From NCBI GenBank assembly GCA_964023275.1, contig OZ029914.1, positions 38,898,924 through 38,962,923 on the forward strand: DNA of 64,000 nt, in the 5' to 3' direction. Origin of the DNA: Norana najaformis (Eukaryota; Annelida; Clitellata; Crassiclitellata; Hormogastridae). Every line of letters starts with the position of its first letter. The first letter of the stretch is position 1. A program made the translations under genes and the position numbers. This document shows positions 1-64,000 of the stretch, piece by piece. The notes beneath the pieces are model-generated. The model saw nothing but the letters and a program-made list of their open reading frames with translations, had not been told where the DNA came from and ran no database searches.

Positions 1-686
1 TCATTTTCCAGTTTGTAATATGTAGCTAACTGTTTGTGACGATAACGGAAGTGTGATGTTGTGGTACCTTTTTGAAGCAAGTTCCACTCCCCTAGTCTGG
101 AGGCTAAGAGTTCAGATTTCTCCTTTGACAAAGATAGGTCCCTCACCAGATCATCTAACTCACCTTGCCTTATCAAATGCGGCCTACCCTCTTCCAAATC
201 TTGATCACTGGATTCATAAACAGTAACGTCATCTTCTGTATTACCATCAGAACTGTCCGTTTCATCAGCACCCGCAGCAGGCGGAAATGGTACTGGATTC
301 TCTTCATCATGCGGCACTGGCTTTAGAGCGGACTCGCAATCAGGATAAACGATTTTAGACTTATTTTTCTTTGAAAATCCAGCAACTTTAGTAATGCAGA
401 AATAACAGTATGCATGATGATTTCTTGGCTCGCGCCACACCATAGGCACAGCAAACGGCATTGAATTCCTTTTGCCATTCAGCCACTGTGTAAGCCCAGA
501 GTAGCACACGGTGCAGCAGACATGAGGTGCCCAACTTTTATCCTGGTCTCCGATTTTACATCCAAAATAATACTTGTAAGCAATCATCACTCTCTTAGTT
601 GACTTCTTGCGCTGGTCACAAAGAGTATATTTACCACAAACATAGCAAAAATTGTCTGGATGGTTAACACAGCCTCGCCTATTCAT
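1..686 (-). CDS. CMC transposase, N-terminal part, partial at window edge
   Basis: The first ATG is at 686 (reading MNRRGCVNHPD), matching the start of the related 567-residue protein at 22149-23852. The N-terminus carries paired Cys-x2-Cys motifs (CYVCG, then CTVC, then CYFC), probably a zinc-binding DNA-recognition module. An acidic, serine-rich linker follows. The frame stays open to the window edge, before the first catalytic Asp. Relation to the CMC superfamily is inferred from the termini, target site and domain layout. Confidence 0.7.
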   Translation of the reverse strand, partial: MNRRGCVNHPDNFCYVCGKYTLCDQRKKSTKRVMIAYKYYFGCKIGDQDKSWAPHVCCTVCYSGLTQWLNGKRNSMPFAVPMVWREPRNHHAYCYFCITKVAGFSKKNKSKIVYPDCESALKPVPHDEENPVPFPPAAGADETDSSDGNTEDDVTVYESSDQDLEEGRPHLIRQGELDDLVRDLSLSKEKSELLASRLGEWNLLQKGTTTSHFRYRHKQLATYYKLEN

Positions 687-1077
687 TTCAAAATTAAATC
701 TCACACACTAGCTACAGCTATATAAGAAAACTTCACCTTCGTTCTACGCAATCTCGCCTTATATACTGGTATTGATGCTGACGTCAGCTCGCTGACATGC
801 CCAATCATGTCTAGCGGCTGCTGCAGGCTTGCTGTTAGGAATATTTCAGGCGACACTTGCAGGCATGCACGTATCACTGGCAGCAATCGTGGAGACACAT
901 ACAACAGAATGTACAGACATAACCGAAAACGAGTCCTTACGTCATTACTTGAATGCATGCATAACTTAAAATCTAGACGTGCTGGGCAGATTCTGACTTC
1001 ATATTTGGAATCAGCACATTTGAATCAATATAAGGCACATGCATTACTTTCAGTAGCAAAATCGTTGTGATCCAGTG
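1..1077 (-). mobile_element. CMC (CACTA-like) DNA transposon, family A copy 1, cut by window edge
   Basis: This is the transposase 5' half and one terminus of a cut-and-paste element; the other end lies outside the window. The terminus at 1077 reads CCAGTG, the inverse of the CACTGGATCACA start seen in the two fuller copies at 8275 and 16255. It is followed by TTA (1078-1080). The duplicated region at 57257 is the unoccupied site and continues into the same sequence after a TTA. By eye it differs from the other two copies at only a few bases, so amplification was recent. Confidence 0.85.
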
Positions 1078-1390
1078 TTATATGCGACGCAGGGTGAATA
1101 GTTATCACAATAACTAATATTATTAACTTTATGCCCTCACATGCTGATGTATATAGGTACTGACAATTACATAGACCTATGTGCATATCAACGTCTAAAC
1201 TAACATCGCACAAAAATAACCATCAGTTTATCATGTCTAGCATTAGTTATTGTGAATACACAAAGTACCGCACACAACAGAAGACCTGTTTATACGTATA
1301 TCGACCTCGTTTTGTGCCAGGTGAACATAGCAACACGTAAATGCAACCTTCATCAGGGCAAAGGCGATATTTTTCCATTGATGCGCGCAT

Positions 1391-1640
1391 TTTTGTTGGC
1401 GGCGATATAGATATTTACATATTATAATATAGGCATAGCGGAAATGCTACGATGATATACAGACTGTTGATACGTTGATCTACCGTTTGCCTGAATTTCA
1501 TTAAGCGTTACCAACACGTGTGTTGCTAATGCTTAATGAAATTCAGGCAGACGTTAGATCAACGTACCAGCAGTCTGCAAACCATCGTACCATTTCCGGT
1601 ATATTATAATCTGTAAATATTAATAGCGCCGCCATCAAAA
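1391..1640. repeat. Long palindrome (foldback element or MITE), copy A
   Basis: Two arms of about 115 bp are inverted copies of each other and meet at CAACACGTGTGTTG near 1530, so the whole 250 bp can fold into one hairpin. The left arm starts TTTTGTTGGCGGCG and the right arm ends CGCCGCCATCAAAA. The arms carry mismatches but most of their length pairs. It lies about 1.9 kb upstream of gene 1. A non-coding foldback transposon is most likely; a hairpin RNA precursor is an alternative. Confidence 0.8.
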
Positions 1641-2449
1641 TATGAGGGCTTTGGAAATTAGCTTCCAAGTGACAAAGTTTCAGTTGAGTTCAAAGAGTCC
1701 AAAGAGATCACATGAGAAGGTCATTCTCAATCTTGCTTGAAATTCTGCAAGAACAAATTACTATAGTACTGCTATGTTGTATACGAAAAGCAACATCCTC
1801 AATTTGAAGCAATCATACTAGGCCTACTTCTGACAATATTACTATAATTAGAATATAACAACTTTCGTGAATTTTATGTCTGGGGTAGAACTAAAATATC
1901 TGGGTCAACGCAAAATCTACACCAAAACTTAAGAGGCCGAAATGATCTGCCACTAGGTCTAATCATAGCTCAAACAATTTTAGGTTCATGTTCAAATTTT
2001 CTACGAGTTTGCAGCACTATGATATAGCGAATTTTTATGGTATTTTTCTGTGAGATTGGCGAAACTAGATCGACAGTGCATAGTCACGCATGAAGATGTC
2101 ATTTAGAGTCAATTACACCGGCAGCTGGAGCTTTATCAGAAACGAAAACTGGAACTAGGACAACAGAGCAGTAGCCTTAAGGATATCGGGGTGACTGAGG
2201 ATGATGACACTGAATGGGACAGGGATCGAAATGCGGCATGGGCAGCGTGTGTAATTTTATTTAAAAAAGATAAATCAATGAACGGAAAATTCGGGAAGTT
2301 CGGACAACTGCCTATTGTTTCACATATTTAAATGCATACCTTCTTGCAAATTACTGAGCAAGAATCCTCTTCACAGAATCCTCTTCAGTCGACCACCATC
2401 TTTGTGCTGGTGACACTCAACTCTTTATAACCTTTTCTCTGAGTTCCTT

Positions 2450-3080
2450 TTTCCTCATCCATCACTCGTTTGTTTCATGTTGGCAACCAAATCTCAAAAT
2501 GAATGTCCTTTAATCCCCTCTGCCTCAACCTTGCCAAAGATGAAGTAATTGTTTTAGGTCTGTCAGATGATATTAAGAAATTTCTTGACTAATCTATCCA
2601 CCTATCATCTGTAATTCGCCGATATTAAATCTTGGCATCATCTTTGACTCTCATTTCTGCGCATCTTGAATTATCTAACCGAGCCATGTGCCACACTGCA
2701 CCTCGCTCTGGTACGATCTTGTTGCTGAATTTCACAAATTCTTCGTCTTCCGCCCTTTCTGTCCACACCCAACACCATCTATCTCAAGCTCTTCCATATA
2801 TAACTCCTTAGGAATTCCATTCAAAACACACCTCGCCTTTCTAAGAAATCATACCCTGATCCATCGAATGGGCGGGCATCCCATTTCTCTCAACCTGAGC
2901 ACAACCCATCGTAACAGCTGCTCTGTCCCCTTAACTCTGGTCTTTTGACAACTGGCCTTTATTCTCTCCATAGCATCTTTGGACAACACTATGTCTTGAC
3001 GCACCTGGTGCCCTGCACTAAACCTTAAAGTAGCGCTTTAGAAATTTCAGGACTACCATTACCACTAGGGTTTTAAAAAA
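2450..3080 (+). mobile_element. LINE 3' fragment, L2/CR1-like, copy A
   Basis: Broken frames encode the C-terminal end of a non-LTR reverse-transcriptase ORF (for example LGIPFKTHLAFLRNH at 2813 onward), followed by a GCGCTTT-type tail. It is homologous to 58720-59750 but lacks about 400 bp of the middle, with the join near 2656. It is a decayed insertion older than the gene 1/gene 3 duplication. Confidence 0.7.
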
Positions 3081-3499
3081 GTGTGAAATAATCCTGTACA
3101 TATCGCCTATGAGTTAAAATGTAATAAGATATTTAACAGAAGGCAGAGCAATACGCACGCTTAATTTGTTATTTGAAATCTCACTACTGCTTTCATTATC
3201 AGATTCTCTGAATTGTTATCATTTTTCACTACTAGGCCACAAGGGTTTATCTTTACACGACCTGTTTCATACTGCTGTTTATCATCATGTCTGACCACCA
3301 AGTGACTAAGCCGACATACATAGGCACATTAGACCTATAATAAGTATAGAATACTTCGCTTGTAACGGTTGAATAATAAGCGCTGTCAAATGATGCTAAG
3401 TGAACTAATATGAAGTTACTGTTGGCTTAGAGCGAAGAGGATCAGGAGACGTAATAATTACACGCTTCTTTGTTTGAGTTTCTTGGCTGAGACACTAAA

Positions 3500-3581
3500 A
3501 TGATGACAGCAAAGAAACAAATTGTTTATGTGTTCGTGCACTTGTTGCTAGTTTTGCAGAACATTATAACACCAGCACAAG
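3500..3581 (+). CDS. Gene 1 exon 1: signal peptide
   Basis: Encodes MMTAKKQIVYVF then a hydrophobic core VHLLLVLQ, ending in TPAQ|G. The donor is G|GTACGT and the exon ends in phase 1. The gene 3 copy at 60171-60252 has the same length and splice site, which supports the start. A second ATG follows directly; gene 3 has ACG there, so the first ATG is preferred. Confidence 0.85.
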
Positions 3582-6500
3582 GTACGTGGGAATTATGAAC
3601 TTTATCTAAAATACATTTCTTTAGCTAGGCCTATACACCTAGATATTTATAATGCACATTTAAAAACATTTCAGATGCTTTGTTTTGAAAGGTGGTAAAT
3701 GACCTATGTAACTGTAATTAGTAACTGCAAACTAAAATTTGAGGCGCCTTTTTAAGAGACACTTCTCAGAGGCGCTCGCTCTCGGCGTGGTAACAAACTA
3801 AACTTGAACAGAATGATTTTCAAACGTTCATAGAAAATTCAATCAAAGTTCAAAGGTCGTATATCGCAGGTTGCTAAGCAACCTATTCCAGAAAGAGACC
3901 GACCATAGCAAAGCTTCTGTGCTTCGCCATGTACCTCTTCTATCACGGGCTAATAAACTTTTTCTCTCACATAGTTAGAGGACATTTTGTAGTGATTAAA
4001 TAATAACTGTGCAAGGTAATAATAATTTGTTATTTATTTCCATCTGACCAAAAAAAATTTATATGCTGGAGATTTATAAAGTTACAGCACATGCCACTCT
4101 ACTCAGTATAAATGTGTTATAGCTACGGTTTGTGCTGGTAATAAATCTGAACACTCATTGATATTCTTGTATAAATATATGTTGTAGCAATTACAAGAGA
4201 TTTCACCGTGCGACTGAATAATTCGCGTTCTTCCGATAGCAATCCACATGAAGGACGATTGGAGATCTACTACAATGGAGTCTGGGGAACTGTATGCGAT
4301 GACGGATTTACACACGCCAGTGCCAGAGTGGCTTGTGCCAGTCTCGGTTTCGGGTGATTGAACTTTACCAATTTATTTAATGTGATGTAATAGCAAAGTT
4401 ATATAGGACCTTTAAGAACCTGACCAGTCAATTCAAATGCAATGTAATGGGCAAGTTATCTTGCACATTTAAACACTTTTTACATGCATCAGAGGTTATT
4501 GTATGGAAGAGAGTAAGCCAGTGACCTTTAGCCTATCCTATGTAAGATAGAGCGGAAGAATAGCAAAGCATCTTCACAACATTCCCTACATTCTAAATTA
4601 CATTTTCAGTCTAGATTCAGTGAGACATTACAAAGGTTTTAAACTTTTCAGATTAGTACGACAAATACAGCTTTTAGAAATAGTTGAATAGCAGCTAGAT
4701 TAGATTTTGGCAAGTTAATACAAAACAATGCAACTTAAATTTAATGTTTCATAAAATAGTTCAAAGGTGGAAAGTTCAATTAAATTTGTCACGACAACAA
4801 TATATCAAAGTAATATAGCCAGGCCCTGTGTGGCCCAATGGTTCGGCTAGGTATTCTATTTACTGTAGGTGAACTAGCTACATGGATTGTGTGTGTATGT
4901 CTTAAGTGATGCATTGGGTTTTAAGGACTGGTATGCTAGAATCTAATAGTTCGAAGTATCAATACTCTTGCAGAAGCGTTACACAAATGTTCTGATAATG
5001 AATGAATATTGAGACGATGGGTTAAAATAAAATAATTATTATTACACTTACGTTCAGGTTATACGATTGTACATAGACTGCATATGAATCAACATCTAAT
5101 CTGATATAATCTAATTCCTACTACATAAGTATTAACTACATTCTACATAAATCCCTACAGTCGCTCGTCATCAGTCTCCTGATCTTCTTCATGCTCCATT
5201 TTCCGCTGTTCCTCGACAGATACTTCCTCTGATAGGCCCGTGTGCGACTCTCCTCTCTTCTGGACTTCTCTCCCGACTGACCCTTGTGCGCAATCTGCGA
5301 GCTGTTTTCTACCTGAATTCTCTGGACTCTGGGCGCATTCCTTTTGGGCAAATACCCAAAACCCGAGTTTGTCTGCCCACTGACATCAGCATTCGTGTGC
5401 CTTGTGGTTGTTTATCCGAACTCATTTCGCATGTCAGTCATTGCTTTTGTCGTCTAGGACCTGTGGTATGTGGACATACATCTGGCTATCACGTGGACCT
5501 CTCGTGCTTAGTTGTAAAGCCCCGGATGTACCTGCTGAGTGCTACCTGTGGATTACTCAGCTTGCCCCTGCAATATCCTTTTGACTAAGCTACACTCCTC
5601 CTGCATTCCATAGCTCACCCGCACTGCTACCAACAATAGCGCTTCCACGCAGTGTAACTTGCAACGCGTCCGTTACTAAGAATCTGACCGCTGTAGCTTG
5701 AGGCTACTGGCTAGATGTCTTGCTGCTCTGAATCATATATGTAATGCACTATGACTTTGTGTAGCGTACTTTCCACCTCGGTGATAGTAATAACCAATAC
5801 ATGGGCAAACAGATTCAAAACGTATTTTATAGGCCTATTCGCAAGCACTGATACGTGTTTGACAGCGTTCAAATTGCCTGCTAAACCGGTACTCTACACA
5901 TATATACACAGTTGCTCTTCTTAGTTAGGTTCTAACTTCTGTGTCTTGCCAAGGCCTATAGATACTATATCTCACTCGAAGAGCTTGGTATAAATATATA
6001 CATCTTAATAGCTGAGTTTTCAGAAAGAAAACAGCATAAAAGCTACTTAAAAACCTAAAGACTTTATATACATCTTAAAGTTTTCCAATGTTTTTGTTTC
6101 GAAAGTATTCATGTGTATACATACGACAAGTAGAAATAAAATATGAATTATGTTCAAAAAAATAATATTTTGTGAAAGTTCCAAAAATCTGAGTTAAACT
6201 TAATATCTACTGAAATAGTTACTTTTTATAAGCTCAAAGTAGGCCCATTGATATTAGAAAAACAAAACTGAAATGTTACATGTTAGCAGTATAAATAAAA
6301 AAGTCACAACTTTTCAACTTTACTGCTAGACTTGGTCACCCATATTAAGGTTTCAACTATATCAGTGTTTATTAATTTTTTCCGCTTTAGTGTGTAATTT
6401 CAATTGTAACCCCTCGTTAACACATTTTGTTAAACTATGCCGTGTATTATTATTTTAATACACTAGTATAGGTGCATTCATCGGCAATCGTCATGGCCGT

Positions 6501-9500
6501 GGAACCGGAAAAATCTGGTTGGATGCAGTCATCTGTAATGGAAGTGAATATGGAATCGAGAAATGTCAGCACAGAGATTGGGGTTCACACTATTGCAACC
6601 ACTGGGAGGATGTATCAATCAGCTGTGGTATAATTTTGCTATAATAATATCAACAATTTCCCTCCTTTGTCGGTCTCTGTATGTTTCCATGTTACTTGTT
6701 CATGCCCTGAGTTTCACTTTTACTTTTTAAGATTAATAAGTACATCGGTCCGATGAGGATATGATAAACAAAAGAGCTTTAGAAAATTGTTTCTGTTTCC
6801 AAAATATCTACTTATGTCTCATTTAGTCAAGAGTCACGGAATTATAATTGTTCGTCCCTATCATCTACGCACGATTATCTGTGAAATGCTAAATACTGTT
6901 TTGAAAATAATATTTTTATTTTGAAAATACAAAATAGTATTTTGTTGGTATTCTAAAATACTTCACTGAATTTCAAAATTCTTTGATATAAAGTATTTTG
7001 AATAATTAAAGTAATTGTTAAGATACTTTTAAAAAAACACTGTCTTGTTCGAGACTGCGTGACATGTCACTTCCATAAACAGCTCGTGGTGAACAGTTAT
7101 TTTCGAAGGCCAGAATGATTTGGATACTTCTGTCTCATTTATTCAAGAAAAAACACAATCATAATTTTTCATGCCACTCAAGAGTGCAGGGTTATTTATG
7201 AAATAATAGTAAGTAAAATACTATTCTGAAAATGGTATTTTCATTTTGAAAATACAAAACAGTATTTATTGGTGAAAATATTTCACTGAAGTATTTTATT
7301 TTAGTATTTTCAAACTGGTTTGATATGAAATTCCTTAAGAAATTAAAATAATTGTAAAGAAACTTTTCACAAAATGATTTCTAGGTACAGAATATGTGAC
7401 ATATTTATCCATATTGGGGGACAAGTGACTGTAGCCATAGGCAAGATGTCTCAATCAGATGCGGTCAGGCTCTTTTATTGCTTATATAATGAAAATGACG
7501 AGTAGATGATGGTGGTGATGATAATGTTATTTATTGCGTCTTGATCTAAGCTCCTTTCTTGTGTCTTGGTCTCACACGTGTTTATACTATTTATGATACG
7601 AGATGCAACTGATCACCGTTTTAGGGAATACTACGGATTATTCTGTGCGACTATCCAGAACACTGGCTGACGTTTCAACGTCCATTGAAGGCAGACTTGA
7701 AATCTGCTACTCTGGAGTCTGGGGCACAGTTTGTGATGACGGCTTTACAGATGTTAATGCAATGGTTGCGTGTGCGAGTCTCGGCTACGGGTAATTTTCG
7801 TTTCACACATACACATTAAATTTTACATTTGCTTAAAAATGAAAATGCTCTAAAGTGATTTTTGACGCCTCAGGTTAAGGTTCACTGACTTTTCGCGCAA
7901 AAATGTGCCTTAAATAAATGAATGAAGGCCTTTATAGATTCAGCAGCAACAGAAAAAATACAAACATAAAACGACGATGACATAAGTTACTAACTTTTCT
8001 AATAATGTTGTGCAAAGAACAGTCTAGAAGAATCAATAAACCCGCAGGATTGCAGAATTGCCCCTCTGCATTAGAAATATTGCAGATGACCAAACGATTT
8101 TGTCTATTCAGGTTGTACTGTATGTAAATGAATATAACTCAAATAATAAATAAATAACCAGGTTTTGAGATTGAACCAAATGATATGATCAATGAATAGA
8201 ATATGTGGTTATATTAGTTTAGTCTGGTCTGCTGACAATGACGAATAACGCTAACTAGGGTATCGCCTTAATAACACTGGATCACACGAAAACATTTTTC
8301 GTCTGCTACTAGGCATATGTTATGTGTACTACACTAAATCGAATCTGCTGATTCCAAATCTGAAGTCAGATTTTGTGTAGCACGTCAGGAGCTTAAGATA
8401 TGCAGCATACATGCTAATAATTATGCAAACTCTTTACAGAACTAGTATTTCCTTATAACTGTGTAATTATGCAAACTCAGAGTATTCATAACAAGAAACA
8501 AAATGTTATTCTTTTATAACTTGAAATTAAAATATGTTTTAAAATGTAATATAAATATATGTATGTTACTCAGATGAAAGCATACATTTCGAAATTTTGT
8601 CTCTAGCTTAACTCTATACGAGTTCAAAAGTGCTTTAGACACTTGCTCTTGCGCTTGTGAGTGGCCGCTGTTGCCCGCTGCAGAAACCACCAGTAATCGC
8701 CCATCATGTTGGAATTGCAGTGGCCCTGATATCTTGCTTCAAAGGTGGAGATGTCTTGATGGAATCTCTCTCCAAGCTCATCGCTTACATCACCCAAGTT
8801 TGGTGGGAAAAAATGCAGATGGGAATGTAAGAAATGTATTTTTAGTGACATCCGGCAGCCGAGTTGCTTATATGCTGTTAGCATGTTGCTAACGAGTTCA
8901 GCATAGTTCTCAGCTCGGTGATTCCCAAGGAAGTTTTGCACCACCAACGTACATGCATCCCAAGCGGCAAATTCCAGTGGGTTGAGCTTGGTTCTAAATA
9001 CAGTATCACGCATTAGTTCGCGGATTTCTGGCCCAATAAAAATTCCAGCCTTCAGCTTAGCATCAGTTTTGACGGCTCCAAATTTATCTCTCAGATACTG
9101 GAAGCCTTGTCCAGTACGATCGTTTGCCACTACGAAATTCCTCATGAGGCCCAGTTTAATGTGAAGTGGTGGTAAGTACACTTTCAATGGATCAACCAAT
9201 GGTTCGTGTTGCACGTTGTGCCGACCAACAATGTGCTCAGATCTAGGAGGCCACAGTTTCACTTTGTAATGGTTGCTGTCATCACGACTGTTCCACAAGC
9301 ACAAAAAGCACATATGTTTTGTGTACCCCAGCTGTAGGCCTAGAATAAGTGCTACCACTTTGAGGTCGGCACAGATGTTCCATTTGTGGTCTGAGTAGTT
9401 GATCACTTTCAAAATGAGTTTCATTGAATCATATGTCTCTTTGAGGCCTACAGCGTGGGCTAAAGGAACAGACGGCTTTTCGTTACCATTGTGCACCAAC

Positions 9501-12500
9501 ACAGCTTTCAAAAAATGGCTAGGACATGTGATGAGAATGGACAATAACAGATTACCATCAATGGCTTTAAATGGATATATAGAAGAAACGAGGAGCAGAG
9601 GAAGACAACAGAAGACATGGATGGACAACATAAGAGAAGATCTGGAAGGAATGAAAATGAGCATGAGAGAGGCAAGGGACAAGATCAGCGACAGAGAACT
9701 GTGGAGACGACAGGTTGAGGACTCATCGTCGGCGGTGGCCTGACGGAAGAGAAGCAAAGAAGAAGAAGAAGACAGCTTTCAAGCTCGCTTGGCTGGAATC
9801 TATGAACAGTCTCCACTGATCAGGAACGTATTCGTAACCTAAATTCAGCATGAGACCGTTCACGTCAGTACAGAAACAGATATCATTTTCCAGTTTGTAA
9901 TATGTAGCTAACTGTTTGTGACGATAACGGAAGTGTGATGTTGTGGTACCTTTTTGAAGCAAGTTCCACTCCCCTAGTCTGGAGGCTAAGAGTTCAGATT
10001 TCTCCTTTGACAAAGATAGGACCCTCACCAGGTCATCTAACTCACCTTGCCTTATCAAATGCGGCCTACCCTCTTCCAAATCTTGATCACTGGATTCATA
10101 AACAGTAACGTCATCTTCTGTATTACCATCAGAACTGTCCGTTTCATCAGCACCCGCAGCAGGCGGAAATGGTACTGGATTCTCTTCATCATGCGGCACT
10201 GGCTTTAGAGCGGACTCGCAATCAGGATAAACGATTTTAGACTTATTTTTCTTTGAAAATCCAGCAACTTTAGTAATGCAGAAATAACAGTATGCATGAT
10301 GATTTCTTGGCTCGCGCCACACCATAGGCACAGCAAACGGCATTGAATTCCTTTTGCCATTCAGCCACTGTGTAAGCCCAGAGTAGCACACGGTGCAGCA
10401 GACATGAGGTGCCCAACTTTTATCCTGGTCTCCGATTTTACATCCAAAATAATACTTGTAAGCAATCATCACTCTCTTAGTTAACTTCTTGCGCTGGTCA
10501 CAAAGAGTATATTTACCACAAACATAGCAAAAATTGTCTGGATGGTTAACACAGCCTCGCCTATTCATTTCAAAATTAAATCTCACACACTAGCTACAGC
10601 TATATAAGAAAACTTCACCTTCGTTCTACGCAATCTCGCCTTATATACTGGTATTGATGCTGACGTCAGCTCGCTGACATGCCCAATCATGTCTAGCGGC
10701 TGCTGCAGGCTTGCTGTTAGGAATATTTCAGGCGACACTTGCAGGCATGCACGTATCACTGGCAGCAATCGTGGAGACACATACAACAGAATGTACAGAC
10801 ATAACCGAAAACGAGTCCTTACGTCATTACTTGAATGCATGCATAACTTAAAATCTAGACGTGCTGGGCAGATTCTGACTTCATATTTGGAATCAGCACA
10901 TTTGAATCAATATAAGGCATATGCATCACTTTCAGTAGCAAAATCGTTGTGATCCAGTGTAATACGTGGTTTCGTTATCAACTCATCATAGTTTCGATAA
11001 TAAACAGATTTTTATTGATGATTTATTAAATAAGTATTTTTAACGCGTATGAGCATTGAGTAAGACCGTTTGAAAAGCGCTATACGAATATTCAGATTCA
11101 TACGAATAGAGTCATAATCATGTCTGAGGCGTCGAGGCAGTGAGTGAAGATATTAGAGGCGCTGTACAAAAATTCTTGTGATGTTCTAAAAAGGCTGTCT
11201 ATAAATAGTTATATTTACATCTACATATAATTATATGTTTATTTTACATATTTATTATGACAAAACAGAAACTGGCTGTTTGCATTCTTAATTTGATTTT
11301 GCAAATCCTGAGTTAGTTACAGTACACTGGACAACAAAGATTTTGCTTCTTGAACCCTTTTTTGGCGTATCTTATAGATTTGGGCTGCTGAACACGAAAA
11401 TCACATTAAAATTTTCTTAATCATACCGTTTTTTTGGAATCGTCTATATTTGTGATTTATTTCCATATTTAAATCTAGTAATATGTTGCCCGCATTTAAG
11501 CTGTTTTGTTAAGTCCAAGCATGTCTACACATGCACCAAATGCAATTTGCACAACATGCAATGGAAATGCTAAGGCTTGGGCATGCCCGGACACGCCTGG
11601 GATGCCTGTGTACGCTAATGCAGAATGGAAGCTGACATGACAGGCTATTAAAGCAGGTCACATACACAGGTGCTTGCGCTAAGGTGATATCGGTTTGCAT
11701 GCATTTTGATGCACATGTTCTACAGGGAAAGATAGCAAGGTGTGCATACTTAACAATGGCATCTATTGTCTACAGGACGATTTTTTACAGCAGAGATGTC
11801 TTGTCGATGTCTCAAAAGCGGCGATTCATTGTTACGTCTGTGGCGTATCTTTATTGGTTTACGCTAAGCAACGAATCGGGCGAGTCGACAGTTCAAAGGC
11901 TGAGGGTTGACATCTACGGAAAGATCGTAGTCATAAATCTTTTATTATTCCGACTAAGCACATCTATGGCGAGTTTTAATTTTTATTAGTAAATGCCGTG
12001 TTTAACTTAACCCACATGAGTAGACTTAGGCTGACCATATAATTTATAGTTTTCTTAGCTTTTAGCCAGATCCATAACAAAAAATATACACATAAATAGT
12101 TGTGAATGAAATGCTTATATGTGAAATTAGTGGTGTCAGCATTTTCATCGGGACTAGTTATGGAAGTGGAACTGGACAAATCTGGTTGGATGACGTCGTA
12201 TGCAACGGCACTGAAAAACGCCTCGACCAGTGCTCTGCACGGCCCTGGGGCCTTCACAACTGCGATCACAATCAAGACGTTTCAATTTGTTGTGGTTGGT
12301 GTGAAGTTTTCAAATCTGTCTTCAGTTTATAATCCCCAAAAAGTCAACACTCAGATAACAGGCCAATATAAGATAATTGTAGATACCAATAATTTGTAGG
12401 GCGCTGTATAAATGCTTTGAATGAATATAGAGATGAACGAATGCACAGTCGAGTGATGGAATGAACGACAAACAAATGAAAATAGGAACTTAGCAACGAG

Positions 12501-15500
12501 CAAATGTAGAAGGAACGAACGAACAAATGAACAACCGATAGAACAAACGAACAAACGAAAGGCAAATAAAGAAAGGAATGAACGATCGATGGAGCGAATG
12601 AACGAACGTGTATGTATGTAAAGGCCAGCATCTTAGTTGTGTGTGCGCTAGATAAGTATGTGCCAGCATCATAGCCGTTACCATAATTAATGGGTATGGG
12701 GATAGGCTGAACTTCTTTTGGACTAAAAGGAATACGGGGAACCATCTGAAGAATCCTGAACTCAGCGGTTGACTTCATTGTTTGCTCCCAAGCAGACGAT
12801 TCTGACGCATACTCCGAATTGGTCGTAAAGTTCCGTGAGATCGACAGTATTATCGCTGGGAAGAATGACTCGAAAGTCGTTTAATCGAACGAAGTTCATG
12901 ACACATCATGAATAGTCTTATAGAGAAGAAATTGACATCCAGAGACTATCGTAGCTGCATGTCGTATTTAACTCGAATCAAATGAACACTCGAATAAGAG
13001 TCTACGGTCGACGCCAGAATTGATAAGAAAGCAAGCGAAGCCGAGGTGAAGCTAATTCGAAGAGAACAAGTGCGACGACCGCGCTTGAGAGAAAATCGGA
13101 CGTCCACCGTGGATCTCTGGTGTGGTAAGACATCCTGATGCACAAGTGGAAGTGAAGACCCTTCGTCTAGAGAGTCGACAATCAAGCACTACCCAGCCTA
13201 AAGATCAAGATCGGGAGAGCATAGCGACGAGGGAAGTCTGTTAGATTTAGTTTATAATAGATAATACTCAATTCGGTGGTGGCTTAGGTAGGGAAGCTTA
13301 AAACTACGATAGGGCAATAACTGATGGATTTCATTGAATATTTGCTGAACTGTGACTTGATTGTTTACGGATATAAAATATTTCTGCATGCAACTGAAAG
13401 AGCTTGACTATTGATTGCCCATTTATAAGCCTGCACTATCTCTACGCAAATCATTATCTATTAATAAAATTGATGGTTTGTTAATAAAATTGAAGATCTA
13501 CTGTTGGACGTAATAGCTACTCAGTCTGCGGTGAGACGAAGAATTTGCCGAAATGTCAGATTAGGCAAACATGCGACCAACATTGCCCAGATATGTGCAG
13601 ACTTAATGCGTCTGAATCAACAGCTTTAATAGAATTTTGACAAGTTTTTAGCAGCAGCCCATCTTCATTGAAGGAAATTAAGCCTAAAAAGGTGAGGCAC
13701 TTTAGCTAGCAGTTTGTAACAAGCGAGATTAAAAGGCAAAATGTGAATCTAAAATTGTCACAATTGTCGGGCTGTGCCTACCTACTTATACTGAAAATGT
13801 TCTGTGATCATCTGAACATTTCATTTTTTGATTCTTTGCAGACTGTGGTAATGCGTTCTATTCTGGACTTAGTGGAAGAATTTCCACTCGAAATATTGCG
13901 ACATATCATTGGGATCGTACAATTTCTTTCTATTTCATCGCAGTCCCTTCTCGACATAAAGCCTTTATTACCTTCCTGTCATTGCCCCCCTCGTCAATAT
14001 CAAGTTACAAAGTAAGTATTAAAATATAGATTGAAGATGTGACGTATTTTCTGTATGTATGTCCAATGATTGATGGCCACTTTACTGTTTCTAACAGGGC
14101 TCGCAGTTCCAATCTTTATTAATTGAGTACATTGACTAATTCGATTGTAAATCAAAAATTATAATTCCCTACCTTTTAAGTCCATTAAAGCGATAAGAAC
14201 GGAAGAATAGACAACATGTCAACATTTAAAACCAGTTATTAGTTACAAATAACTTATTTAACCTTATTAGGCAGCCATATTGACATAGAACGTCAGTGTT
14301 TGATTTTGACCCTTGTGAGCCAAGGTGGAGTTGCGGTCGATTTAAACGTCTGTTTGTAGATAACTTTCAAGCACTTGGGTGTTTTATAATGTGCTTCTAA
14401 ATAAACTTTGGGTGGCCATTTTGAGGTACTTTGGGTGTATCATACATACGGGCTCATTATGAACACCCGTCCCATTTACAGCGGGATGTACCTATACTAT
14501 GTAGGTTGCTTTTAATATTGCAACACATTTCGTTGGCATTCAGAGTGATAACGCCTTTTTCTGTGAGCTGAAATTTATTTCATGTCTCAATGCAATCGTT
14601 ATTGCGGATTCTTGTGATTGTTGTATTAACTATGTTACGATATGAATCCACTACTGCATTGCCTTATCAAGTCTTTGAATTGGAAGGAGACCAAAGTGAG
14701 GCAAAGGATAAAATTACTTCTGGGAGAATTTGGATTGCTGCTGATATGACACAGCGTGGTTAAGAGGTCTTTTGACTTTATATTATGCACTATCTAAAAA
14801 TTCTGCTGCCAATATATTATAATTGATATATAAAATCAAACCGAATATTTGTAAGATACAGTAGCTCTTGTATGACAGCTTTTTAAAAGTCAAAAGTATG
14901 TCCTTCAGATCTGTTGGAGTTGTAGATTTTTGAGGGCTCTTGGCTGAACCGCCCCTTTTGCCAACCTCTATGCGCATTGATTTCGATTGACGAGTGTAAT
15001 CTTTGTCTGTTAGGTTTCATGTGCAATTGGAAAAGCCTTTGACTTTGAATCGGACAGATTCCCTTATTCACATTTGCCCTCAGATTTGACCATTACATCA
15101 TGCGGCCTTGTAAGAATTTTGATAAACGCAGATTTTCTTTTGCGCGAAGAAGGTCTCGGTCTCGCCTATGATATTATACCAGGTAATTTTTGTTCAGCAT
15201 CAATATTTTTAACTGTTACTTTATTTCTTTACTTTCTGCATTATTTTATATGCAGCTAATACAGATTCCAGTCTCACATATGTGATTGGAATAATATGTT
15301 GAAGAATAAGCAAGACAGAGATCGACTCAACTGATGAGAAACCAAAGTAGTTCACGCGTGTCAAAGTCGATGACTGTTGTTTATGGGATTCAGGTTGCTG
15401 CACCTCTGTCTGGAAGTCAGTATCCCTTGTTCTCTCCAGCTCCTCGCTTTGTTAGAGTCTTCTTTTTTGGCCAATTTGACTTATGTTTGCTGTGTTTATT

Positions 15501-18500
15501 CACCTTCCGCTCTTTCTTTCCATTCTGTCTTAACTACTTGTGTCTTTTGTGTTCGATCAATGTGGCTTGTTCTCGCTTTCTTTGTTCGGAAACTGCTTAC
15601 TGCCACTGAATAGCATTAGTTCAGTGAGTGACAGTGTAAGAGGTTTACTACATTGACTTCCACTCTGGTATCGTTATGATACCAGTTTCTCAACTTCGCA
15701 TTTCAGCTGATCTTTCAAAATCAAGAGTCTCAACTCAATGTTTTTATCTCTTAGTTTTTCAATTATGCTTAATAAATGTCTGACTGAGACGTTCTGTATC
15801 CAGTTTCTAATTCTCTATCAGTCTTTTGCTGAGCATTGTTTCCATCTTACTTATTTAAGTAACCTTATGCGACGACATGTTTTCCAAGCTTAAGCGCAAA
15901 ACAACCTCACCATCTTAGCCCACCAATTACAAGCACATGATGCATATTTGCATCCCCGGCACGTTCAGGTCGTTCCAAAACTTGCTGACTCGACACTTCT
16001 ACATAATGTAGACAAAAATCACGCTAATGAATGAAGTTTGTGATATTTAAATGAATCCACACTTGCATTTTTATATACCCATACTTACGGAAATAAAAAT
16101 TATATATTGTAACGACGTTGTACTGAATTCTGTTTTTAAAAACTTCGCTTCTTTTAACTCAGGAAGTTTCAACTAATCGTGTACACTGTTCAGACTAAAT
16201 TCATCTCAATCTAGGCACAGCTTCTATTCAAAATCTAGCCAGAAACGTTCATTACACTGGATCACACGAAAACATTTTTCGTCTGCTACTAGGCATATGT
16301 TATGTGTACTACACTAAATCGAATCTGCTGATTCCAAATCTGAAGTCAGATTTTGTGTAGCACGTCAGGAGCTTAAGATATGCAGCATACATGCTAATAA
16401 TTATGCAAACTCTTTACAGAACTAGTATTTCCTTATAACTGTGTAATTATGCAAACTCAGAGTATTCATAACAAGAAACAAAATGTTATTCTTTTATAAC
16501 TTGAAATTAAAATATGTTTTAAAATGTAATATAAATATATGTATGTTACTCAGATGAAAGCATACATTTCGAAATTTTGTCTCTAGCTTAACTCTATACG
16601 AGTTCAAAAGTGCTTTAGACACTTGCTCTTGCGCTTGTGAGTGGCCGCTGTTGCCCGCTGCAGAAACCACCAGTAATCGCCCATCATGTTGGAATTGCAG
16701 TGGCCCTGATATCTTGCTTCAAAGGTGGAGATGTCTTGATGGAATCTCTCTCCATGCTCATCGCTTACATCACCCAAGTTTGGTGGGAAAAAATGCAGAT
16801 GGGAATGTAAGAAATGTATTTTTAGTGACATCCGGCAGCCGAGTTGCTTATATGCTGTTAGCATGTTGCTAACGAGTTCAGCATAGTTCTCAGCTCGGTG
16901 ATTCCCAAGGAAGTTTTGCACCACCAACGTACATGCATCCCAAGCGGCAAATTCCAGTGGGTTGAGCTTGGTTCTAAATACAGTATCACGCATTAGTTCG
17001 CGGATTTCTGGCCCAATAAAAATTCCAGCCTTCAGCTTAGCATCAGTTTTGACGGCTCCAAATTTATCTCTCAGATACTGGAAGCCTTGTCCAGTACGAT
17101 CGTTTGCCACTACGAAATTCCTCATGAGGCCCAGTTTAATGTGAAGTGGTGGTAAGTACACTTTCAATGGATCAATCAATGGTTCGTGTTGCACGTTGTG
17201 CCGACCAACAATGTGCTCAGATCTAGGAGGCCACAGTTTCACTTTGTAATGGTTGCTTGTTCCACAAGCACAAAAAGCACATATGTTTTGTGTACCCCAG
17301 CTGTAGGCCTAGAATAAGTGCTACCACTTTGAGGTCGGCACAGATGTTCCATTTGTGGTCAGAGTAGTTGATCACTTTCAAAATGAGTTTCATTGAATCA
17401 TATGTCTCTTTGAGGCCTATAGCGTTGGCTATAGGAACAGACGGCTTTTCGTTACCATTGTGCACAAACACAGCTTTCAAGCTCGCTTGACTGGAATCTA
17501 TGATCAGGAACGTATTCGTAACCTAAATTCAGCATGAGACCGTTCACGTCAGTACAGAAACAGATATCATTTTCCAGTTTGTAATATGTAGCTAACTGTT
17601 TGTGACGATAACGGAAGTGTGATGTTGTGGTACCTTTTTGAAGCAAGTTCCACTCCCCTAGTCTGGAGGCTAAGAGTTCAGATTTCTCCTTTGACAAAGA
17701 TAGGTCCCTCACCAGATCATCTAACTCACCTTGCCTTATCAAATGCGGCCTACCCTCTTCCAAATCTTGATCACTGGATTCATAAACAGTAACGTCATCT
17801 TCTGTATTACCATCAGAACTGTCCGTTTCATCAGCACCCGCAGCAGGCGGAAATGGTACTGGATTCTCTTCATCATGCGGCACTGGCTTTAGAGCGGACT
17901 CGCAATCAGGATAAACGATTTTAGACTTATTTTTCTTTGAAAATCCAGCAACTTTAGTAATGCAGAAATAACAGTATGCATGATGATTTCTTGGCTCGCG
18001 CCACACCATAGGCACAGCAAACGGCATTGAATTCCTTTTGCCATTCAGCCACTGTGTAAGCCCAGAGTAGCACACGGTGCAGCAGACATGAGGTGCCCAA
18101 CTTTTATCCTCGTCTCCAATTTGACATCCAAAATAATACTTGTAAGCAATCATCACTCTCTTAGTTGACTTCTTGCGCTGGTCACAAAGAGTATATTTAC
18201 CACAAACATAGCAAAAATTGTCTGGATGGTTAACACAGCCTCGCCTATTCATTTCAAAATTAAATCTCACACACTAGCTACAGCTGTATAAGAAAACTTC
18301 ACCTTCGTTCTACGCAATCTCGCCTTATATACTGGTATTGATGCTGACGTCAGCTCGCTGACATGCCCAATCATGTCTAGCGGCTGCTGCAGGCTTGCTG
18401 TTAGGAATATTTCAGGCGACACTTGCAGGCATGCACGTATCACTGGCAGCAATCGTGGAGACACATACAACAGAATGTACAGACATAACCGAAAACGAGT

Positions 18501-21500
18501 CCTTACGTCATTACTTGAATGCATGCATAACTTAAAATCTAGACGTGCTGGGCAGATTCTGACTTCATATTTGGAATCAGCACATTTGAATCAATATAAG
18601 GCACATGCATCACTTTCAGTAGCAAAATCGTTGTGATCCAGTGTTATTCATACATGTTCTTCGTTGTTTAGTCTCTCGCAATTACTATTGGTAAAGATCA
18701 GACACTTCCTTTTAGAAGGTATTGCAATTGACCAAAACTTCTCAGCCATAATAATGTATATTTAACGAAAATGTTCTGTGAGCATCTTAATGCGTTTATG
18801 TGCAGATTGTGGCAATACAAACTACTCTGAAGTTACAGCAACAATTTCATCTCCAAGTTATCAGAGTCCCATGTTGTATGCTAATGGCATAAATTGTACC
18901 TATTTCATCTCAGTCCCATCTGCATATAAAGCCGTTCTTAATTTTCTGGCATTCACTACCGAGTCACCGAATGATTGGCTAACAGTAAGTATACATATAT
19001 TTAAACATGAAATGCAGACATACGGAGTTATAATGAATTTTTGACCACTCGAATAAATCGAACAATGATGCATCAGACACCTGAATAAAGGCCCTCATGC
19101 AAGCCCATAATCCTTGCAACGGGCAGTTAGTACCATAATTCTTTTAAAATCTAAAATATGGAGAGCCTTTTTATCCAACTGGAGTTCATATCTAAAATCG
19201 ACGTTTTATGGCGACAGCTTCAGGTTGCTAGAGTCTGAGCAGAAACTCGTTACTGACAAATCAAGGCCTCTTTTACTGATGAAGGTTAGTTAATCTTTGT
19301 TTGTTAGGTTTCATGCGCCAGTGGAGAAGCTTTTAACTGGACACGTTTCTACGGTTCAGTTTTGCCCTCAGATTTGATCATTCCGTCTTGCAACCTTGTA
19401 AGAATATGGTTTTATGCAGACTACAATGTGACCGATACAAGTTTTAGTCTCTCTTACAACATTATAACAGGTAAATATTTGTTCAGCATCAATATTTTTA
19501 ACTGTTACTTTATTTCTTTACTTTCTGCATTATTTTATATGCAGCTAATACAGATTCCAGTCTCACATATGTGATTGGAATAATATGTTGAAGAATAAGC
19601 AAGACAGAGATCGACTCAACTGATGAGAAACCAAAGCAGGTCACGCGTGTCAAAGTCGATGACTGTTGTTTATGGGATTCAGGTTGCTGCACCTCTGACT
19701 GGAAGTCAGAATCCCTTGTTCTCTCCAGCTCCTCGCTTTGTTAGAGTCTTCTTTTTTGGCCAATTTGACTTATGTTTGCTGTGTTTATTCACCTTCCGCT
19801 CTTTCTTTCCATTCTGTCTTAACTACTTGTGTCTTTTGTGTTCGATCAATGTGGCTTGTTCTCGCTTTCTTTGTTCGGAAACTGCTTACTGCCACTGAAT
19901 AGCATTAGTTCAGTGAGTGACAGTGTAAGAGGTTTACTACATTGACTTCCACTCTGGTATCGTTATGATACCAGTTTCTCAACTTCGCATTTCAGCTGAT
20001 CTTTCAAAATCAAGAGTCTCAACTCAATGTTTTTATCTCTTAGTTTTTCAATTATGCTTAATAAATGTCTGTCTGAGACGTTCTGTATCCAGTTTCTAAT
20101 TCTCTATCAGTCTTTTGCTGAGCATTGTTTCCATCTTACTTATTTAAGTAACCTTATGCGACGACATGTTTTCCAAGCTTAAGCGCAAAACAACCTCACC
20201 ATCTTAGCCCACCAATTACAAGCACATGATGCATATTTGCATCCCCGGCACGTTCAGGTCGTTCCAAAACTTGCTGACTCGACACTTCTACATAATGTAG
20301 ACAAAAATCACGCTAATGAATGAAGTTTGTGATATTTAAATGAATCCACACTTGCATTTTTATATACCCATACTTACGGAAATAAAAATTATATATTGTA
20401 ACGACGTTGTACTGAATTCTGTTTTTAAAAACTTCGCTTCTTTTAACTCAGGAAGTTTCAACTAATCGTGTACACTGTTCAGACTAAATTCATCTCAATC
20501 TAGGCACAGCTTCTATTCAAAATCTAGCCAGAAACGTTCATTATTCATACATGTTCATCGTTGTTTAGTCTCTCGCAATTACTATTGGTAAAGATCAGAC
20601 ACTTCCTTTTAGAAGGTATAGCAATTGACCAAAATTTCTCAGCCGTAACAATGTATATTTAACGAAAATGTTCTTTGAGCATCTTAATGCGTTTATGTGC
20701 AGATTGTGGCAATACAAACTACTCTGAAGTTACAGGAACAATTTCATCTCCAAGTTATCAGAATCCCATGTTGCATGCGAATGGCATAAATTGTACCTAT
20801 TTCATCTCAGTCCCGTCTACATATAAAGCCGTTCTTAATTTTCTGGCATTCACTACCGAGTCACCGAATGATTGGCTAGCAGTAAGTGTACATATATTTA
20901 AACATTAAATGCAGACATATGATGCATTCAGCATGGAGTTATAATGAATTTTTGACCACTCGAATAAATCGAACAATGATGCATCAGACACCTGACTTAT
21001 AGCCATCTCATGCAAGCCCATTATCCTTGCAACGGGCAGTTAGTACCATAATTCTTTTAAAATCTAAAATATGGAGGGCCTTTTTTATCCAACTGGAGTT
21101 CATATCTAAAATCGACGTTTTATGGCGACAGCTTCAGGTTGCTAGAGTCTGAGCAGAAACTCGTTACTGACAAATCAAGGCCTCTTTTACTGATGAAGGT
21201 TAGTTAATCTTTGTTTGTTAGGTTTCATGCGCCAGTGGAGAAGCTTTTAACTGGACACGTTTCTACGGTTCAGTTTTGCCCTCAGATTTGACCATTCCGT
21301 CTTGCAACCTTGTAAGAATATGGTTTCATGCAGACTACAATGTGACCAATACAAGTTTTAGTCTCTCTTACAATATTATACCAGGTAAATATTTGTTCAG
21401 CATCAATATTGTTTTGCTTATACGTCTGTTTTAATTGACCTTATTTAGTAATTTGTATGTTACATTTTATATATGCAATTAATGTTAAAAGACATTGTGA

Positions 21501-24500
21501 GGTAGTTTAAGAATAACTGTGTTGGCCAACTTCGAAATTGCTTACACTGGCCAACAGAAAAAATTTTTTTTCTTGTTGCCTTCGGTTTTAGACCTGTTCT
21601 TGGGGTAATTTTGGGCGCTGATTCAGAAAATGTCATTGGATTGAGTGCATCAGGTCTAGTTTCTCAGATATCGTCGATTTTGTAAAGAAAACCCAGTCCA
21701 CTCTTTAAACGATGTCTTTGACAAAACTAAAATGTCATAATAAGCTTTATTTATGGCTAATTATAATTCTTGCTGATTCATATAATGCCTACATCCTTAT
21801 AATGTAAAATCAGCATATCTTGCCGCGTGCTGAGATATTGCTGATTCAACGAAATAACTATTCCGTAGCCTACAGCTTACTCAGCACTAAATTCATGGCC
21901 TCATTTAGAATTTATTTCTGCTTATACAGCGTTTCATGGTTTCGAACTATGTAAATAGATTATGCTGAAGTCAGCATTTATAGCCTATATAAACCGCCTC
22001 CTGAAAGCTAGAGCAGCCGCAGTCGTCTTAGGGCATATTAAGAGTTGGTCGCAAGAACAATCTGTGAATGTGAACATTAAATAACTACATGTTCTTACTA
22101 TTTTTAGGTTAGTCACTTAATTCCTCAGATGCGAACATCCTTAAGGTTATGGCTACTTCCAGATGGAGCAGCATTAACCATCCAGACATATTCTGCTACA
22201 TTTGTGGGGAATACACACTAAAAGCAAACAGGAAACCGATTTCTGAGTTTGTAAAAAGAGCATATGTAGGTTATTTTGGTGTCAAACTTGGAGATCAAGA
22301 TAAGCAATGGGCTCCTCATACAGTATGCAAAACTTGTATTGAACAATTGCGCCACTGGACAACTGGAAAGAGAAGCTGCCTGAAATTTGGTGTACCGATG
22401 GTTTGGAGGGAACAGATAAACCACTTGGACGACTGTTACTTTTGTACGGTTAATATCATAGGCATCAATCGAAATAATCGTCACAATTTGTCTTACCCTG
22501 ATATACCTTCAGCCAGGAGACCTGTTCCGCATTCGGATATTGTACCAGTTCCACCTTTTCGCGAACTACCTCAGCTCTCAGACGATGACACTTGCATGTC
22601 CAATATCGGACAAGATGACGAAAGTGAAGAAAGTGGGGGCAGTGACAGTGATTTCCAATCAACTTCACACAGTGAACGTTTTGACCAAAAAGAGTTGAGT
22701 GATCTGATCAGGGACTTAAATCTTTCCAAAGAGTCCTCTGAATTGCTTGCGTCCAGACTAAAGGAAAAGAATGCACTTCAGCCTGGAACGAAAATTACAA
22801 TTTATAGAAACAGAGAAAAGGATTTGCTGCCATTCTTTACCGAAGACAACAACCTAGTATTCTGTAATGACATCAGCAACTTATTGAAGAAAATTGGTCT
22901 GTCGGATTACAGCCCAGATGAGTGGCGTCTTTTTATCGACAGTTCAAAACGTAGTCTGAAATGTGTGCTTTTAAATAACGGCAACAAATTTGGTTCTATT
23001 CCAATCGGTCACTCCACCAGGATAAAAGAAGAGTACAATGCCATCTCTTTAGTACTGGAAAAGATAAAATACAAAGAACATCAATGGGTAATTTGTGTAG
23101 ACTTGAAGATGGTAAATTTCCTCCTTGGTCAACAAAGTGGCTACACAAAGTATCCCTGCTTTTTGTGTCTTTGGGACAGTAGAGCCAAGCATGAACATTG
23201 GACAAGAAAAGATTGGCCTTCGAGGAAAGACATGGTGGTTGGAGCTCAAAATGTAATCAAGGAATCTTTGGTGGCACGAGATAGGATCATACTGCCACCA
23301 CTACATATAAAGCTAGGCCTGATGAAACAATTTGTCAGGGCTTTGAATAAAGAAGGTTCGTGCTTCGAATACATAGTACACAAGTTACCAGGAATTACAA
23401 TGGAAAAATTGAAGGCTGGAATCTTCGATGGTCCACAGATCAGGCAACTTATGAATGACCCACTTTTCATACCATCAATGAATGAAATCGAATCTTGTGC
23501 CTGGTCTTCCTTTGTTCTTGTAACTAAAAATTTTCTTGGCAACAAGAAGGCAGACAATTATGCACAACTAGTAGAGGATATGCTTCTTCATTTCAACAAG
23601 CTTGGCTGCAACATGAGCATTAAAGTCCATTATCTCCACAGTCACTTAGATCGCTTTCCAGAGAATCTTGGTGACTTCAGCGAAGATCAAGGTGAAAGAT
23701 TTCACCAAGACATCAAAACAATGGAAAATCGATATCAAGGAAGATGGGATGCATACATGATGGCAGACTATTGTTGGAATATTATGCGCGATTGTTCCGG
23801 CAGATGCCACACTCGGAAATCGTACAAAAGGAGCTTCTTCGGTGTCGAATGACTTGAAATTTTTATAACAAACTTGTTCTGTTTGGTATCATATAAGTAC
23901 AGTTTCAGGTACTACCATTTTCTTTTAAGTATTTGTATTATTATGTTTATTTAGTGTATCACATAATAAATTGAGCACTACATAATTATAGCTATAGCCT
24001 TATGTTTTATGGCGAGCAGAGGCAAGGACTGGTATATGGCATAATGTTCTATATCTCGAAAACTAGACCTGCTGGGAGAAAACTGGTGCCTTTTCTGGAA
24101 TCAGCAGGTCAAATATACCCAGAAACAGTTCTAACATTTGAGGCAACAAATTATGTGTTGGCCAGTGTTATCGGTGGAGCTACGAATCCTTGAGTCTCCC
24201 GATTTCTAGCATCGCGTTAACTCGAGGAAATGCCAAAAGTCTTCGACTTTTTTCATTTGCAATCAAAAACAATTAAACCACAGCAGAATTTCTCGAGCCA
24301 ACGAAAATCGATAAATTGATAACGTCAACACTATTCATCGTTATTTTTTTAGTGAAAAAAATTTACTGATTTCACAATATGCAGCCGATAGATCCTGTCA
24401 AAAACACTGTATTTGCAATATATTCTGTCTCAGTATATGGACTTAAACCCTTCGAGTGAGCAAAACATTACCGAGCATAAATATGACTGACCACTGACGT

Positions 24501-27500
24501 CAGAGCGTTTTAGTGGTCGAATATCCATATGATAAACTGCATGCCAGCTGAGTCTGGCCAACCACCCAGCGTGCTTGTAGCAAGTCAACAATCCGCTAGC
24601 TCATCACTACCGTCAACGTTCTTAAGCTTGCCGTAAACCCGCTGACTCAATGACCCGATATCGCCAACGTCGTATCACGTGATCGACACGTGTTATTTTT
24701 CACACTTGTGCTTTCCAAAACTTACTGACTTATAAGACATATGCAGTTTCTGCGAAGCAATTAGGTTAACATAGAAGTTATATACAGGATGCACGGTTGT
24801 GCATATTTGCCGTGTAGCCGCTAAGTATGTTAGAGCCATTTGTTTTAAAAAGGTGAAGGTTAAATACTTGTTTTCTAGTCTCTCTTAAGACTCATCGAAA
24901 GCGGGGTCCAGTGATTGTCGGATTATTCGACTGAGATTCAGACATCATCACTTCATGGCAACGGCATTTTTATCTTTTATCAGCAATGGTATGCAGCTTA
25001 TACGAAAGTTACTTGATCACCTGAAACTTTTGTTAAAATTTATAAAACCCAACAATCATTTCTGTCAAGGTTCAGTTCTAGATCTGATTCTAGTAACCAT
25101 AGGCCTAATAATGAACTGATGTTATTGAAACTGATTTAATAAGTTTTACTGATTTAAACTAATGAGGAAAGTTTGTCGCAGCATCGTTTGCAAATGAAAA
25201 CCCGAATACAAGTTCGAATGTTCTTTTGGCATCAGTACTTGGAAGTCTTCTGGGTCTATGTATTCTTTTCGTGATATTGCTGATCGTCCGTACTACTCGC
25301 AAAACCGGGCAAGGCAAGTTTTATCATTATTCTTCATCTATAGAAACATTTTGAGTTGTTGCGCTGCTGGAAAGAATATTTTAATTGAGATCAATAGCCG
25401 ATTTTCTATCCTACAACCTTGCGCTATTGCAAATTTGGTACGATTGTTCTGTTCTGTTTGTTCCCCCTTGTGAAATTCGTTGTTGAACTTTTTTGCACAA
25501 TTTTTGCCCTGTAAAGATAGCATACTTATTTTTCTTATTTGCGATACCAACGGTTTATCTTTTTTTTATCTTATTCGTGAGTACCAAGAAAATGACAAAA
25601 TATAGACTTGTCTGCAGTGTATCCTGCATGGTATGCAGGATACACTGAATCCGTGTATCCTGGGTAATTTCTGGCAGGTGCGTCCACGTTGCGCAGGGTA
25701 GCGCCTGTCAGTGTCTAAATTCTCGAGGTACAGCGAAACCGCCTGCCAAAGGTTACGGTTGACAATCTCAGCGAGTAAAGAGGGAGGAAGACCTTCAAGA
25801 AGAAACAATGGTCCTCGCCACCGTATGCTATGCTATTTCAACGATAGACACACCCGAATAGAGCTTGACCACATCTTTCTTAAATATAGGCGGAGCACCA
25901 AAACGAGCAGCGTTTGCAGATGGCGTCGGAGAGAGATTTGCTAACTTGGAAATGGATGATAGCATCTGACAGACTTTCCGCGAGAACTTCATGGATGCAG
26001 CCTAAAAACATATGTTCTTAGCAACGACATTGAAGAGAGAATGGATCATATGTTACATAAATCAGAAGAAACGTCAGAAGAGACTGGATGTGAAGATGGG
26101 TGAATATCAACTACTGCAGAAAGAGTGCAGGGCCTCCGTGCGACGTAGCCCCCAGGAATCGTGGCGGAAACTGCCCTACCTAACGAGCATCTTCGGAACC
26201 CCTTCTCTAGCTTCAGGAGGCTGGTCTACGTCGTGCTGCATGTCTCTTGACCGATCAGAGACCACTTTTTGAGCCACATGGACCAAATGATCGAGCAGTG
26301 GACGGAGTACTATTCAAACCTCCTTAACCGCACTCCGCCAGTAAGAGAGTGTACTTTCATCGGGTCATATGTAGAGGCTGATGGGAGCAGTGAATAGCAG
26401 TTGCTAGGGTGCTTAGAGCCTTGATTTTCTGCGCCCGAATAGATAGAAGAGACCCATCACTCGAACAAGGCACACATGGTCCTTGGCGATGGACATAAAC
26501 TTTACGAAGCTAACATGGGGTTCCATGCTGACCGCAGGGGAACCCAGGGACACATGACAGAGTCGTGGAAAAGCCAGTGCTCTAGAAAGAGGCACGCCGC
26601 TGCTGATGATGATGATGACGAAGGAAATGAAGACGAGTCTAAACACGCTTGTTGTTTAATAAGCTTCGTGTTTTTGTCAGATTTCATGCTATAAGCCACC
26701 ATATTGTATTGGCACATTAGAAGTGTGGTGTTGGACCTATATATCTGGATTCGTATCTGCTTATTTAATCTGTTCAATTATCTATATATGTATGAAATCA
26801 TAAGTCTATTCGGTTGCCATATTTTGGTTTGATTTTCACCTATTATATTAAGGATCTAAAACAAATATTTATAAAATATTATTTATTCTCCAAGGCACAT
26901 GGATTCTAGCAAAAAATAGTTGAAATTATTATTAATAATTAAATATTAATAAAATTACAAATCTCAATTAAAAGAAACAAAATCACAAATAAACTGTGAA
27001 ATAAATATCCACAATAATTGGGGTACACGTCTGCACAACAGTTTGCAGTTTAAATGAACAATTACTGTGGATTCTAGGGTACATACCTAGTGTGGAAGAA
27101 CACGGCACATTACTGAGCATCGCATTACTACACAAATCCTCTGCAGTAATGATGCGCAAAGGTGTACATTAAAAAGTTTCACACAACTCACCAGAACTGT
27201 AGATTATAATTCCACAGAACTGTTTGCAAGTGACAAGTCTGTGAGAAAGTTAACTTTTAAAAATTGGTTATTGTTTAAAGTTTAAAAATTGTTTATTATT
27301 GGCTAATAGAAAATATTTGGTATGTCAATGCTAAGTAGATTGCTGAAAAACTTTCTTTCTGATAGCAGAAAGAGATCATGTTTTGCCTGAAATTCAGCTG
27401 AATACCGTTGCACCGTCTGATCAACATGGAATCGACCCAACTGAAGCCAACTCTGGAGAAACAGGATATGAAGGTCTTCGATCGTTGGGTTGTTATGAGC

Positions 27501-27622
27501 ACAACGATGAAATAACTGCCAATGACTATCAAACAATAAACAGGTGCAGCGAAAACCCTTGTCTCAAACAACAGAACGACGGACTACTCTACGAAGAAAT
27601 CAATCCAGCTCATTGCATTTAA
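3500..27622 (+). CDS. Gene 1: SRCR–CUB transmembrane receptor, 13 exons (span)
   Basis: Predicted type I membrane receptor of about 715 residues. The order is signal peptide, two group A SRCR domains, three CUB domains, one membrane span and an 84-residue cytoplasmic tail with four tyrosines. Exons were placed by AG/GT junctions, unbroken frame and agreement with genes 2 and 3. All inter-domain junctions are phase 1, so the exons join in frame from ATG 3500 to TAA 27622. Exons: 3500-3581, 4188-4353, 6467-6627, 7625-7790, 12131-12294, 13842-14011, 15014-15182, 18806-18984, 19308-19470, 20703-20881, 21222-21384, 25182-25313, 27369-27622. SRCR and CUB domains bind proteins or glycans outside the cell. 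A pattern-recognition or adhesion role is inferred from the families, and the ligand is unknown. Three CMC transposons sit in introns. The CUB1 domain has lost a usual cysteine. Confidence 0.85.
4188..4353 (+). CDS. Gene 1 exon 2: SRCR domain 1, first half
   Basis: 166 nt, entering in phase 1 and leaving in phase 2 (GG|GTGATT). Contains the SRCR hallmarks [20 protein letters not shown] and VACASLGFG. It carries two of the six group A cysteines. Confidence 0.9.
4354..6466 (+). other. Intron inside SRCR domain 1 of gene 1
   Basis: No host exon seen. 4820-5060 has a tRNA-like stretch, possibly an old SINE. 5140-5740 holds a GC-richer block with a short broken reading frame on the minus strand (5136-5351; a longer 91-residue version at 61839-62114) that I do not recognise and that may be repeat-derived. 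The rest is AT-rich and unremarkable. Confidence 0.5.
4815..5060 (+). mobile_element. Possible decayed tRNA-derived SINE, copy A
   Basis: TGTGGCCCAATGGTTCGGCTAGG resembles a tRNA A box and TAGTTCGAAGTAT near 4945 resembles a B box, but they are about 105 bp apart, far more than usual. The block is repeated at 61485-61740 only as part of the segmental duplication. Confidence 0.25.
6467..6627 (+). CDS. Gene 1 exon 3: SRCR domain 1, second half
   Basis: 161 nt, phase 2 in and phase 1 out (TGT G|GTATAA). Reads [20 protein letters not shown] and ends DVSISCG. Four cysteines complete the six of a group A domain. Confidence 0.9.
6830..7400. repeat. Diverged tandem repeat, AT-rich (about 300 bp unit)
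   Basis: Two units, about 6830-7100 and 7140-7400, share the order CTCATTTA.TCAAGA, then AAAATACAAAA.AGTATTT, then TTCACTGAA. The second unit runs into the SRCR exon remnant. The same pair is seen at 63500-64000. AAAATACTATTTT-type words suggest a decayed DNA element, but no termini were found. Confidence 0.55.
7400..7463 (+). pseudogene. Remnant of a lost SRCR second-half exon
   Basis: Reads YWGTSDCSHRQDVSIRC then G|GTCAGG, the normal end and phase of an SRCR second-half exon. The first two thirds of the exon, with the GTGxIWLDDV core and the acceptor, are gone, and a stop precedes it in frame. No partner first-half exon lies between 6627 and 7400. It marks an SRCR domain deleted from gene 1. 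Confidence 0.75.
7625..7790 (+). CDS. Gene 1 exon 4: SRCR domain 2, first half
   Basis: 166 nt, phase 1 in and phase 2 out (TAC GG|GTAATT). Reads EGRLEICYSGVWGTVCDDG and ends VACASLGYG. Odd point: the usual LEIYYSG is LEICYSG, so there is an extra cysteine, possibly matched by another in the second half at 12131-12294. Confidence 0.9.
8624..10568 (-). pseudogene. CMC transposase split by a LINE insertion
   Basis: The N-terminal part runs 10568 to 9782 and the C-terminal part 9501 to 8624; the 260 bp LINE and its 11 bp target duplication lie between. Visible motifs in order are zinc-type CYVCG/CTVC/CYFC, the first catalytic-type Asp in LFIDSS, a second in ICADLK, the CFLCLW pair, LPPLHIKLGL and a final Glu in GERFHQD. 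Apart from the insertion I see no other break. The same protein type occurs complete at 22149-23852. Confidence 0.8.
9512..9771 (+). mobile_element. LINE 3' fragment (RTE-like) nested in the transposon
   Basis: Encodes the C-terminal end typical of an APE-type LINE ORF (WLGHVMRMDNN, then SRGRQQKTWMD and a final VA stop) and ends in a GAAGAAGAAG tail. An exact 11 bp target duplication, ACAGCTTTCAA, lies at 9501-9511 and 9772-9782. The intact transposon copy at 16255-18643 shows the site without it. It is a 5'-truncated LINE insertion into the transposase gene. Confidence 0.9.
10963..12130 (+). other. Intron of SRCR domain 2, non-coding
   Basis: Apart from the solo CMC end no gene is seen. From about 11830 the sequence is related to 41210-41538 of gene 2, which precedes the homologous exon there. 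Confidence 0.55.
11327..11450 (+). mobile_element. Solo terminus of a CMC transposon
   Basis: CACTGGACAACA, then a T-rich stretch with CTTCTTG, then GATTTGGGCTGCTGA about 80 bp inward. This matches the layout of the 5' end of the element at 21545 (CACTGGCCAACA, TTTTCTTG, ATTTTGGGCGCTGATTC). No second terminus was found within about 1 kb, so this is probably an old truncated copy. Confidence 0.6.
12131..12294 (+). CDS. Gene 1 exon 5: SRCR domain 2, second half
   Basis: 164 nt, phase 2 in and phase 1 out (TGT G|GTTGGT). Reads YGSGTGQIWLDDVVCNGTE and ends DVSICCG. The usual SISCG is SICCG, so a second extra cysteine occurs in this domain. Closest relative is 41539-41702 in gene 2. Confidence 0.9.
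12295..13841 (+). other. Intron between SRCR 2 and CUB 1 of gene 1
   Basis: 12400-12612 is a LINE/SINE-type tail (GGCGCTGTATAAATGC) followed by a long GAAC/GAAT repeat; the same tail occurs at 41775-41880 in gene 2. 12780-13260 is a non-repetitive block with short broken frames that is partly shared with 41930-42110; its origin is not recognised. 13440-13660 is shared with 42220-42420. No exon is seen. Confidence 0.5.
12412..12612. repeat. Tetranucleotide repeat (GAAC/GAAT)n after a LINE-type tail
   Basis: Imperfect GAAC, GAAT and CAAA tetramers extend for about 200 bp. The flanking GGCGCTGTATAAATG resembles the 3' end of an L2/CR1-like LINE, so the repeat probably grew from its tail. Gene 2 has a shorter version at 41803-41870. 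Confidence 0.7.
13842..14011 (+). CDS. Gene 1 exon 6: CUB domain 1, first half
   Basis: 170 nt, phase 1 in and phase 0 out (AAA|GTAAGT). Begins DCGNAFYSGLSGRIS and continues FYFIAVPSRHKAF. The cysteine normally found in the NCTYFI motif (LICIYSI in gene 2) is missing here: the gene 1 residue is Ser (TISFYFI). The first CUB disulfide cannot form, so this domain may be decaying or altered. Confidence 0.85.
14012..15013 (+). other. Intron inside CUB domain 1 of gene 1
   Basis: Closely related to 42806-43806 of gene 2 throughout. Part of it (around 14680-14770) also resembles 47140-47225 in the CUB2 intron of gene 2, which shows that CUB introns share a common ancestor. No other feature seen. 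Confidence 0.6.
15014..15182 (+). CDS. Gene 1 exon 7: CUB domain 1, second half
   Basis: 169 nt, phase 0 in and phase 1 out (CCA G|GTAATT). Reads VSCAIGKAF, then LPSDLTITSCGLVRI, and ends LGLAYDIIPG. It holds the second cysteine pair of a CUB domain. Confidence 0.9.
15183..16254. repeat. Spacer repeat after CUB 1 (pairs with 19471-20543)
   Basis: About 1.07 kb almost identical to the spacer after CUB 2; I count only about five to six differences by eye. Gene 2 has one diverged copy at 43970-46190, interrupted by a LINE. The middle (15640-15900) may be a very old LINE 3' ORF. The copy ends exactly where a CMC transposon inserted at 16255. Confidence 0.9.
16255..18643 (-). mobile_element. CMC (CACTA-like) DNA transposon, family A copy 3
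   Basis: Starts CACTGGATCACA and ends with its inverse at 18643, flanked by TTA (16252-16254 and 18644-18646). The tandem spacer copy at 20541-20546 shows the empty site, GTTCATTATTCATAC. The insertion therefore came after the spacer–CUB duplication or affected only one unit. The first 350 bp look identical to copy 2. Confidence 0.9.
16604..18252 (-). pseudogene. CMC transposase, broken by two small deletions
   Basis: Compared with copy 2 it has lost 14 nt near 17511 and 11 nt near 17257, each shifting the frame. The first removes codons just before the first catalytic Asp (QWRLF of WRLFIDSS). The rest of the coding sequence is nearly identical to copy 2. It cannot make a full transposase but its ends are intact, so it could be moved in trans. 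Confidence 0.8.
18806..18984 (+). CDS. Gene 1 exon 8: CUB domain 2, first half
   Basis: 179 nt, phase 1 in and phase 0 out (ACA|GTAAGT). Starts DCGNTNYSEVTATISSPSY and includes GINCTYFISVPS, so both cysteines of the first pair are present. Confidence 0.9.
19308..19470 (+). CDS. Gene 1 exon 9: CUB domain 2, second half
   Basis: 163 nt, phase 0 in and phase 1 out (ACA G|GTAAAT). Starts VSCASGEAFNW, includes IPSCNLVRIWFYADYN and ends FSLSYNIITG. Confidence 0.9.
19471..20543. repeat. Spacer repeat after CUB 2 (pairs with 15183-16254)
   Basis: Nearly identical to 15183-16254 and without the transposon. Together with the following CUB exons it forms the second unit of a spacer+CUB tandem duplication. 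Gene 2 has only one such unit, so gene 1 gained its third CUB here. Confidence 0.9.
20703..20881 (+). CDS. Gene 1 exon 10: CUB domain 3, first half
   Basis: 179 nt, same phases as exon 8. Starts DCGNTNYSEVTGTISSPSY. Against exon 8 I count seven base differences, five of which change a residue (A/G, S/N, Y/H, A/T, T/A). Confidence 0.9.
21222..21384 (+). CDS. Gene 1 exon 11: CUB domain 3, second half
   Basis: 163 nt, phase 0 in and phase 1 out (CCA G|GTAAAT). Reads VSCASGEAFNW and ends FSLSYNIIPG. The intron after it matches the intron after the last CUB of gene 2 (48063 onward). Confidence 0.9.
21545..24167 (+). mobile_element. Apparently complete CMC (CACTA-like) transposon, family B
   Basis: 2,623 bp, starting CACTGGCCAACA and ending TGTTGGCCAGTG, flanked by TTA (21542-21544 and 24168-24170). 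Imperfect inverted similarity extends about 115 bp inward to a shared AGGTCTAGTTT, with a GCTGATTC block on the way. The homologous intron of gene 2 near 48215 reads straight from CTTCGAAATTG into CGAGCTACGAATC, that is, an empty site. It is diverged from copies 1-3 in sequence but has the same layout. Confidence 0.9.
22149..23852 (+). CDS. CMC-type transposase, intact 567 residues
   Basis: Cuts and pastes its own element by recognising the terminal inverted repeats. The N-terminus has Cys-x2-Cys pairs at 16/19, 60/63 and 96/99, resembling a ZAD-like zinc module. An acidic Ser-rich linker spans about 150-190. The RNase H-like part shows D264 (LFIDSS), D318 (ICVDLK), a CFLC pair at 337/340, H386 (LPPLHIK) and E516 (GERFHQD), which I propose as the catalytic D-D-E with the CxxC and H insert known from CMC-type enzymes. 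No stop or frameshift interrupts it. The start ATG at 22149 aligns with the start in the family A copies. It is the only full transposase in the window and may be active. Assignment to CMC rather than another DDE group rests on CACTG ends, the TWA target and motif order. Confidence 0.85.
   Translation: MATSRWSSINHPDIFCYICGEYTLKANRKPISEFVKRAYVGYFGVKLGDQDKQWAPHTVCKTCIEQLRHWTTGKRSCLKFGVPMVWREQINHLDDCYFCTVNIIGINRNNRHNLSYPDIPSARRPVPHSDIVPVPPFRELPQLSDDDTCMSNIGQDDESEESGGSDSDFQSTSHSERFDQKELSDLIRDLNLSKESSELLASRLKEKNALQPGTKITIYRNREKDLLPFFTEDNNLVFCNDISNLLKKIGLSDYSPDEWRLFIDSSKRSLKCVLLNNGNKFGSIPIGHSTRIKEEYNAISLVLEKIKYKEHQWVICVDLKMVNFLLGQQSGYTKYPCFLCLWDSRAKHEHWTRKDWPSRKDMVVGAQNVIKESLVARDRIILPPLHIKLGLMKQFVRALNKEGSCFEYIVHKLPGITMEKLKAGIFDGPQIRQLMNDPLFIPSMNEIESCAWSSFVLVTKNFLGNKKADNYAQLVEDMLLHFNKLGCNMSIKVHYLHSHLDRFPENLGDFSEDQGERFHQDIKTMENRYQGRWDAYMMADYCWNIMRDCSGRCHTRKSYKRSFFGVE
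24171..25181 (+). other. Intron before the TM exon of gene 1
   Basis: Homologous to 48215-49215 of gene 2 along its length, including an ACCAxCCAGCGTGCTTGT block and an ATCACGTGATCG block. No exon or mobile element is seen apart from the transposon just upstream. Confidence 0.6.
25182..25313 (+). CDS. Gene 1 exon 12: transmembrane segment
   Basis: 132 nt, phase 1 in and phase 1 out. A short polar stalk (SFANENPNTSS) leads into about 24 hydrophobic residues (NVLLASVLGSLLGLCILFV...) and a basic stop-transfer RTTRKTGQ. The donor is CAAG|GCAAGT, a GC donor. The nearby GT (after GGCAA) would give the wrong phase and a stop in the next exon. Confidence 0.85.
25615..25647. repeat. Perfect 15 bp inverted repeat with 3 nt loop
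   Basis: CAGTGTATCCTGCAT, loop GGT, then its exact inverse. The homologous place in gene 2 (about 49610-49650) lacks it. A further GTGTATCCTG copy follows at 25653, suggesting local duplication. Confidence 0.85.
25700..26650 (+). mobile_element. Decayed LINE fragment in the last intron of gene 1
   Basis: Broken frames hold pieces like MIEQWTEYYSNLLNRTPP and an EADGS motif before a QLLGC-like stretch, typical of the region after the LINE endonuclease and of the RT C-terminus. Gene 2 keeps a shorter, differently deleted version at 49720-50230 (FTYLVSNVEADGS). The insertion predates the split of genes 1 and 2. Confidence 0.5.
27369..27622 (+). CDS. Gene 1 exon 13: cytoplasmic tail and stop
   Basis: 254 nt, ending TAA at 27620-27622. 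The tail has four tyrosines in GYEGL, CYEHN, DYQTI and LYEEI. YQTI and YEEI are YxxI motifs, and YEEI is the classic Src-family SH2 ligand when phosphorylated. The gene 2 tail has HYDEI where this one has HNDEI, so one half of an ITAM-like pair is lost. Signalling function is inferred. Confidence 0.9.
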
Positions 27623-30140
27623 TCAAACTTCTACATGCATGAGCGCAAGCTTTCTAAATGCAAGGAAAATGTCGAGAATATGTGGTTATTATTATAGCAA
27701 GTATTTTGGAAAAGAATAATATCAAACACCCTGAAAATCATTAACTAATCAAGATCTTATAAACAGACTGTCATAAAATAGTAGCCTATTCATTAAGGGT
27801 TACTTGTTTGTTAGCCTGAGACAGAGAGAATTTTAATTAAGTAATAAATTAATTTTATTAAGCGGTACTGCATTGCTATATACATATTTTCTAAATTCCC
27901 TTTCGCTGCTGCATTTAAATCTAATCTAATCTCTTTTATCCTAATATCTTCTGTAAATTCGCTACCATAAAGCACAAGACTGGCTTCGATGATCGCTTCA
28001 AGTGAATAGAAACTAGAGCAGTTACTCTAATAAGACTGTGTATTCAAAATGAAAGTTTATTTTCTTTAGGTTTGATTGTTAGAACGCCAGAACATGCATT
28101 TCAGTAGTCAAGAGGTGTTCAAAACCACCAAAGGAAATCTGATTTAACTATTAATGAGCGTCAGTAATTACAGTCTGTCAAGAGTTTTGGAAAAACCTAA
28201 CAACTACTTAGACTCGCTTCCGCATGTCGTTTAATAATAATATCGCCCTACTATGGTCTCTGTATACTCATACAATATTGTAAATGCAATACATACTGTG
28301 CCCTTAGACATTGCATCCTACACAGTGACCTGAATAAAACATGCAGTTAGTGTTTCCATTAAACCTTATACTAATTTGTCATTCGTGCATTAAAATTTAA
28401 CTGGTTTCTGCCGAGAGGGATCACATTTTCTTGCTTTAATTAGTGCTTGTGGTAGATTTGCATTAAGAAATCGGTTATTCTTATTTTGTGTAGTTAGGCC
28501 TGCTTTTATGTCATTACTTTGATGAATTAAAGAAATCATAATACGGCATTTTTTGTTTATTCGCTCTCTCAGAAATACTGTGATCTCCTGGTTATTTTTA
28601 TCTTGGTAGCCTAGATTGGGACTACCGAGAAATATGAAGCTGTAACAAAATCTTAAAATGAGACTTTCCACTAGCATGTGGCTTGAACAGGGCATCCCAG
28701 TTCTTGATGTTTGCGATTTTTAAGATATTCAGTCTCATACTGTTGTTGGCTTCTCTTGTATCTTAGCGAGCTAAGTATTAAATAGCCATTGGACGTTTCT
28801 CCTTATTTAGTGAAGTACGCATATAGCTTAAAATATGCCACTTTAACGTGTTTTGGAACAGGTGGTCAGCAATCGTAAATTACTAAATTAGACTAACGAA
28901 TAAGCATGCTATACGATGCCAGACTTACCATTTGCGACTAATGCCACAGAAAGAGAAAAACATCGACACTGCTAGTAACAGATATCCTGCGACAAATTTA
29001 AAACGTCGTTCAAGTTTCATATATCGAACAGTCCCTTTACTTAATTTGACTAAATTAAACAGAATTACGCTTGTTATCGCTAGTACGTATTTAGCACTTA
29101 GTACTTCCTGTGCAAGTCTGCCCATCGGTCAACGCAGCTTCTCCATTCACCTCTGTCCATCGCCAGTTTTCAAGTCGGGATCTCTAGGCCTTTTTAACAA
29201 TGGCTTAGAGCGTAACGCGGGTCCATGCTGTAATAGTGTCGTTTACAGTTAAAAGTTACGCTACTCCGAATACAAGTCAGTAGTGCACAGGTTCAGATGA
29301 AATAAAGGACAAACGTGCATATGTATGTAAACTTATAGCAACTGCTGTCTCTGAATTTCTTTAGCACAGAAAATAACACTTATTTATAGGCGCTCAATTA
29401 AGACAAATTGAATAGATGTTTTCATGTTAGTTCATCTCTGTTCATTTAAGTGATTTCACATAATTATGATATATGCTTATCGCATTTTGCCCTGGAACCT
29501 GGGTAAAAAACGAATAAAATTTCATGCAAGATCACATTTAAAGAGCTTTAAAACGGAGAATCGCAGAATGACTGTAGCAAAGTAAGGAATATATAGAATA
29601 TAACTTATTAAAACCAGAGTTGCATTAACTGAACCACGATTGTTATTGTGTGAAAGGAAGAGACAAGGATAAAGTAAAATTCCTACTTAAATGGTTACGT
29701 AAAACTATAATGTATGGCCTGTATATTTACTTAGCACCACATAAAAAGTTATATGACGTGGCCCGTACCAGCCTACATTACGCTATAGTTCAATGAGAAC
29801 GGAAACTTCAGACGGATGAAAATGAAGCTAAAAATAGTAAGAAAATAGAATACAAGAAAAATCTTCATTCGAGTGAAAGATAAGAACAGCCAAATAATAA
29901 TTATTTTCCATTAGGGCGACCTCTTTCGTCGTACTCATACATCAGCCTTCAAAAGGATGCAGCGCTCAGATGGGTCATATGGCGTTTTGTATCGTGAATG
30001 GTCACGATTTCAAACATTAATTGGAGTCGATGTTGTTTAACTTCAGTGTATCCTCGTCTATCACAAGCTACGTTCTGTCATTCAAACCCCGATTGGTACC
30101 TCATCGCGATGAAATAGCTAAACAAGGGAATATCTGCTGA
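27623..30140. repeat. Downstream flank of gene 1, duplicated after gene 2
   Basis: The sequence after the stop is repeated in order at 51281-55380, with extra insertions in the gene 2 copy. Nothing coding was recognised. 28930-29250 looks open on the plus strand, but its reading is not kept in the second copy. Similarity fades near 30140 and 55380. Confidence 0.8.
27843..27848 (+). promoter_or_regulatory. Candidate poly(A) signal, gene 1
   Basis: AATAAA about 220 bp after the stop, inside a stretch (TAATAAATTAATTTTATT) conserved at 51507-51512 after gene 2. Conservation at the same distance supports it. Confidence 0.5.
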
Positions 30141-31382
30141 GGATGTAATATTAGTAAAAGTATCAACTGAGGAGGTGTCACCTAAGGCGTTACGCAAGAT
30201 GAACAGGCTCAGCAGGTATACTAAAGACAGTTCCATGGCTGAATAAAGAGAAGGATCGGATGAAAGGGTGCAGATACGTCAGCCAGTAAAGAAACAAAAC
30301 GATGAAAATCCAATGAATATAAGGAGAAAAATGCTGCACCGGGTTGGACTTTGCCCGGATTCAACAACGTACACGAACCCGTTAGTGGGAAAATATTAAA
30401 AGGTATAGGGAATTATAGAGGGATGGCAGAGCAAGACAAAGTAGAATATTTTCACCAAGAGAAACGGTTTCTGCCATGGCCCATACAAATCTTTGATTCT
30501 GAATTAAAATTTGTAGAGAGTTCACAACCCGCTTGAATTGTTTTTACGCTGATTTAACGAACTACAGAAATTCACACTAATGCAAAAATTTATGGGCCTG
30601 ATTAATTCTGTGTATAACACGGTTTATCTTTTCAGAATCGAGTTGTTAAATAAACCACTCTATGATGCAAAATACAATATAAATGAAGTGAGAATTTTCG
30701 AAAAATATACAAAACCATTAATAAGTAGAATAAATGCAATGAACTAATCAGTTTTAATTCTAATTCGAATTCCAATTCGAATCTAATCTATAAATTTCAA
30801 TACCGCTATTGTGGCAATGCACAAAGCATCAATCGTTTGTAGTTCTAAGCAACATTCCATTCCAAAATTGCAATTCACTGGATTCAGCCAGGCAGGCAAG
30901 TTCCGTACGGCCCCTAAGACCGGAAGATGGGCTACAGGGAAAACCATTTCAAAAAGATGAGATTTTAATCGTGGCCTAAACGACACAGAACAAGCGATGC
31001 AGACAGAAAGAGACAGCGAATTTGATACCAGTAAAAAAAGAGAGCAATTTGGCCTATTGAGTTTTCAAAAAATATGAATTTTATTTTGCACATTATATTC
31101 ATCGTATTCGTAACATCGTAACATAAGCCCAAAACGCATGAGGCATCATAATTATACAGATATCATTTCAGCTTGACCACAAATTAAATTCGTGTGCGAA
31201 AGATTCATGACCAATATTACAGTAGCACAACATGAATATTGGCCTACGAACTTTGTTACTCAGGTCTTCGGAAACATCGCTTACTTAGACATTTTTAAAG
31301 TAAATTTTCTTTAATAATATTATGATATGCGATTTGTAATTGCTTCATTGTTCAACATTTCTACGTGTATTTCATCGTACAG
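30141..31382 (+). other. Interval upstream of gene 2, nothing recognised
   Basis: This is where a gene 2 promoter and signal-peptide exon would be expected. No sequence like the signal exons of genes 1 and 3 is present. A short hydrophobic ATG frame at 31074 does not splice in the right phase. Otherwise AT-rich without features. Confidence 0.5.
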
Positions 31383-31536
31383 GAACAACGACGAAGCTTG
31401 TCAATTCACTATCTGCTGCTAACAATCCAGAAGAGGGTCGCTTAGAAATCTATTACGGAGGTGAATGGGGAACAGTTTGCAGCAATGGCTTTACAGATGC
31501 CAATGCAAAAGTAGTGTGTGCCAGCCTCGGTTTCGG
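31383..31536 (+). CDS. Gene 2 SRCR domain A, first half
   Basis: 154 nt, acceptor TACAG|GAACAA, phase 1 in and phase 2 out (TTC GG|GTATTT). Reads [16 protein letters not shown] and ends VVCASLGFG. Confidence 0.85.
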
Positions 31537-34500
31537 GTATTTTGGATTATTTGATTCCGTCTAATGACACTAGCTCGCTTGATGATGTGATCAGTATTTT
31601 TCATTATATATTTTAATTTTATTGCTTCTGTAAATATAAACTATAACTAATCGACGAGTTGCTGTAGTCTTACAACTCTGCCAATTGTTGCTGGAAAAAG
31701 ATTTCCTGTTTACAGGTAAAAAGCAAGCAACTGAAGAGGCTGGAATTGGTCTATATTGAATCATCGGCCACATACCATTCTCAAACAGTGCATTTCTAGC
31801 GAAGGTTATTTTGTAAAAATGACCCTCGACATATCGTATGCACTCCTTGGCTGCAGCAGCTCAATGTCGAGAACGTTTTAGGTAGGAGCATTCCACATTC
31901 TACTCGGCCTCACCCAGCCTCACCTCGTATACCTGTCATGCCAATCAATCTGCTCGTGTCTCGTTGCTTGCATATAATTAATCACAGCATTCTACACGGT
32001 CTACCACCGAGATCCTATTCACGCACTTAGTCCCAAGAGCTATTTAGAATCATAAGGAATTCGTGGCTTTACTACTTCTTGAATGAATGGACAGTGATGG
32101 TGGCCATGAACTCTGATTGCACGGCGTAGATACCCGTTCCATTCTTTGTCCCACAGAAACCAGTTCTCGATCGGGTTCTTTGCATCCTGTACACAAGATA
32201 CCTAACTCAAAACATCATACTCTGGGAGCGCTGTTCCACAAGTAGAAACTAAGCCGATGAAACTCAACTGTGCTGCAATTGCCATTTTTCTAACGCGATT
32301 GCCCTTTGTCTTTTCTAAACGGGTTATTGTGACCGAAGTACAGGCATGGATGTCTTCTAGTCGGCTTCGGTTGAATGCGGCAAAGACGAAACACATCTGG
32401 TTGAGCACATGCCTCGCTCGGTCAAAGGCTGATGAAGAGTCGATGAAGTCGATAAACTTATCAGGATCAACAACTTGTCATTCGTTTGGATGGAGAACCT
32501 TCTGTGACTTACGATGTAAATTCCGTCTGCAGATCCTGCTTCCATCAGCTGAGTCAGACACGGGTCGTATGATCATAGCCATCGCTTAATGCTGCAATTA
32601 TTCGCTCATCCTGGCTCTTTTTATTACGGCAGTTCAAACCATGCAGGCTGGCCAACGTTATGGTAGTATCAGCTCTAGTCCGTGATCTATGGTGCCCATG
32701 CTTGCATGCCTAAATTGTCGCACATTTTGGAATGTTTGTCAAAACTCTATAGTGGTTGTTGCACAACAAAAAGCATTCAATATTCTTCTACTTGGAAGGG
32801 ATCCAACTGTCAAAACCTCGTCAGCATACAACATCAAGCTTTATGTTCCAGAATCAAATGAACCATTTAGGCGACTTTTTTGCCTGCGGGGATATGCAGG
32901 AGCTGCGAATCCGTTTATCAACTTGTAACCATCGTGCCTTCTTCTGTTCTGAATCTTTATCTTCGAACATTCTTCCAGTGCAAACAGTGTTGTAGAAAAT
33001 AGATGCTCAGTGATTTTGTTTTTGAAATTAGACAAAATGGAACATTTATCAGAAATCGTCATGGCAATGGAACTGGCCAAATCTGGCTGGATGACGTCAA
33101 TTGCAGTGGAACTGAACAGAGTCTAGATGTGTGTTCACAAAACTCTTTGGGTGTTCATGATTGCGGTCACCACAAAGATGTGTCGATTAGATGTGGTAAG
33201 TTTAATTCAAAACATTTCAGTTAGTATCTGCACCGATTATACAATTACTATTATTATTGTGAATAAATTATGTGAAAATCTATTACAGAAATCGAAGCAC
33301 TACGAATGTGCGTTTCTGCCATACGATCATGAGGAGAATAAAGATCTAAAGACAAGAGATTTCGGCTGAGATTTATATACAATCTTCTAATAAATGTAAA
33401 TGATGGCCTTTGTAGGAGACACTCTAGACTTTGCCGTGCGGTTAATCGATCATTTCGGTTACAATTCAAAGGAAGGACGACTGGAGATCTACTATTCAGG
33501 TATCTGGGAACAGTGTGTGATAACAACTTTACAAATGTCAGCGCAAGAGTGGCATGTGCCAGTCTTGGATTTGGGTAAGTTCCCTGCTCGTATGGTTATG
33601 CGTTATTAGATGTGTTGTTGACTCAAGTAAAAAAATTTATGATCTGGCTGCTTCATTGTGAATTAAAACGTACGAATTAGACTAATAATCTTAGGACTTG
33701 GAAAATTACAATGAAAATCAGTCCTCATTTTGGTAGACGTTCTATGTAGTATATTTGCCCCCTTGTTCAACATAAAATATGCATTGCAGGATGAATTTAG
33801 CTTCATTATTGGTAAGCTCGATTGACAGTCTACTTCCTACAAAGTTGCATCGACCATGCTATAAAAGATCTCTTAATGTTGCTGAACAGATTGAAGCGGA
33901 TACGCTCAATCATAGGCTCAGACTGTTACATGATCTCGGTAAGATAGTCCAAGACAATTTCGTGGATCCTGGTGAATGACTCTGTTGCAAAGTAAGGTTA
34001 ATGTTGCTTCTAGTTTATATGTATCATGTACACAGCTTTTTTACTGTTTTTTTAAATTTAAACTTAGATACGTTGGTTCAGTTTTTGGAAATCTTTACGG
34101 AGGTGGAACAGATGCAATATGGCTGGATGACGTGAAATGCAATGGAACAGAAAGTAGCATAGAGCAGTGCATCCATCGAGGGTGGGGCGTGCACAATTGC
34201 GGTCAAGATGAAGCTGTTTCAATTAGTTGTGGTAGGTATATGTTACAACTCTAACCCAACCGATATCGCGTCTTACTGGTACTCTACACTGTGTCCGGAA
34301 AAATTCCAAGGCTCTAAAATATGAATGAAAAAACTATAGTAGATAATAATCAATTAAAAAATTTAAAAACCTTTTTGATCCGTACATAATTACCAACAAA
34401 ATTCTTTGTAATTTATTAACGGCCCCCGTTTAAAATTACGTCACAGTGACGTATTTGAATTTTATATTTTGTTAATGCTTGGGATGAACTTGATCAACTG

Positions 34501-37500
34501 GTCGTCGATGCTGCTGTTAGTCAGTGGCGTGTACGTCTCGAAGCTTGCGTTGAAGCCAATGGCGGACATTTTGAACATAAATTATAGTTCAATAATATTT
34601 CAGGATTAAACTGTTTTTGGAATTTTAAAAATCGATTAATGTTTACTAATTATTTTCATATTTACCGTAAAGCCTTGGAATTTTTTCGGACACAGTGTAT
34701 ATATTGCCTCTCTGATACAGGATAACGCTTTCTACATTTGTTTTTTCTTTCAAAAACTGATTTGTAGTTTTGGGATGCTTTTCAATTATATACTATGACA
34801 ATTGACACTCTTTATAATTCTAGTTATTAGATTGTTCTAGACTTTTTCATCAAAGTATAAGTTAGTGGATATCGGATTTTGAGTATTATCTGCGTCTTTT
34901 AGTTCGAAACTATAACTATGTAATAAAATTTTGATAATTTTTACTTATGAAGTTTTAAGAGTCACGCTGTTAAGCTCATCAGCAAGAAAGTTATAAACCA
35001 TAGGAAATAGGGCAAGGAGTATAGGCAGGTTTCTTGAATGTTATAACAATTAATTGCCAATCGTCTGAGCTGTCAATTTTCGTCCCACAAACTGTACCTT
35101 CTATTTCAATATGCCCACTGCAAGTACCATTCTAGCGTATACCAATTTAGCCTATGGACAAAGTTAAAGTAACTGTTCTTGTTCTTCCTGATTTATCTGT
35201 CATTTTTGGTACTGTTGACCATGGCATACTTTTTCACCTCCTTGAACACTGGTTCGTTCTTTCTGGTCTCGGTTTACGATGGATTGCATCTTACTTGCAA
35301 CCTGGCACTCAATCAGTTTGCAACAACCAACTCACTTCTGTCTTATAGTTCACAAAGTACTACATTTAAATCAGCCGACCTATCTATGTTCCATGCTCAC
35401 GCATCTGGTCAGTGTACGTTGCCACTCTTATTGTGCTTCTTACCAAGATGGACTTCGGTTATCAAACGGTCTCGTTAGTATGTCCACGGCTTTGGAATTC
35501 GCTGCTAAGTTCTGTTTGCTGTCAGTTATTTTTATTGTCATTGATACTAAACTAAAAACGTAACTGCCTCAGCTTGCTTACGAACCGCAGTCTGCCTCCT
35601 TGTTTCTCTGATCTTCTTCTTCTTCTGGTTCTCTGACCTCATGAACGTTCAAACGTCCGATGACGCCACTGCTGTCGGTACTGAGCTTCTTCTTTCAGCC
35701 TGCTGTATCCGTCCGTCATCATCCAATCCAGCAGCAACTGTCTGGGTCTTCTTCTTGTCCTCCTCCCCTCCATTCTGCCATCACTTATGGTTCTCAAGAG
35801 TGAGTCCCCTCTCAGTATGTGACCAATCCATTTTCTCTATCGCCTCTTTATTGTAGCTATCATAAATCTGTCTTCCCCAACTCTTTTCAATACCTTTTCA
35901 TTTGTTATGTGCTCCAAGTAACTCACATTTTCCATCCTGCGCCAAGTCCACATTTCAAAGGCCTCCAATCTCTTGATGCCCTCCTTTCTCATGGTCCGTG
36001 TTTTGGATCCATACAACACCAAGCTCCATATCAGAGTTTTACTCGTTCGTTTTTTAAGTTCTTGTTCATTTTTTCCATCAGTAACTCTTTTTGTTTTGAG
36101 AATGCGCCTTTGCCCAATGCAATTCTTCTTTTAATTTTCTTGTGGCATCTTGCGTGACAACGCTTCCCAGATAGCAGAATTCTTTAAATTGTTCTATTTG
36201 CTCTCCATTGATGTTTATTCTTACTCTTGTTTCTTCTTCTACGCTTATCCTTATTATCTTTGTCTCTTTGATATATAGTTTCTTATCATACTCGATTATA
36301 TGGTGTGCAGATGGCCCATCATTCTTTGCTACCCGACAACATTGCTTGGTCATCTGGGAATCTAAGAGCCCTTACCAGTCCGCCTCCGACCTTTATTCCT
36401 TCTTCCATATCTTCTAGTGTCTTTCGGTTAAGCTCTTCTGTGTAGATGTTGGAGTAGTGGTGACAATGGGCACCCTTGTCTCATTTCCTTGCCTAGTTTT
36501 CCACGGTCTGAATTCTCCATCTATTCTAATCCGTATTTTCTGGCCCATGTATAGATTTTCTATAAGCCTTCTATCCATCCAATTTACTCCCAGTCTTCTG
36601 AGTGCCTGCATTAGCCTTCGCCAGTCGACTCTGTCAAATGTCTTTTCATAATCCACAAAACATATATACACATCCTGGCCATATTGACAACTCCTCTCTA
36701 TCAGCACTTTTAAGGCTCCAGTAGCGTCCCTTGTTCCTCTGCTCTTTCTGAATCGAAATTGGACATCACCTAAGTAATTAGTTGCTTCTGACTTTGCCTG
36801 CACTCTCTTTATTCGAATTCTTAAAATAATCTTTGAAGCATGAGTCGGAAGACTAATAGTACGGTGATCCTCGCAACTCGTGGCGTTTGGTTTCTTTTTG
36901 AGTGGAATCATGATGGTCTACAAAAGTCTTCTGGCCATACTGCAGTTCGTATATATCTTGGCAAAGCCTTACTAACTCCATCATTGCTTTGTCACACAGG
37001 TCTTTTTTAGCATTTCTGCCGGTATGTTATCTAATCCTTCAGATTTGTTGTTTTTCAATTCATTAATGGCCGCCAGCACCTCGACTTTCAACACCTTCGG
37101 TCCTATGTCTTCCGTATTGTCCAGGATGCAGTTCTCCATCATGTCTTTGGGTCTGCTTCCACTCATATGCAGGTCTTCCGTATTGTCCGAGGTGCAGGAA
37201 GTTGAGAGTTCCAAATGTTGGGACCAGCTGCTGTGAATGGGCGCTGGTCAAAGTCAAGATGTGTACCAAGAACGACATACTTTCCAGAAGATGCTGGTCG
37301 AAGAGAGGATCGCCCTTAACTGCACTACAGAAATAGCTCCCTTTGCCTGCAGAATTCCACTAATTTGTCTCCTCTGCTGTTTCCTTTCCCCAGACCGTAT
37401 TTTCCAATATATCTTCCGTCTGCATCCTCTCCAACAGCTGCATTCCGGTCTCCCATTACAATTGCATAGTCTGTTTCTATAGTTCCATCCAGTGCTTCCT

Positions 37501-40500
37501 CAATCATCTCATACATAGTGTCTATCTCTTTCTCTTCATGTCTTGTGGTGGGGATGTACACTTGTATTATTACAATGTCCACTGGCTTCACTTGTGTTGT
37601 TACCTTGAGCATCCTGTCTCCCTGTCTTTCAATCTTGGTACACATTTGGCAATCTTCTCCTTCAGCAATATGGCAACGCCGTTTTGACTCTTTCCTCCTC
37701 CAGAGTGTATTATTCTTACTCCTTCGCTTATGAAATCTCCATCCTCCCTTCATCTCACCTCTGAAAGTACCATTATATCCAAGCCTGTCCTTCTCATCTC
37801 TTCAATCAAATTTGCAAGCATTCCAGGTCTTTACATTTTTCGGACATTCCATATCCCTACGTGAATTATCTCTTTTTGCAAGGATTTTGCGGTTTTCGGT
37901 CGAAGAGCCTTGTTCCCTCCCTTGCCGAACGCGACTCTCTCCGTCGAAGACTGGTTCGAATCGTTCACGTTGTTATCGTGCTTTTTAGTGACCTCGTCAT
38001 TCGTGTACACGGGATTTGTAGAGAGGTGGTCTCCCGTTGCTTTCCTCTCGGTGTTTTAGGGAGACACCATCTCCTAGCGTTGATGAGCTCCATCATCCGT
38101 CCTTCAGGCACATCACCCTTGGGCACTCGCATATACCGGTGAGGACACGGTCGTCCAACAAGCACTCTGATCAAGAACAGGATGATGATGTGAAGGTAGC
38201 GTGGTGGGCAGTTGAACAGTAGAGGCTTTTGGAGACTCTTAGTGTCCCATTTTCCTTTCCTCTGATCTTTAGGAATGTAATTCAAACTGGCATCTACACT
38301 GGATAATGATTTTGATTGGGATTCAACTGAGGCAGTGAATTATTGACACATTGTGTACTATGATGTCGCCTCTATATTCGTCATCAGATTAGATTAAACA
38401 AGATTTACCAGTTTAAAGTTTGAGGCGCAGGGACAGATGCTGTAATGTTTTAACAGCGTCATTGTTAAAAACAGAGATACATAACCCCACACTTTTTAAT
38501 CTCTCTAGCGCGAGTCTGGGCGCACTGAAGTACTACTAACGCTCGTGTCCGTGAGGTTAAATTTGCTGACTTTCTGGCTGTTGCCCTGACACTGGCTTGA
38601 TTTTGGTGAGCCATCGGCTGATGCCCTGTGCATTAGACACCGACGTCATAGAGGTTGATAAGTAGTAGTAGTAGTAGTAGTGGTAGTGGTATACTACTTG
38701 GTAGTAGTAGAAGTGGTAGTAGTGGGAGTAGTAGTAGTAGTAGTAGTAGTAATGATGATGATGATGATGATGATGATGATAATAATAATACGGTTTTCTT
38801 AGCCCATTGAACCGTTGCTTAACGTAATAAGAATTAAATCGAATAACGCATTACTTGTTTTCAAAATCAGACCCGCAGTGCCCCTGTCTTACAGTCATTC
38901 ATAGAGAAACATGTGTTTTAGGGACAACTGTACGACTTGTCAATTCCACCGAAAATCCCAACGAAGGACGATTGGAGATTTACTACGCGGGTGTTTGGGG
39001 AACTGTTTGCAACGACGGTTTCAATGATATCAGTGCAGGAGTTGCTTGTAAAAGTCTCGGTTTTGGGTAATTTCACATTCTTATACATCTTGATAACCCC
39101 ATAAACAATCTTTCAAAAATGTTGTAAATATGTCTTTTCAATATAACGTCATCTCTTGCGTTTGATAATTTCTGTGACCGGCTCTGACAAAATGAGTCTT
39201 TAGTCAGATATTTCTCAATCTCAAATTTTTATTTTATTAAGTAATGCATTCAATTTTGTGTAAAATCAGAAAACTTTTAATGTATTTTCCAAGTGATGCC
39301 AAAGATAATATCAATTTGAAATCATGACCATGAAATTTATAAGTATGAGAAAAATGCTTTTTGCGGTAGGATGCGGTTTCTTCTTCGCTATCAATAACTC
39401 TTTAATAAAGACTTTTTCTCTAGCGCCTAGGAGAAGATTTGAATCAAATATTTGAAATGGGCAGATAGCTAACTTTCAAAAGATTGTAATGTGCCTGTTA
39501 TTCGGCACATGATTGCCAAATTTGTTGATGTGCTCGTCTGCGTCGAAAAAGTATCCGAAAGTGAAATCAGATGTCTTCCCGTATCTTGATGACTAGCGGT
39601 GCTAGAAATTTAGCGACTTAGTCTTCACGCAAATAAGCCTACTCTAGCTGATGGGTCGTAAATCGTGCGACAAATCGAGATGTGCTTTCGGGTTTTCGTA
39701 TTGTAGTTAACAATGTACAAAGTATTTTAAGCGACCTTTACAAAGCAACATTAAGATTATGTGATTCGCTTCGGTCAGTTACTAGGTGTGATAAAGCTGT
39801 TACGAGCTGTACGTGTCATTTAATCTTCGGCTCTTCTGATGTTGTTTGCTTGTCTGTAACTTCAGCTAAATCCTTTCCATCCAACTTCCTCCTCTTTCAA
39901 CTTCTCTCATTCCTTTCTCTTTTTCAGCTACAACTTTCAGTCAACCATCTCTACACTCACTCTGCAATCAAACCTCTGTCCGTCATTCACGTCTCTCTCT
40001 CTCTCTTTCTCTTTCTCTCTTTCTCTTTCTCTCTTTCTCTTTCTCTCTCTCTCTCTCCCGGTCTGACTTTATGACCCTAGTCCATTCTACTCGTCTCCGT
40101 CTCTCAGTTTCATTTTATAACAGACGGCAAATTAGTTAAGCTGCTATTAATGATACTGCGCCCTTGCATAATCATAATATAGTTCGAACCTGTTTAAAGA
40201 AATATTTATACTTCAAAGAAGCTTAATATTAACATCTGCACTTATTTTTAAAATTAATATGATCGATGTCCTGCCCGCAGTTCACTATAGAGTATTTTCA
40301 ACGGAAAGCGCCTTCCTGATCGTTTCTTGAAACTTGCGTTGTGCGAATATTAAGACTCAGATTGTCAGAGCTGGTCATATTTATTTGGCGATTCCTCCCC
40401 TGACTAAATTTCACTACAAAATATCTAAACTGTGAACGTTATATCGGGTTGCTTTGTCAGCATGTCTGAAAGAGAATTTGCAAAGAAAATGTTCACGAGT

Positions 40501-43500
40501 CAATAGTTTATCGATTTGCTGTGCACACGCGTATCACGTGCAGGCTGGCACGCTCCAAATACATGGTAGGAATGGTGTCATTGGGTGGAAGAGCCGTGCG
40601 GGCAGGCCGGCTGACGTCAACAGCAATTACTGGCTTAGTTAGCTGCATCGGTAAGTGCGTACGCCAAGAGCCTCTGTGCGTGAGGATGCCAGGTTCGCGT
40701 CCCGGTCATGGCTTATTTCAGAAATTTAAAATCTCGGGCTAGCACGGTCCGTGCAAGGAGACCGTAAATGGCGTGGCGCCCATTCAAACGGGCAGCGGTG
40801 TTGAAGGTGAAGGATCTCATTGCAACATGAGCAGGGTCGAGGTCATACGGTCGCTATATAAAACCTATACATTTACATTTACATTTATGGTTGACGCGTA
40901 TTTTATCATATGGGCGCTCGCGCCGGTTACATTGTGATGATTCAGCGGGTTTTTGGAAACCCGACTGAGTAGGTAACATGATTGCGTAATAACAGAAGGC
41001 TTGTCTAAACCAGTCTATGCTAGTCTGCTCTCTTGGCGAAAAATGGCCTATGCAAGACTAGAATGCGATTATTTTGTAAAAAGAGTTCGAAGATTTGCTA
41101 CACTTGTCTGGCATGTGCTAAGTTAAGAGTTTTGATTTTAAAATGTCATTGACAGATTCGTGCGTTTAGAAACTGTGATGGCTCAAAATGCTTCTTATCA
41201 CTGAACTGTTCGTTTTAATTATAATTTTCAAAATCAAAGACTGTGTGTCTTTACTTGAGTTTACGGAACGCAACGAATTCGGAAAGTCGACGATCCATAG
41301 CCCAATGGATGACAACTACTGGAAGATTGTCGACATAAACCTTCAATATATCATAGACTTTCTGACAAAGTACATCTATTTCGATTTTTTATTTTTTTTC
41401 AGGATTAAATGCCGAGTCCAATTTAATCCAGATAAGTCGCTATATGTTGAACATATAGTTTTCTTAGCATTTACCCAAAGCAGTAGCTCAATAAGAACAC
41501 AAAATCATTATGAATAAATCTGTTATTTGTTAAATTAGTGATGATGGGACTTTCATTGGGTATCGTTATGGAAGTGGAACAGGACAAATTTGGTTGGATG
41601 ACGTCGTATGCAACGGAACTGAATCAAGACTCAACCAGTGCTCTGCACGGCCACTGGGCGTTCACAATTGCAGTCACAATCAAGACGTATCAATCAGTTG
41701 TGATTGGCATTCAGGTTTGAACTCTGTCTCCAATCCTAGAAATAGAGCATAGTAGGTAACCTACCGATAACTTCAAGGCGCTTTGTAAATGCTACGAATA
41801 AATATGCGGATGAATGAGTGAACAAGCGAATGAAGGAATGAACGAACGAACGAACGGACGGACGATAGTGCGAGCAAGCTAATGAACGAATAAGAAACGA
41901 CTTATGCGAATACCACTTTATCTCTCTGAGAAAGTTGGACGTCCATCGTGAATCGCCGGCGACAAGTGAAAGTGAAGACCCCTCGTCTAGAAAGTCGACT
42001 TTCAAGCATTACCAAGCCTAAGGATCAAGATCGGGGAGCATGCCGACTAGGGAGGTCTGTTAGATTAAGTAGGTCTATTAGATTAAGTTTAGAATAGATA
42101 ATACTCAATTCGGTGCTGGCTTAAGTACTTGACTACGATAGGGTTATGATTAATATATTTCATTAAGTATTTGCTGAACTGTGGATTGATTGCGTATGGA
42201 TATAAAATTTTTCTATATATAACTGATTGGCGACTTATATTCCAACACTATATCTACGTAAATCACTCCGGTCCGTTAATAAAAGTGAAGATCTACTGTC
42301 AGATGAGACAGCAGCACAGTCCGCGTTGAGACGAAGAATTTGCCGAAATGACCGATTAGGCAAACATGTTACCAACATAGTCCCAGATAAGTGCAGACTT
42401 AATGCTTCTCAGTTAAATTCTTAGCACAATTTTGACAAGTTTTTAACAACAGCCCATCTCCAGTGAACCAAACTAAGCCTAACAGAGTAAGGCATTTTGG
42501 CTAGCAGTGTGTAGCAAGCGATGTGGAAAAGCAAAATTTGGATCTCAAATTGTCACAGTTGTCGGGCTGGGCGTACATACTTATATTCAAAATGTTCTAT
42601 GATCATCTGATCATTTCTTTTTCGTTTCTTTGCAGACTGTGGTAAAACGTCCTATTCTGGACTTAGTGGAAGAATATCATCTCCAAATTTTACGACACCT
42701 CATAGAGATGGCCTAATTTGTATCTATTCCATCGCAGTCCCTGCTCGACATAAAGCCGTTGTTACCTTCCTGTCAATACACTCGAGGTTAAGACATCTGG
42801 TAAAAGTAAGTATTAAAATATATATATTGAAGATGTGACGTATTTTCTGTATGTATTTCCAATGATTGACGGCCACTTCACTGTTTCTTACAGGGCTTGC
42901 AGTTCCAATCTGTATTAGTTTAGTACATTGACTGCTACACTTCGATTGTAAATACAAAATTGTAAATCCTTATCTATTTGGTCTATTAACTCACCAAATG
43001 ATCCAAGAATAGACAACATGTCAAAATTTAAAACCAGATTACAGTTACAATTAACTTATTTAACCTTAAAGGCAGCCATAATGACATGGAACGTCAATGT
43101 TTGATTTTGAATCTTGTGATCCAAAAAGGAGTAGTGGCCGATTTAAACTTCTGCTTGTAGATAGCTCCTAAGTACCTGGGAGTTTTATAATGTGTTTTAA
43201 ATAAACTTTGGGTGGCCAATTTGAGGTACTTTGGCTGTATCAGACTTATAGACCTCTTATGAACACCCGTCCCATTTACAGCGGAATGTACCTAATACTT
43301 TGTAGGTTGCTTTTATTAGTTGCAATACATTTCGTTGACATTCAGAACGACAACGCCTTTTTCTGTGAACTGATTTTTATTTCTTGTTTTAATACAGTTG
43401 TTATGGCGGATTCTTGTGATTATTATAATTACTATGTTATGACATAAATCCGCTACTGCACTGCATTTATCAAGTCTTTAAATTGGAAAGAAACCAAAGA

Positions 43501-46500
43501 ACGGAAAGGAGAAAACTATTTCTAGAAGAACTTGGATTGCTGCTGATTTGACACAGCAGTGGTTAAGAGGTCTTTTTACTTTATGCTGAAACATTCTGCT
43601 GACAGCATATTATAACTTATATATGAAATCAAACTAAATATTTGTAAGATACAGTAGCTCTTGTGTGAGGGCTATTTAAAATCCAAAAGTATGACCTTCA
43701 GAACTATTAGATATGTAGATTTTTGAGGGTTCTTGGTTGAACCGCTGCATTGGCCAACTTCCATACGCATTGATTTCGTTTGACGAGTGTAATCTTTGCT
43801 TGTTAGGTTTCGTGTGCGCATGGAAAAGAATTTGAAACGCACAAATTATCCCATTCAGTTTTTCCCTTATCTTTGACCATTACATCGTGCACCCTTGTAA
43901 GAATTCGGTTTTACGTATATTTTCTTTGGGGCGAAGAAGGTTTCAGTCTCGGCTATGATATTATTCCAGGTAAATTTTTGTTCAGTATCATTGTTTTTAA
44001 CTGTTACCTTTTTTCTTTTCTTTCTGCATTATTTTATTTGCACCTAAATAGGGATTTCAGTCTCACATAAATGGATTGGGATAATATGTCAAGTATAAGC
44101 AAAGACAGAGATCGACTAAATTGATGAGAAACCAAAGTAGTTTACCCGCGTTACAGTCAATGACTGTTGTAATTGTAATTGTAATGTTAGATTTATAAAG
44201 CGCCTCCTAGAGAACAAACTCAACAAGATCGCTCCAGACTAGAACAAGTAAAATCACTGTTAAACAGTACAATCTTCAGACGCCTGCAAAACCCTAAAAG
44301 GGGAAGAGAGAGAGGAGGAGCTCTAGTCGCAAATCTCGAGAGAGGCGGTTCCAACAGGTGGGACCGACTTACGCAAAACTTCTGGACTGGACAACGGCAG
44401 TTCGCATGTGGGGGACAAACCAGAGATCATGGGTGACCGAGCGGAGGGTGCTACGGCCCGGTAACGAGGAGACCAAAGTGCAAAATTCAATGAGGCAAAG
44501 GCGAGCAGAGCCAGCAGCACAGTTGCGCACAAGAGTGAGGATCTTAAAATGAACAGGCTGCTGGATGGGAAGCCAATGAAGAGTGTCTCGAATATAGGAC
44601 GAGATATGACGGTATCTGGGAATGCACCCAATGAGACAAGCAGCTGAGTTCAGGACAGACTGAAGCTTAGCTGTTTTTGCTAGGGATAGGCCGGTGAAGT
44701 TGGAATTACCCTAGTGAACCCTGGTGCAAATGAGGGTATGGACCAGAGTCGAGAGCGTGAGAAGAGAGGATAGTGAAAAACGGCGAATAGTGCGAAGAAC
44801 TTGGTCTTGCTGCAGTTCAATCAGAGGTGGATGGAAGACATGCAGCAGTCGAGAACAGTCAAGGATCCCTGGACAATGGCGAGGGTATCCTCCGCCAGAC
44901 CATGGGCATAATCCTGGGTGTCATCTGCGTACTGTAGGACAGAAACAGTCAGAGGGAGGAGGGTCCGAACTAAATCAGAGGTATATAGAATATAGAGGAG
45001 AAGAGCCAGGACGGAGCCATGGGGGAGACCGTACAAGAACGGGACCAGAGAGACCGCGAGGGCCCGAAGACATTCGATTGAAGGGGATCTGAGAGGATTG
45101 ACTAAAACAAGACGAGGGCAGAACCAGTACTTCAATGGATATTTCCAAACGCTTCAAAAGAATGGAGTGATCAACGGTGTCAAACGCACCACTAACATCG
45201 TCGAGGGCCAGAGGATAGACTGCTTAGAGTCGACAGCGATGAATATGTCGGCAAGAAGGCGGGTTACAAGTGATTCGGATGAGTGATATTTCCTGGAATC
45301 ATAGACTGTTGTCCATGGCATTCAGGTTCCTTCCCGTGTAACTGGAAGTCACCTTGTCCTTTCCAGCTCTTCGGGTTGTTACAGTCTTCCTTGTCCGGTC
45401 AATTTGGCTTACTTAGCTGTCTCTTTTCGCCTTCCGCGCTTTCTTTCCTTTATATCTCAACTTGCTCCTGTCTTATGTTTGGTCAATGTGGCTTGTTTCA
45501 GCCTTCTTAGTTAGGAAACTGCTTATTGCCACTCAGTGGCATTTGTTCAGTGACTGACCGTGTAAAAGGTTTACTCCATTGACTTCCACTCTGGTTTCGC
45601 TATGCTTCCAGCTTTCTCAGCTTCGCCTTTCAACTAATCTTTCAAAATCAAGCTCCAATTATTTATCTCTCAGTTTTCCAGATATGTTTAATAAATACCT
45701 GGCTGAACCGTTCTGCACCCAGTTTATGGATATCTATCCGTCTTTTGCTGAGAATTGTTTCCATAGTACTTACTTAAGAAACCTTATGCAACGACATGTT
45801 TTGCAACCTAAGCGCAAAACACTGTCGACACCAATCCCGCGTCTTAGCACACCAATTACAAGCATGTGACACATATTTGCTACCCAGGGACGCTTGGGAC
45901 GTTCCAAAACTTGATGAATCGTCACTTCTACGTTGCGAAAACAAATGTCATGCTTAAACATAATGTATGGGTCATTTAAATGAATCTACACTTGTATAAT
46001 TATATTTACCCAAACTTACGGAAATAAAAATTATATATTGTAAAGACCTTGTACTGAATACTGGTTTAAAAAGTTTGTTTCTTCTTTTAATTCATAAAGT
46101 TTCAACTAATTGGGTACATCGTTCAGACTGTATTCATCTAAATCTAGACACAACTTCTAGTCAAAATCAAGTCAGAAACGCTCATTGTTCATACATGTTC
46201 ATTGTTGTTTAGTCTCTCGCAATAGCCATTAGTATACATCAGGCAATTCCTTTTAGAAGGTTAAAGCAATTCAATTATCCAAAATTTATCAGCCGTAACA
46301 ATGTATACATGTATTTAACGAAAATGTTCTGCGAGCATCTGGTCATTTTCTTACGTTTTTGTTCAGATTGTGGCAAAACGAATTACTCTGAAAGTAAAGA
46401 AACAATTTCATCTCCAAGTTATCAGAATCCCATGTCGTATGCGAATGGCATAAATTGTACCTATTTCATCTCAGTCCCATCCACAAATATAGTCGTTGTT

Positions 46501-49500
46501 ACCTTTCTGGCATTCACTACCGAGTCACCAAATGATTTGCTAACAGTAAGTATTGAAACATCAAATACAAATATGAATTGCATTCAGCATGCGTTTCTAA
46601 TGGTTTATGGCCACTCGAATAAATCTAACAATGGTGCAGCACACAGACTTATGGCCATCTCATGCAAGCCCATATTCCATGCCACGAGCAGTTAGTACGA
46701 CAACCCTTTGTTTGATGGACTGATTTTTCATACTTCTATGCGTTAACTGTGGCAAATTACTGTAAGTATTATAATTCGCAATCCTAATCGTATTTGCACA
46801 TTTATATAACATCTGCTCAAGAAAACTAGTCAGAAGTGTTCTCGACCTGACAAAACAACACAATAATCAGACAGAATGCTTTCAACCGCTGCCAAAATAG
46901 AGGTAGAGAAAGGACAAGAAGCCTCATGTCGTAGGACGCGTGGCAGACCGTTCCAGGGTGAAAGGCCAACAACGGTGAAGCTACTGTGTTGCAATGCAAA
47001 GTACGGAACCGAGGGACAAAAACCGGAACACCATGTGCTTCAGAGTGAAGAGATCTACGGCCAGAGACAAACGACAACGATTACTCTAATGTCACCTGTA
47101 AATCCTCTACTGGCGTGCAACACCAATTCTCTAAGTTTTGAGGAGACCAAACTGTAAAAGATAAAATTGTACTTGGAAGAACTGAGATCGTTATTGACAA
47201 AAATTCCTCGTGGTTAAGAGGTCGTTTACTCCAGTGAAGCTGGATCATTCAATAAAAGTGGCCATTATTAAACTATCTCTCTTTGACCAAAGAGTGGATA
47301 ATGCATCCAGTGTGACTTATGAAAGCTTTCAGCAACAAACCAAAACAATGGACGAGAAACCAAACCAGGACGCTGGCATATTTTCAGAAAGGTGTCATCA
47401 AAAATACAAAAATGACTTTTCAAGGAAAACGAAGTATAAAGGCGAAACATACGATAGATGGACGTTCTGGAGAGATTTGAAACTTGAAACTATTATGTAC
47501 TATTTCTGTTATTTATGAAGCCAAAATAATGTTCTTCAGTTTCACTAAACTGAGGCTCGTTTAGCACATCATAAGTTTAATGAAAGTCGCTGAAACTATT
47601 AACAAAATTATGCAGGTATAACGTGCAAAGAAATACAGGCTACCCTATTTTGAATATCACACATTTTGCAATGTTTACCTAGCGCTACCTTTGAACCGCG
47701 ATATAGCAAGGAAACTTACGTAGCTAAATCTACCATATGGAAAGCTTGTTTTACTCAACTTCAGTTCATATATAAAATCGATGTTTTATAACGAAATCTT
47801 TAGGTTTCTATGGTCTGAGCAGTAACTTGTCACTGATAAATCTTTTTTCGCAGCCAAAATCACTTTCAATCATGAAGGTTTATCATCTTTGTTTGTTAGG
47901 TTTCATGTGCAGATGGAGAAGCCTTTAAATCGCAAAACTACTCCAATTCAGTTTTGCCCTCGGCTTTGGCCATTTCATCTTGCAAACTTGTAAGAATATG
48001 GTTTCATGCAGATTACAATGTGACCAGTACAAGTTTCAATCTTTCTTATGAAATGGTTACAGGTAAATATTTGTTAAGCTTGCTTATATGTTTGTTTATA
48101 ATTTACATTATTTAATTGCTTCTATCCTACATTTCATTATATGGAATTAATGTGAAGAAACTTACAGGCTACTTAAAGAATCACTGTGTCGACAAACTTC
48201 GAAATTGTATTTCCATCGAGCTACGAATCTTAGAGTCTCCCGATTTCTAGCATCACATTAACGAGCATTTTTTTATAATATGCAATCAAAACAGTTCAAC
48301 CAAATCCATACTTCTGTGGCCAACATCTAAACTTCTATAGGCAGGAATCTATAAATTGCTAATATCAGCTCTATTCAGAGTCATTTTTGACGGTAACAAA
48401 TGAACTGAATTCTCAACAAGCTACCTATAAACCATGTTTAAACACTGCCCTTGCAGTGTAGTCTCCGTCTCAGTATATAGATTAAAATCTTTCGAGTCAG
48501 CAAAACATAACCATGCATCAATTGGCTTACCGCAGACCACTAGTGATTGAACGCACATAAAATACACTGCATGCCAGTCGACGTCAGACCAACCAGCCAG
48601 CGTGCTTGTGGCAAGTCGGCAACACACTAACTCATCATGAACGTCAAAGGTCTTAGTTAAGTGACACCTGCTGGCTTAGGTTTGCCGAAAACGCGCTGAC
48701 TCAACTCTGCTATCGCCAACATCATATCACGTGATCGAAAAGTGTTATTTGGCACACTTGCATTTTCCAAATCCTATAGACTCATATGTTGAGTCAGCAA
48801 GGAAATCACGTTCATACACAGGTTTCATGGTTTGTAGCTTTAAGTAGGTTTTAGGAAACGGAGTATTTTTACCACTGCTAAAGCCATTTATTTAAAAAAA
48901 GGTGAAGGTTAAATACTTGTTTATAAGTCTCTATAGAAATACATCGGAGGCGTTGTCCAAATATTGTCGGAATATTCGGCTCAGGTTCAGACATCATCAA
49001 ATCGATGGAAGACATTTTTATCGTTTGTCAGCAATAGTAGTCAGCCTGTACGAAAGTTGCTTCATCAATTGTTACAATTTGTAAAACCCAAGAATAATTT
49101 CTCTCAGAGTTATGTTCTATATCTGATTTTAGTGCCAACAATAATGATTTTACTTTAATGAAAATGACTTAAAAAGTTTAAATGATTTAAGACTAATAAG
49201 AAAAGTTTGTTGCAGCATCGTTTGCAACTGAAAATCCGAATTCAAGTACGAATGTTCTTGTGATATCAATACTTGCAAGTCTACTGGGCTTATGTATTCT
49301 TTTCGTCCTTATTACTCGCAAAACCAGACACGGCAAGTTTATCGCTAACATATTCTTCATCTATGTAAACACTTGAATTGTTTGTGCCGGTCGAAAGATA
49401 CTCAATCCGACGGCTTTGCACTATTGCAAGTTTGGTACGACTTTTTTTGTTAATGCTTCTCGTGAAATTCCTTATTGAATTTTTGTAGAATTATTATCCT

Positions 49501-51280
49501 GTAAAGATAATATACTTGTGACATTATTGTTATTATTATATGCGGTAACAACTGTTTGCCCTTTCAAAAATCTTATTCGTGAGTACCAACAAATTGACAA
49601 AATATGGACCTGTCTGCTTGGCAAAAATCTCTATACAGAATACATTGAATCGGAGTAATTTTCAGCAGGTGCGTCCACTTTGCGGAGAGTAGCGCCTGTC
49701 AGTGACTAAATCCTATAGGATCCCAGTTCCTCGATGTATATCGAGGCTGCATGCCAAAATTTACTGGTGAAGACCTAAGCGGCAAAAGGGAGCGGAAGTG
49801 CTTCTAGGAGGCATGCCGCATATCTCTTGTCCAAATGATCGTGCAGTGGAAGGAGTACAATTAAAACCGCCCTCCGTTGTCTGTCCCCTGTGGTGGGAAA
49901 CAAGGTAGAACTACTGGGAGAGTTCACGTACCTCGTGTCGAATGTCGAGGCTGATGGCAGCAGAGAATAGCAGTTGCAAGGGCGCTTCGAGTCTTGGCTT
50001 TGGGGCTCCCGAATAGATAAAAGAGACCTTTCGATTGACCGAGGGACATATGGACTCGGACGATGGAGGCAACGCTAACAGTGTGCTCCATACATGTAGA
50101 ACCTGCAGACAAACAGAAGGATGCATGGCAGAGTCGTGGAAAAGCCAACGTTTTAGAAAAATGCACTGCGCTGCTGGTGATGATAATGGTGACGAAGATG
50201 AGACGACGCAAGCTTGATGATGTCAATAATAAGCATCGTTTTTGTCAGATTCCATGCTATAAGCCACTATCCTTGTAGTGGCACATTAGAAGTCTCATGT
50301 TAGATCTATATATCTGTATTCGTATCAGCTTTCTTAATCTGTTCAAGTGTCTATTTATGTACAAAATCATAAGTCCATTGAGTTGACATATATTGGATCG
50401 ATTCTTATCTATTATACCAAAGATCTAATATAAATATTTCGAAATATAATTTATTTCTCCAAGACGTCGCAGCACCGGTGGTATATTCTTAAAAAATAAT
50501 AATAAGTAATACCGATTTTGCAGCATTAAGTATTAACAACTAATAAAATTACAAATCACAATAACTGGAAATAAAATCACAATTACACTGTGAAATAAAA
50601 ATGCTCAATAACTGTGATGTACCTCTTCAAAACAGTTTGCAGTTTAAATTCACAATTACTGTGCATTCTAAGGTACATACCTAGTGTGGAAGAACACAGC
50701 ACATCACTCTGCATCGCAGAACTATACATTACTGTGCAGTCATGATGCATAATAGTGTGCAGTGAAAAGTTTCACAAAACTCACCAGAACTGTGGATTAT
50801 AATTCCACAGTACTGTGTTCAAGTGACAGCTACGCACCACTGTGAAGTGAAGTGTATAAGAAAACTTCGCAACTTTTAAGAGTCTACAAATTCTATGGAG
50901 GCGTTATAATATTTGAAAAAAGTGCCTGCTAATGTTAAAGGTGTAAAAATTGTTTGCTGTTGGCTAATAGAAAGTATTTTGTATGCCAGTGCTAAGTAGA
51001 TTGTTGAAAAATTTTATTTCTGATATCAGAAAGAGACAGTGTTTTGCCTGGAATTCACCTGAATACTTTTACACATTCTGGGCAACATGGAATCGATCCA
51101 ACTGAAGGCAAAACTGGAGAAGCTGGATATGAAGGTCTGCGATCGTCGGGTATCTACGAACATTACGATGAAATAACTGCTAATGACTATCAAACGATAA
51201 ACGAGTACAGCGAAAACCCCAGCCTCAGACAACAAAACGACCCCCACTACGACGAAATCGATCCAACTGATTGCATTTAA
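31383..51280 (+). CDS. Gene 2: SRCR–CUB transmembrane receptor, 5' end not found (span)
   Basis: Paralogue of gene 1 with three SRCR and two CUB domains, a membrane span and an 83-residue tail. Exons: 31383-31536, 33032-33195, 33416-33574, 34068-34231, 38922-39066, 41539-41702 (or 41714), 42636-42805, 43807-43969, 46367-46545, 47900-48062, 49216-49332, 51030-51280. It would give about 664-668 residues without the signal peptide. Two problems cast doubt on it: one base is missing from a G run in exon 33416-33574, shifting the frame, and the donor after 41702 is AT instead of GT. Domain, TM and tail reading frames are otherwise intact, so it is either a recent pseudogene, a gene that skips the bad exons, or affected by a sequencing error. 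The predicted role is the same as gene 1, with an ITAM-like tail. Confidence 0.7.
31537..33031 (+). other. Intron inside SRCR domain A of gene 2
   Basis: Mostly a decayed LINE (31840-32640). The remainder has no recognised feature. Confidence 0.6.
31840..32640 (+). mobile_element. Decayed LINE RT fragment, CR1/L2-like
   Basis: Broken frames read PVLDRVLCILYT (compare the LINE GSVLGPLLFLLYT), ADETQL (YADDTQL box) and WMSSSRLRLNAAKTKHIWL (the WMxxNRLxLNxxKTxFIWF motif). Order and direction are those of a plus-strand non-LTR RT. Many breaks indicate age. Confidence 0.75.
33032..33195 (+). CDS. Gene 2 SRCR domain A, second half
   Basis: 164 nt, phase 2 in and phase 1 out (TGT G|GTAAGT). Reads GNGTGQIWLDDVNCSGTE and ends DVSIRCG, with four cysteines. 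Confidence 0.9.
33416..33574 (+). pseudogene. Gene 2 SRCR domain B, first half, frameshifted
   Basis: 159 nt where the family pattern requires 160. The conserved WGTVC codons, normally TGGGGAACAGTGTGT, appear as TGGGAACAGTGTGT: one G is missing near 33510. The codons on both sides read as normal SRCR ([12 protein letters not shown] before, VACASLGFG after in the shifted frame). Acceptor and donor (TTTGG|GTAAGT) are good. It is either a recent null mutation or a homopolymer sequencing error. Confidence 0.85.
34068..34231 (+). CDS. Gene 2 SRCR domain B, second half
   Basis: 164 nt, phase 2 in and phase 1 out (TGT G|GTAGGT). Reads YGGGTDAIWLDDVKCNGTE and ends AVSISCG. Intact. Confidence 0.9.
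34287..34697 (+). mobile_element. Tc1/mariner-type deletion derivative
   Basis: 411 bp with terminal inverted repeats CACTGTGTCCGGAAAAATTC and its near-inverse, paired over about 27 bp, flanked by TA (34285-34286 and 34698-34699). It keeps only the very C-terminus of a transposase, at 34474-34587 (DQLVVDAAVSQWRVRLEAC, then GGHFEH). A DELDQLV...QWRxRLxxC...GGHFEH tail is typical of IS630/Tc1-mariner proteins. Non-autonomous. Confidence 0.9.
35090..35580 (+). mobile_element. LINE RT fragment, L2/CR1-like, with internal deletion
   Basis: Reads LVLPDLSVIFGTVDHGILFHLLEH (the LLDLSAAFDTVDH box), then GLGLRWIASYLQPGTQSV. After a gap come the C-terminal WNS-type residues. Plus strand. Confidence 0.75.
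35605..38290 (-). mobile_element. RTE-like LINE, nearly full length but decayed
   Basis: Minus strand, 5' end near 38290. Visible parts in order are an APE endonuclease (GIWNVRKM, then LIEEMRRTGLDIMVLSEVR, then AIVMGDRNAAVGE and GLGKGNSRG at about 37860-37330), a linker with KNNKSEGLDNIPAEMLK (37050), and a reverse transcriptase (36911-36414: HRTISLPTHASKIILRIRI, FRKSRGTRDA, VDYEKTFDRVDW). The C-terminal region follows and the 3' tail is GAAGAAGAAGA. The RT catalytic YADD region is deleted or scrambled. The fragments at 9512 and 54545 have a similar 3' end. Confidence 0.8.
38661..38790. repeat. Trinucleotide microsatellite (TAG)n then (GAT)n then (AAT)n
   Basis: About 130 bp of imperfect trinucleotide runs, changing motif twice, just upstream of an SRCR exon. 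Confidence 0.95.
38922..39066 (+). CDS. Gene 2 SRCR domain C, first half
   Basis: 145 nt, phase 1 in and phase 2 out (TTT GG|GTAATT). Reads [19 protein letters not shown] and ends VACKSLGFG. Shorter than the 166 nt of gene 1 at the N-terminal edge only. Confidence 0.9.
39992..40057. repeat. CT/TTTCTC microsatellite
   Basis: Uninterrupted C/T run, mainly CTCTCT and TTTCTC units. It causes a long Ser/Leu/Phe open frame that is not a gene. Confidence 0.95.
40600..40888 (+). mobile_element. tRNA-derived SINE
   Basis: TGGCTTAGTTAGCTGCATCGG near 40630 fits a tRNA A box and GGTTCGCGTCCCG near 40690 fits a B box at about the right distance. A non-tRNA body follows, ending CGCTATATAAAACC and an (ACATTT)n tail at 40858-40886. 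The end resembles the 3' end of the LINE at 44170-45303 (CGCTTTATAAATC then an ATTACA-type tail). The left boundary is uncertain. Confidence 0.8.
41539..41702 (+). CDS. Gene 2 SRCR domain C, second half, with damaged donor
   Basis: 164 nt to the usual junction. Reads YGSGTGQIWLDDVVCNGTE and ends DVSISC. At the position where gene 1 has TGTG|GTTGGT this gene has TGTG|ATTGGC, so the GT donor is lost. A CAG|GTTTGA donor 12 nt downstream (exon end 41714) keeps phase 1 and would add four residues (DWHS). Use of that site is inferred. Confidence 0.8.
41775..42635 (+). other. Intron between SRCR C and CUB 1 of gene 2
   Basis: Contains a LINE/SINE-type tail (AAGGCGCTTTGTAAATGC) with a GAAC repeat at 41803-41870, then blocks shared with 13080-13840 of gene 1. 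No exon. Confidence 0.6.
42636..42805 (+). CDS. Gene 2 CUB domain 1, first half
   Basis: 170 nt, phase 1 in and phase 0 out (AAA|GTAAGT). Reads DCGKTSYSGLSGRISSPNF and then LICIYSIAVPARHKA, keeping both cysteines, unlike gene 1. Confidence 0.9.
43807..43969 (+). CDS. Gene 2 CUB domain 1, second half
   Basis: 163 nt, phase 0 in and phase 1 out (CCA G|GTAAAT). Reads VSCAHGKEF, ITSCTLVRIRF and ends FSLGYDIIPG. Confidence 0.9.
44170..45303 (-). mobile_element. 5'-truncated LINE, L2/CR1-like
   Basis: Minus strand. Reads a TVDH-type box, YGLPHGSVLALLLYILYTSDLV and YADDTQ (the RT catalytic box, near 44930), then HWLPIQQPVHFKILTLV and a WNRLSRDL end. The 3' end is GCGCTTTATAAATC followed by ATTACA repeats. 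A target duplication GACTGTTG lies at 44162-44169 and 45304-45311. The gene 1 spacers show the empty site (GATGACTGTTGTTTATGG). Confidence 0.9.
45312..46366. repeat. Remainder of the gene 2 CUB spacer
   Basis: Diverged homologue of 15380-16254 and 19670-20702 of gene 1. Some frames resemble an old LINE C-terminus but they are too decayed to be sure. Confidence 0.6.
46367..46545 (+). CDS. Gene 2 CUB domain 2, first half
   Basis: 179 nt, phase 1 in and phase 0 out (ACA|GTAAGT). Reads DCGKTNYSESKETISSPSY and GINCTYFISVPS. Confidence 0.9.
46546..47899 (+). other. Intron inside CUB domain 2 of gene 2
   Basis: 46870-47520 holds two open stretches (about 93 and 102 codons) of unknown origin that have no counterpart in the gene 1 CUB2/CUB3 introns. 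47140-47225 resembles the CUB1 intron at 14680. The last 150 bp match 19150-19307 of gene 1. Confidence 0.5.
47900..48062 (+). CDS. Gene 2 CUB domain 2, second half
   Basis: 163 nt, phase 0 in and phase 1 out (ACA G|GTAAAT). Reads VSCADGEAF, ISSCKLVRIWFHADYN and ends FNLSYEMVTG. Confidence 0.9.
49216..49332 (+). CDS. Gene 2 transmembrane exon
   Basis: 117 nt, phase 1 in and phase 1 out. Reads SFATENPNSST then about 21 hydrophobic residues (NVLVISILASLLGLCILFV) and TRKTRH. It is 15 nt shorter than gene 1 at the end of the span. The donor is CACG|GCAAGT, a GC donor at the same place as in gene 1. Confidence 0.85.
49333..51029 (+). other. Last intron of gene 2 (GC–AG)
   Basis: Starts GCAAGT and ends ATATCAG|AAAGAG. 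Carries the decayed LINE remnant at 49720-50230 and the segment shared with gene 1 at 50500-50850. Confidence 0.7.
49720..50230 (+). mobile_element. Decayed LINE fragment in the last intron of gene 2
   Basis: Reads KVELLGEFTYLVSNVEADGS, the FxYLGSxIxxDG motif that follows the RT domain in many LINEs. Homologous to part of 25700-26650 with different deletions. Confidence 0.6.
51030..51280 (+). CDS. Gene 2 cytoplasmic tail and stop, ITAM-like
   Basis: 251 nt, TAA at 51278-51280. Six tyrosines occur in GYEGL, IYEH, HYDEI, DYQTI, EYSEN and HYDEI. YEGL and the first YDEI are separated by eight residues, which fits the ITAM form YxxL/I-x6-12-YxxL/I. DYQTI and the last YDEI are further YxxI motifs. 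Kinase recruitment is inferred. Confidence 0.9.
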
Positions 51281-51506
51281 TCAAACTCATACAATCATGA
51301 ACGCAAGCTTTCTACATACAAAGAAAATGTTGAGAAAATGTGACTATTATTCTAGCAAGTTTTAAAAAAAGAATTAGGAGTAACAACTTGAAAATCATTA
51401 TATAATCAAGATTTTGTGAACAGACTAGACTGTTATAAAAAAATTTAGCCTATTCATTAAGGGTTACTTGTTTGTTAGCCTCAGTCAGAGAGAATTTTAA
51501 TTAGGT

Positions 51507-51512
51507 AATAAA
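51507..51512 (+). promoter_or_regulatory. Candidate poly(A) signal, gene 2
   Basis: AATAAA about 230 bp after the stop, matching 27843-27848 after gene 1. Confidence 0.5.
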
Positions 51513-52188
51513 TTAATTTTATTAGGCCAACAAATTTTATGTGCATGAATATTTTGAAATATATACTGCTAATTCGTCAGGATGACAGACGCGTCTGCAA
51601 AAGCATTATCGGAGCAGCTTTCTAAAATTCGAAGCTTAAGTTCAGCATTATTTACATTCGTGTTATATTGATCTATCGGTGTTGAAATTGTTCTGCTAAT
51701 TTGACATATGTTTATATATATTTTTATATTTGTTCAGAACTTTAGAATGTTCTTTACCAAACTATCATGTTACACTTAACGGACTAATTGATTGGAACTG
51801 TTCTATTAATCAACAAATAATCACACAGATTTGATTCGCTTAACTCTTGGTTAGAGTGTTTGTATTGTCAGCATTTAATAAGTTTGCTTTTCATTAAGAA
51901 ATATCTCACAATCAAGCATAGACGTACTTTGCACAACCGAATTCGTTCTCTGAAATATTCCTCCATCGAAATAGAAAGCCTATAGCTTAGAGTAGTTGTA
52001 TTGTTACATTTGCTTAATTTGTTTTTCATTAAGAAATATCATTATCTAGCATAGATCTAAATTGCTTAACGGAACTCGTTCTTTGGAACCTTCCTCCCTT
52101 AAAATAGAAAACCCATCGATCTTTCTGTATCTACAGTTAAACGGTTCTTAAGGTTTCTATATGCCTTTGCCGGCAAGCCTGCATTGTT

Positions 52189-52226
52189 ATATATATATGT
52201 ATATATGTATATGTATATATATATAC
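52189..52226. repeat. TA/TATG microsatellite
   Basis: TATATA and TATG units for about 38 bp. Confidence 0.95.
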
Positions 52227-53870
52227 TAAATTCGTTTTACTGTTGGATTTTTATGTAACCTAATTTCTTTTATGCTAATATCTTGTATTATGTCGTTCAA
52301 AAGGCATAAGCCTTCCTTCGATGATCGCTTTAGGTGAATACAAACCAGAACAGTTTACTGTAACACGTCTGTGTATTGCAGATGTAGGTTTAATATCTTT
52401 AACTTTTGAATTTTGAACACCAGAACATGCATTTCATTAGGCAAGAGCTGATCAAAACTACAAAAAGGAATCCAATTTAATCTATTAATTAACTATTAAT
52501 GAGCGTCAGTAACTACAGTTTGTTTTGATTTTTTTAAAACCTTCACAACTAATGAGACTCACTACCGTATGCTGTTTAATAATAACATCGTCCTGTTATG
52601 GTCTCTGTATACTCTTGCAGCACTGTAAATGAAGTACGTAATGAGTCATTGCGTCCTATACAATGATCTGATTAAAACATGCTATTGTACTTTTCAACGA
52701 ACTTGATGGCAATTTGTTATTCGTGCATTGAAGTTTCACTATATCTGTCGAGATAAGGAGGCAGTTTCTTGCTTTATTTAGTGCTTTTGGAATATATAAA
52801 TTCTAAAATACAATAATAATATGAAGTACTGTAAGAAATCTGTAATTTATTCGGAGTACTTAGGCCTGCTTCTTATCTCACGACACTGATGATGTGCATG
52901 GTTTCAAATAAAAAAATTATAATCCGGCATTTTGTTGCTTAATAGCTGTCTTAGAAATACTGCGAGCTTCTGTTTATTTTATGCCTTGGTAGCCTAGATT
53001 AGAAAAATCGAGAAATCTGAAGCTGTAACAATATCTTAAAATCAGACTTTCCACAACATATGGCTTGAACATGGCATCCCATTTTTTGATCTTTGCAGTT
53101 TTTAAGATATCCAGTCTCATTCTGTTGTTGGCTTCTATTGTACCTAAGTGAGCTAAGTATTAAATTGACGATTGGAATATTTCTACTACTTAAAGAGGTA
53201 AACATACAACAAAAACATTTCATTATAACAAATTTTTAGAACACATGATCGACAATCGTGGGGCAGATGCGTCACTATTTAATATCATCTGTTTCACTGC
53301 TAATTGAATTGTTCAAACAAACTCTTGGTTTTTGCTTCTTTTTCTGAGTTTCTTGTAAGACTGTCTAATGCAATGGACTTGTATGTAGTTTTATTTTCAG
53401 TTTCATTTATGTACCGATTGTACATAACTTATTTAGTTGCTTATATAATGATAATTGCTCTGTTTACATTTCGATTGCCATCTTAAGTTATTGATGTTAA
53501 TAGGAGACCCTGTTTAAGCGTGACCTTGTTCCCTTCTTGGTTTTGCGTTTTGTATCCTGGCAAACTGTACGTTTTATGTGTAACATGATATGTTGAATTT
53601 GAGATAATAAAGAGTCCATGTATGTATGTATGTAGGTACTATAGATTAGATAAATAACTAAGCATGCGATACGATGCCAGAATTGCCATTCGTGGCAAAT
53701 GCCACAGAAATAGAAGGATATCAACACTGCTTGTAACATGCATCCTGCAACAAATTCGTAACCTCGTTCAAGGCAACTTCTCCATTCATCTCTGTTCATG
53801 GCCAGTCTTCAAGCCGTGATCTTTAGGCTTTGTTAAAAATTACTTAGAGCGTGATGTAGGTCCATGCTCT

Positions 53871-54264
53871 TCTTTCTTCTTCTTCTTCTTTTTCTCTCGT
53901 CCGTCAGGCTACAGCCGACGATGAGGTCTGAACGAAATGCCTCCACGCTGTTCTTTAAATTGTGGCTCATTTGTTCAGATTTCTAGGTCCTCTAACCAGG
54001 TGGTGACCATTCCTCTCTTGGCAGGGTAAGGAAGCCGGTGGGCCCTGGTTAAGACTCATACGCCCTAGGGTGTCCTTCCAGCACCCGCCTCCTGCGTTTG
54101 CCAGCCGTTTTCAGAGTTCCTAGCGAACCTGTCCACCTCGCGTAACGCCCTGGGTGGTGCTTCGGCCTGAGCCTTCTCCACTGATGGCATAGCCTCGCTA
54201 GGCGATCTCTTACTTGGCTGTTCACCATTCCACCGCGTTGAGGTGCAGGTAGGGCTTTGGAAGC
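53871..54264 (-). mobile_element. LINE 3' fragment with GAAGAA tail
   Basis: Minus strand; ends TCATCGTCGGCTGTAGCCTGA then an AGAAGAAGAAG tail at 53872-53890, as in the RTE-like family. The gene 1 flank has the empty site near 29225 (GGTCCATGCTGTAATAG). A short CCATGC duplication lies on both sides. Confidence 0.75.
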
Positions 54265-54544
54265 CATGCAATAATGCTGTCGCTTATAACCAAAAGTTAC
54301 GCTACTCCAAATACAGCTCAGAATTGCACAGGCTTAGATGAAATAAAGGCTAAATGTGCGTATGTGTGTAAACGTATCGCAATTGTTATCTCGGAATTTC
54401 TTTAGCACAGAAATCAAAGCTTATTCACAGGTGATCAATTACGACACACTAACTAGATGAGTTCACGTTAGTTCATCTCTTCGTTCATTTAAATGGTTTT
54501 ACGTAATTGGATATGCATTTACCGCAATTTGCCATCGGAACCCG

Positions 54545-54790
54545 TCTTCTTCTTCAGTGTTCTGCCGTTAGGCAGTAGGTCCAAGAGTCCAACGACGCCA
54601 CTCTTCTCTGCTATGTGCCTTTTCTTTAACTTCTCTGCAGCCCCGTCTTCCTTCTTTATCCATCATCCAGTCTAACAGCATATTTCTTGGTCTTTCTGGA
54701 ACCTTTTTTCCTTTTATTCTTCCTTCAATCACTGTCCTCAGGAGAGAATTTCCACGCAGTATGTGACCAATCCCGGCCATAACTCTATAA
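54545..54790 (-). mobile_element. RTE-like LINE 3' fragment
   Basis: Minus strand. Reads GIGHILRGNSLLRTVIEGRI then KVPERPRNMLLDWMMD and REEWRRWT, the C-terminal end of an APE-type LINE ORF, with a GAAGAAGA tail. It is absent from the homologous gene 1 flank near 29495. Confidence 0.8.
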
Positions 54791-55380
54791 AGGGAATACA
54801 CTTTCATGCAAGATAACATTTTAGCAGTTTTAAAACTGAGAATCGCGGCCTGAGTTTAACAAAGTAAGGAATATTTATAATATAACTTATTCAAAAGAGG
54901 TGCCTTAACCGAAACACGGTTGACATTATATAAAAGCAAGCGACAAGGTAAAAGTAAATTCCTATATAAATGGCTAAGTAAAACTATAATGCATGGGCCT
55001 CTATATTTATTTAGCGCCTTCTATAAAGTGCCAGCCTACATTATGCTATAGTTCAATAAGAACGGAAACTTCAACCACAGGGAAATGAAGATAAAATAGC
55101 AAGAAAATAGAATACAAGAAAAGATCGTCATTCGTATGAAACAAGAACACAACCACAGCAGTTTTACAACAGGGCAGCCCCTTGCGTTGTGTTCATACAC
55201 CAACCTTCAAATGGATGCAGCGCTAAAATGGGTCATACAGCATAGCGCATAATTGTCACGCTTCCAAAGATTTTTTGACCTCGATGTAGCTTAACTTCAA
55301 TGTGCTTTCGTGTATCACAAGCTAAGTTCCCATTAAAAAAACGACTTGCAGCTCATCGCGATGAAGGAGTAAATGAACAA

Positions 55381-57256
55381 TTATATGTCTATTATGTTCA
55401 TCTTTTAAAATGGAAGCAGTCTTGTTTTTGACTACTGCGAAGGATCAAAGTTATTGAATCAAAGTGACGGTGGTCATAGATTGCTATTGTAGAATGTTGT
55501 AACTGTAGTTTGCTACTGGTAATTGGATTTATGGTGTGAAAGTATAATATAGGGGTCAGAGACAGTGCTATTTCAATCTTATTCTTAAACGAATGCATAT
55601 TCAAGGCCTCGATTGATAGGCATTAAGGTTTTGCTAGAATAGAAAAATCCGCTGGAGCTAAAAATAATTGAAACCTGACACAAATTTTTTTATGTAAAGC
55701 CGACTAAATGTCTTGCAGAATTTCAGCGCTGCCACCCAGCAGAAAATGGGCGTTAGCATACTATCAAATGTTACAAAACCGATTTTCACACTACAAGCAA
55801 GACTTTAAGAAAAGATAAACAAAGGAACACATCGACAACTCTGGGTAGACAATAATAACGAATTCATAGTAGGACTGTCTAAAAAGTAAAAAAGCACTGC
55901 ACTTCAAAAACGACCGAAAAGAATGGGGATCTGCCATTTGGACCGACTGTCGCCAAACGAATGGCCTCAGAAACTTGCGATGTTTTTGGTGAATGAATAT
56001 CGGTACTGTTTTCTTTATGTAGGAGAACCTGATGAACAGTCGCTAAGCGATTCTATACACTCAAACATGTAACGCCAGAAAAGCCCACTGGTATGCTGAT
56101 TTTGCAGATTAAATGCCAACAATATACAATAAATGATATGTGTTAACGGTAACTCTGAGCAGAGGCGCATGCAAAAATTAAGCAACAATGCTTTCCAAAC
56201 CTAATGCTGGTCTGAGACCCCGTCATAATCACCCCCAATTAAAAGTGAAGAAATTTTGGTAATAGATTGCAGATTTCTAGAGGTGAAAAAGACGAGTAAA
56301 CACCATGCGGAGGAAATGAGTCCAGATTAATATGAGTTTTATTCGAGGGGACCAGAAACCAGTATATAATCCTACCGCCATCAATCGGCGTTTAAGTGGT
56401 TCCCCACGGATCCCGCCTAAAACTCTACTTTCTATTCTTATGCGGCTGTATAGGAAGTTCGCCCACCCCGATATTCTACACATATAATAGATCAGCGTTT
56501 ATAGAATATTATATTGCAGATAGATATGCACAGAGGTCTATACATGTGCAGCAGACAAATGTGTAAGCGATAATTAACATATTTACATAGCAGCCAGTTT
56601 CTATGTATTCAAAACAGCAGTCAGTAAATCATCGTCATAACTCTTTCCTTTCTAAGGCTTTATTGACATATCCGACCAAAACCTGGGCCTTCCAGTTGCA
56701 TCAATATGTGATGAATATTGTAGTGATGAAGTCTATTGCAAAAAAATCTATTTCAGCTATACAGAGATTTTAATGCCATAAAAGAATAATTAACTAGCAC
56801 AAGTGGGGTGATCACGATCTGTATTTAACTTCGCGGGGCAAAGCTGATTACTCCAACCTAGTCCTCTCCTAGAGACACACACATCACTGTGTTTTCTGCT
56901 TTCAGTATAGAACGACCGTTCCGCGTCATCTTTGCCTGTAGTATCAGTTCTTTTCAAGGAAAGCTCAGTATAGACCATATTAGTAAAAGAGGATTTGACT
57001 CTGCTGCTTCTGCGGTCGCCGGATGGGCAACTCATGCTATCCTGATGATAGCCTTATCTCAGAACTGTGTTCGTTCTTCTTTTACTGGCAATAGTCGTTT
57101 CCTTCTTACACGCCTTCTTCATTGCGAACTTTCTCTTCGCCAACATTCTACAATACCTCTCGTAACGTTGCAATTACCGCCATTTATCTTAGAAAATATC
57201 ATCAGCCCCAAACTAGATGACCCTGAGTCGACCGTCAATTCATTTCCTTTTTTCAT
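55381..57256. other. Interval between genes 2 and 3, nothing recognised
   Basis: No exon, LINE, or repeat was recognised. An open stretch of about 130 codons at 56889-57281 has no recognisable motif and ends in the duplication boundary. Confidence 0.5.
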
Positions 57257-57566
57257 ATTATATGCGACGCAGGGTGAATAGTTATCACAATGACTAATAT
57301 TATTAACTTTATGCCATATGCTGATGTATATAGATACTGACAATTACATAGACCTACGTGCATATCAACGTCTAAACTAACATCGCACAAAATAACCATC
57401 ATTCTATCATGTCTAGCATTAGTTATTGTGAATACACAAAGTACCGCACACTACAGAAGACCTGTTTATACGTATATCGACCTCGTTTTGTGCCAGGTGA
57501 ACATAGCAACACGTAAATGCAACCTTCATTAAGGCAAAGGCGATATTTTTCCATTGATGCCCGCAT

Positions 57567-57815
57567 TTTTGTTGGCGGCGATATAGATATTTACAATTAT
57601 TATATAAGCCTAATGGAAATGCTACGATGATATACAGACTGTTGATACGTTGATCTAACGTTTGCCTGAATTTCATTAAGCGTTACCAACACGTGTGTTG
57701 CTAATGCTTAATGAAATTCAGGCAGACGTTAGATCAACGTACCAGCAGTCTGCAAACCATCGTACCATTTCCGGTATATAATAATCTGTAAATATTAATA
57801 GCACCGCCATCAAAA
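57567..57815. repeat. Long palindrome (foldback element or MITE), copy B
   Basis: Same structure as 1391-1640. At the GATCTAACG position the left arm pairs with the right arm here, whereas copy A has GATCTACCG and a mismatch. Both copies still fold along their length. Confidence 0.8.
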
Positions 57816-58719
57816 TATGAGGGCTTTGGAAATTAGCTTCCAAGTGGCAAAGTTTCAGTTGAGTTCAAAGAGTCCAAAGGAAACACATGAGAAGCTCATT
57901 CTCAATCTTGCTTGAAATTCTACAAGAACAAATTACTATAATACTGCTATGTTGTATATGAAAAGCAACATCCTCAATTTGAAACAATCATACTAGGCCT
58001 ACTTCTGACAATATTACTATGATTAGAATATAACATCTTCGTGAATTTTATGTCTGGGGTAGAACTAAAATATCTGAGTCAACGCAAAATCTACACCAAA
58101 ACTTAAGAGGCCGAAATGATGTGCCACTAGGCCTAATCATAGCTCAAACAATTTTAGGTTCATGTTCAAATTTTCTACGAGTTTGCAGCACGATGATATA
58201 GCGAATTATTATGGTATTTTTCTGTGAGATTGGCGAAACTAGATCGACAGTGTATAGTCACGCATGAAGATGTCATTTAGAGTCAATTACACCGGCAGCT
58301 GCAGCTTTATCAGTAGGGCAGAAACGAAAACTGGAACTAGGACAACAGAGCAGTAGCCTCAAGGATATCGGGGTGACTGAGGATGATGACACTGAATGGG
58401 ACAGGGATCGAAATGCGGCATGGGCAGTGTGTGTAATTTTATTTAAAAAATAGATAAATCAATGAACGGAAAATTCGTTTGAAGTTTTAATAAAAATCTA
58501 CTAATTTTTGCTTAATCATCACGTGTTTCAGCAGTCTCCTCACGCGCAAAACCTGAAAAGGTTCGGAAGTTCGGACAACTGCTTATTGTTTCTCATATTT
58601 AAATGAATACCTTCTTGCAAATTACTGAGCAAGAATCCTGTTCACAGAATCCTCCTCAGTCGACTGCCATCTTTGTGCTGGTGACACTCAACTCTTTATA
58701 ACCTTTTATTCGAGTTCCT

Positions 58720-59750
58720 TTTTCCTCATCCATCACTCATTTGTTTCATGTTGGCAACCAAATCTCAAAATGAATGTCCTTTAATCCCCTCTACCTCAAC
58801 CTTGCCAAAAATGAAGTAATTGTTCTAGGTCTGTCAGAGGATATTAAGAAAATCCTTGACTTATCTATCCACCTATCATCTGTAATTCGCCGATATTAAA
58901 TCTTGGTATCATCTTTGACCCTCATCTCTTGTTTTCAAATCGCATCTCCAATCTCTCGCGCACCTATAGTTCATATTCGTGACTTTCGCCGTATAGTATC
59001 TATGCTCTATTTTGAAACCATCTCCACACCAACGTTATCTCTGTCGTCCACTCAAAGCTTGACTACTGTAAATTCAGCATTTTCAACTTAACCAAAATTC
59101 ACCTGCTCGAGCTCTCACCGTGATACCCAAGCATCACCATAACACTCCTATCCAGAAATCACTTCTCTGGCTGAAAATTCGCAAACGCGTTCATTTCAAA
59201 TTTCTTTGTCTAACCTATAACTTTCTGCAAAACTTCCAACTTGCTTATATTAGCAAACATTTTACCATCCATTCACCCTACTGTACCAGTTCAGCCTCCT
59301 ACCTCACACTTGCCCGACCTTTATAGCGGCGCATCTTGAATTATCTAACCGATCCATGTGCCACACTGCACCTCGCTCTGGTACGATCTTGCTGCTGAAT
59401 TTCACAAATTCTTCGTTCCTCCACCCTTTCTGTCCTCACCCAACACCATCTATCTCCAGCTCTTCTATCTATAACTCCTTAGGCATTCCATTCAAAACAC
59501 ACCTCGCCTTTCTAAGAAATCATACCCTGATCCATCGAATGGGCGGGCATCCCATTTCTCTCAACCTGAGCACAACCCATCGTAACAGCTCCTCTGTCCC
59601 TTTAACTCTGGTCTTCTGACAACTGGCCTTTGTTCTCTCCATGGCATCTTTGGACAACACTATGACTTGACGCAGCTGGTGCCCTGCACTAAACCTTAAA
59701 GTAGCGCTTTGGAAATTTCGGGAATACGGTTACCACTAGGGTTTTAAAAA
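58720..59750 (+). mobile_element. LINE 3' fragment, L2/CR1-like, copy B
   Basis: Fuller than copy A. Reads pieces of IRDFRRI, IPKHHHNTPI, LWLKIRKRVHFKFLCLTY and LAFLRNH, in the order of an L2/CR1 RT C-terminal region, then a GCGCTTTGG tail. Several frame breaks. Confidence 0.8.
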
Positions 59751-60170
59751 AGTGTGAAGTAATCCTGTACATATTGCCTATGAGTTAAAATGTAATAAGC
59801 TATTTAACAGAAGGCAGAGCAATATGCACGCATAATTTGTTTTTTGAAATCTCACTACTGCTTTCATTATTAGATTCTCTGTATTGCTATCATCTTTCAC
59901 TACTAGGCCACAAGGGTTTATCTTTACACGACCTGTTTCATATTGCTGTTTATCATCATGTTTGACAACCAAGTGACTCAGCCGACATACATTGGTACAT
60001 TAGACCTATAATAAGTAGAGTACATTTCGCTTGCAACAGTTGAATAATAAGCGCTGGCAAATGATGTTAAGTGAAGTATCATGAAGTTAATTTTGGCTTA
60101 GGGTGAAGAGGATCAGGAGACGTAATAATTACACGCTTCTTTGTTTGAGTTTCTTGGCTGAGACACTAAA

Positions 60171-60252
60171 ATGACGACAGCAAAGGAACAAATTGTTTAT
60201 GTGTTCGTGCACTTGTTGCTAGTTTTGCAGAACAATATAACACCAGCACAAG
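60171..60252 (+). CDS. Gene 3 exon 1: signal peptide
   Basis: Reads [19 protein letters not shown] and ends TPAQ|G with donor G|GTACGT. Same length as gene 1 exon 1. Confidence 0.85.
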
Positions 60253-63200
60253 GTACGTGGGAATTATGAACTTTATCCAAAATACATTTTTTTAGCTAGG
60301 CCTATACACCTAGATATTTATAATGCACATTTAAAAACATTTCAGATGCTTTGTTTTGAAAGGTGTTAAATGACCTATGTAATTGTAAGTAGTAACTGCA
60401 AACTAACATTTGTGGCGCCTTTTCAATAGACACTTCTCAGAGGCGCTCGCTCTCGACGTGATAACAAACTAAACTTGAACAGAATGATTTTCAAACGTTC
60501 ATAGAAAATTCAGTCAAAGTGCAAAGGTCGTATATCGCAGGTTGCTAAGCAGCCTACTCCAGAAAGAGACCGACCATAGCAAAGCTTCTGTGCTTCGCCA
60601 TGTACCTCTACTATCACGGGATAATAACCTTTTCCTCTCGCATAGTTAGAGGACACTTTGTAGTGATTAAATAACATCTGTGCAATGTAATAATAATTTG
60701 TTTTTTATTTCCATCTGACCAAAAACAAATTTATATGCTGGAGAGTGATAAAGTTACAGCACATGCTACTCTATTCAGTATAAATGTGATATAGCTACGG
60801 TTTGTGCTGGTAATAAATCTGAACACTCACTGATATTCTTGTATAAATATATGTTGTAGCAATTACAAGAGATTTCACCGTGCGACTGAATTATTCGCGT
60901 TCTTCCGATAGCAATCCACATGAAGGACGATTGGAGATCTACTACAATGGAACCTGGGGAACTGTATGCGATGACGAATTCACAAACGACAGTGCCAGAG
61001 TGGCTTGTGCCAGTCTCGGTTTCGGGTGATTGAACTTTACCAATTTATTTAATTCGATGTAATAGCAAAGTTATATAGGACCTTTAAGAACCTGACCAGT
61101 CAATTCAAATGCAATGTAATGGGCAAGTTATCTTGCACATTTAAACACTTTTTACATGCATCAGAGGTTATTGTATGGAAGAGAGTAAGCCAGTGACCTT
61201 TAGCCTATCCTATATAAGATAGAGCGGAAGAATAGCAAAGCATCTTCACAACATTCCCTACATTCTAAATTACATTTTCAGTCTAGATTCAATGTGACAT
61301 CACAAAGCTTTTAAACTTTTGAGATTAGTACGACAAATACAGCTTTTATAAATAGTTGATTAGCAGCTAGATTAGATTTTGGCAAGTTAATACAATACAA
61401 TGCAACTTAAATTTAATGTTTCATAGAATAGTTCAAAGGTGGAAAGTTCAAGTAAATTTGTCACGACAACAATATATCAAAGTAATATAGCCAGGCCCTG
61501 TGTGGCCCAATGGTTCGGCTAGGCACTCTATTTACTGTAGGTGAACTAGCTACATGGATTGTGTGTGTATGTCTTAAGTAAGTGATGCATTGGGTTTTAA
61601 GGACTGGCACGCTAGAATCTAGTAGTTCGAAGTATTAATACTCTTGCAGAAACGTTACACAAATGTTCTGAAAATGAATGAACAATGAGACAATGGATTA
61701 ATATAAAATAATTATTAATACACTTACGTTCAGGTTATACGATTGTACAGAGACTGCATATGAATCAACATCAATCAATCTATTCTAATATAATCTCATT
61801 CCTACTACATTAGTATTAACTACAGTCTACATAAATCCCTACAGTCGCTCGTCATCAGTCTCCTGATCTTCTTCATGCTCCATTTTCCGATGTTCCTCGA
61901 CAGATCCTTCCTCTGACAGGACCCGTGTGCGACTCTCCTCTCTTCTGGTCTTCTCTCCCGACTGACCCTTGTGCGCAATCTGCGAGCTGTTTTCTACCTG
62001 AATTCTCTGGACTCTGGGTGCATTTCTTTTGGGCCGGCAAATACCCAAGACCCGAGTCTGTCTGCCCACTGACATCAGCATTCGTGTGCCTTTTGGTTGT
62101 TTCTCCAAACTCATTTCGCATGTCAGTCATTGCTTTTGTCGTCTAGGACCTGTGGTATGTGGACATCCATCTGGCTATCACGTGGACCTCTCGTGCTTAG
62201 TTGTAAAGCCCGGATGGACCTGCAGAGTGCTATCTGTGGATTACTCAGCTTGCTCCTGCAATATCCTTTTGACTAAGCTACACTCCTCCTGCATTCCATA
62301 GCTCACCCGCACTGCTACCAACAATAGCCCTTCCACGCAGTGTAACTTGCAACGCGTCCGTTACTAAGAATCTGACCGCTGTATAGCTTGAGGCTACTGG
62401 CTAGCTGTCTTGCTGCTCTGAATCATATATGTAATGCACTATGACTTTGTGTAGCGCACTTTCCAGCTCGGCGATAGTAATAACCAATACATGGGCAAAC
62501 AGATTCAAAACGTATTTTATAGGCCTATTCACAAGCACTGACACATGTTTGACAGCGTTCAAATTGCCTGCTAAACTGGTACTCTACACATATATACACA
62601 GTTGCTCTTCTTAGTTAGGTTCTAACTTCTGTCTTGCCAAGGCCTATAGATACTATATCTCACACGAAGAGCTTGGTATAAATATATACATCTTTACAGC
62701 TAAGTTTTCATAAAGAAAACAGCATATAAGCTACTTAAAAACCTAAAGACTTTATATAAATCTTATAGTTTTCCAATATTTTTGTTTCGAAAGTATTCAT
62801 GTGTATACTTACGACAAGTAGAAACAAAATATGAATTAAATTCAAATAAATAACATTTTGTGAAAGTTCCAAAAATCTGAGTTAAACTTAATATCTACTG
62901 AATTAGTTATTTTTTATAAGCTCAAAGTAGGCTCATTGATACTAGAGAAACAAAACTGAGATGTCACATGTTAGCAGTATAAATAAAAAAGTCACAACTT
63001 TTCAACTTTAATGCTAGAGTTGGTCACCCATATTAAGGTTTTAACTATACAAGTGTTTATTCATTTTTTCCGTTTTAGTGTGTAATTTCAATTGTAACCC
63101 CTCGTTAACACATTTTGTTAAACTATGCCGTGTATTATTATTTTAATACACTAGCCGTATAGGTGCATTCATCGGCAATCGTCATGGCGGTGGAACCGGA

Positions 63201-63318
63201 AAAATCTGGTTGGATCAAGTCAGTTGTAATGGAAGTGAATATGGAATCGACAAATGTCAGCACGCAGTTTGGGGTTCACACAATTGCCACCACGGAGAGG
63301 ATGTCTCAATCAGTTGTG
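60171..63318 (+). CDS. Gene 3: SRCR–CUB receptor, 5' part only (span)
   Basis: Third array member, cut by the window. Exons 60171-60252, 60860-61025 and 63155-63318 encode the signal peptide and the first group A SRCR domain and join in frame (phases 1, 2, 1). Its close similarity to gene 1 predicts the same downstream layout of SRCR, CUB, TM and tail, but none of this is visible. Reading frames are intact so far. Confidence 0.8.
60860..61025 (+). CDS. Gene 3 exon 2: SRCR domain 1, first half
   Basis: 166 nt, same phases as gene 1. Reads [19 protein letters not shown] and ends VACASLGFG. Several replacement differences from gene 1 (G/D/E type changes around DDEFTNDSA). Confidence 0.9.
63155..63318 (+). 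CDS. Gene 3 exon 3: SRCR domain 1, second half
   Basis: 164 nt, phase 2 in and phase 1 out (TGT G|GTAAAA). Reads [19 protein letters not shown] and ends DVSISCG. It has three more bases (CCG) at the acceptor than gene 1, adding one Arg codon without changing phase. Confidence 0.9.
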
Positions 63319-64000
63319 GTAAAATATTGCTATAATAATGCCAACAATTTCCCCCTTTGTCGTTCTGTGTATGTTTTCCATGTTACTTGTTTATGCCCTG
63401 AATTTCACTTTTACTTTTTAAGATTAATAAGTATATCGGTCCGATGAGGATATGATAAGCAAAAGAGCTTTGGGAAATTGTTCTGTTTCCAAAAGATGTA
63501 CTTATGTTTCATTTATTCAAGAGTCACGGAATTATAATTTTTCATCCCAATCATCTACGTACGATTATCTATAAAATGCAAAATATTGTTTTGAAAATAA
63601 TATTTTTATTTTGAAAATACAAAATAGTATTTTGTTGGTATTCTAAAATACTTCACTGAACTTTCAAAATAATTTGATATAAAGTATTTTGAGAAATTAA
63701 AGTAATTGTTAAGATACTTTAAAAAAATATTTTCTTGTTAGAGACTGCGTGACATGTCACTTCCATAAACATCTCCTGGTAAACAGTTATTTACGAATGG
63801 CATAATGATTTGAATATTTGTCTCATTTATTCAAGAGAAACACAATTATAATTTTTCATGCCACTCATGAGTGCACGGTTATTTATAAAATAATAGTAAC
63901 CAACATACTATTCTGAAAATAGTATTTTCATTTTGAAAATGCAAAATAGTATTTATTTATTGGTTAAAATACTAACGTAACATTCTTGTCAAAAATTATT

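Follow-up and report, generated by a model that had tools for sequence, protein, structure and literature searches.

Two receptor genes and their exon models

The window, a stretch of 64,000 nucleotides from Norana najaformis (contig OZ029914.1), contained two paralogous genes on the forward strand, designated here as gene 1 and gene 2. For both, the predicted product is a type I membrane receptor with an ectodomain of SRCR and CUB domains, one uncharged transmembrane (TM) helix and a tail of 83–84 residues (Table 1). Phase-consistent exon chains, whose joins are predicted, placed both tails after the TM exon of an SRCR–CUB receptor. Pfam analysis revealed SRCR (PF00530) in two stretches per model (E 1.1e-51 and 1.5e-53), and CUB (PF00431) in one stretch of the gene 2 model (CUB2) and in two stretches of gene 1, for three CUB copies. 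The chains and the Pfam matches bear out the initial annotation, which had described two paralogous SRCR–CUB receptors with tyrosine-motif tails. The SRCR–CUB exons and their introns point to animal DNA; scans for tRNAs and Rfam families yielded nothing.

Group A SRCR domains have six cysteines and are split over two exons. Here every SRCR domain occupied two exons. Of the four domains counted, three also had six cysteines and so showed both group A features; the fourth had eight cysteines. Scavenger receptors such as CD163 and MARCO were among the PDB matches of the SRCR ectodomain. In neither gene did the best 19-residue TM windows contain a charged residue, which gives no indication that an adaptor chain is bound by charge pairing.

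Table 1. Positions of the modelled exons and tail motifs in the window
Feature	Positions	Strand	Remarks
Gene 1 candidate signal-peptide exon	3500..3581	+	
Gene 1 ectodomain exons (2 SRCR, 3 CUB)	4188..21384	+	Introns contain mobile elements; junctions chosen are in phase
Gene 1 TM exon	25182..25313	+	Modelled to donor CAAG/GCAAGT
Gene 1 cytoplasmic-tail exon	27369..27622	+	YEGL 27467, NDEI 27503, YQTI 27527, LLYEEI (YEEI at 27590)
Gene 2 SRCR a, first exon	31383..31536	+	
Gene 2 SRCR a, second exon	33032..33195	+	
Gene 2 SRCR b, first exon	33416..33574	+	Frameshift near 33507; domain halves match in different frames
Gene 2 SRCR b, second exon	34068..34231	+	Open
Gene 2 SRCR c, first exon	38922..39066	+	
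Gene 2 SRCR c, second exon	41539..41714	+	
Gene 2 CUB1, first exon	42636..42805	+	20.7 bits, slightly below Pfam cut-off of 21.4
Gene 2 CUB1, second exon	43807..43969	+	Diverged; no Pfam match by itself
Gene 2 CUB2, first exon	46367..46545	+	Pfam CUB 30.2 bits on containing frame
Gene 2 CUB2, second exon	47900..48062	+	
Gene 2 TM exon	49216..49332	+	VLVISILASLLGLCILFVLI, no internal charged residue
Gene 2 cytoplasmic-tail exon, last coding	51030..51280	+	Acceptor, open frame, stop; 71% identity with gene 1 tail
YEGL, first half of ITAM-like pair	51128..51139	+	Common to gene 1
YDEI, second half of ITAM-like pair	51164..51175	+	NDEI in gene 1
YQTI	51188..51199	+	Common to gene 1
C-terminal YDEI	51248..51259	+	YEEI in gene 1

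The gene 2 tail exon follows the acceptor TTCTGATATCAG/AAAGAG and gives a tail of 83 aa, the split first codon counted, whose C-terminal part reads GEAGYEGLRSSGIYEHYDEITANDYQTINEYSENPSLRQQNDPHYDEIDPTDCI before the stop. The join of the gene 2 TM exon to the tail was modelled from a GC donor (G/GCAAGT) to 51030; a GT donor four bases on (AA/GTTTAT) could instead be joined to 51034. Gene 1 likewise had an alternative GT donor (AA/GTTTTA), joined to an acceptor at 27373. The tail frame was preserved with either alternative, and the choice of donor leaves the tail motifs of both genes unaffected.

Gene 1, which has no ITAM match, had a complete open model. A copy of its signal exon at 60171–60266, with 91% protein identity, begins the next gene. 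The gene carrying the ITAM match, gene 2, looks damaged or incomplete in this sequence, and a full-length protein from it may not be made. It is possible, though doubtful, that gene 2 is a decayed copy or pseudogene whose ITAM match has no function, whether gained or retained. This would agree with the SRCR b frameshift, which gave 16 stops when the exon pair was included unaltered, and with the result of a first-exon search near gene 2, in which no signal exon resembling those at 3500 and 60171 was detected. However, with the SRCR b pair omitted there was no internal stop, and the remaining modelled exons, tail included, were open; the first-exon search was heuristic, and the frameshift, which lies next to a run of GGG, might reflect an error in the sequence.

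Tyrosine motifs of the two tails

An ITAM is defined as YxxL/I-x6-8-YxxL/I in a cytoplasmic tail. This pattern was present in the gene 2 tail with exactly 8 residues between YEGL and YDEI, confirming the YxxL-x8-YxxI fit that had been reported for this exon. The second tyrosine of the pair was Asn in gene 1, as had also been reported, the codon being AAC there and TAC in gene 2. Two of the six gene 2 tyrosines, not one, were absent from gene 1 (Asn at YDEI, Cys at YSEN). The neighbour had been called broken; the difference is real, but two tails give it no direction: gene 1 may have lost the tyrosine, or gene 2 may have gained it. Besides the pair, gene 2 carries YQTI and a C-terminal YDEI, both of them YxxI motifs, and gene 1 retains YEGL, YQTI, and YEEI.

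What the tails have in common is three YxxL/I motifs (YEGL, YQTI, and Y[D/E]EI) and not the x8 spacing; the fourth motif, the YDEI of the pair, occurs in gene 2 only. All four +3 residues were identical between the paralogs, as were the motif tyrosines at three of the four sites (chance for seven given positions 0.08). No ITAM pair was found in the gene 1 tail, even with the spacing widened to x6-12. The ITIM pattern in a tail is [SIVL]xYxx[ILV]; LLYEEI of gene 1 matched it (shuffle P 0.14), and the gene 2 tail had no match. In the motif scan, ITSM, NPxY, a hemITAM-type pattern, YxN, acidic dileucine, and YxxM were absent from both tails.

Composition shuffles showed that YxxL/I motifs were enriched in both tails (gene 2, n = 4, P 0.002; gene 1, n = 3, P 0.010), as were YxxPhi motifs (P 0.005 and 0.016) and Y[DE][DEN][ILVM] sites (gene 2, n = 2, P 0.0008; gene 1, n = 1, P 0.04). 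A pair spaced 6–8 arose in 1.5% of the shuffles of the 83-residue gene 2 tail, and in 0.3% when an acidic residue at -3 was also required. Given four YxxL/I motifs in 83 residues, however, such a pair has P 0.37, and the x8 spacing is unremarkable once the four motifs exist; a tail of this length with four YxxL/I motifs would reach the ITAM spacing by chance in roughly a third of cases, which calls for caution. The plain ITAM pattern occurred in 20 fragments among the 120,636 residues of the six-frame translation of the window, or 0.014 per 84 residues. Some of these fragments were copies of one repeat.

In the window, tblastn gave clear matches to the two known tails only (next best E 2.0). 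No relative of the tails was confirmed in viral_contigs (13 pattern stretches) or genome_contigs (58), collections with few or no animal genomes. Neither tail had a Pfam match, and the gene 2 tail had no PDB match.

Divergence between the tails

The tail comparison had two sequences as its whole basis. Differences between gene 1 and gene 2 affected two of the six tyrosine sites and 24 of the 83 residues of the tail, and no particular constraint on the tyrosines was seen. The least changed stretch of 26 residues had only three variable positions, and the second ITAM tyrosine was one of them. JC divergence of the tail exon (0.200) was about equal to that of the near flanks (0.234 and 0.213); a longer downstream flank (600 vs 900 bases) aligned badly (0.564).

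The dN/dS ratio was lowest in the motif core (0.22), compared with 0.73 in the rest of the tail and 0.78 in the pooled ectodomain and TM exons. The pooled value covered six exon pairs (the second exon of SRCR c, two of CUB1, two of CUB2, and the TM exon), with SRCR a and the first exon of SRCR c left out; the first of the two CUB2-like copies of gene 1 was used, and the second gave similar ratios. In the CUB1 exons, dN exceeded dS. The contrasts of the core with the rest of the tail (Fisher P 0.10) and with the ectodomain and TM exons (P 0.08) appear weak; the core was picked after the alignment had been inspected, and a 26-residue window with equally few differences occurred in 14% of shuffles. 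The whole tail had a dN/dS of 0.47 (bootstrap range 0.25–0.95) and a Fisher P of 0.47 against the ectodomain and TM exons.

These results did not sustain the suggestion that the two tyrosines are constrained as an ITAM pair, given the variable second tyrosine, the similar proportions of changed sites, and the chance of the spacing. It is unlikely that gene 2 has in its tail a genuine ITAM of its own that recruits a Syk-family kinase, with gene 1 lacking one and the array members signalling differently. In favour of this view, the fit to the canonical pattern is exact and extends to an acidic residue at -3 (shuffle P 0.003). Oyster CgIgIT2 (PMC11999971), Hydractinia Alr candidates (PMC12065747), and fly Draper (PMC5138034, PMC8092387) are reported to carry ITAM-type motifs, Botryllus fuhc receptors (PMC12065747) a hemITAM, and the vertebrate SRCR receptor CD5 (PMC8158487) an ITAM-like motif; invertebrates also have Syk-family kinases. 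Against it stand the second tyrosine, which is not common to both tails, the 20 six-frame fragments with the plain pattern, and the damaged gene 2 frame with its signal exon not found. If the pair did work as an ITAM, a scavenger receptor would signal via Syk-type kinases unaided, and one codon would separate the signalling of duplicated neighbours.

That the YxxL/I motifs are AP-2 type endocytosis or sorting signals of an uptake receptor, with phosphorylation not needed, is also improbable. The YxxPhi enrichment in both tails, the scavenger-receptor matches of the ectodomain, and a variable tyrosine that seems dispensable are consistent with it. However, SH2 sites favour acidic residues after the tyrosine more than sorting sites do, and those of YDEI, YEEI, and YEGL look more SH2-like than sorting-like. 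Very improbable is a reading in which point changes in one tail have begun to turn the neighbours into an activating and an inhibitory receptor (gene 2 with an exact ITAM and no ITIM, gene 1 with the ITIM-type LLYEEI and no ITAM), which, if true, would mean that NK-type paired receptors arose independently on a scavenger-receptor scaffold with similar SRCR–CUB ectodomains.

Proposed function and known receptors

The explanation that we favour, at about even confidence, is a multi-tyrosine SH2-docking and uptake tail of the CD5/CD6 or Draper kind, in which the ITAM spacing is probably incidental. Ligand clustering would lead a Src-family kinase to phosphorylate several tail tyrosines, which could then dock SH2 proteins singly, one after another; the YDEI and YEEI sites appear to resemble Src-family SH2 sites. 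Such docking would link ligand binding with uptake, in the manner of CD5/CD6-type or Draper-type tails. The YEGL-x8-YDEI spacing most likely arose because the tail is rich in motifs, and not through selection for a tandem-SH2 (Syk) site. How tyrosine-motif tails drift in tandem receptor arrays can usefully be studied at this locus.

The initial annotation had held that an SRCR protein with its own ITAM-type motif would be notable among invertebrates. That view is weakened by the invertebrate ITAM-type receptors already published; no ITAM on an invertebrate SRCR receptor was seen among the literature matches listed, so the combination may be unreported. Hydractinia Alr proteins are immunoglobulin-type; CgIgIT2 and fuhc are immunoglobulin-type too and differ in this from the SRCR–CUB receptors. 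The resemblance of all three to the present genes lies in being invertebrate receptors of the cell surface that themselves carry motifs of the ITAM, ITIM, or hemITAM type (PMC11999971, PMC12065747). Draper/MEGF10 differs in its EMI/EGF-type ectodomain and its NPxY motif.

The SRCR domains of CD5 and CD6 are of group B, and these receptors, unlike both genes, are not known to have CUB domains. They share with both genes an SRCR ectodomain, one TM segment, and a multi-tyrosine SH2-docking tail (PMC8158487, PMC6305463); each CD5 SRCR domain is described as encoded by one exon (PMC8158487), compared with two here. Bovine WC1 differs in being a vertebrate gamma-delta T-cell co-receptor. It has up to 11 SRCR domains and, to our knowledge, no CUB domain. 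WC1 is similar to the present genes as an SRCR multigene family whose tails differ between members, and phosphorylation of a tail tyrosine is required for its signalling (PMC3511184).

Tail exons and tyrosine motifs

The tail exons of the two neighbouring SRCR–CUB receptor genes, gene 1 and gene 2, are listed in the table. The gene 2 tail fitted YxxL-x8-YxxI exactly (YEGL-x8-YDEI), as the initial annotation had proposed, and the second tyrosine was indeed Asn in gene 1 (NDEI; codon AAC vs. TAC). The YSEN tyrosine of gene 2 was Cys in gene 1. Shuffling of the tail residues produced a pair spaced by 6–8 residues in 1.5% and by 6–12 residues in 3.3% of shuffles, and in 0.3% when an acidic residue at -3 was also demanded. 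When four YxxL/I motifs were placed randomly in 83 residues, a 6–8 pair arose in 37% and a 6–12 pair in 69%; six-frame translation gave the plain pair pattern in 20 fragments, or 0.014 per 84 residues. Therefore, the surprising property was not the spacing but the number of YxxL/I motifs, which exceeded that of shuffles (P 0.002 for gene 2; P 0.010 for gene 1).

The transmembrane (TM) exon was modelled to a GC donor (G|GCAAGT, a context common to both paralogs), and the tail frame was preserved with the conserved acceptor at the start of each tail exon. A GT donor and an acceptor each four bases on (51034; 27373 in gene 1) left the tail frame unchanged in both genes; thus, either TM-to-tail join is possible. 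The tail motifs are independent of the join used. The best 19-residue TM windows of gene 1 and gene 2 contained no charged residues.

Coordinates of the predicted exons, duplications and mobile-element copies
Feature	Position	Strand	Remark
Gene 2 tail exon, predicted last coding exon	51030–51280	+	Acceptor before, open frame, stop at 51280
Gene 1 tail exon, counterpart in upstream neighbour	27369–27622		71% identical to gene 2 tail
GC donor, gene 1	25313
GC donor, gene 2	49332
Candidate signal-peptide exon, gene 1	3500		Start of model
SRCR b first exon, gene 2	33416–33574	+	Frameshift next to a GGG run
CUB1 exons, gene 2	42636–42805; 43807–43969		Compared with gene 1 CUB1
CUB1 exons, gene 1	13842–14011; 15014–15182		Compared with gene 2 CUB1
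Tandem CUB copies, gene 1	18806–19470; 20703–21384		DNA about 95% identical
Remnant of SRCR second half, gene 1	7418–7462		Short, outside gene model
Segmental duplication	1–7280; 57258–63971		About 94% identity
Signal exon, third receptor gene	60171
SRCR exons, third receptor gene	near 60877; near 63162
Mobile-element copies or parts	1–1082; 8268–10964; 16248–18648		98–99.5% identical
Diverged mobile-element copy	22113–23852	+	Open 579-aa frame

Predicted gene models and tandem array

Domain exons were placed by Pfam, frame comparison and tblastn within the window, and splice sites were listed with matching phases; the exon models of both genes are predictions. The gene 1 model consisted of a candidate signal exon, two SRCR, three CUB, TM and tail, with phase-compatible chosen junctions; its six acceptor/donor variants had 709–718 codons including the stop and no internal stops. 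For gene 2, the predicted order was SRCR a, (SRCR b), SRCR c, CUB1, CUB2, TM and tail, with compatible phases at all exon ends. Within the first SRCR b exon, the SRCR matches fell in two frames, which indicates a frameshift there; the model had 16 stops with the SRCR b exon pair and none without it, and skipping the pair would preserve the frame. Near gene 2, no signal-type exon resembling those of gene 1 and the third receptor gene was found, nor was a third CUB matching the tandem duplicate of gene 1. Pfam returned two SRCR stretches in each model; for CUB it reported two stretches in the gene 1 model and a single one in that of gene 2, where CUB1 had no separate stretch. The SRCR and CUB1 part of gene 2 matched 26 distinct PDB sequences, including CD163 (M130), CD5 antigen-like, MARCO, CD6, and DMBT1.

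Self-comparison of the window showed that genes 1 and 2 were tandem paralogous units whose aligned blocks, introns included, were mostly 68–80% identical, and that a third unit, from near 57258, matched the start of the window at about 94% identity. The second copy of the segmental duplication opens a third receptor gene, whose tail would fall beyond the window end. Three of the four mobile-element copies lie in gene 1 introns; the closely similar ones all belong to one element, and the longer of them encode PPLHIKLGLM-type proteins.

Constraint between the paralogs

Comparison of the two whole tails (NG86) gave dS 0.362, dN 0.170 and a ratio of 0.47 (bootstrap range 0.25–0.95). The ratio was 0.22 in the 28-codon motif core vs. 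0.73 in the other 54 tail codons, and 0.78 in the 311 codons pooled from six exon pairs of the ectodomain and TM. In the CUB1 exons dN was above dS (ratios 1.9 and 1.6, on small counts), as expected if this module of the ectodomain evolves fast or is under relaxed constraint. Fisher tests gave 0.10 for core vs. rest of tail, 0.08 for core vs. ectodomain and TM, 0.47 for whole tail vs. ectodomain and TM, and 0.047 for CUB1 vs. tail. The least changed 26-residue stretch of the tail, GYEGLRSSGIYEHYDEITANDYQTIN, had three differences, one of them the ITAM tyrosine; a stretch as little changed arose in 14% of shuffles. The constraint on tyrosines raised in the initial annotation did not emerge: 2 of 6 tyrosine sites vs. 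24 of 83 residues overall differed between the two tails, so tyrosines were not retained in excess. The three shared motif tyrosines and four +3 residues were all identical (chance 0.08 for seven given positions). Tail exon DNA was kept little better than the near flanks (JC 0.200 vs. 0.234 upstream and 0.213 downstream).

Reading of the tail and known systems

Together, the motif, constraint and gene-context facts are best read as a multi-tyrosine, SH2-docking tail coupled to uptake. Src-family kinases would phosphorylate several tail tyrosines, which would then dock SH2 proteins, and the tail would couple ligand binding to uptake. Y[DE][DEN][ILVM], the Src-family SH2 type of site, was enriched, with two sites in gene 2 (P 0.0008) and one in gene 1 (P 0.04). 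Use of YEGL/YDEI of gene 2 as an ITAM is possible. The boldest reading, genes 1 and 2 as an activating/inhibitory pair, has low probability; gene 1 has an ITIM-pattern match in LLYEEI, with a shuffle P of 0.14.

Among the literature matches listed for SRCR with ITAM or tyrosine-based motifs, none was an invertebrate SRCR receptor with an ITAM, which is weak evidence of absence since most subscription papers lay outside the coverage. ITAM-type motifs on invertebrate receptors are already reported in Draper (PMC5138034, PMC8092387), oyster CgIgIT2 (PMC11999971) and Hydractinia Alr candidates, with a hemITAM in Botryllus fuhc receptors (PMC12065747). The Draper tail has at least five phosphorylated residues, at least four of them outside the ITAM (PMC8092387). 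CD5 and CD6 are described as SH2-docking multi-tyrosine hubs, the CD5 tail with four tyrosines, three believed phosphorylated, and the CD6 tail with nine (PMC6305463). Among SRCR receptors, CD5 is reported to bear an ITAM-like motif (PMC8158487), and WC1 is described as an SRCR multigene family whose tails differ (PMC3511184).
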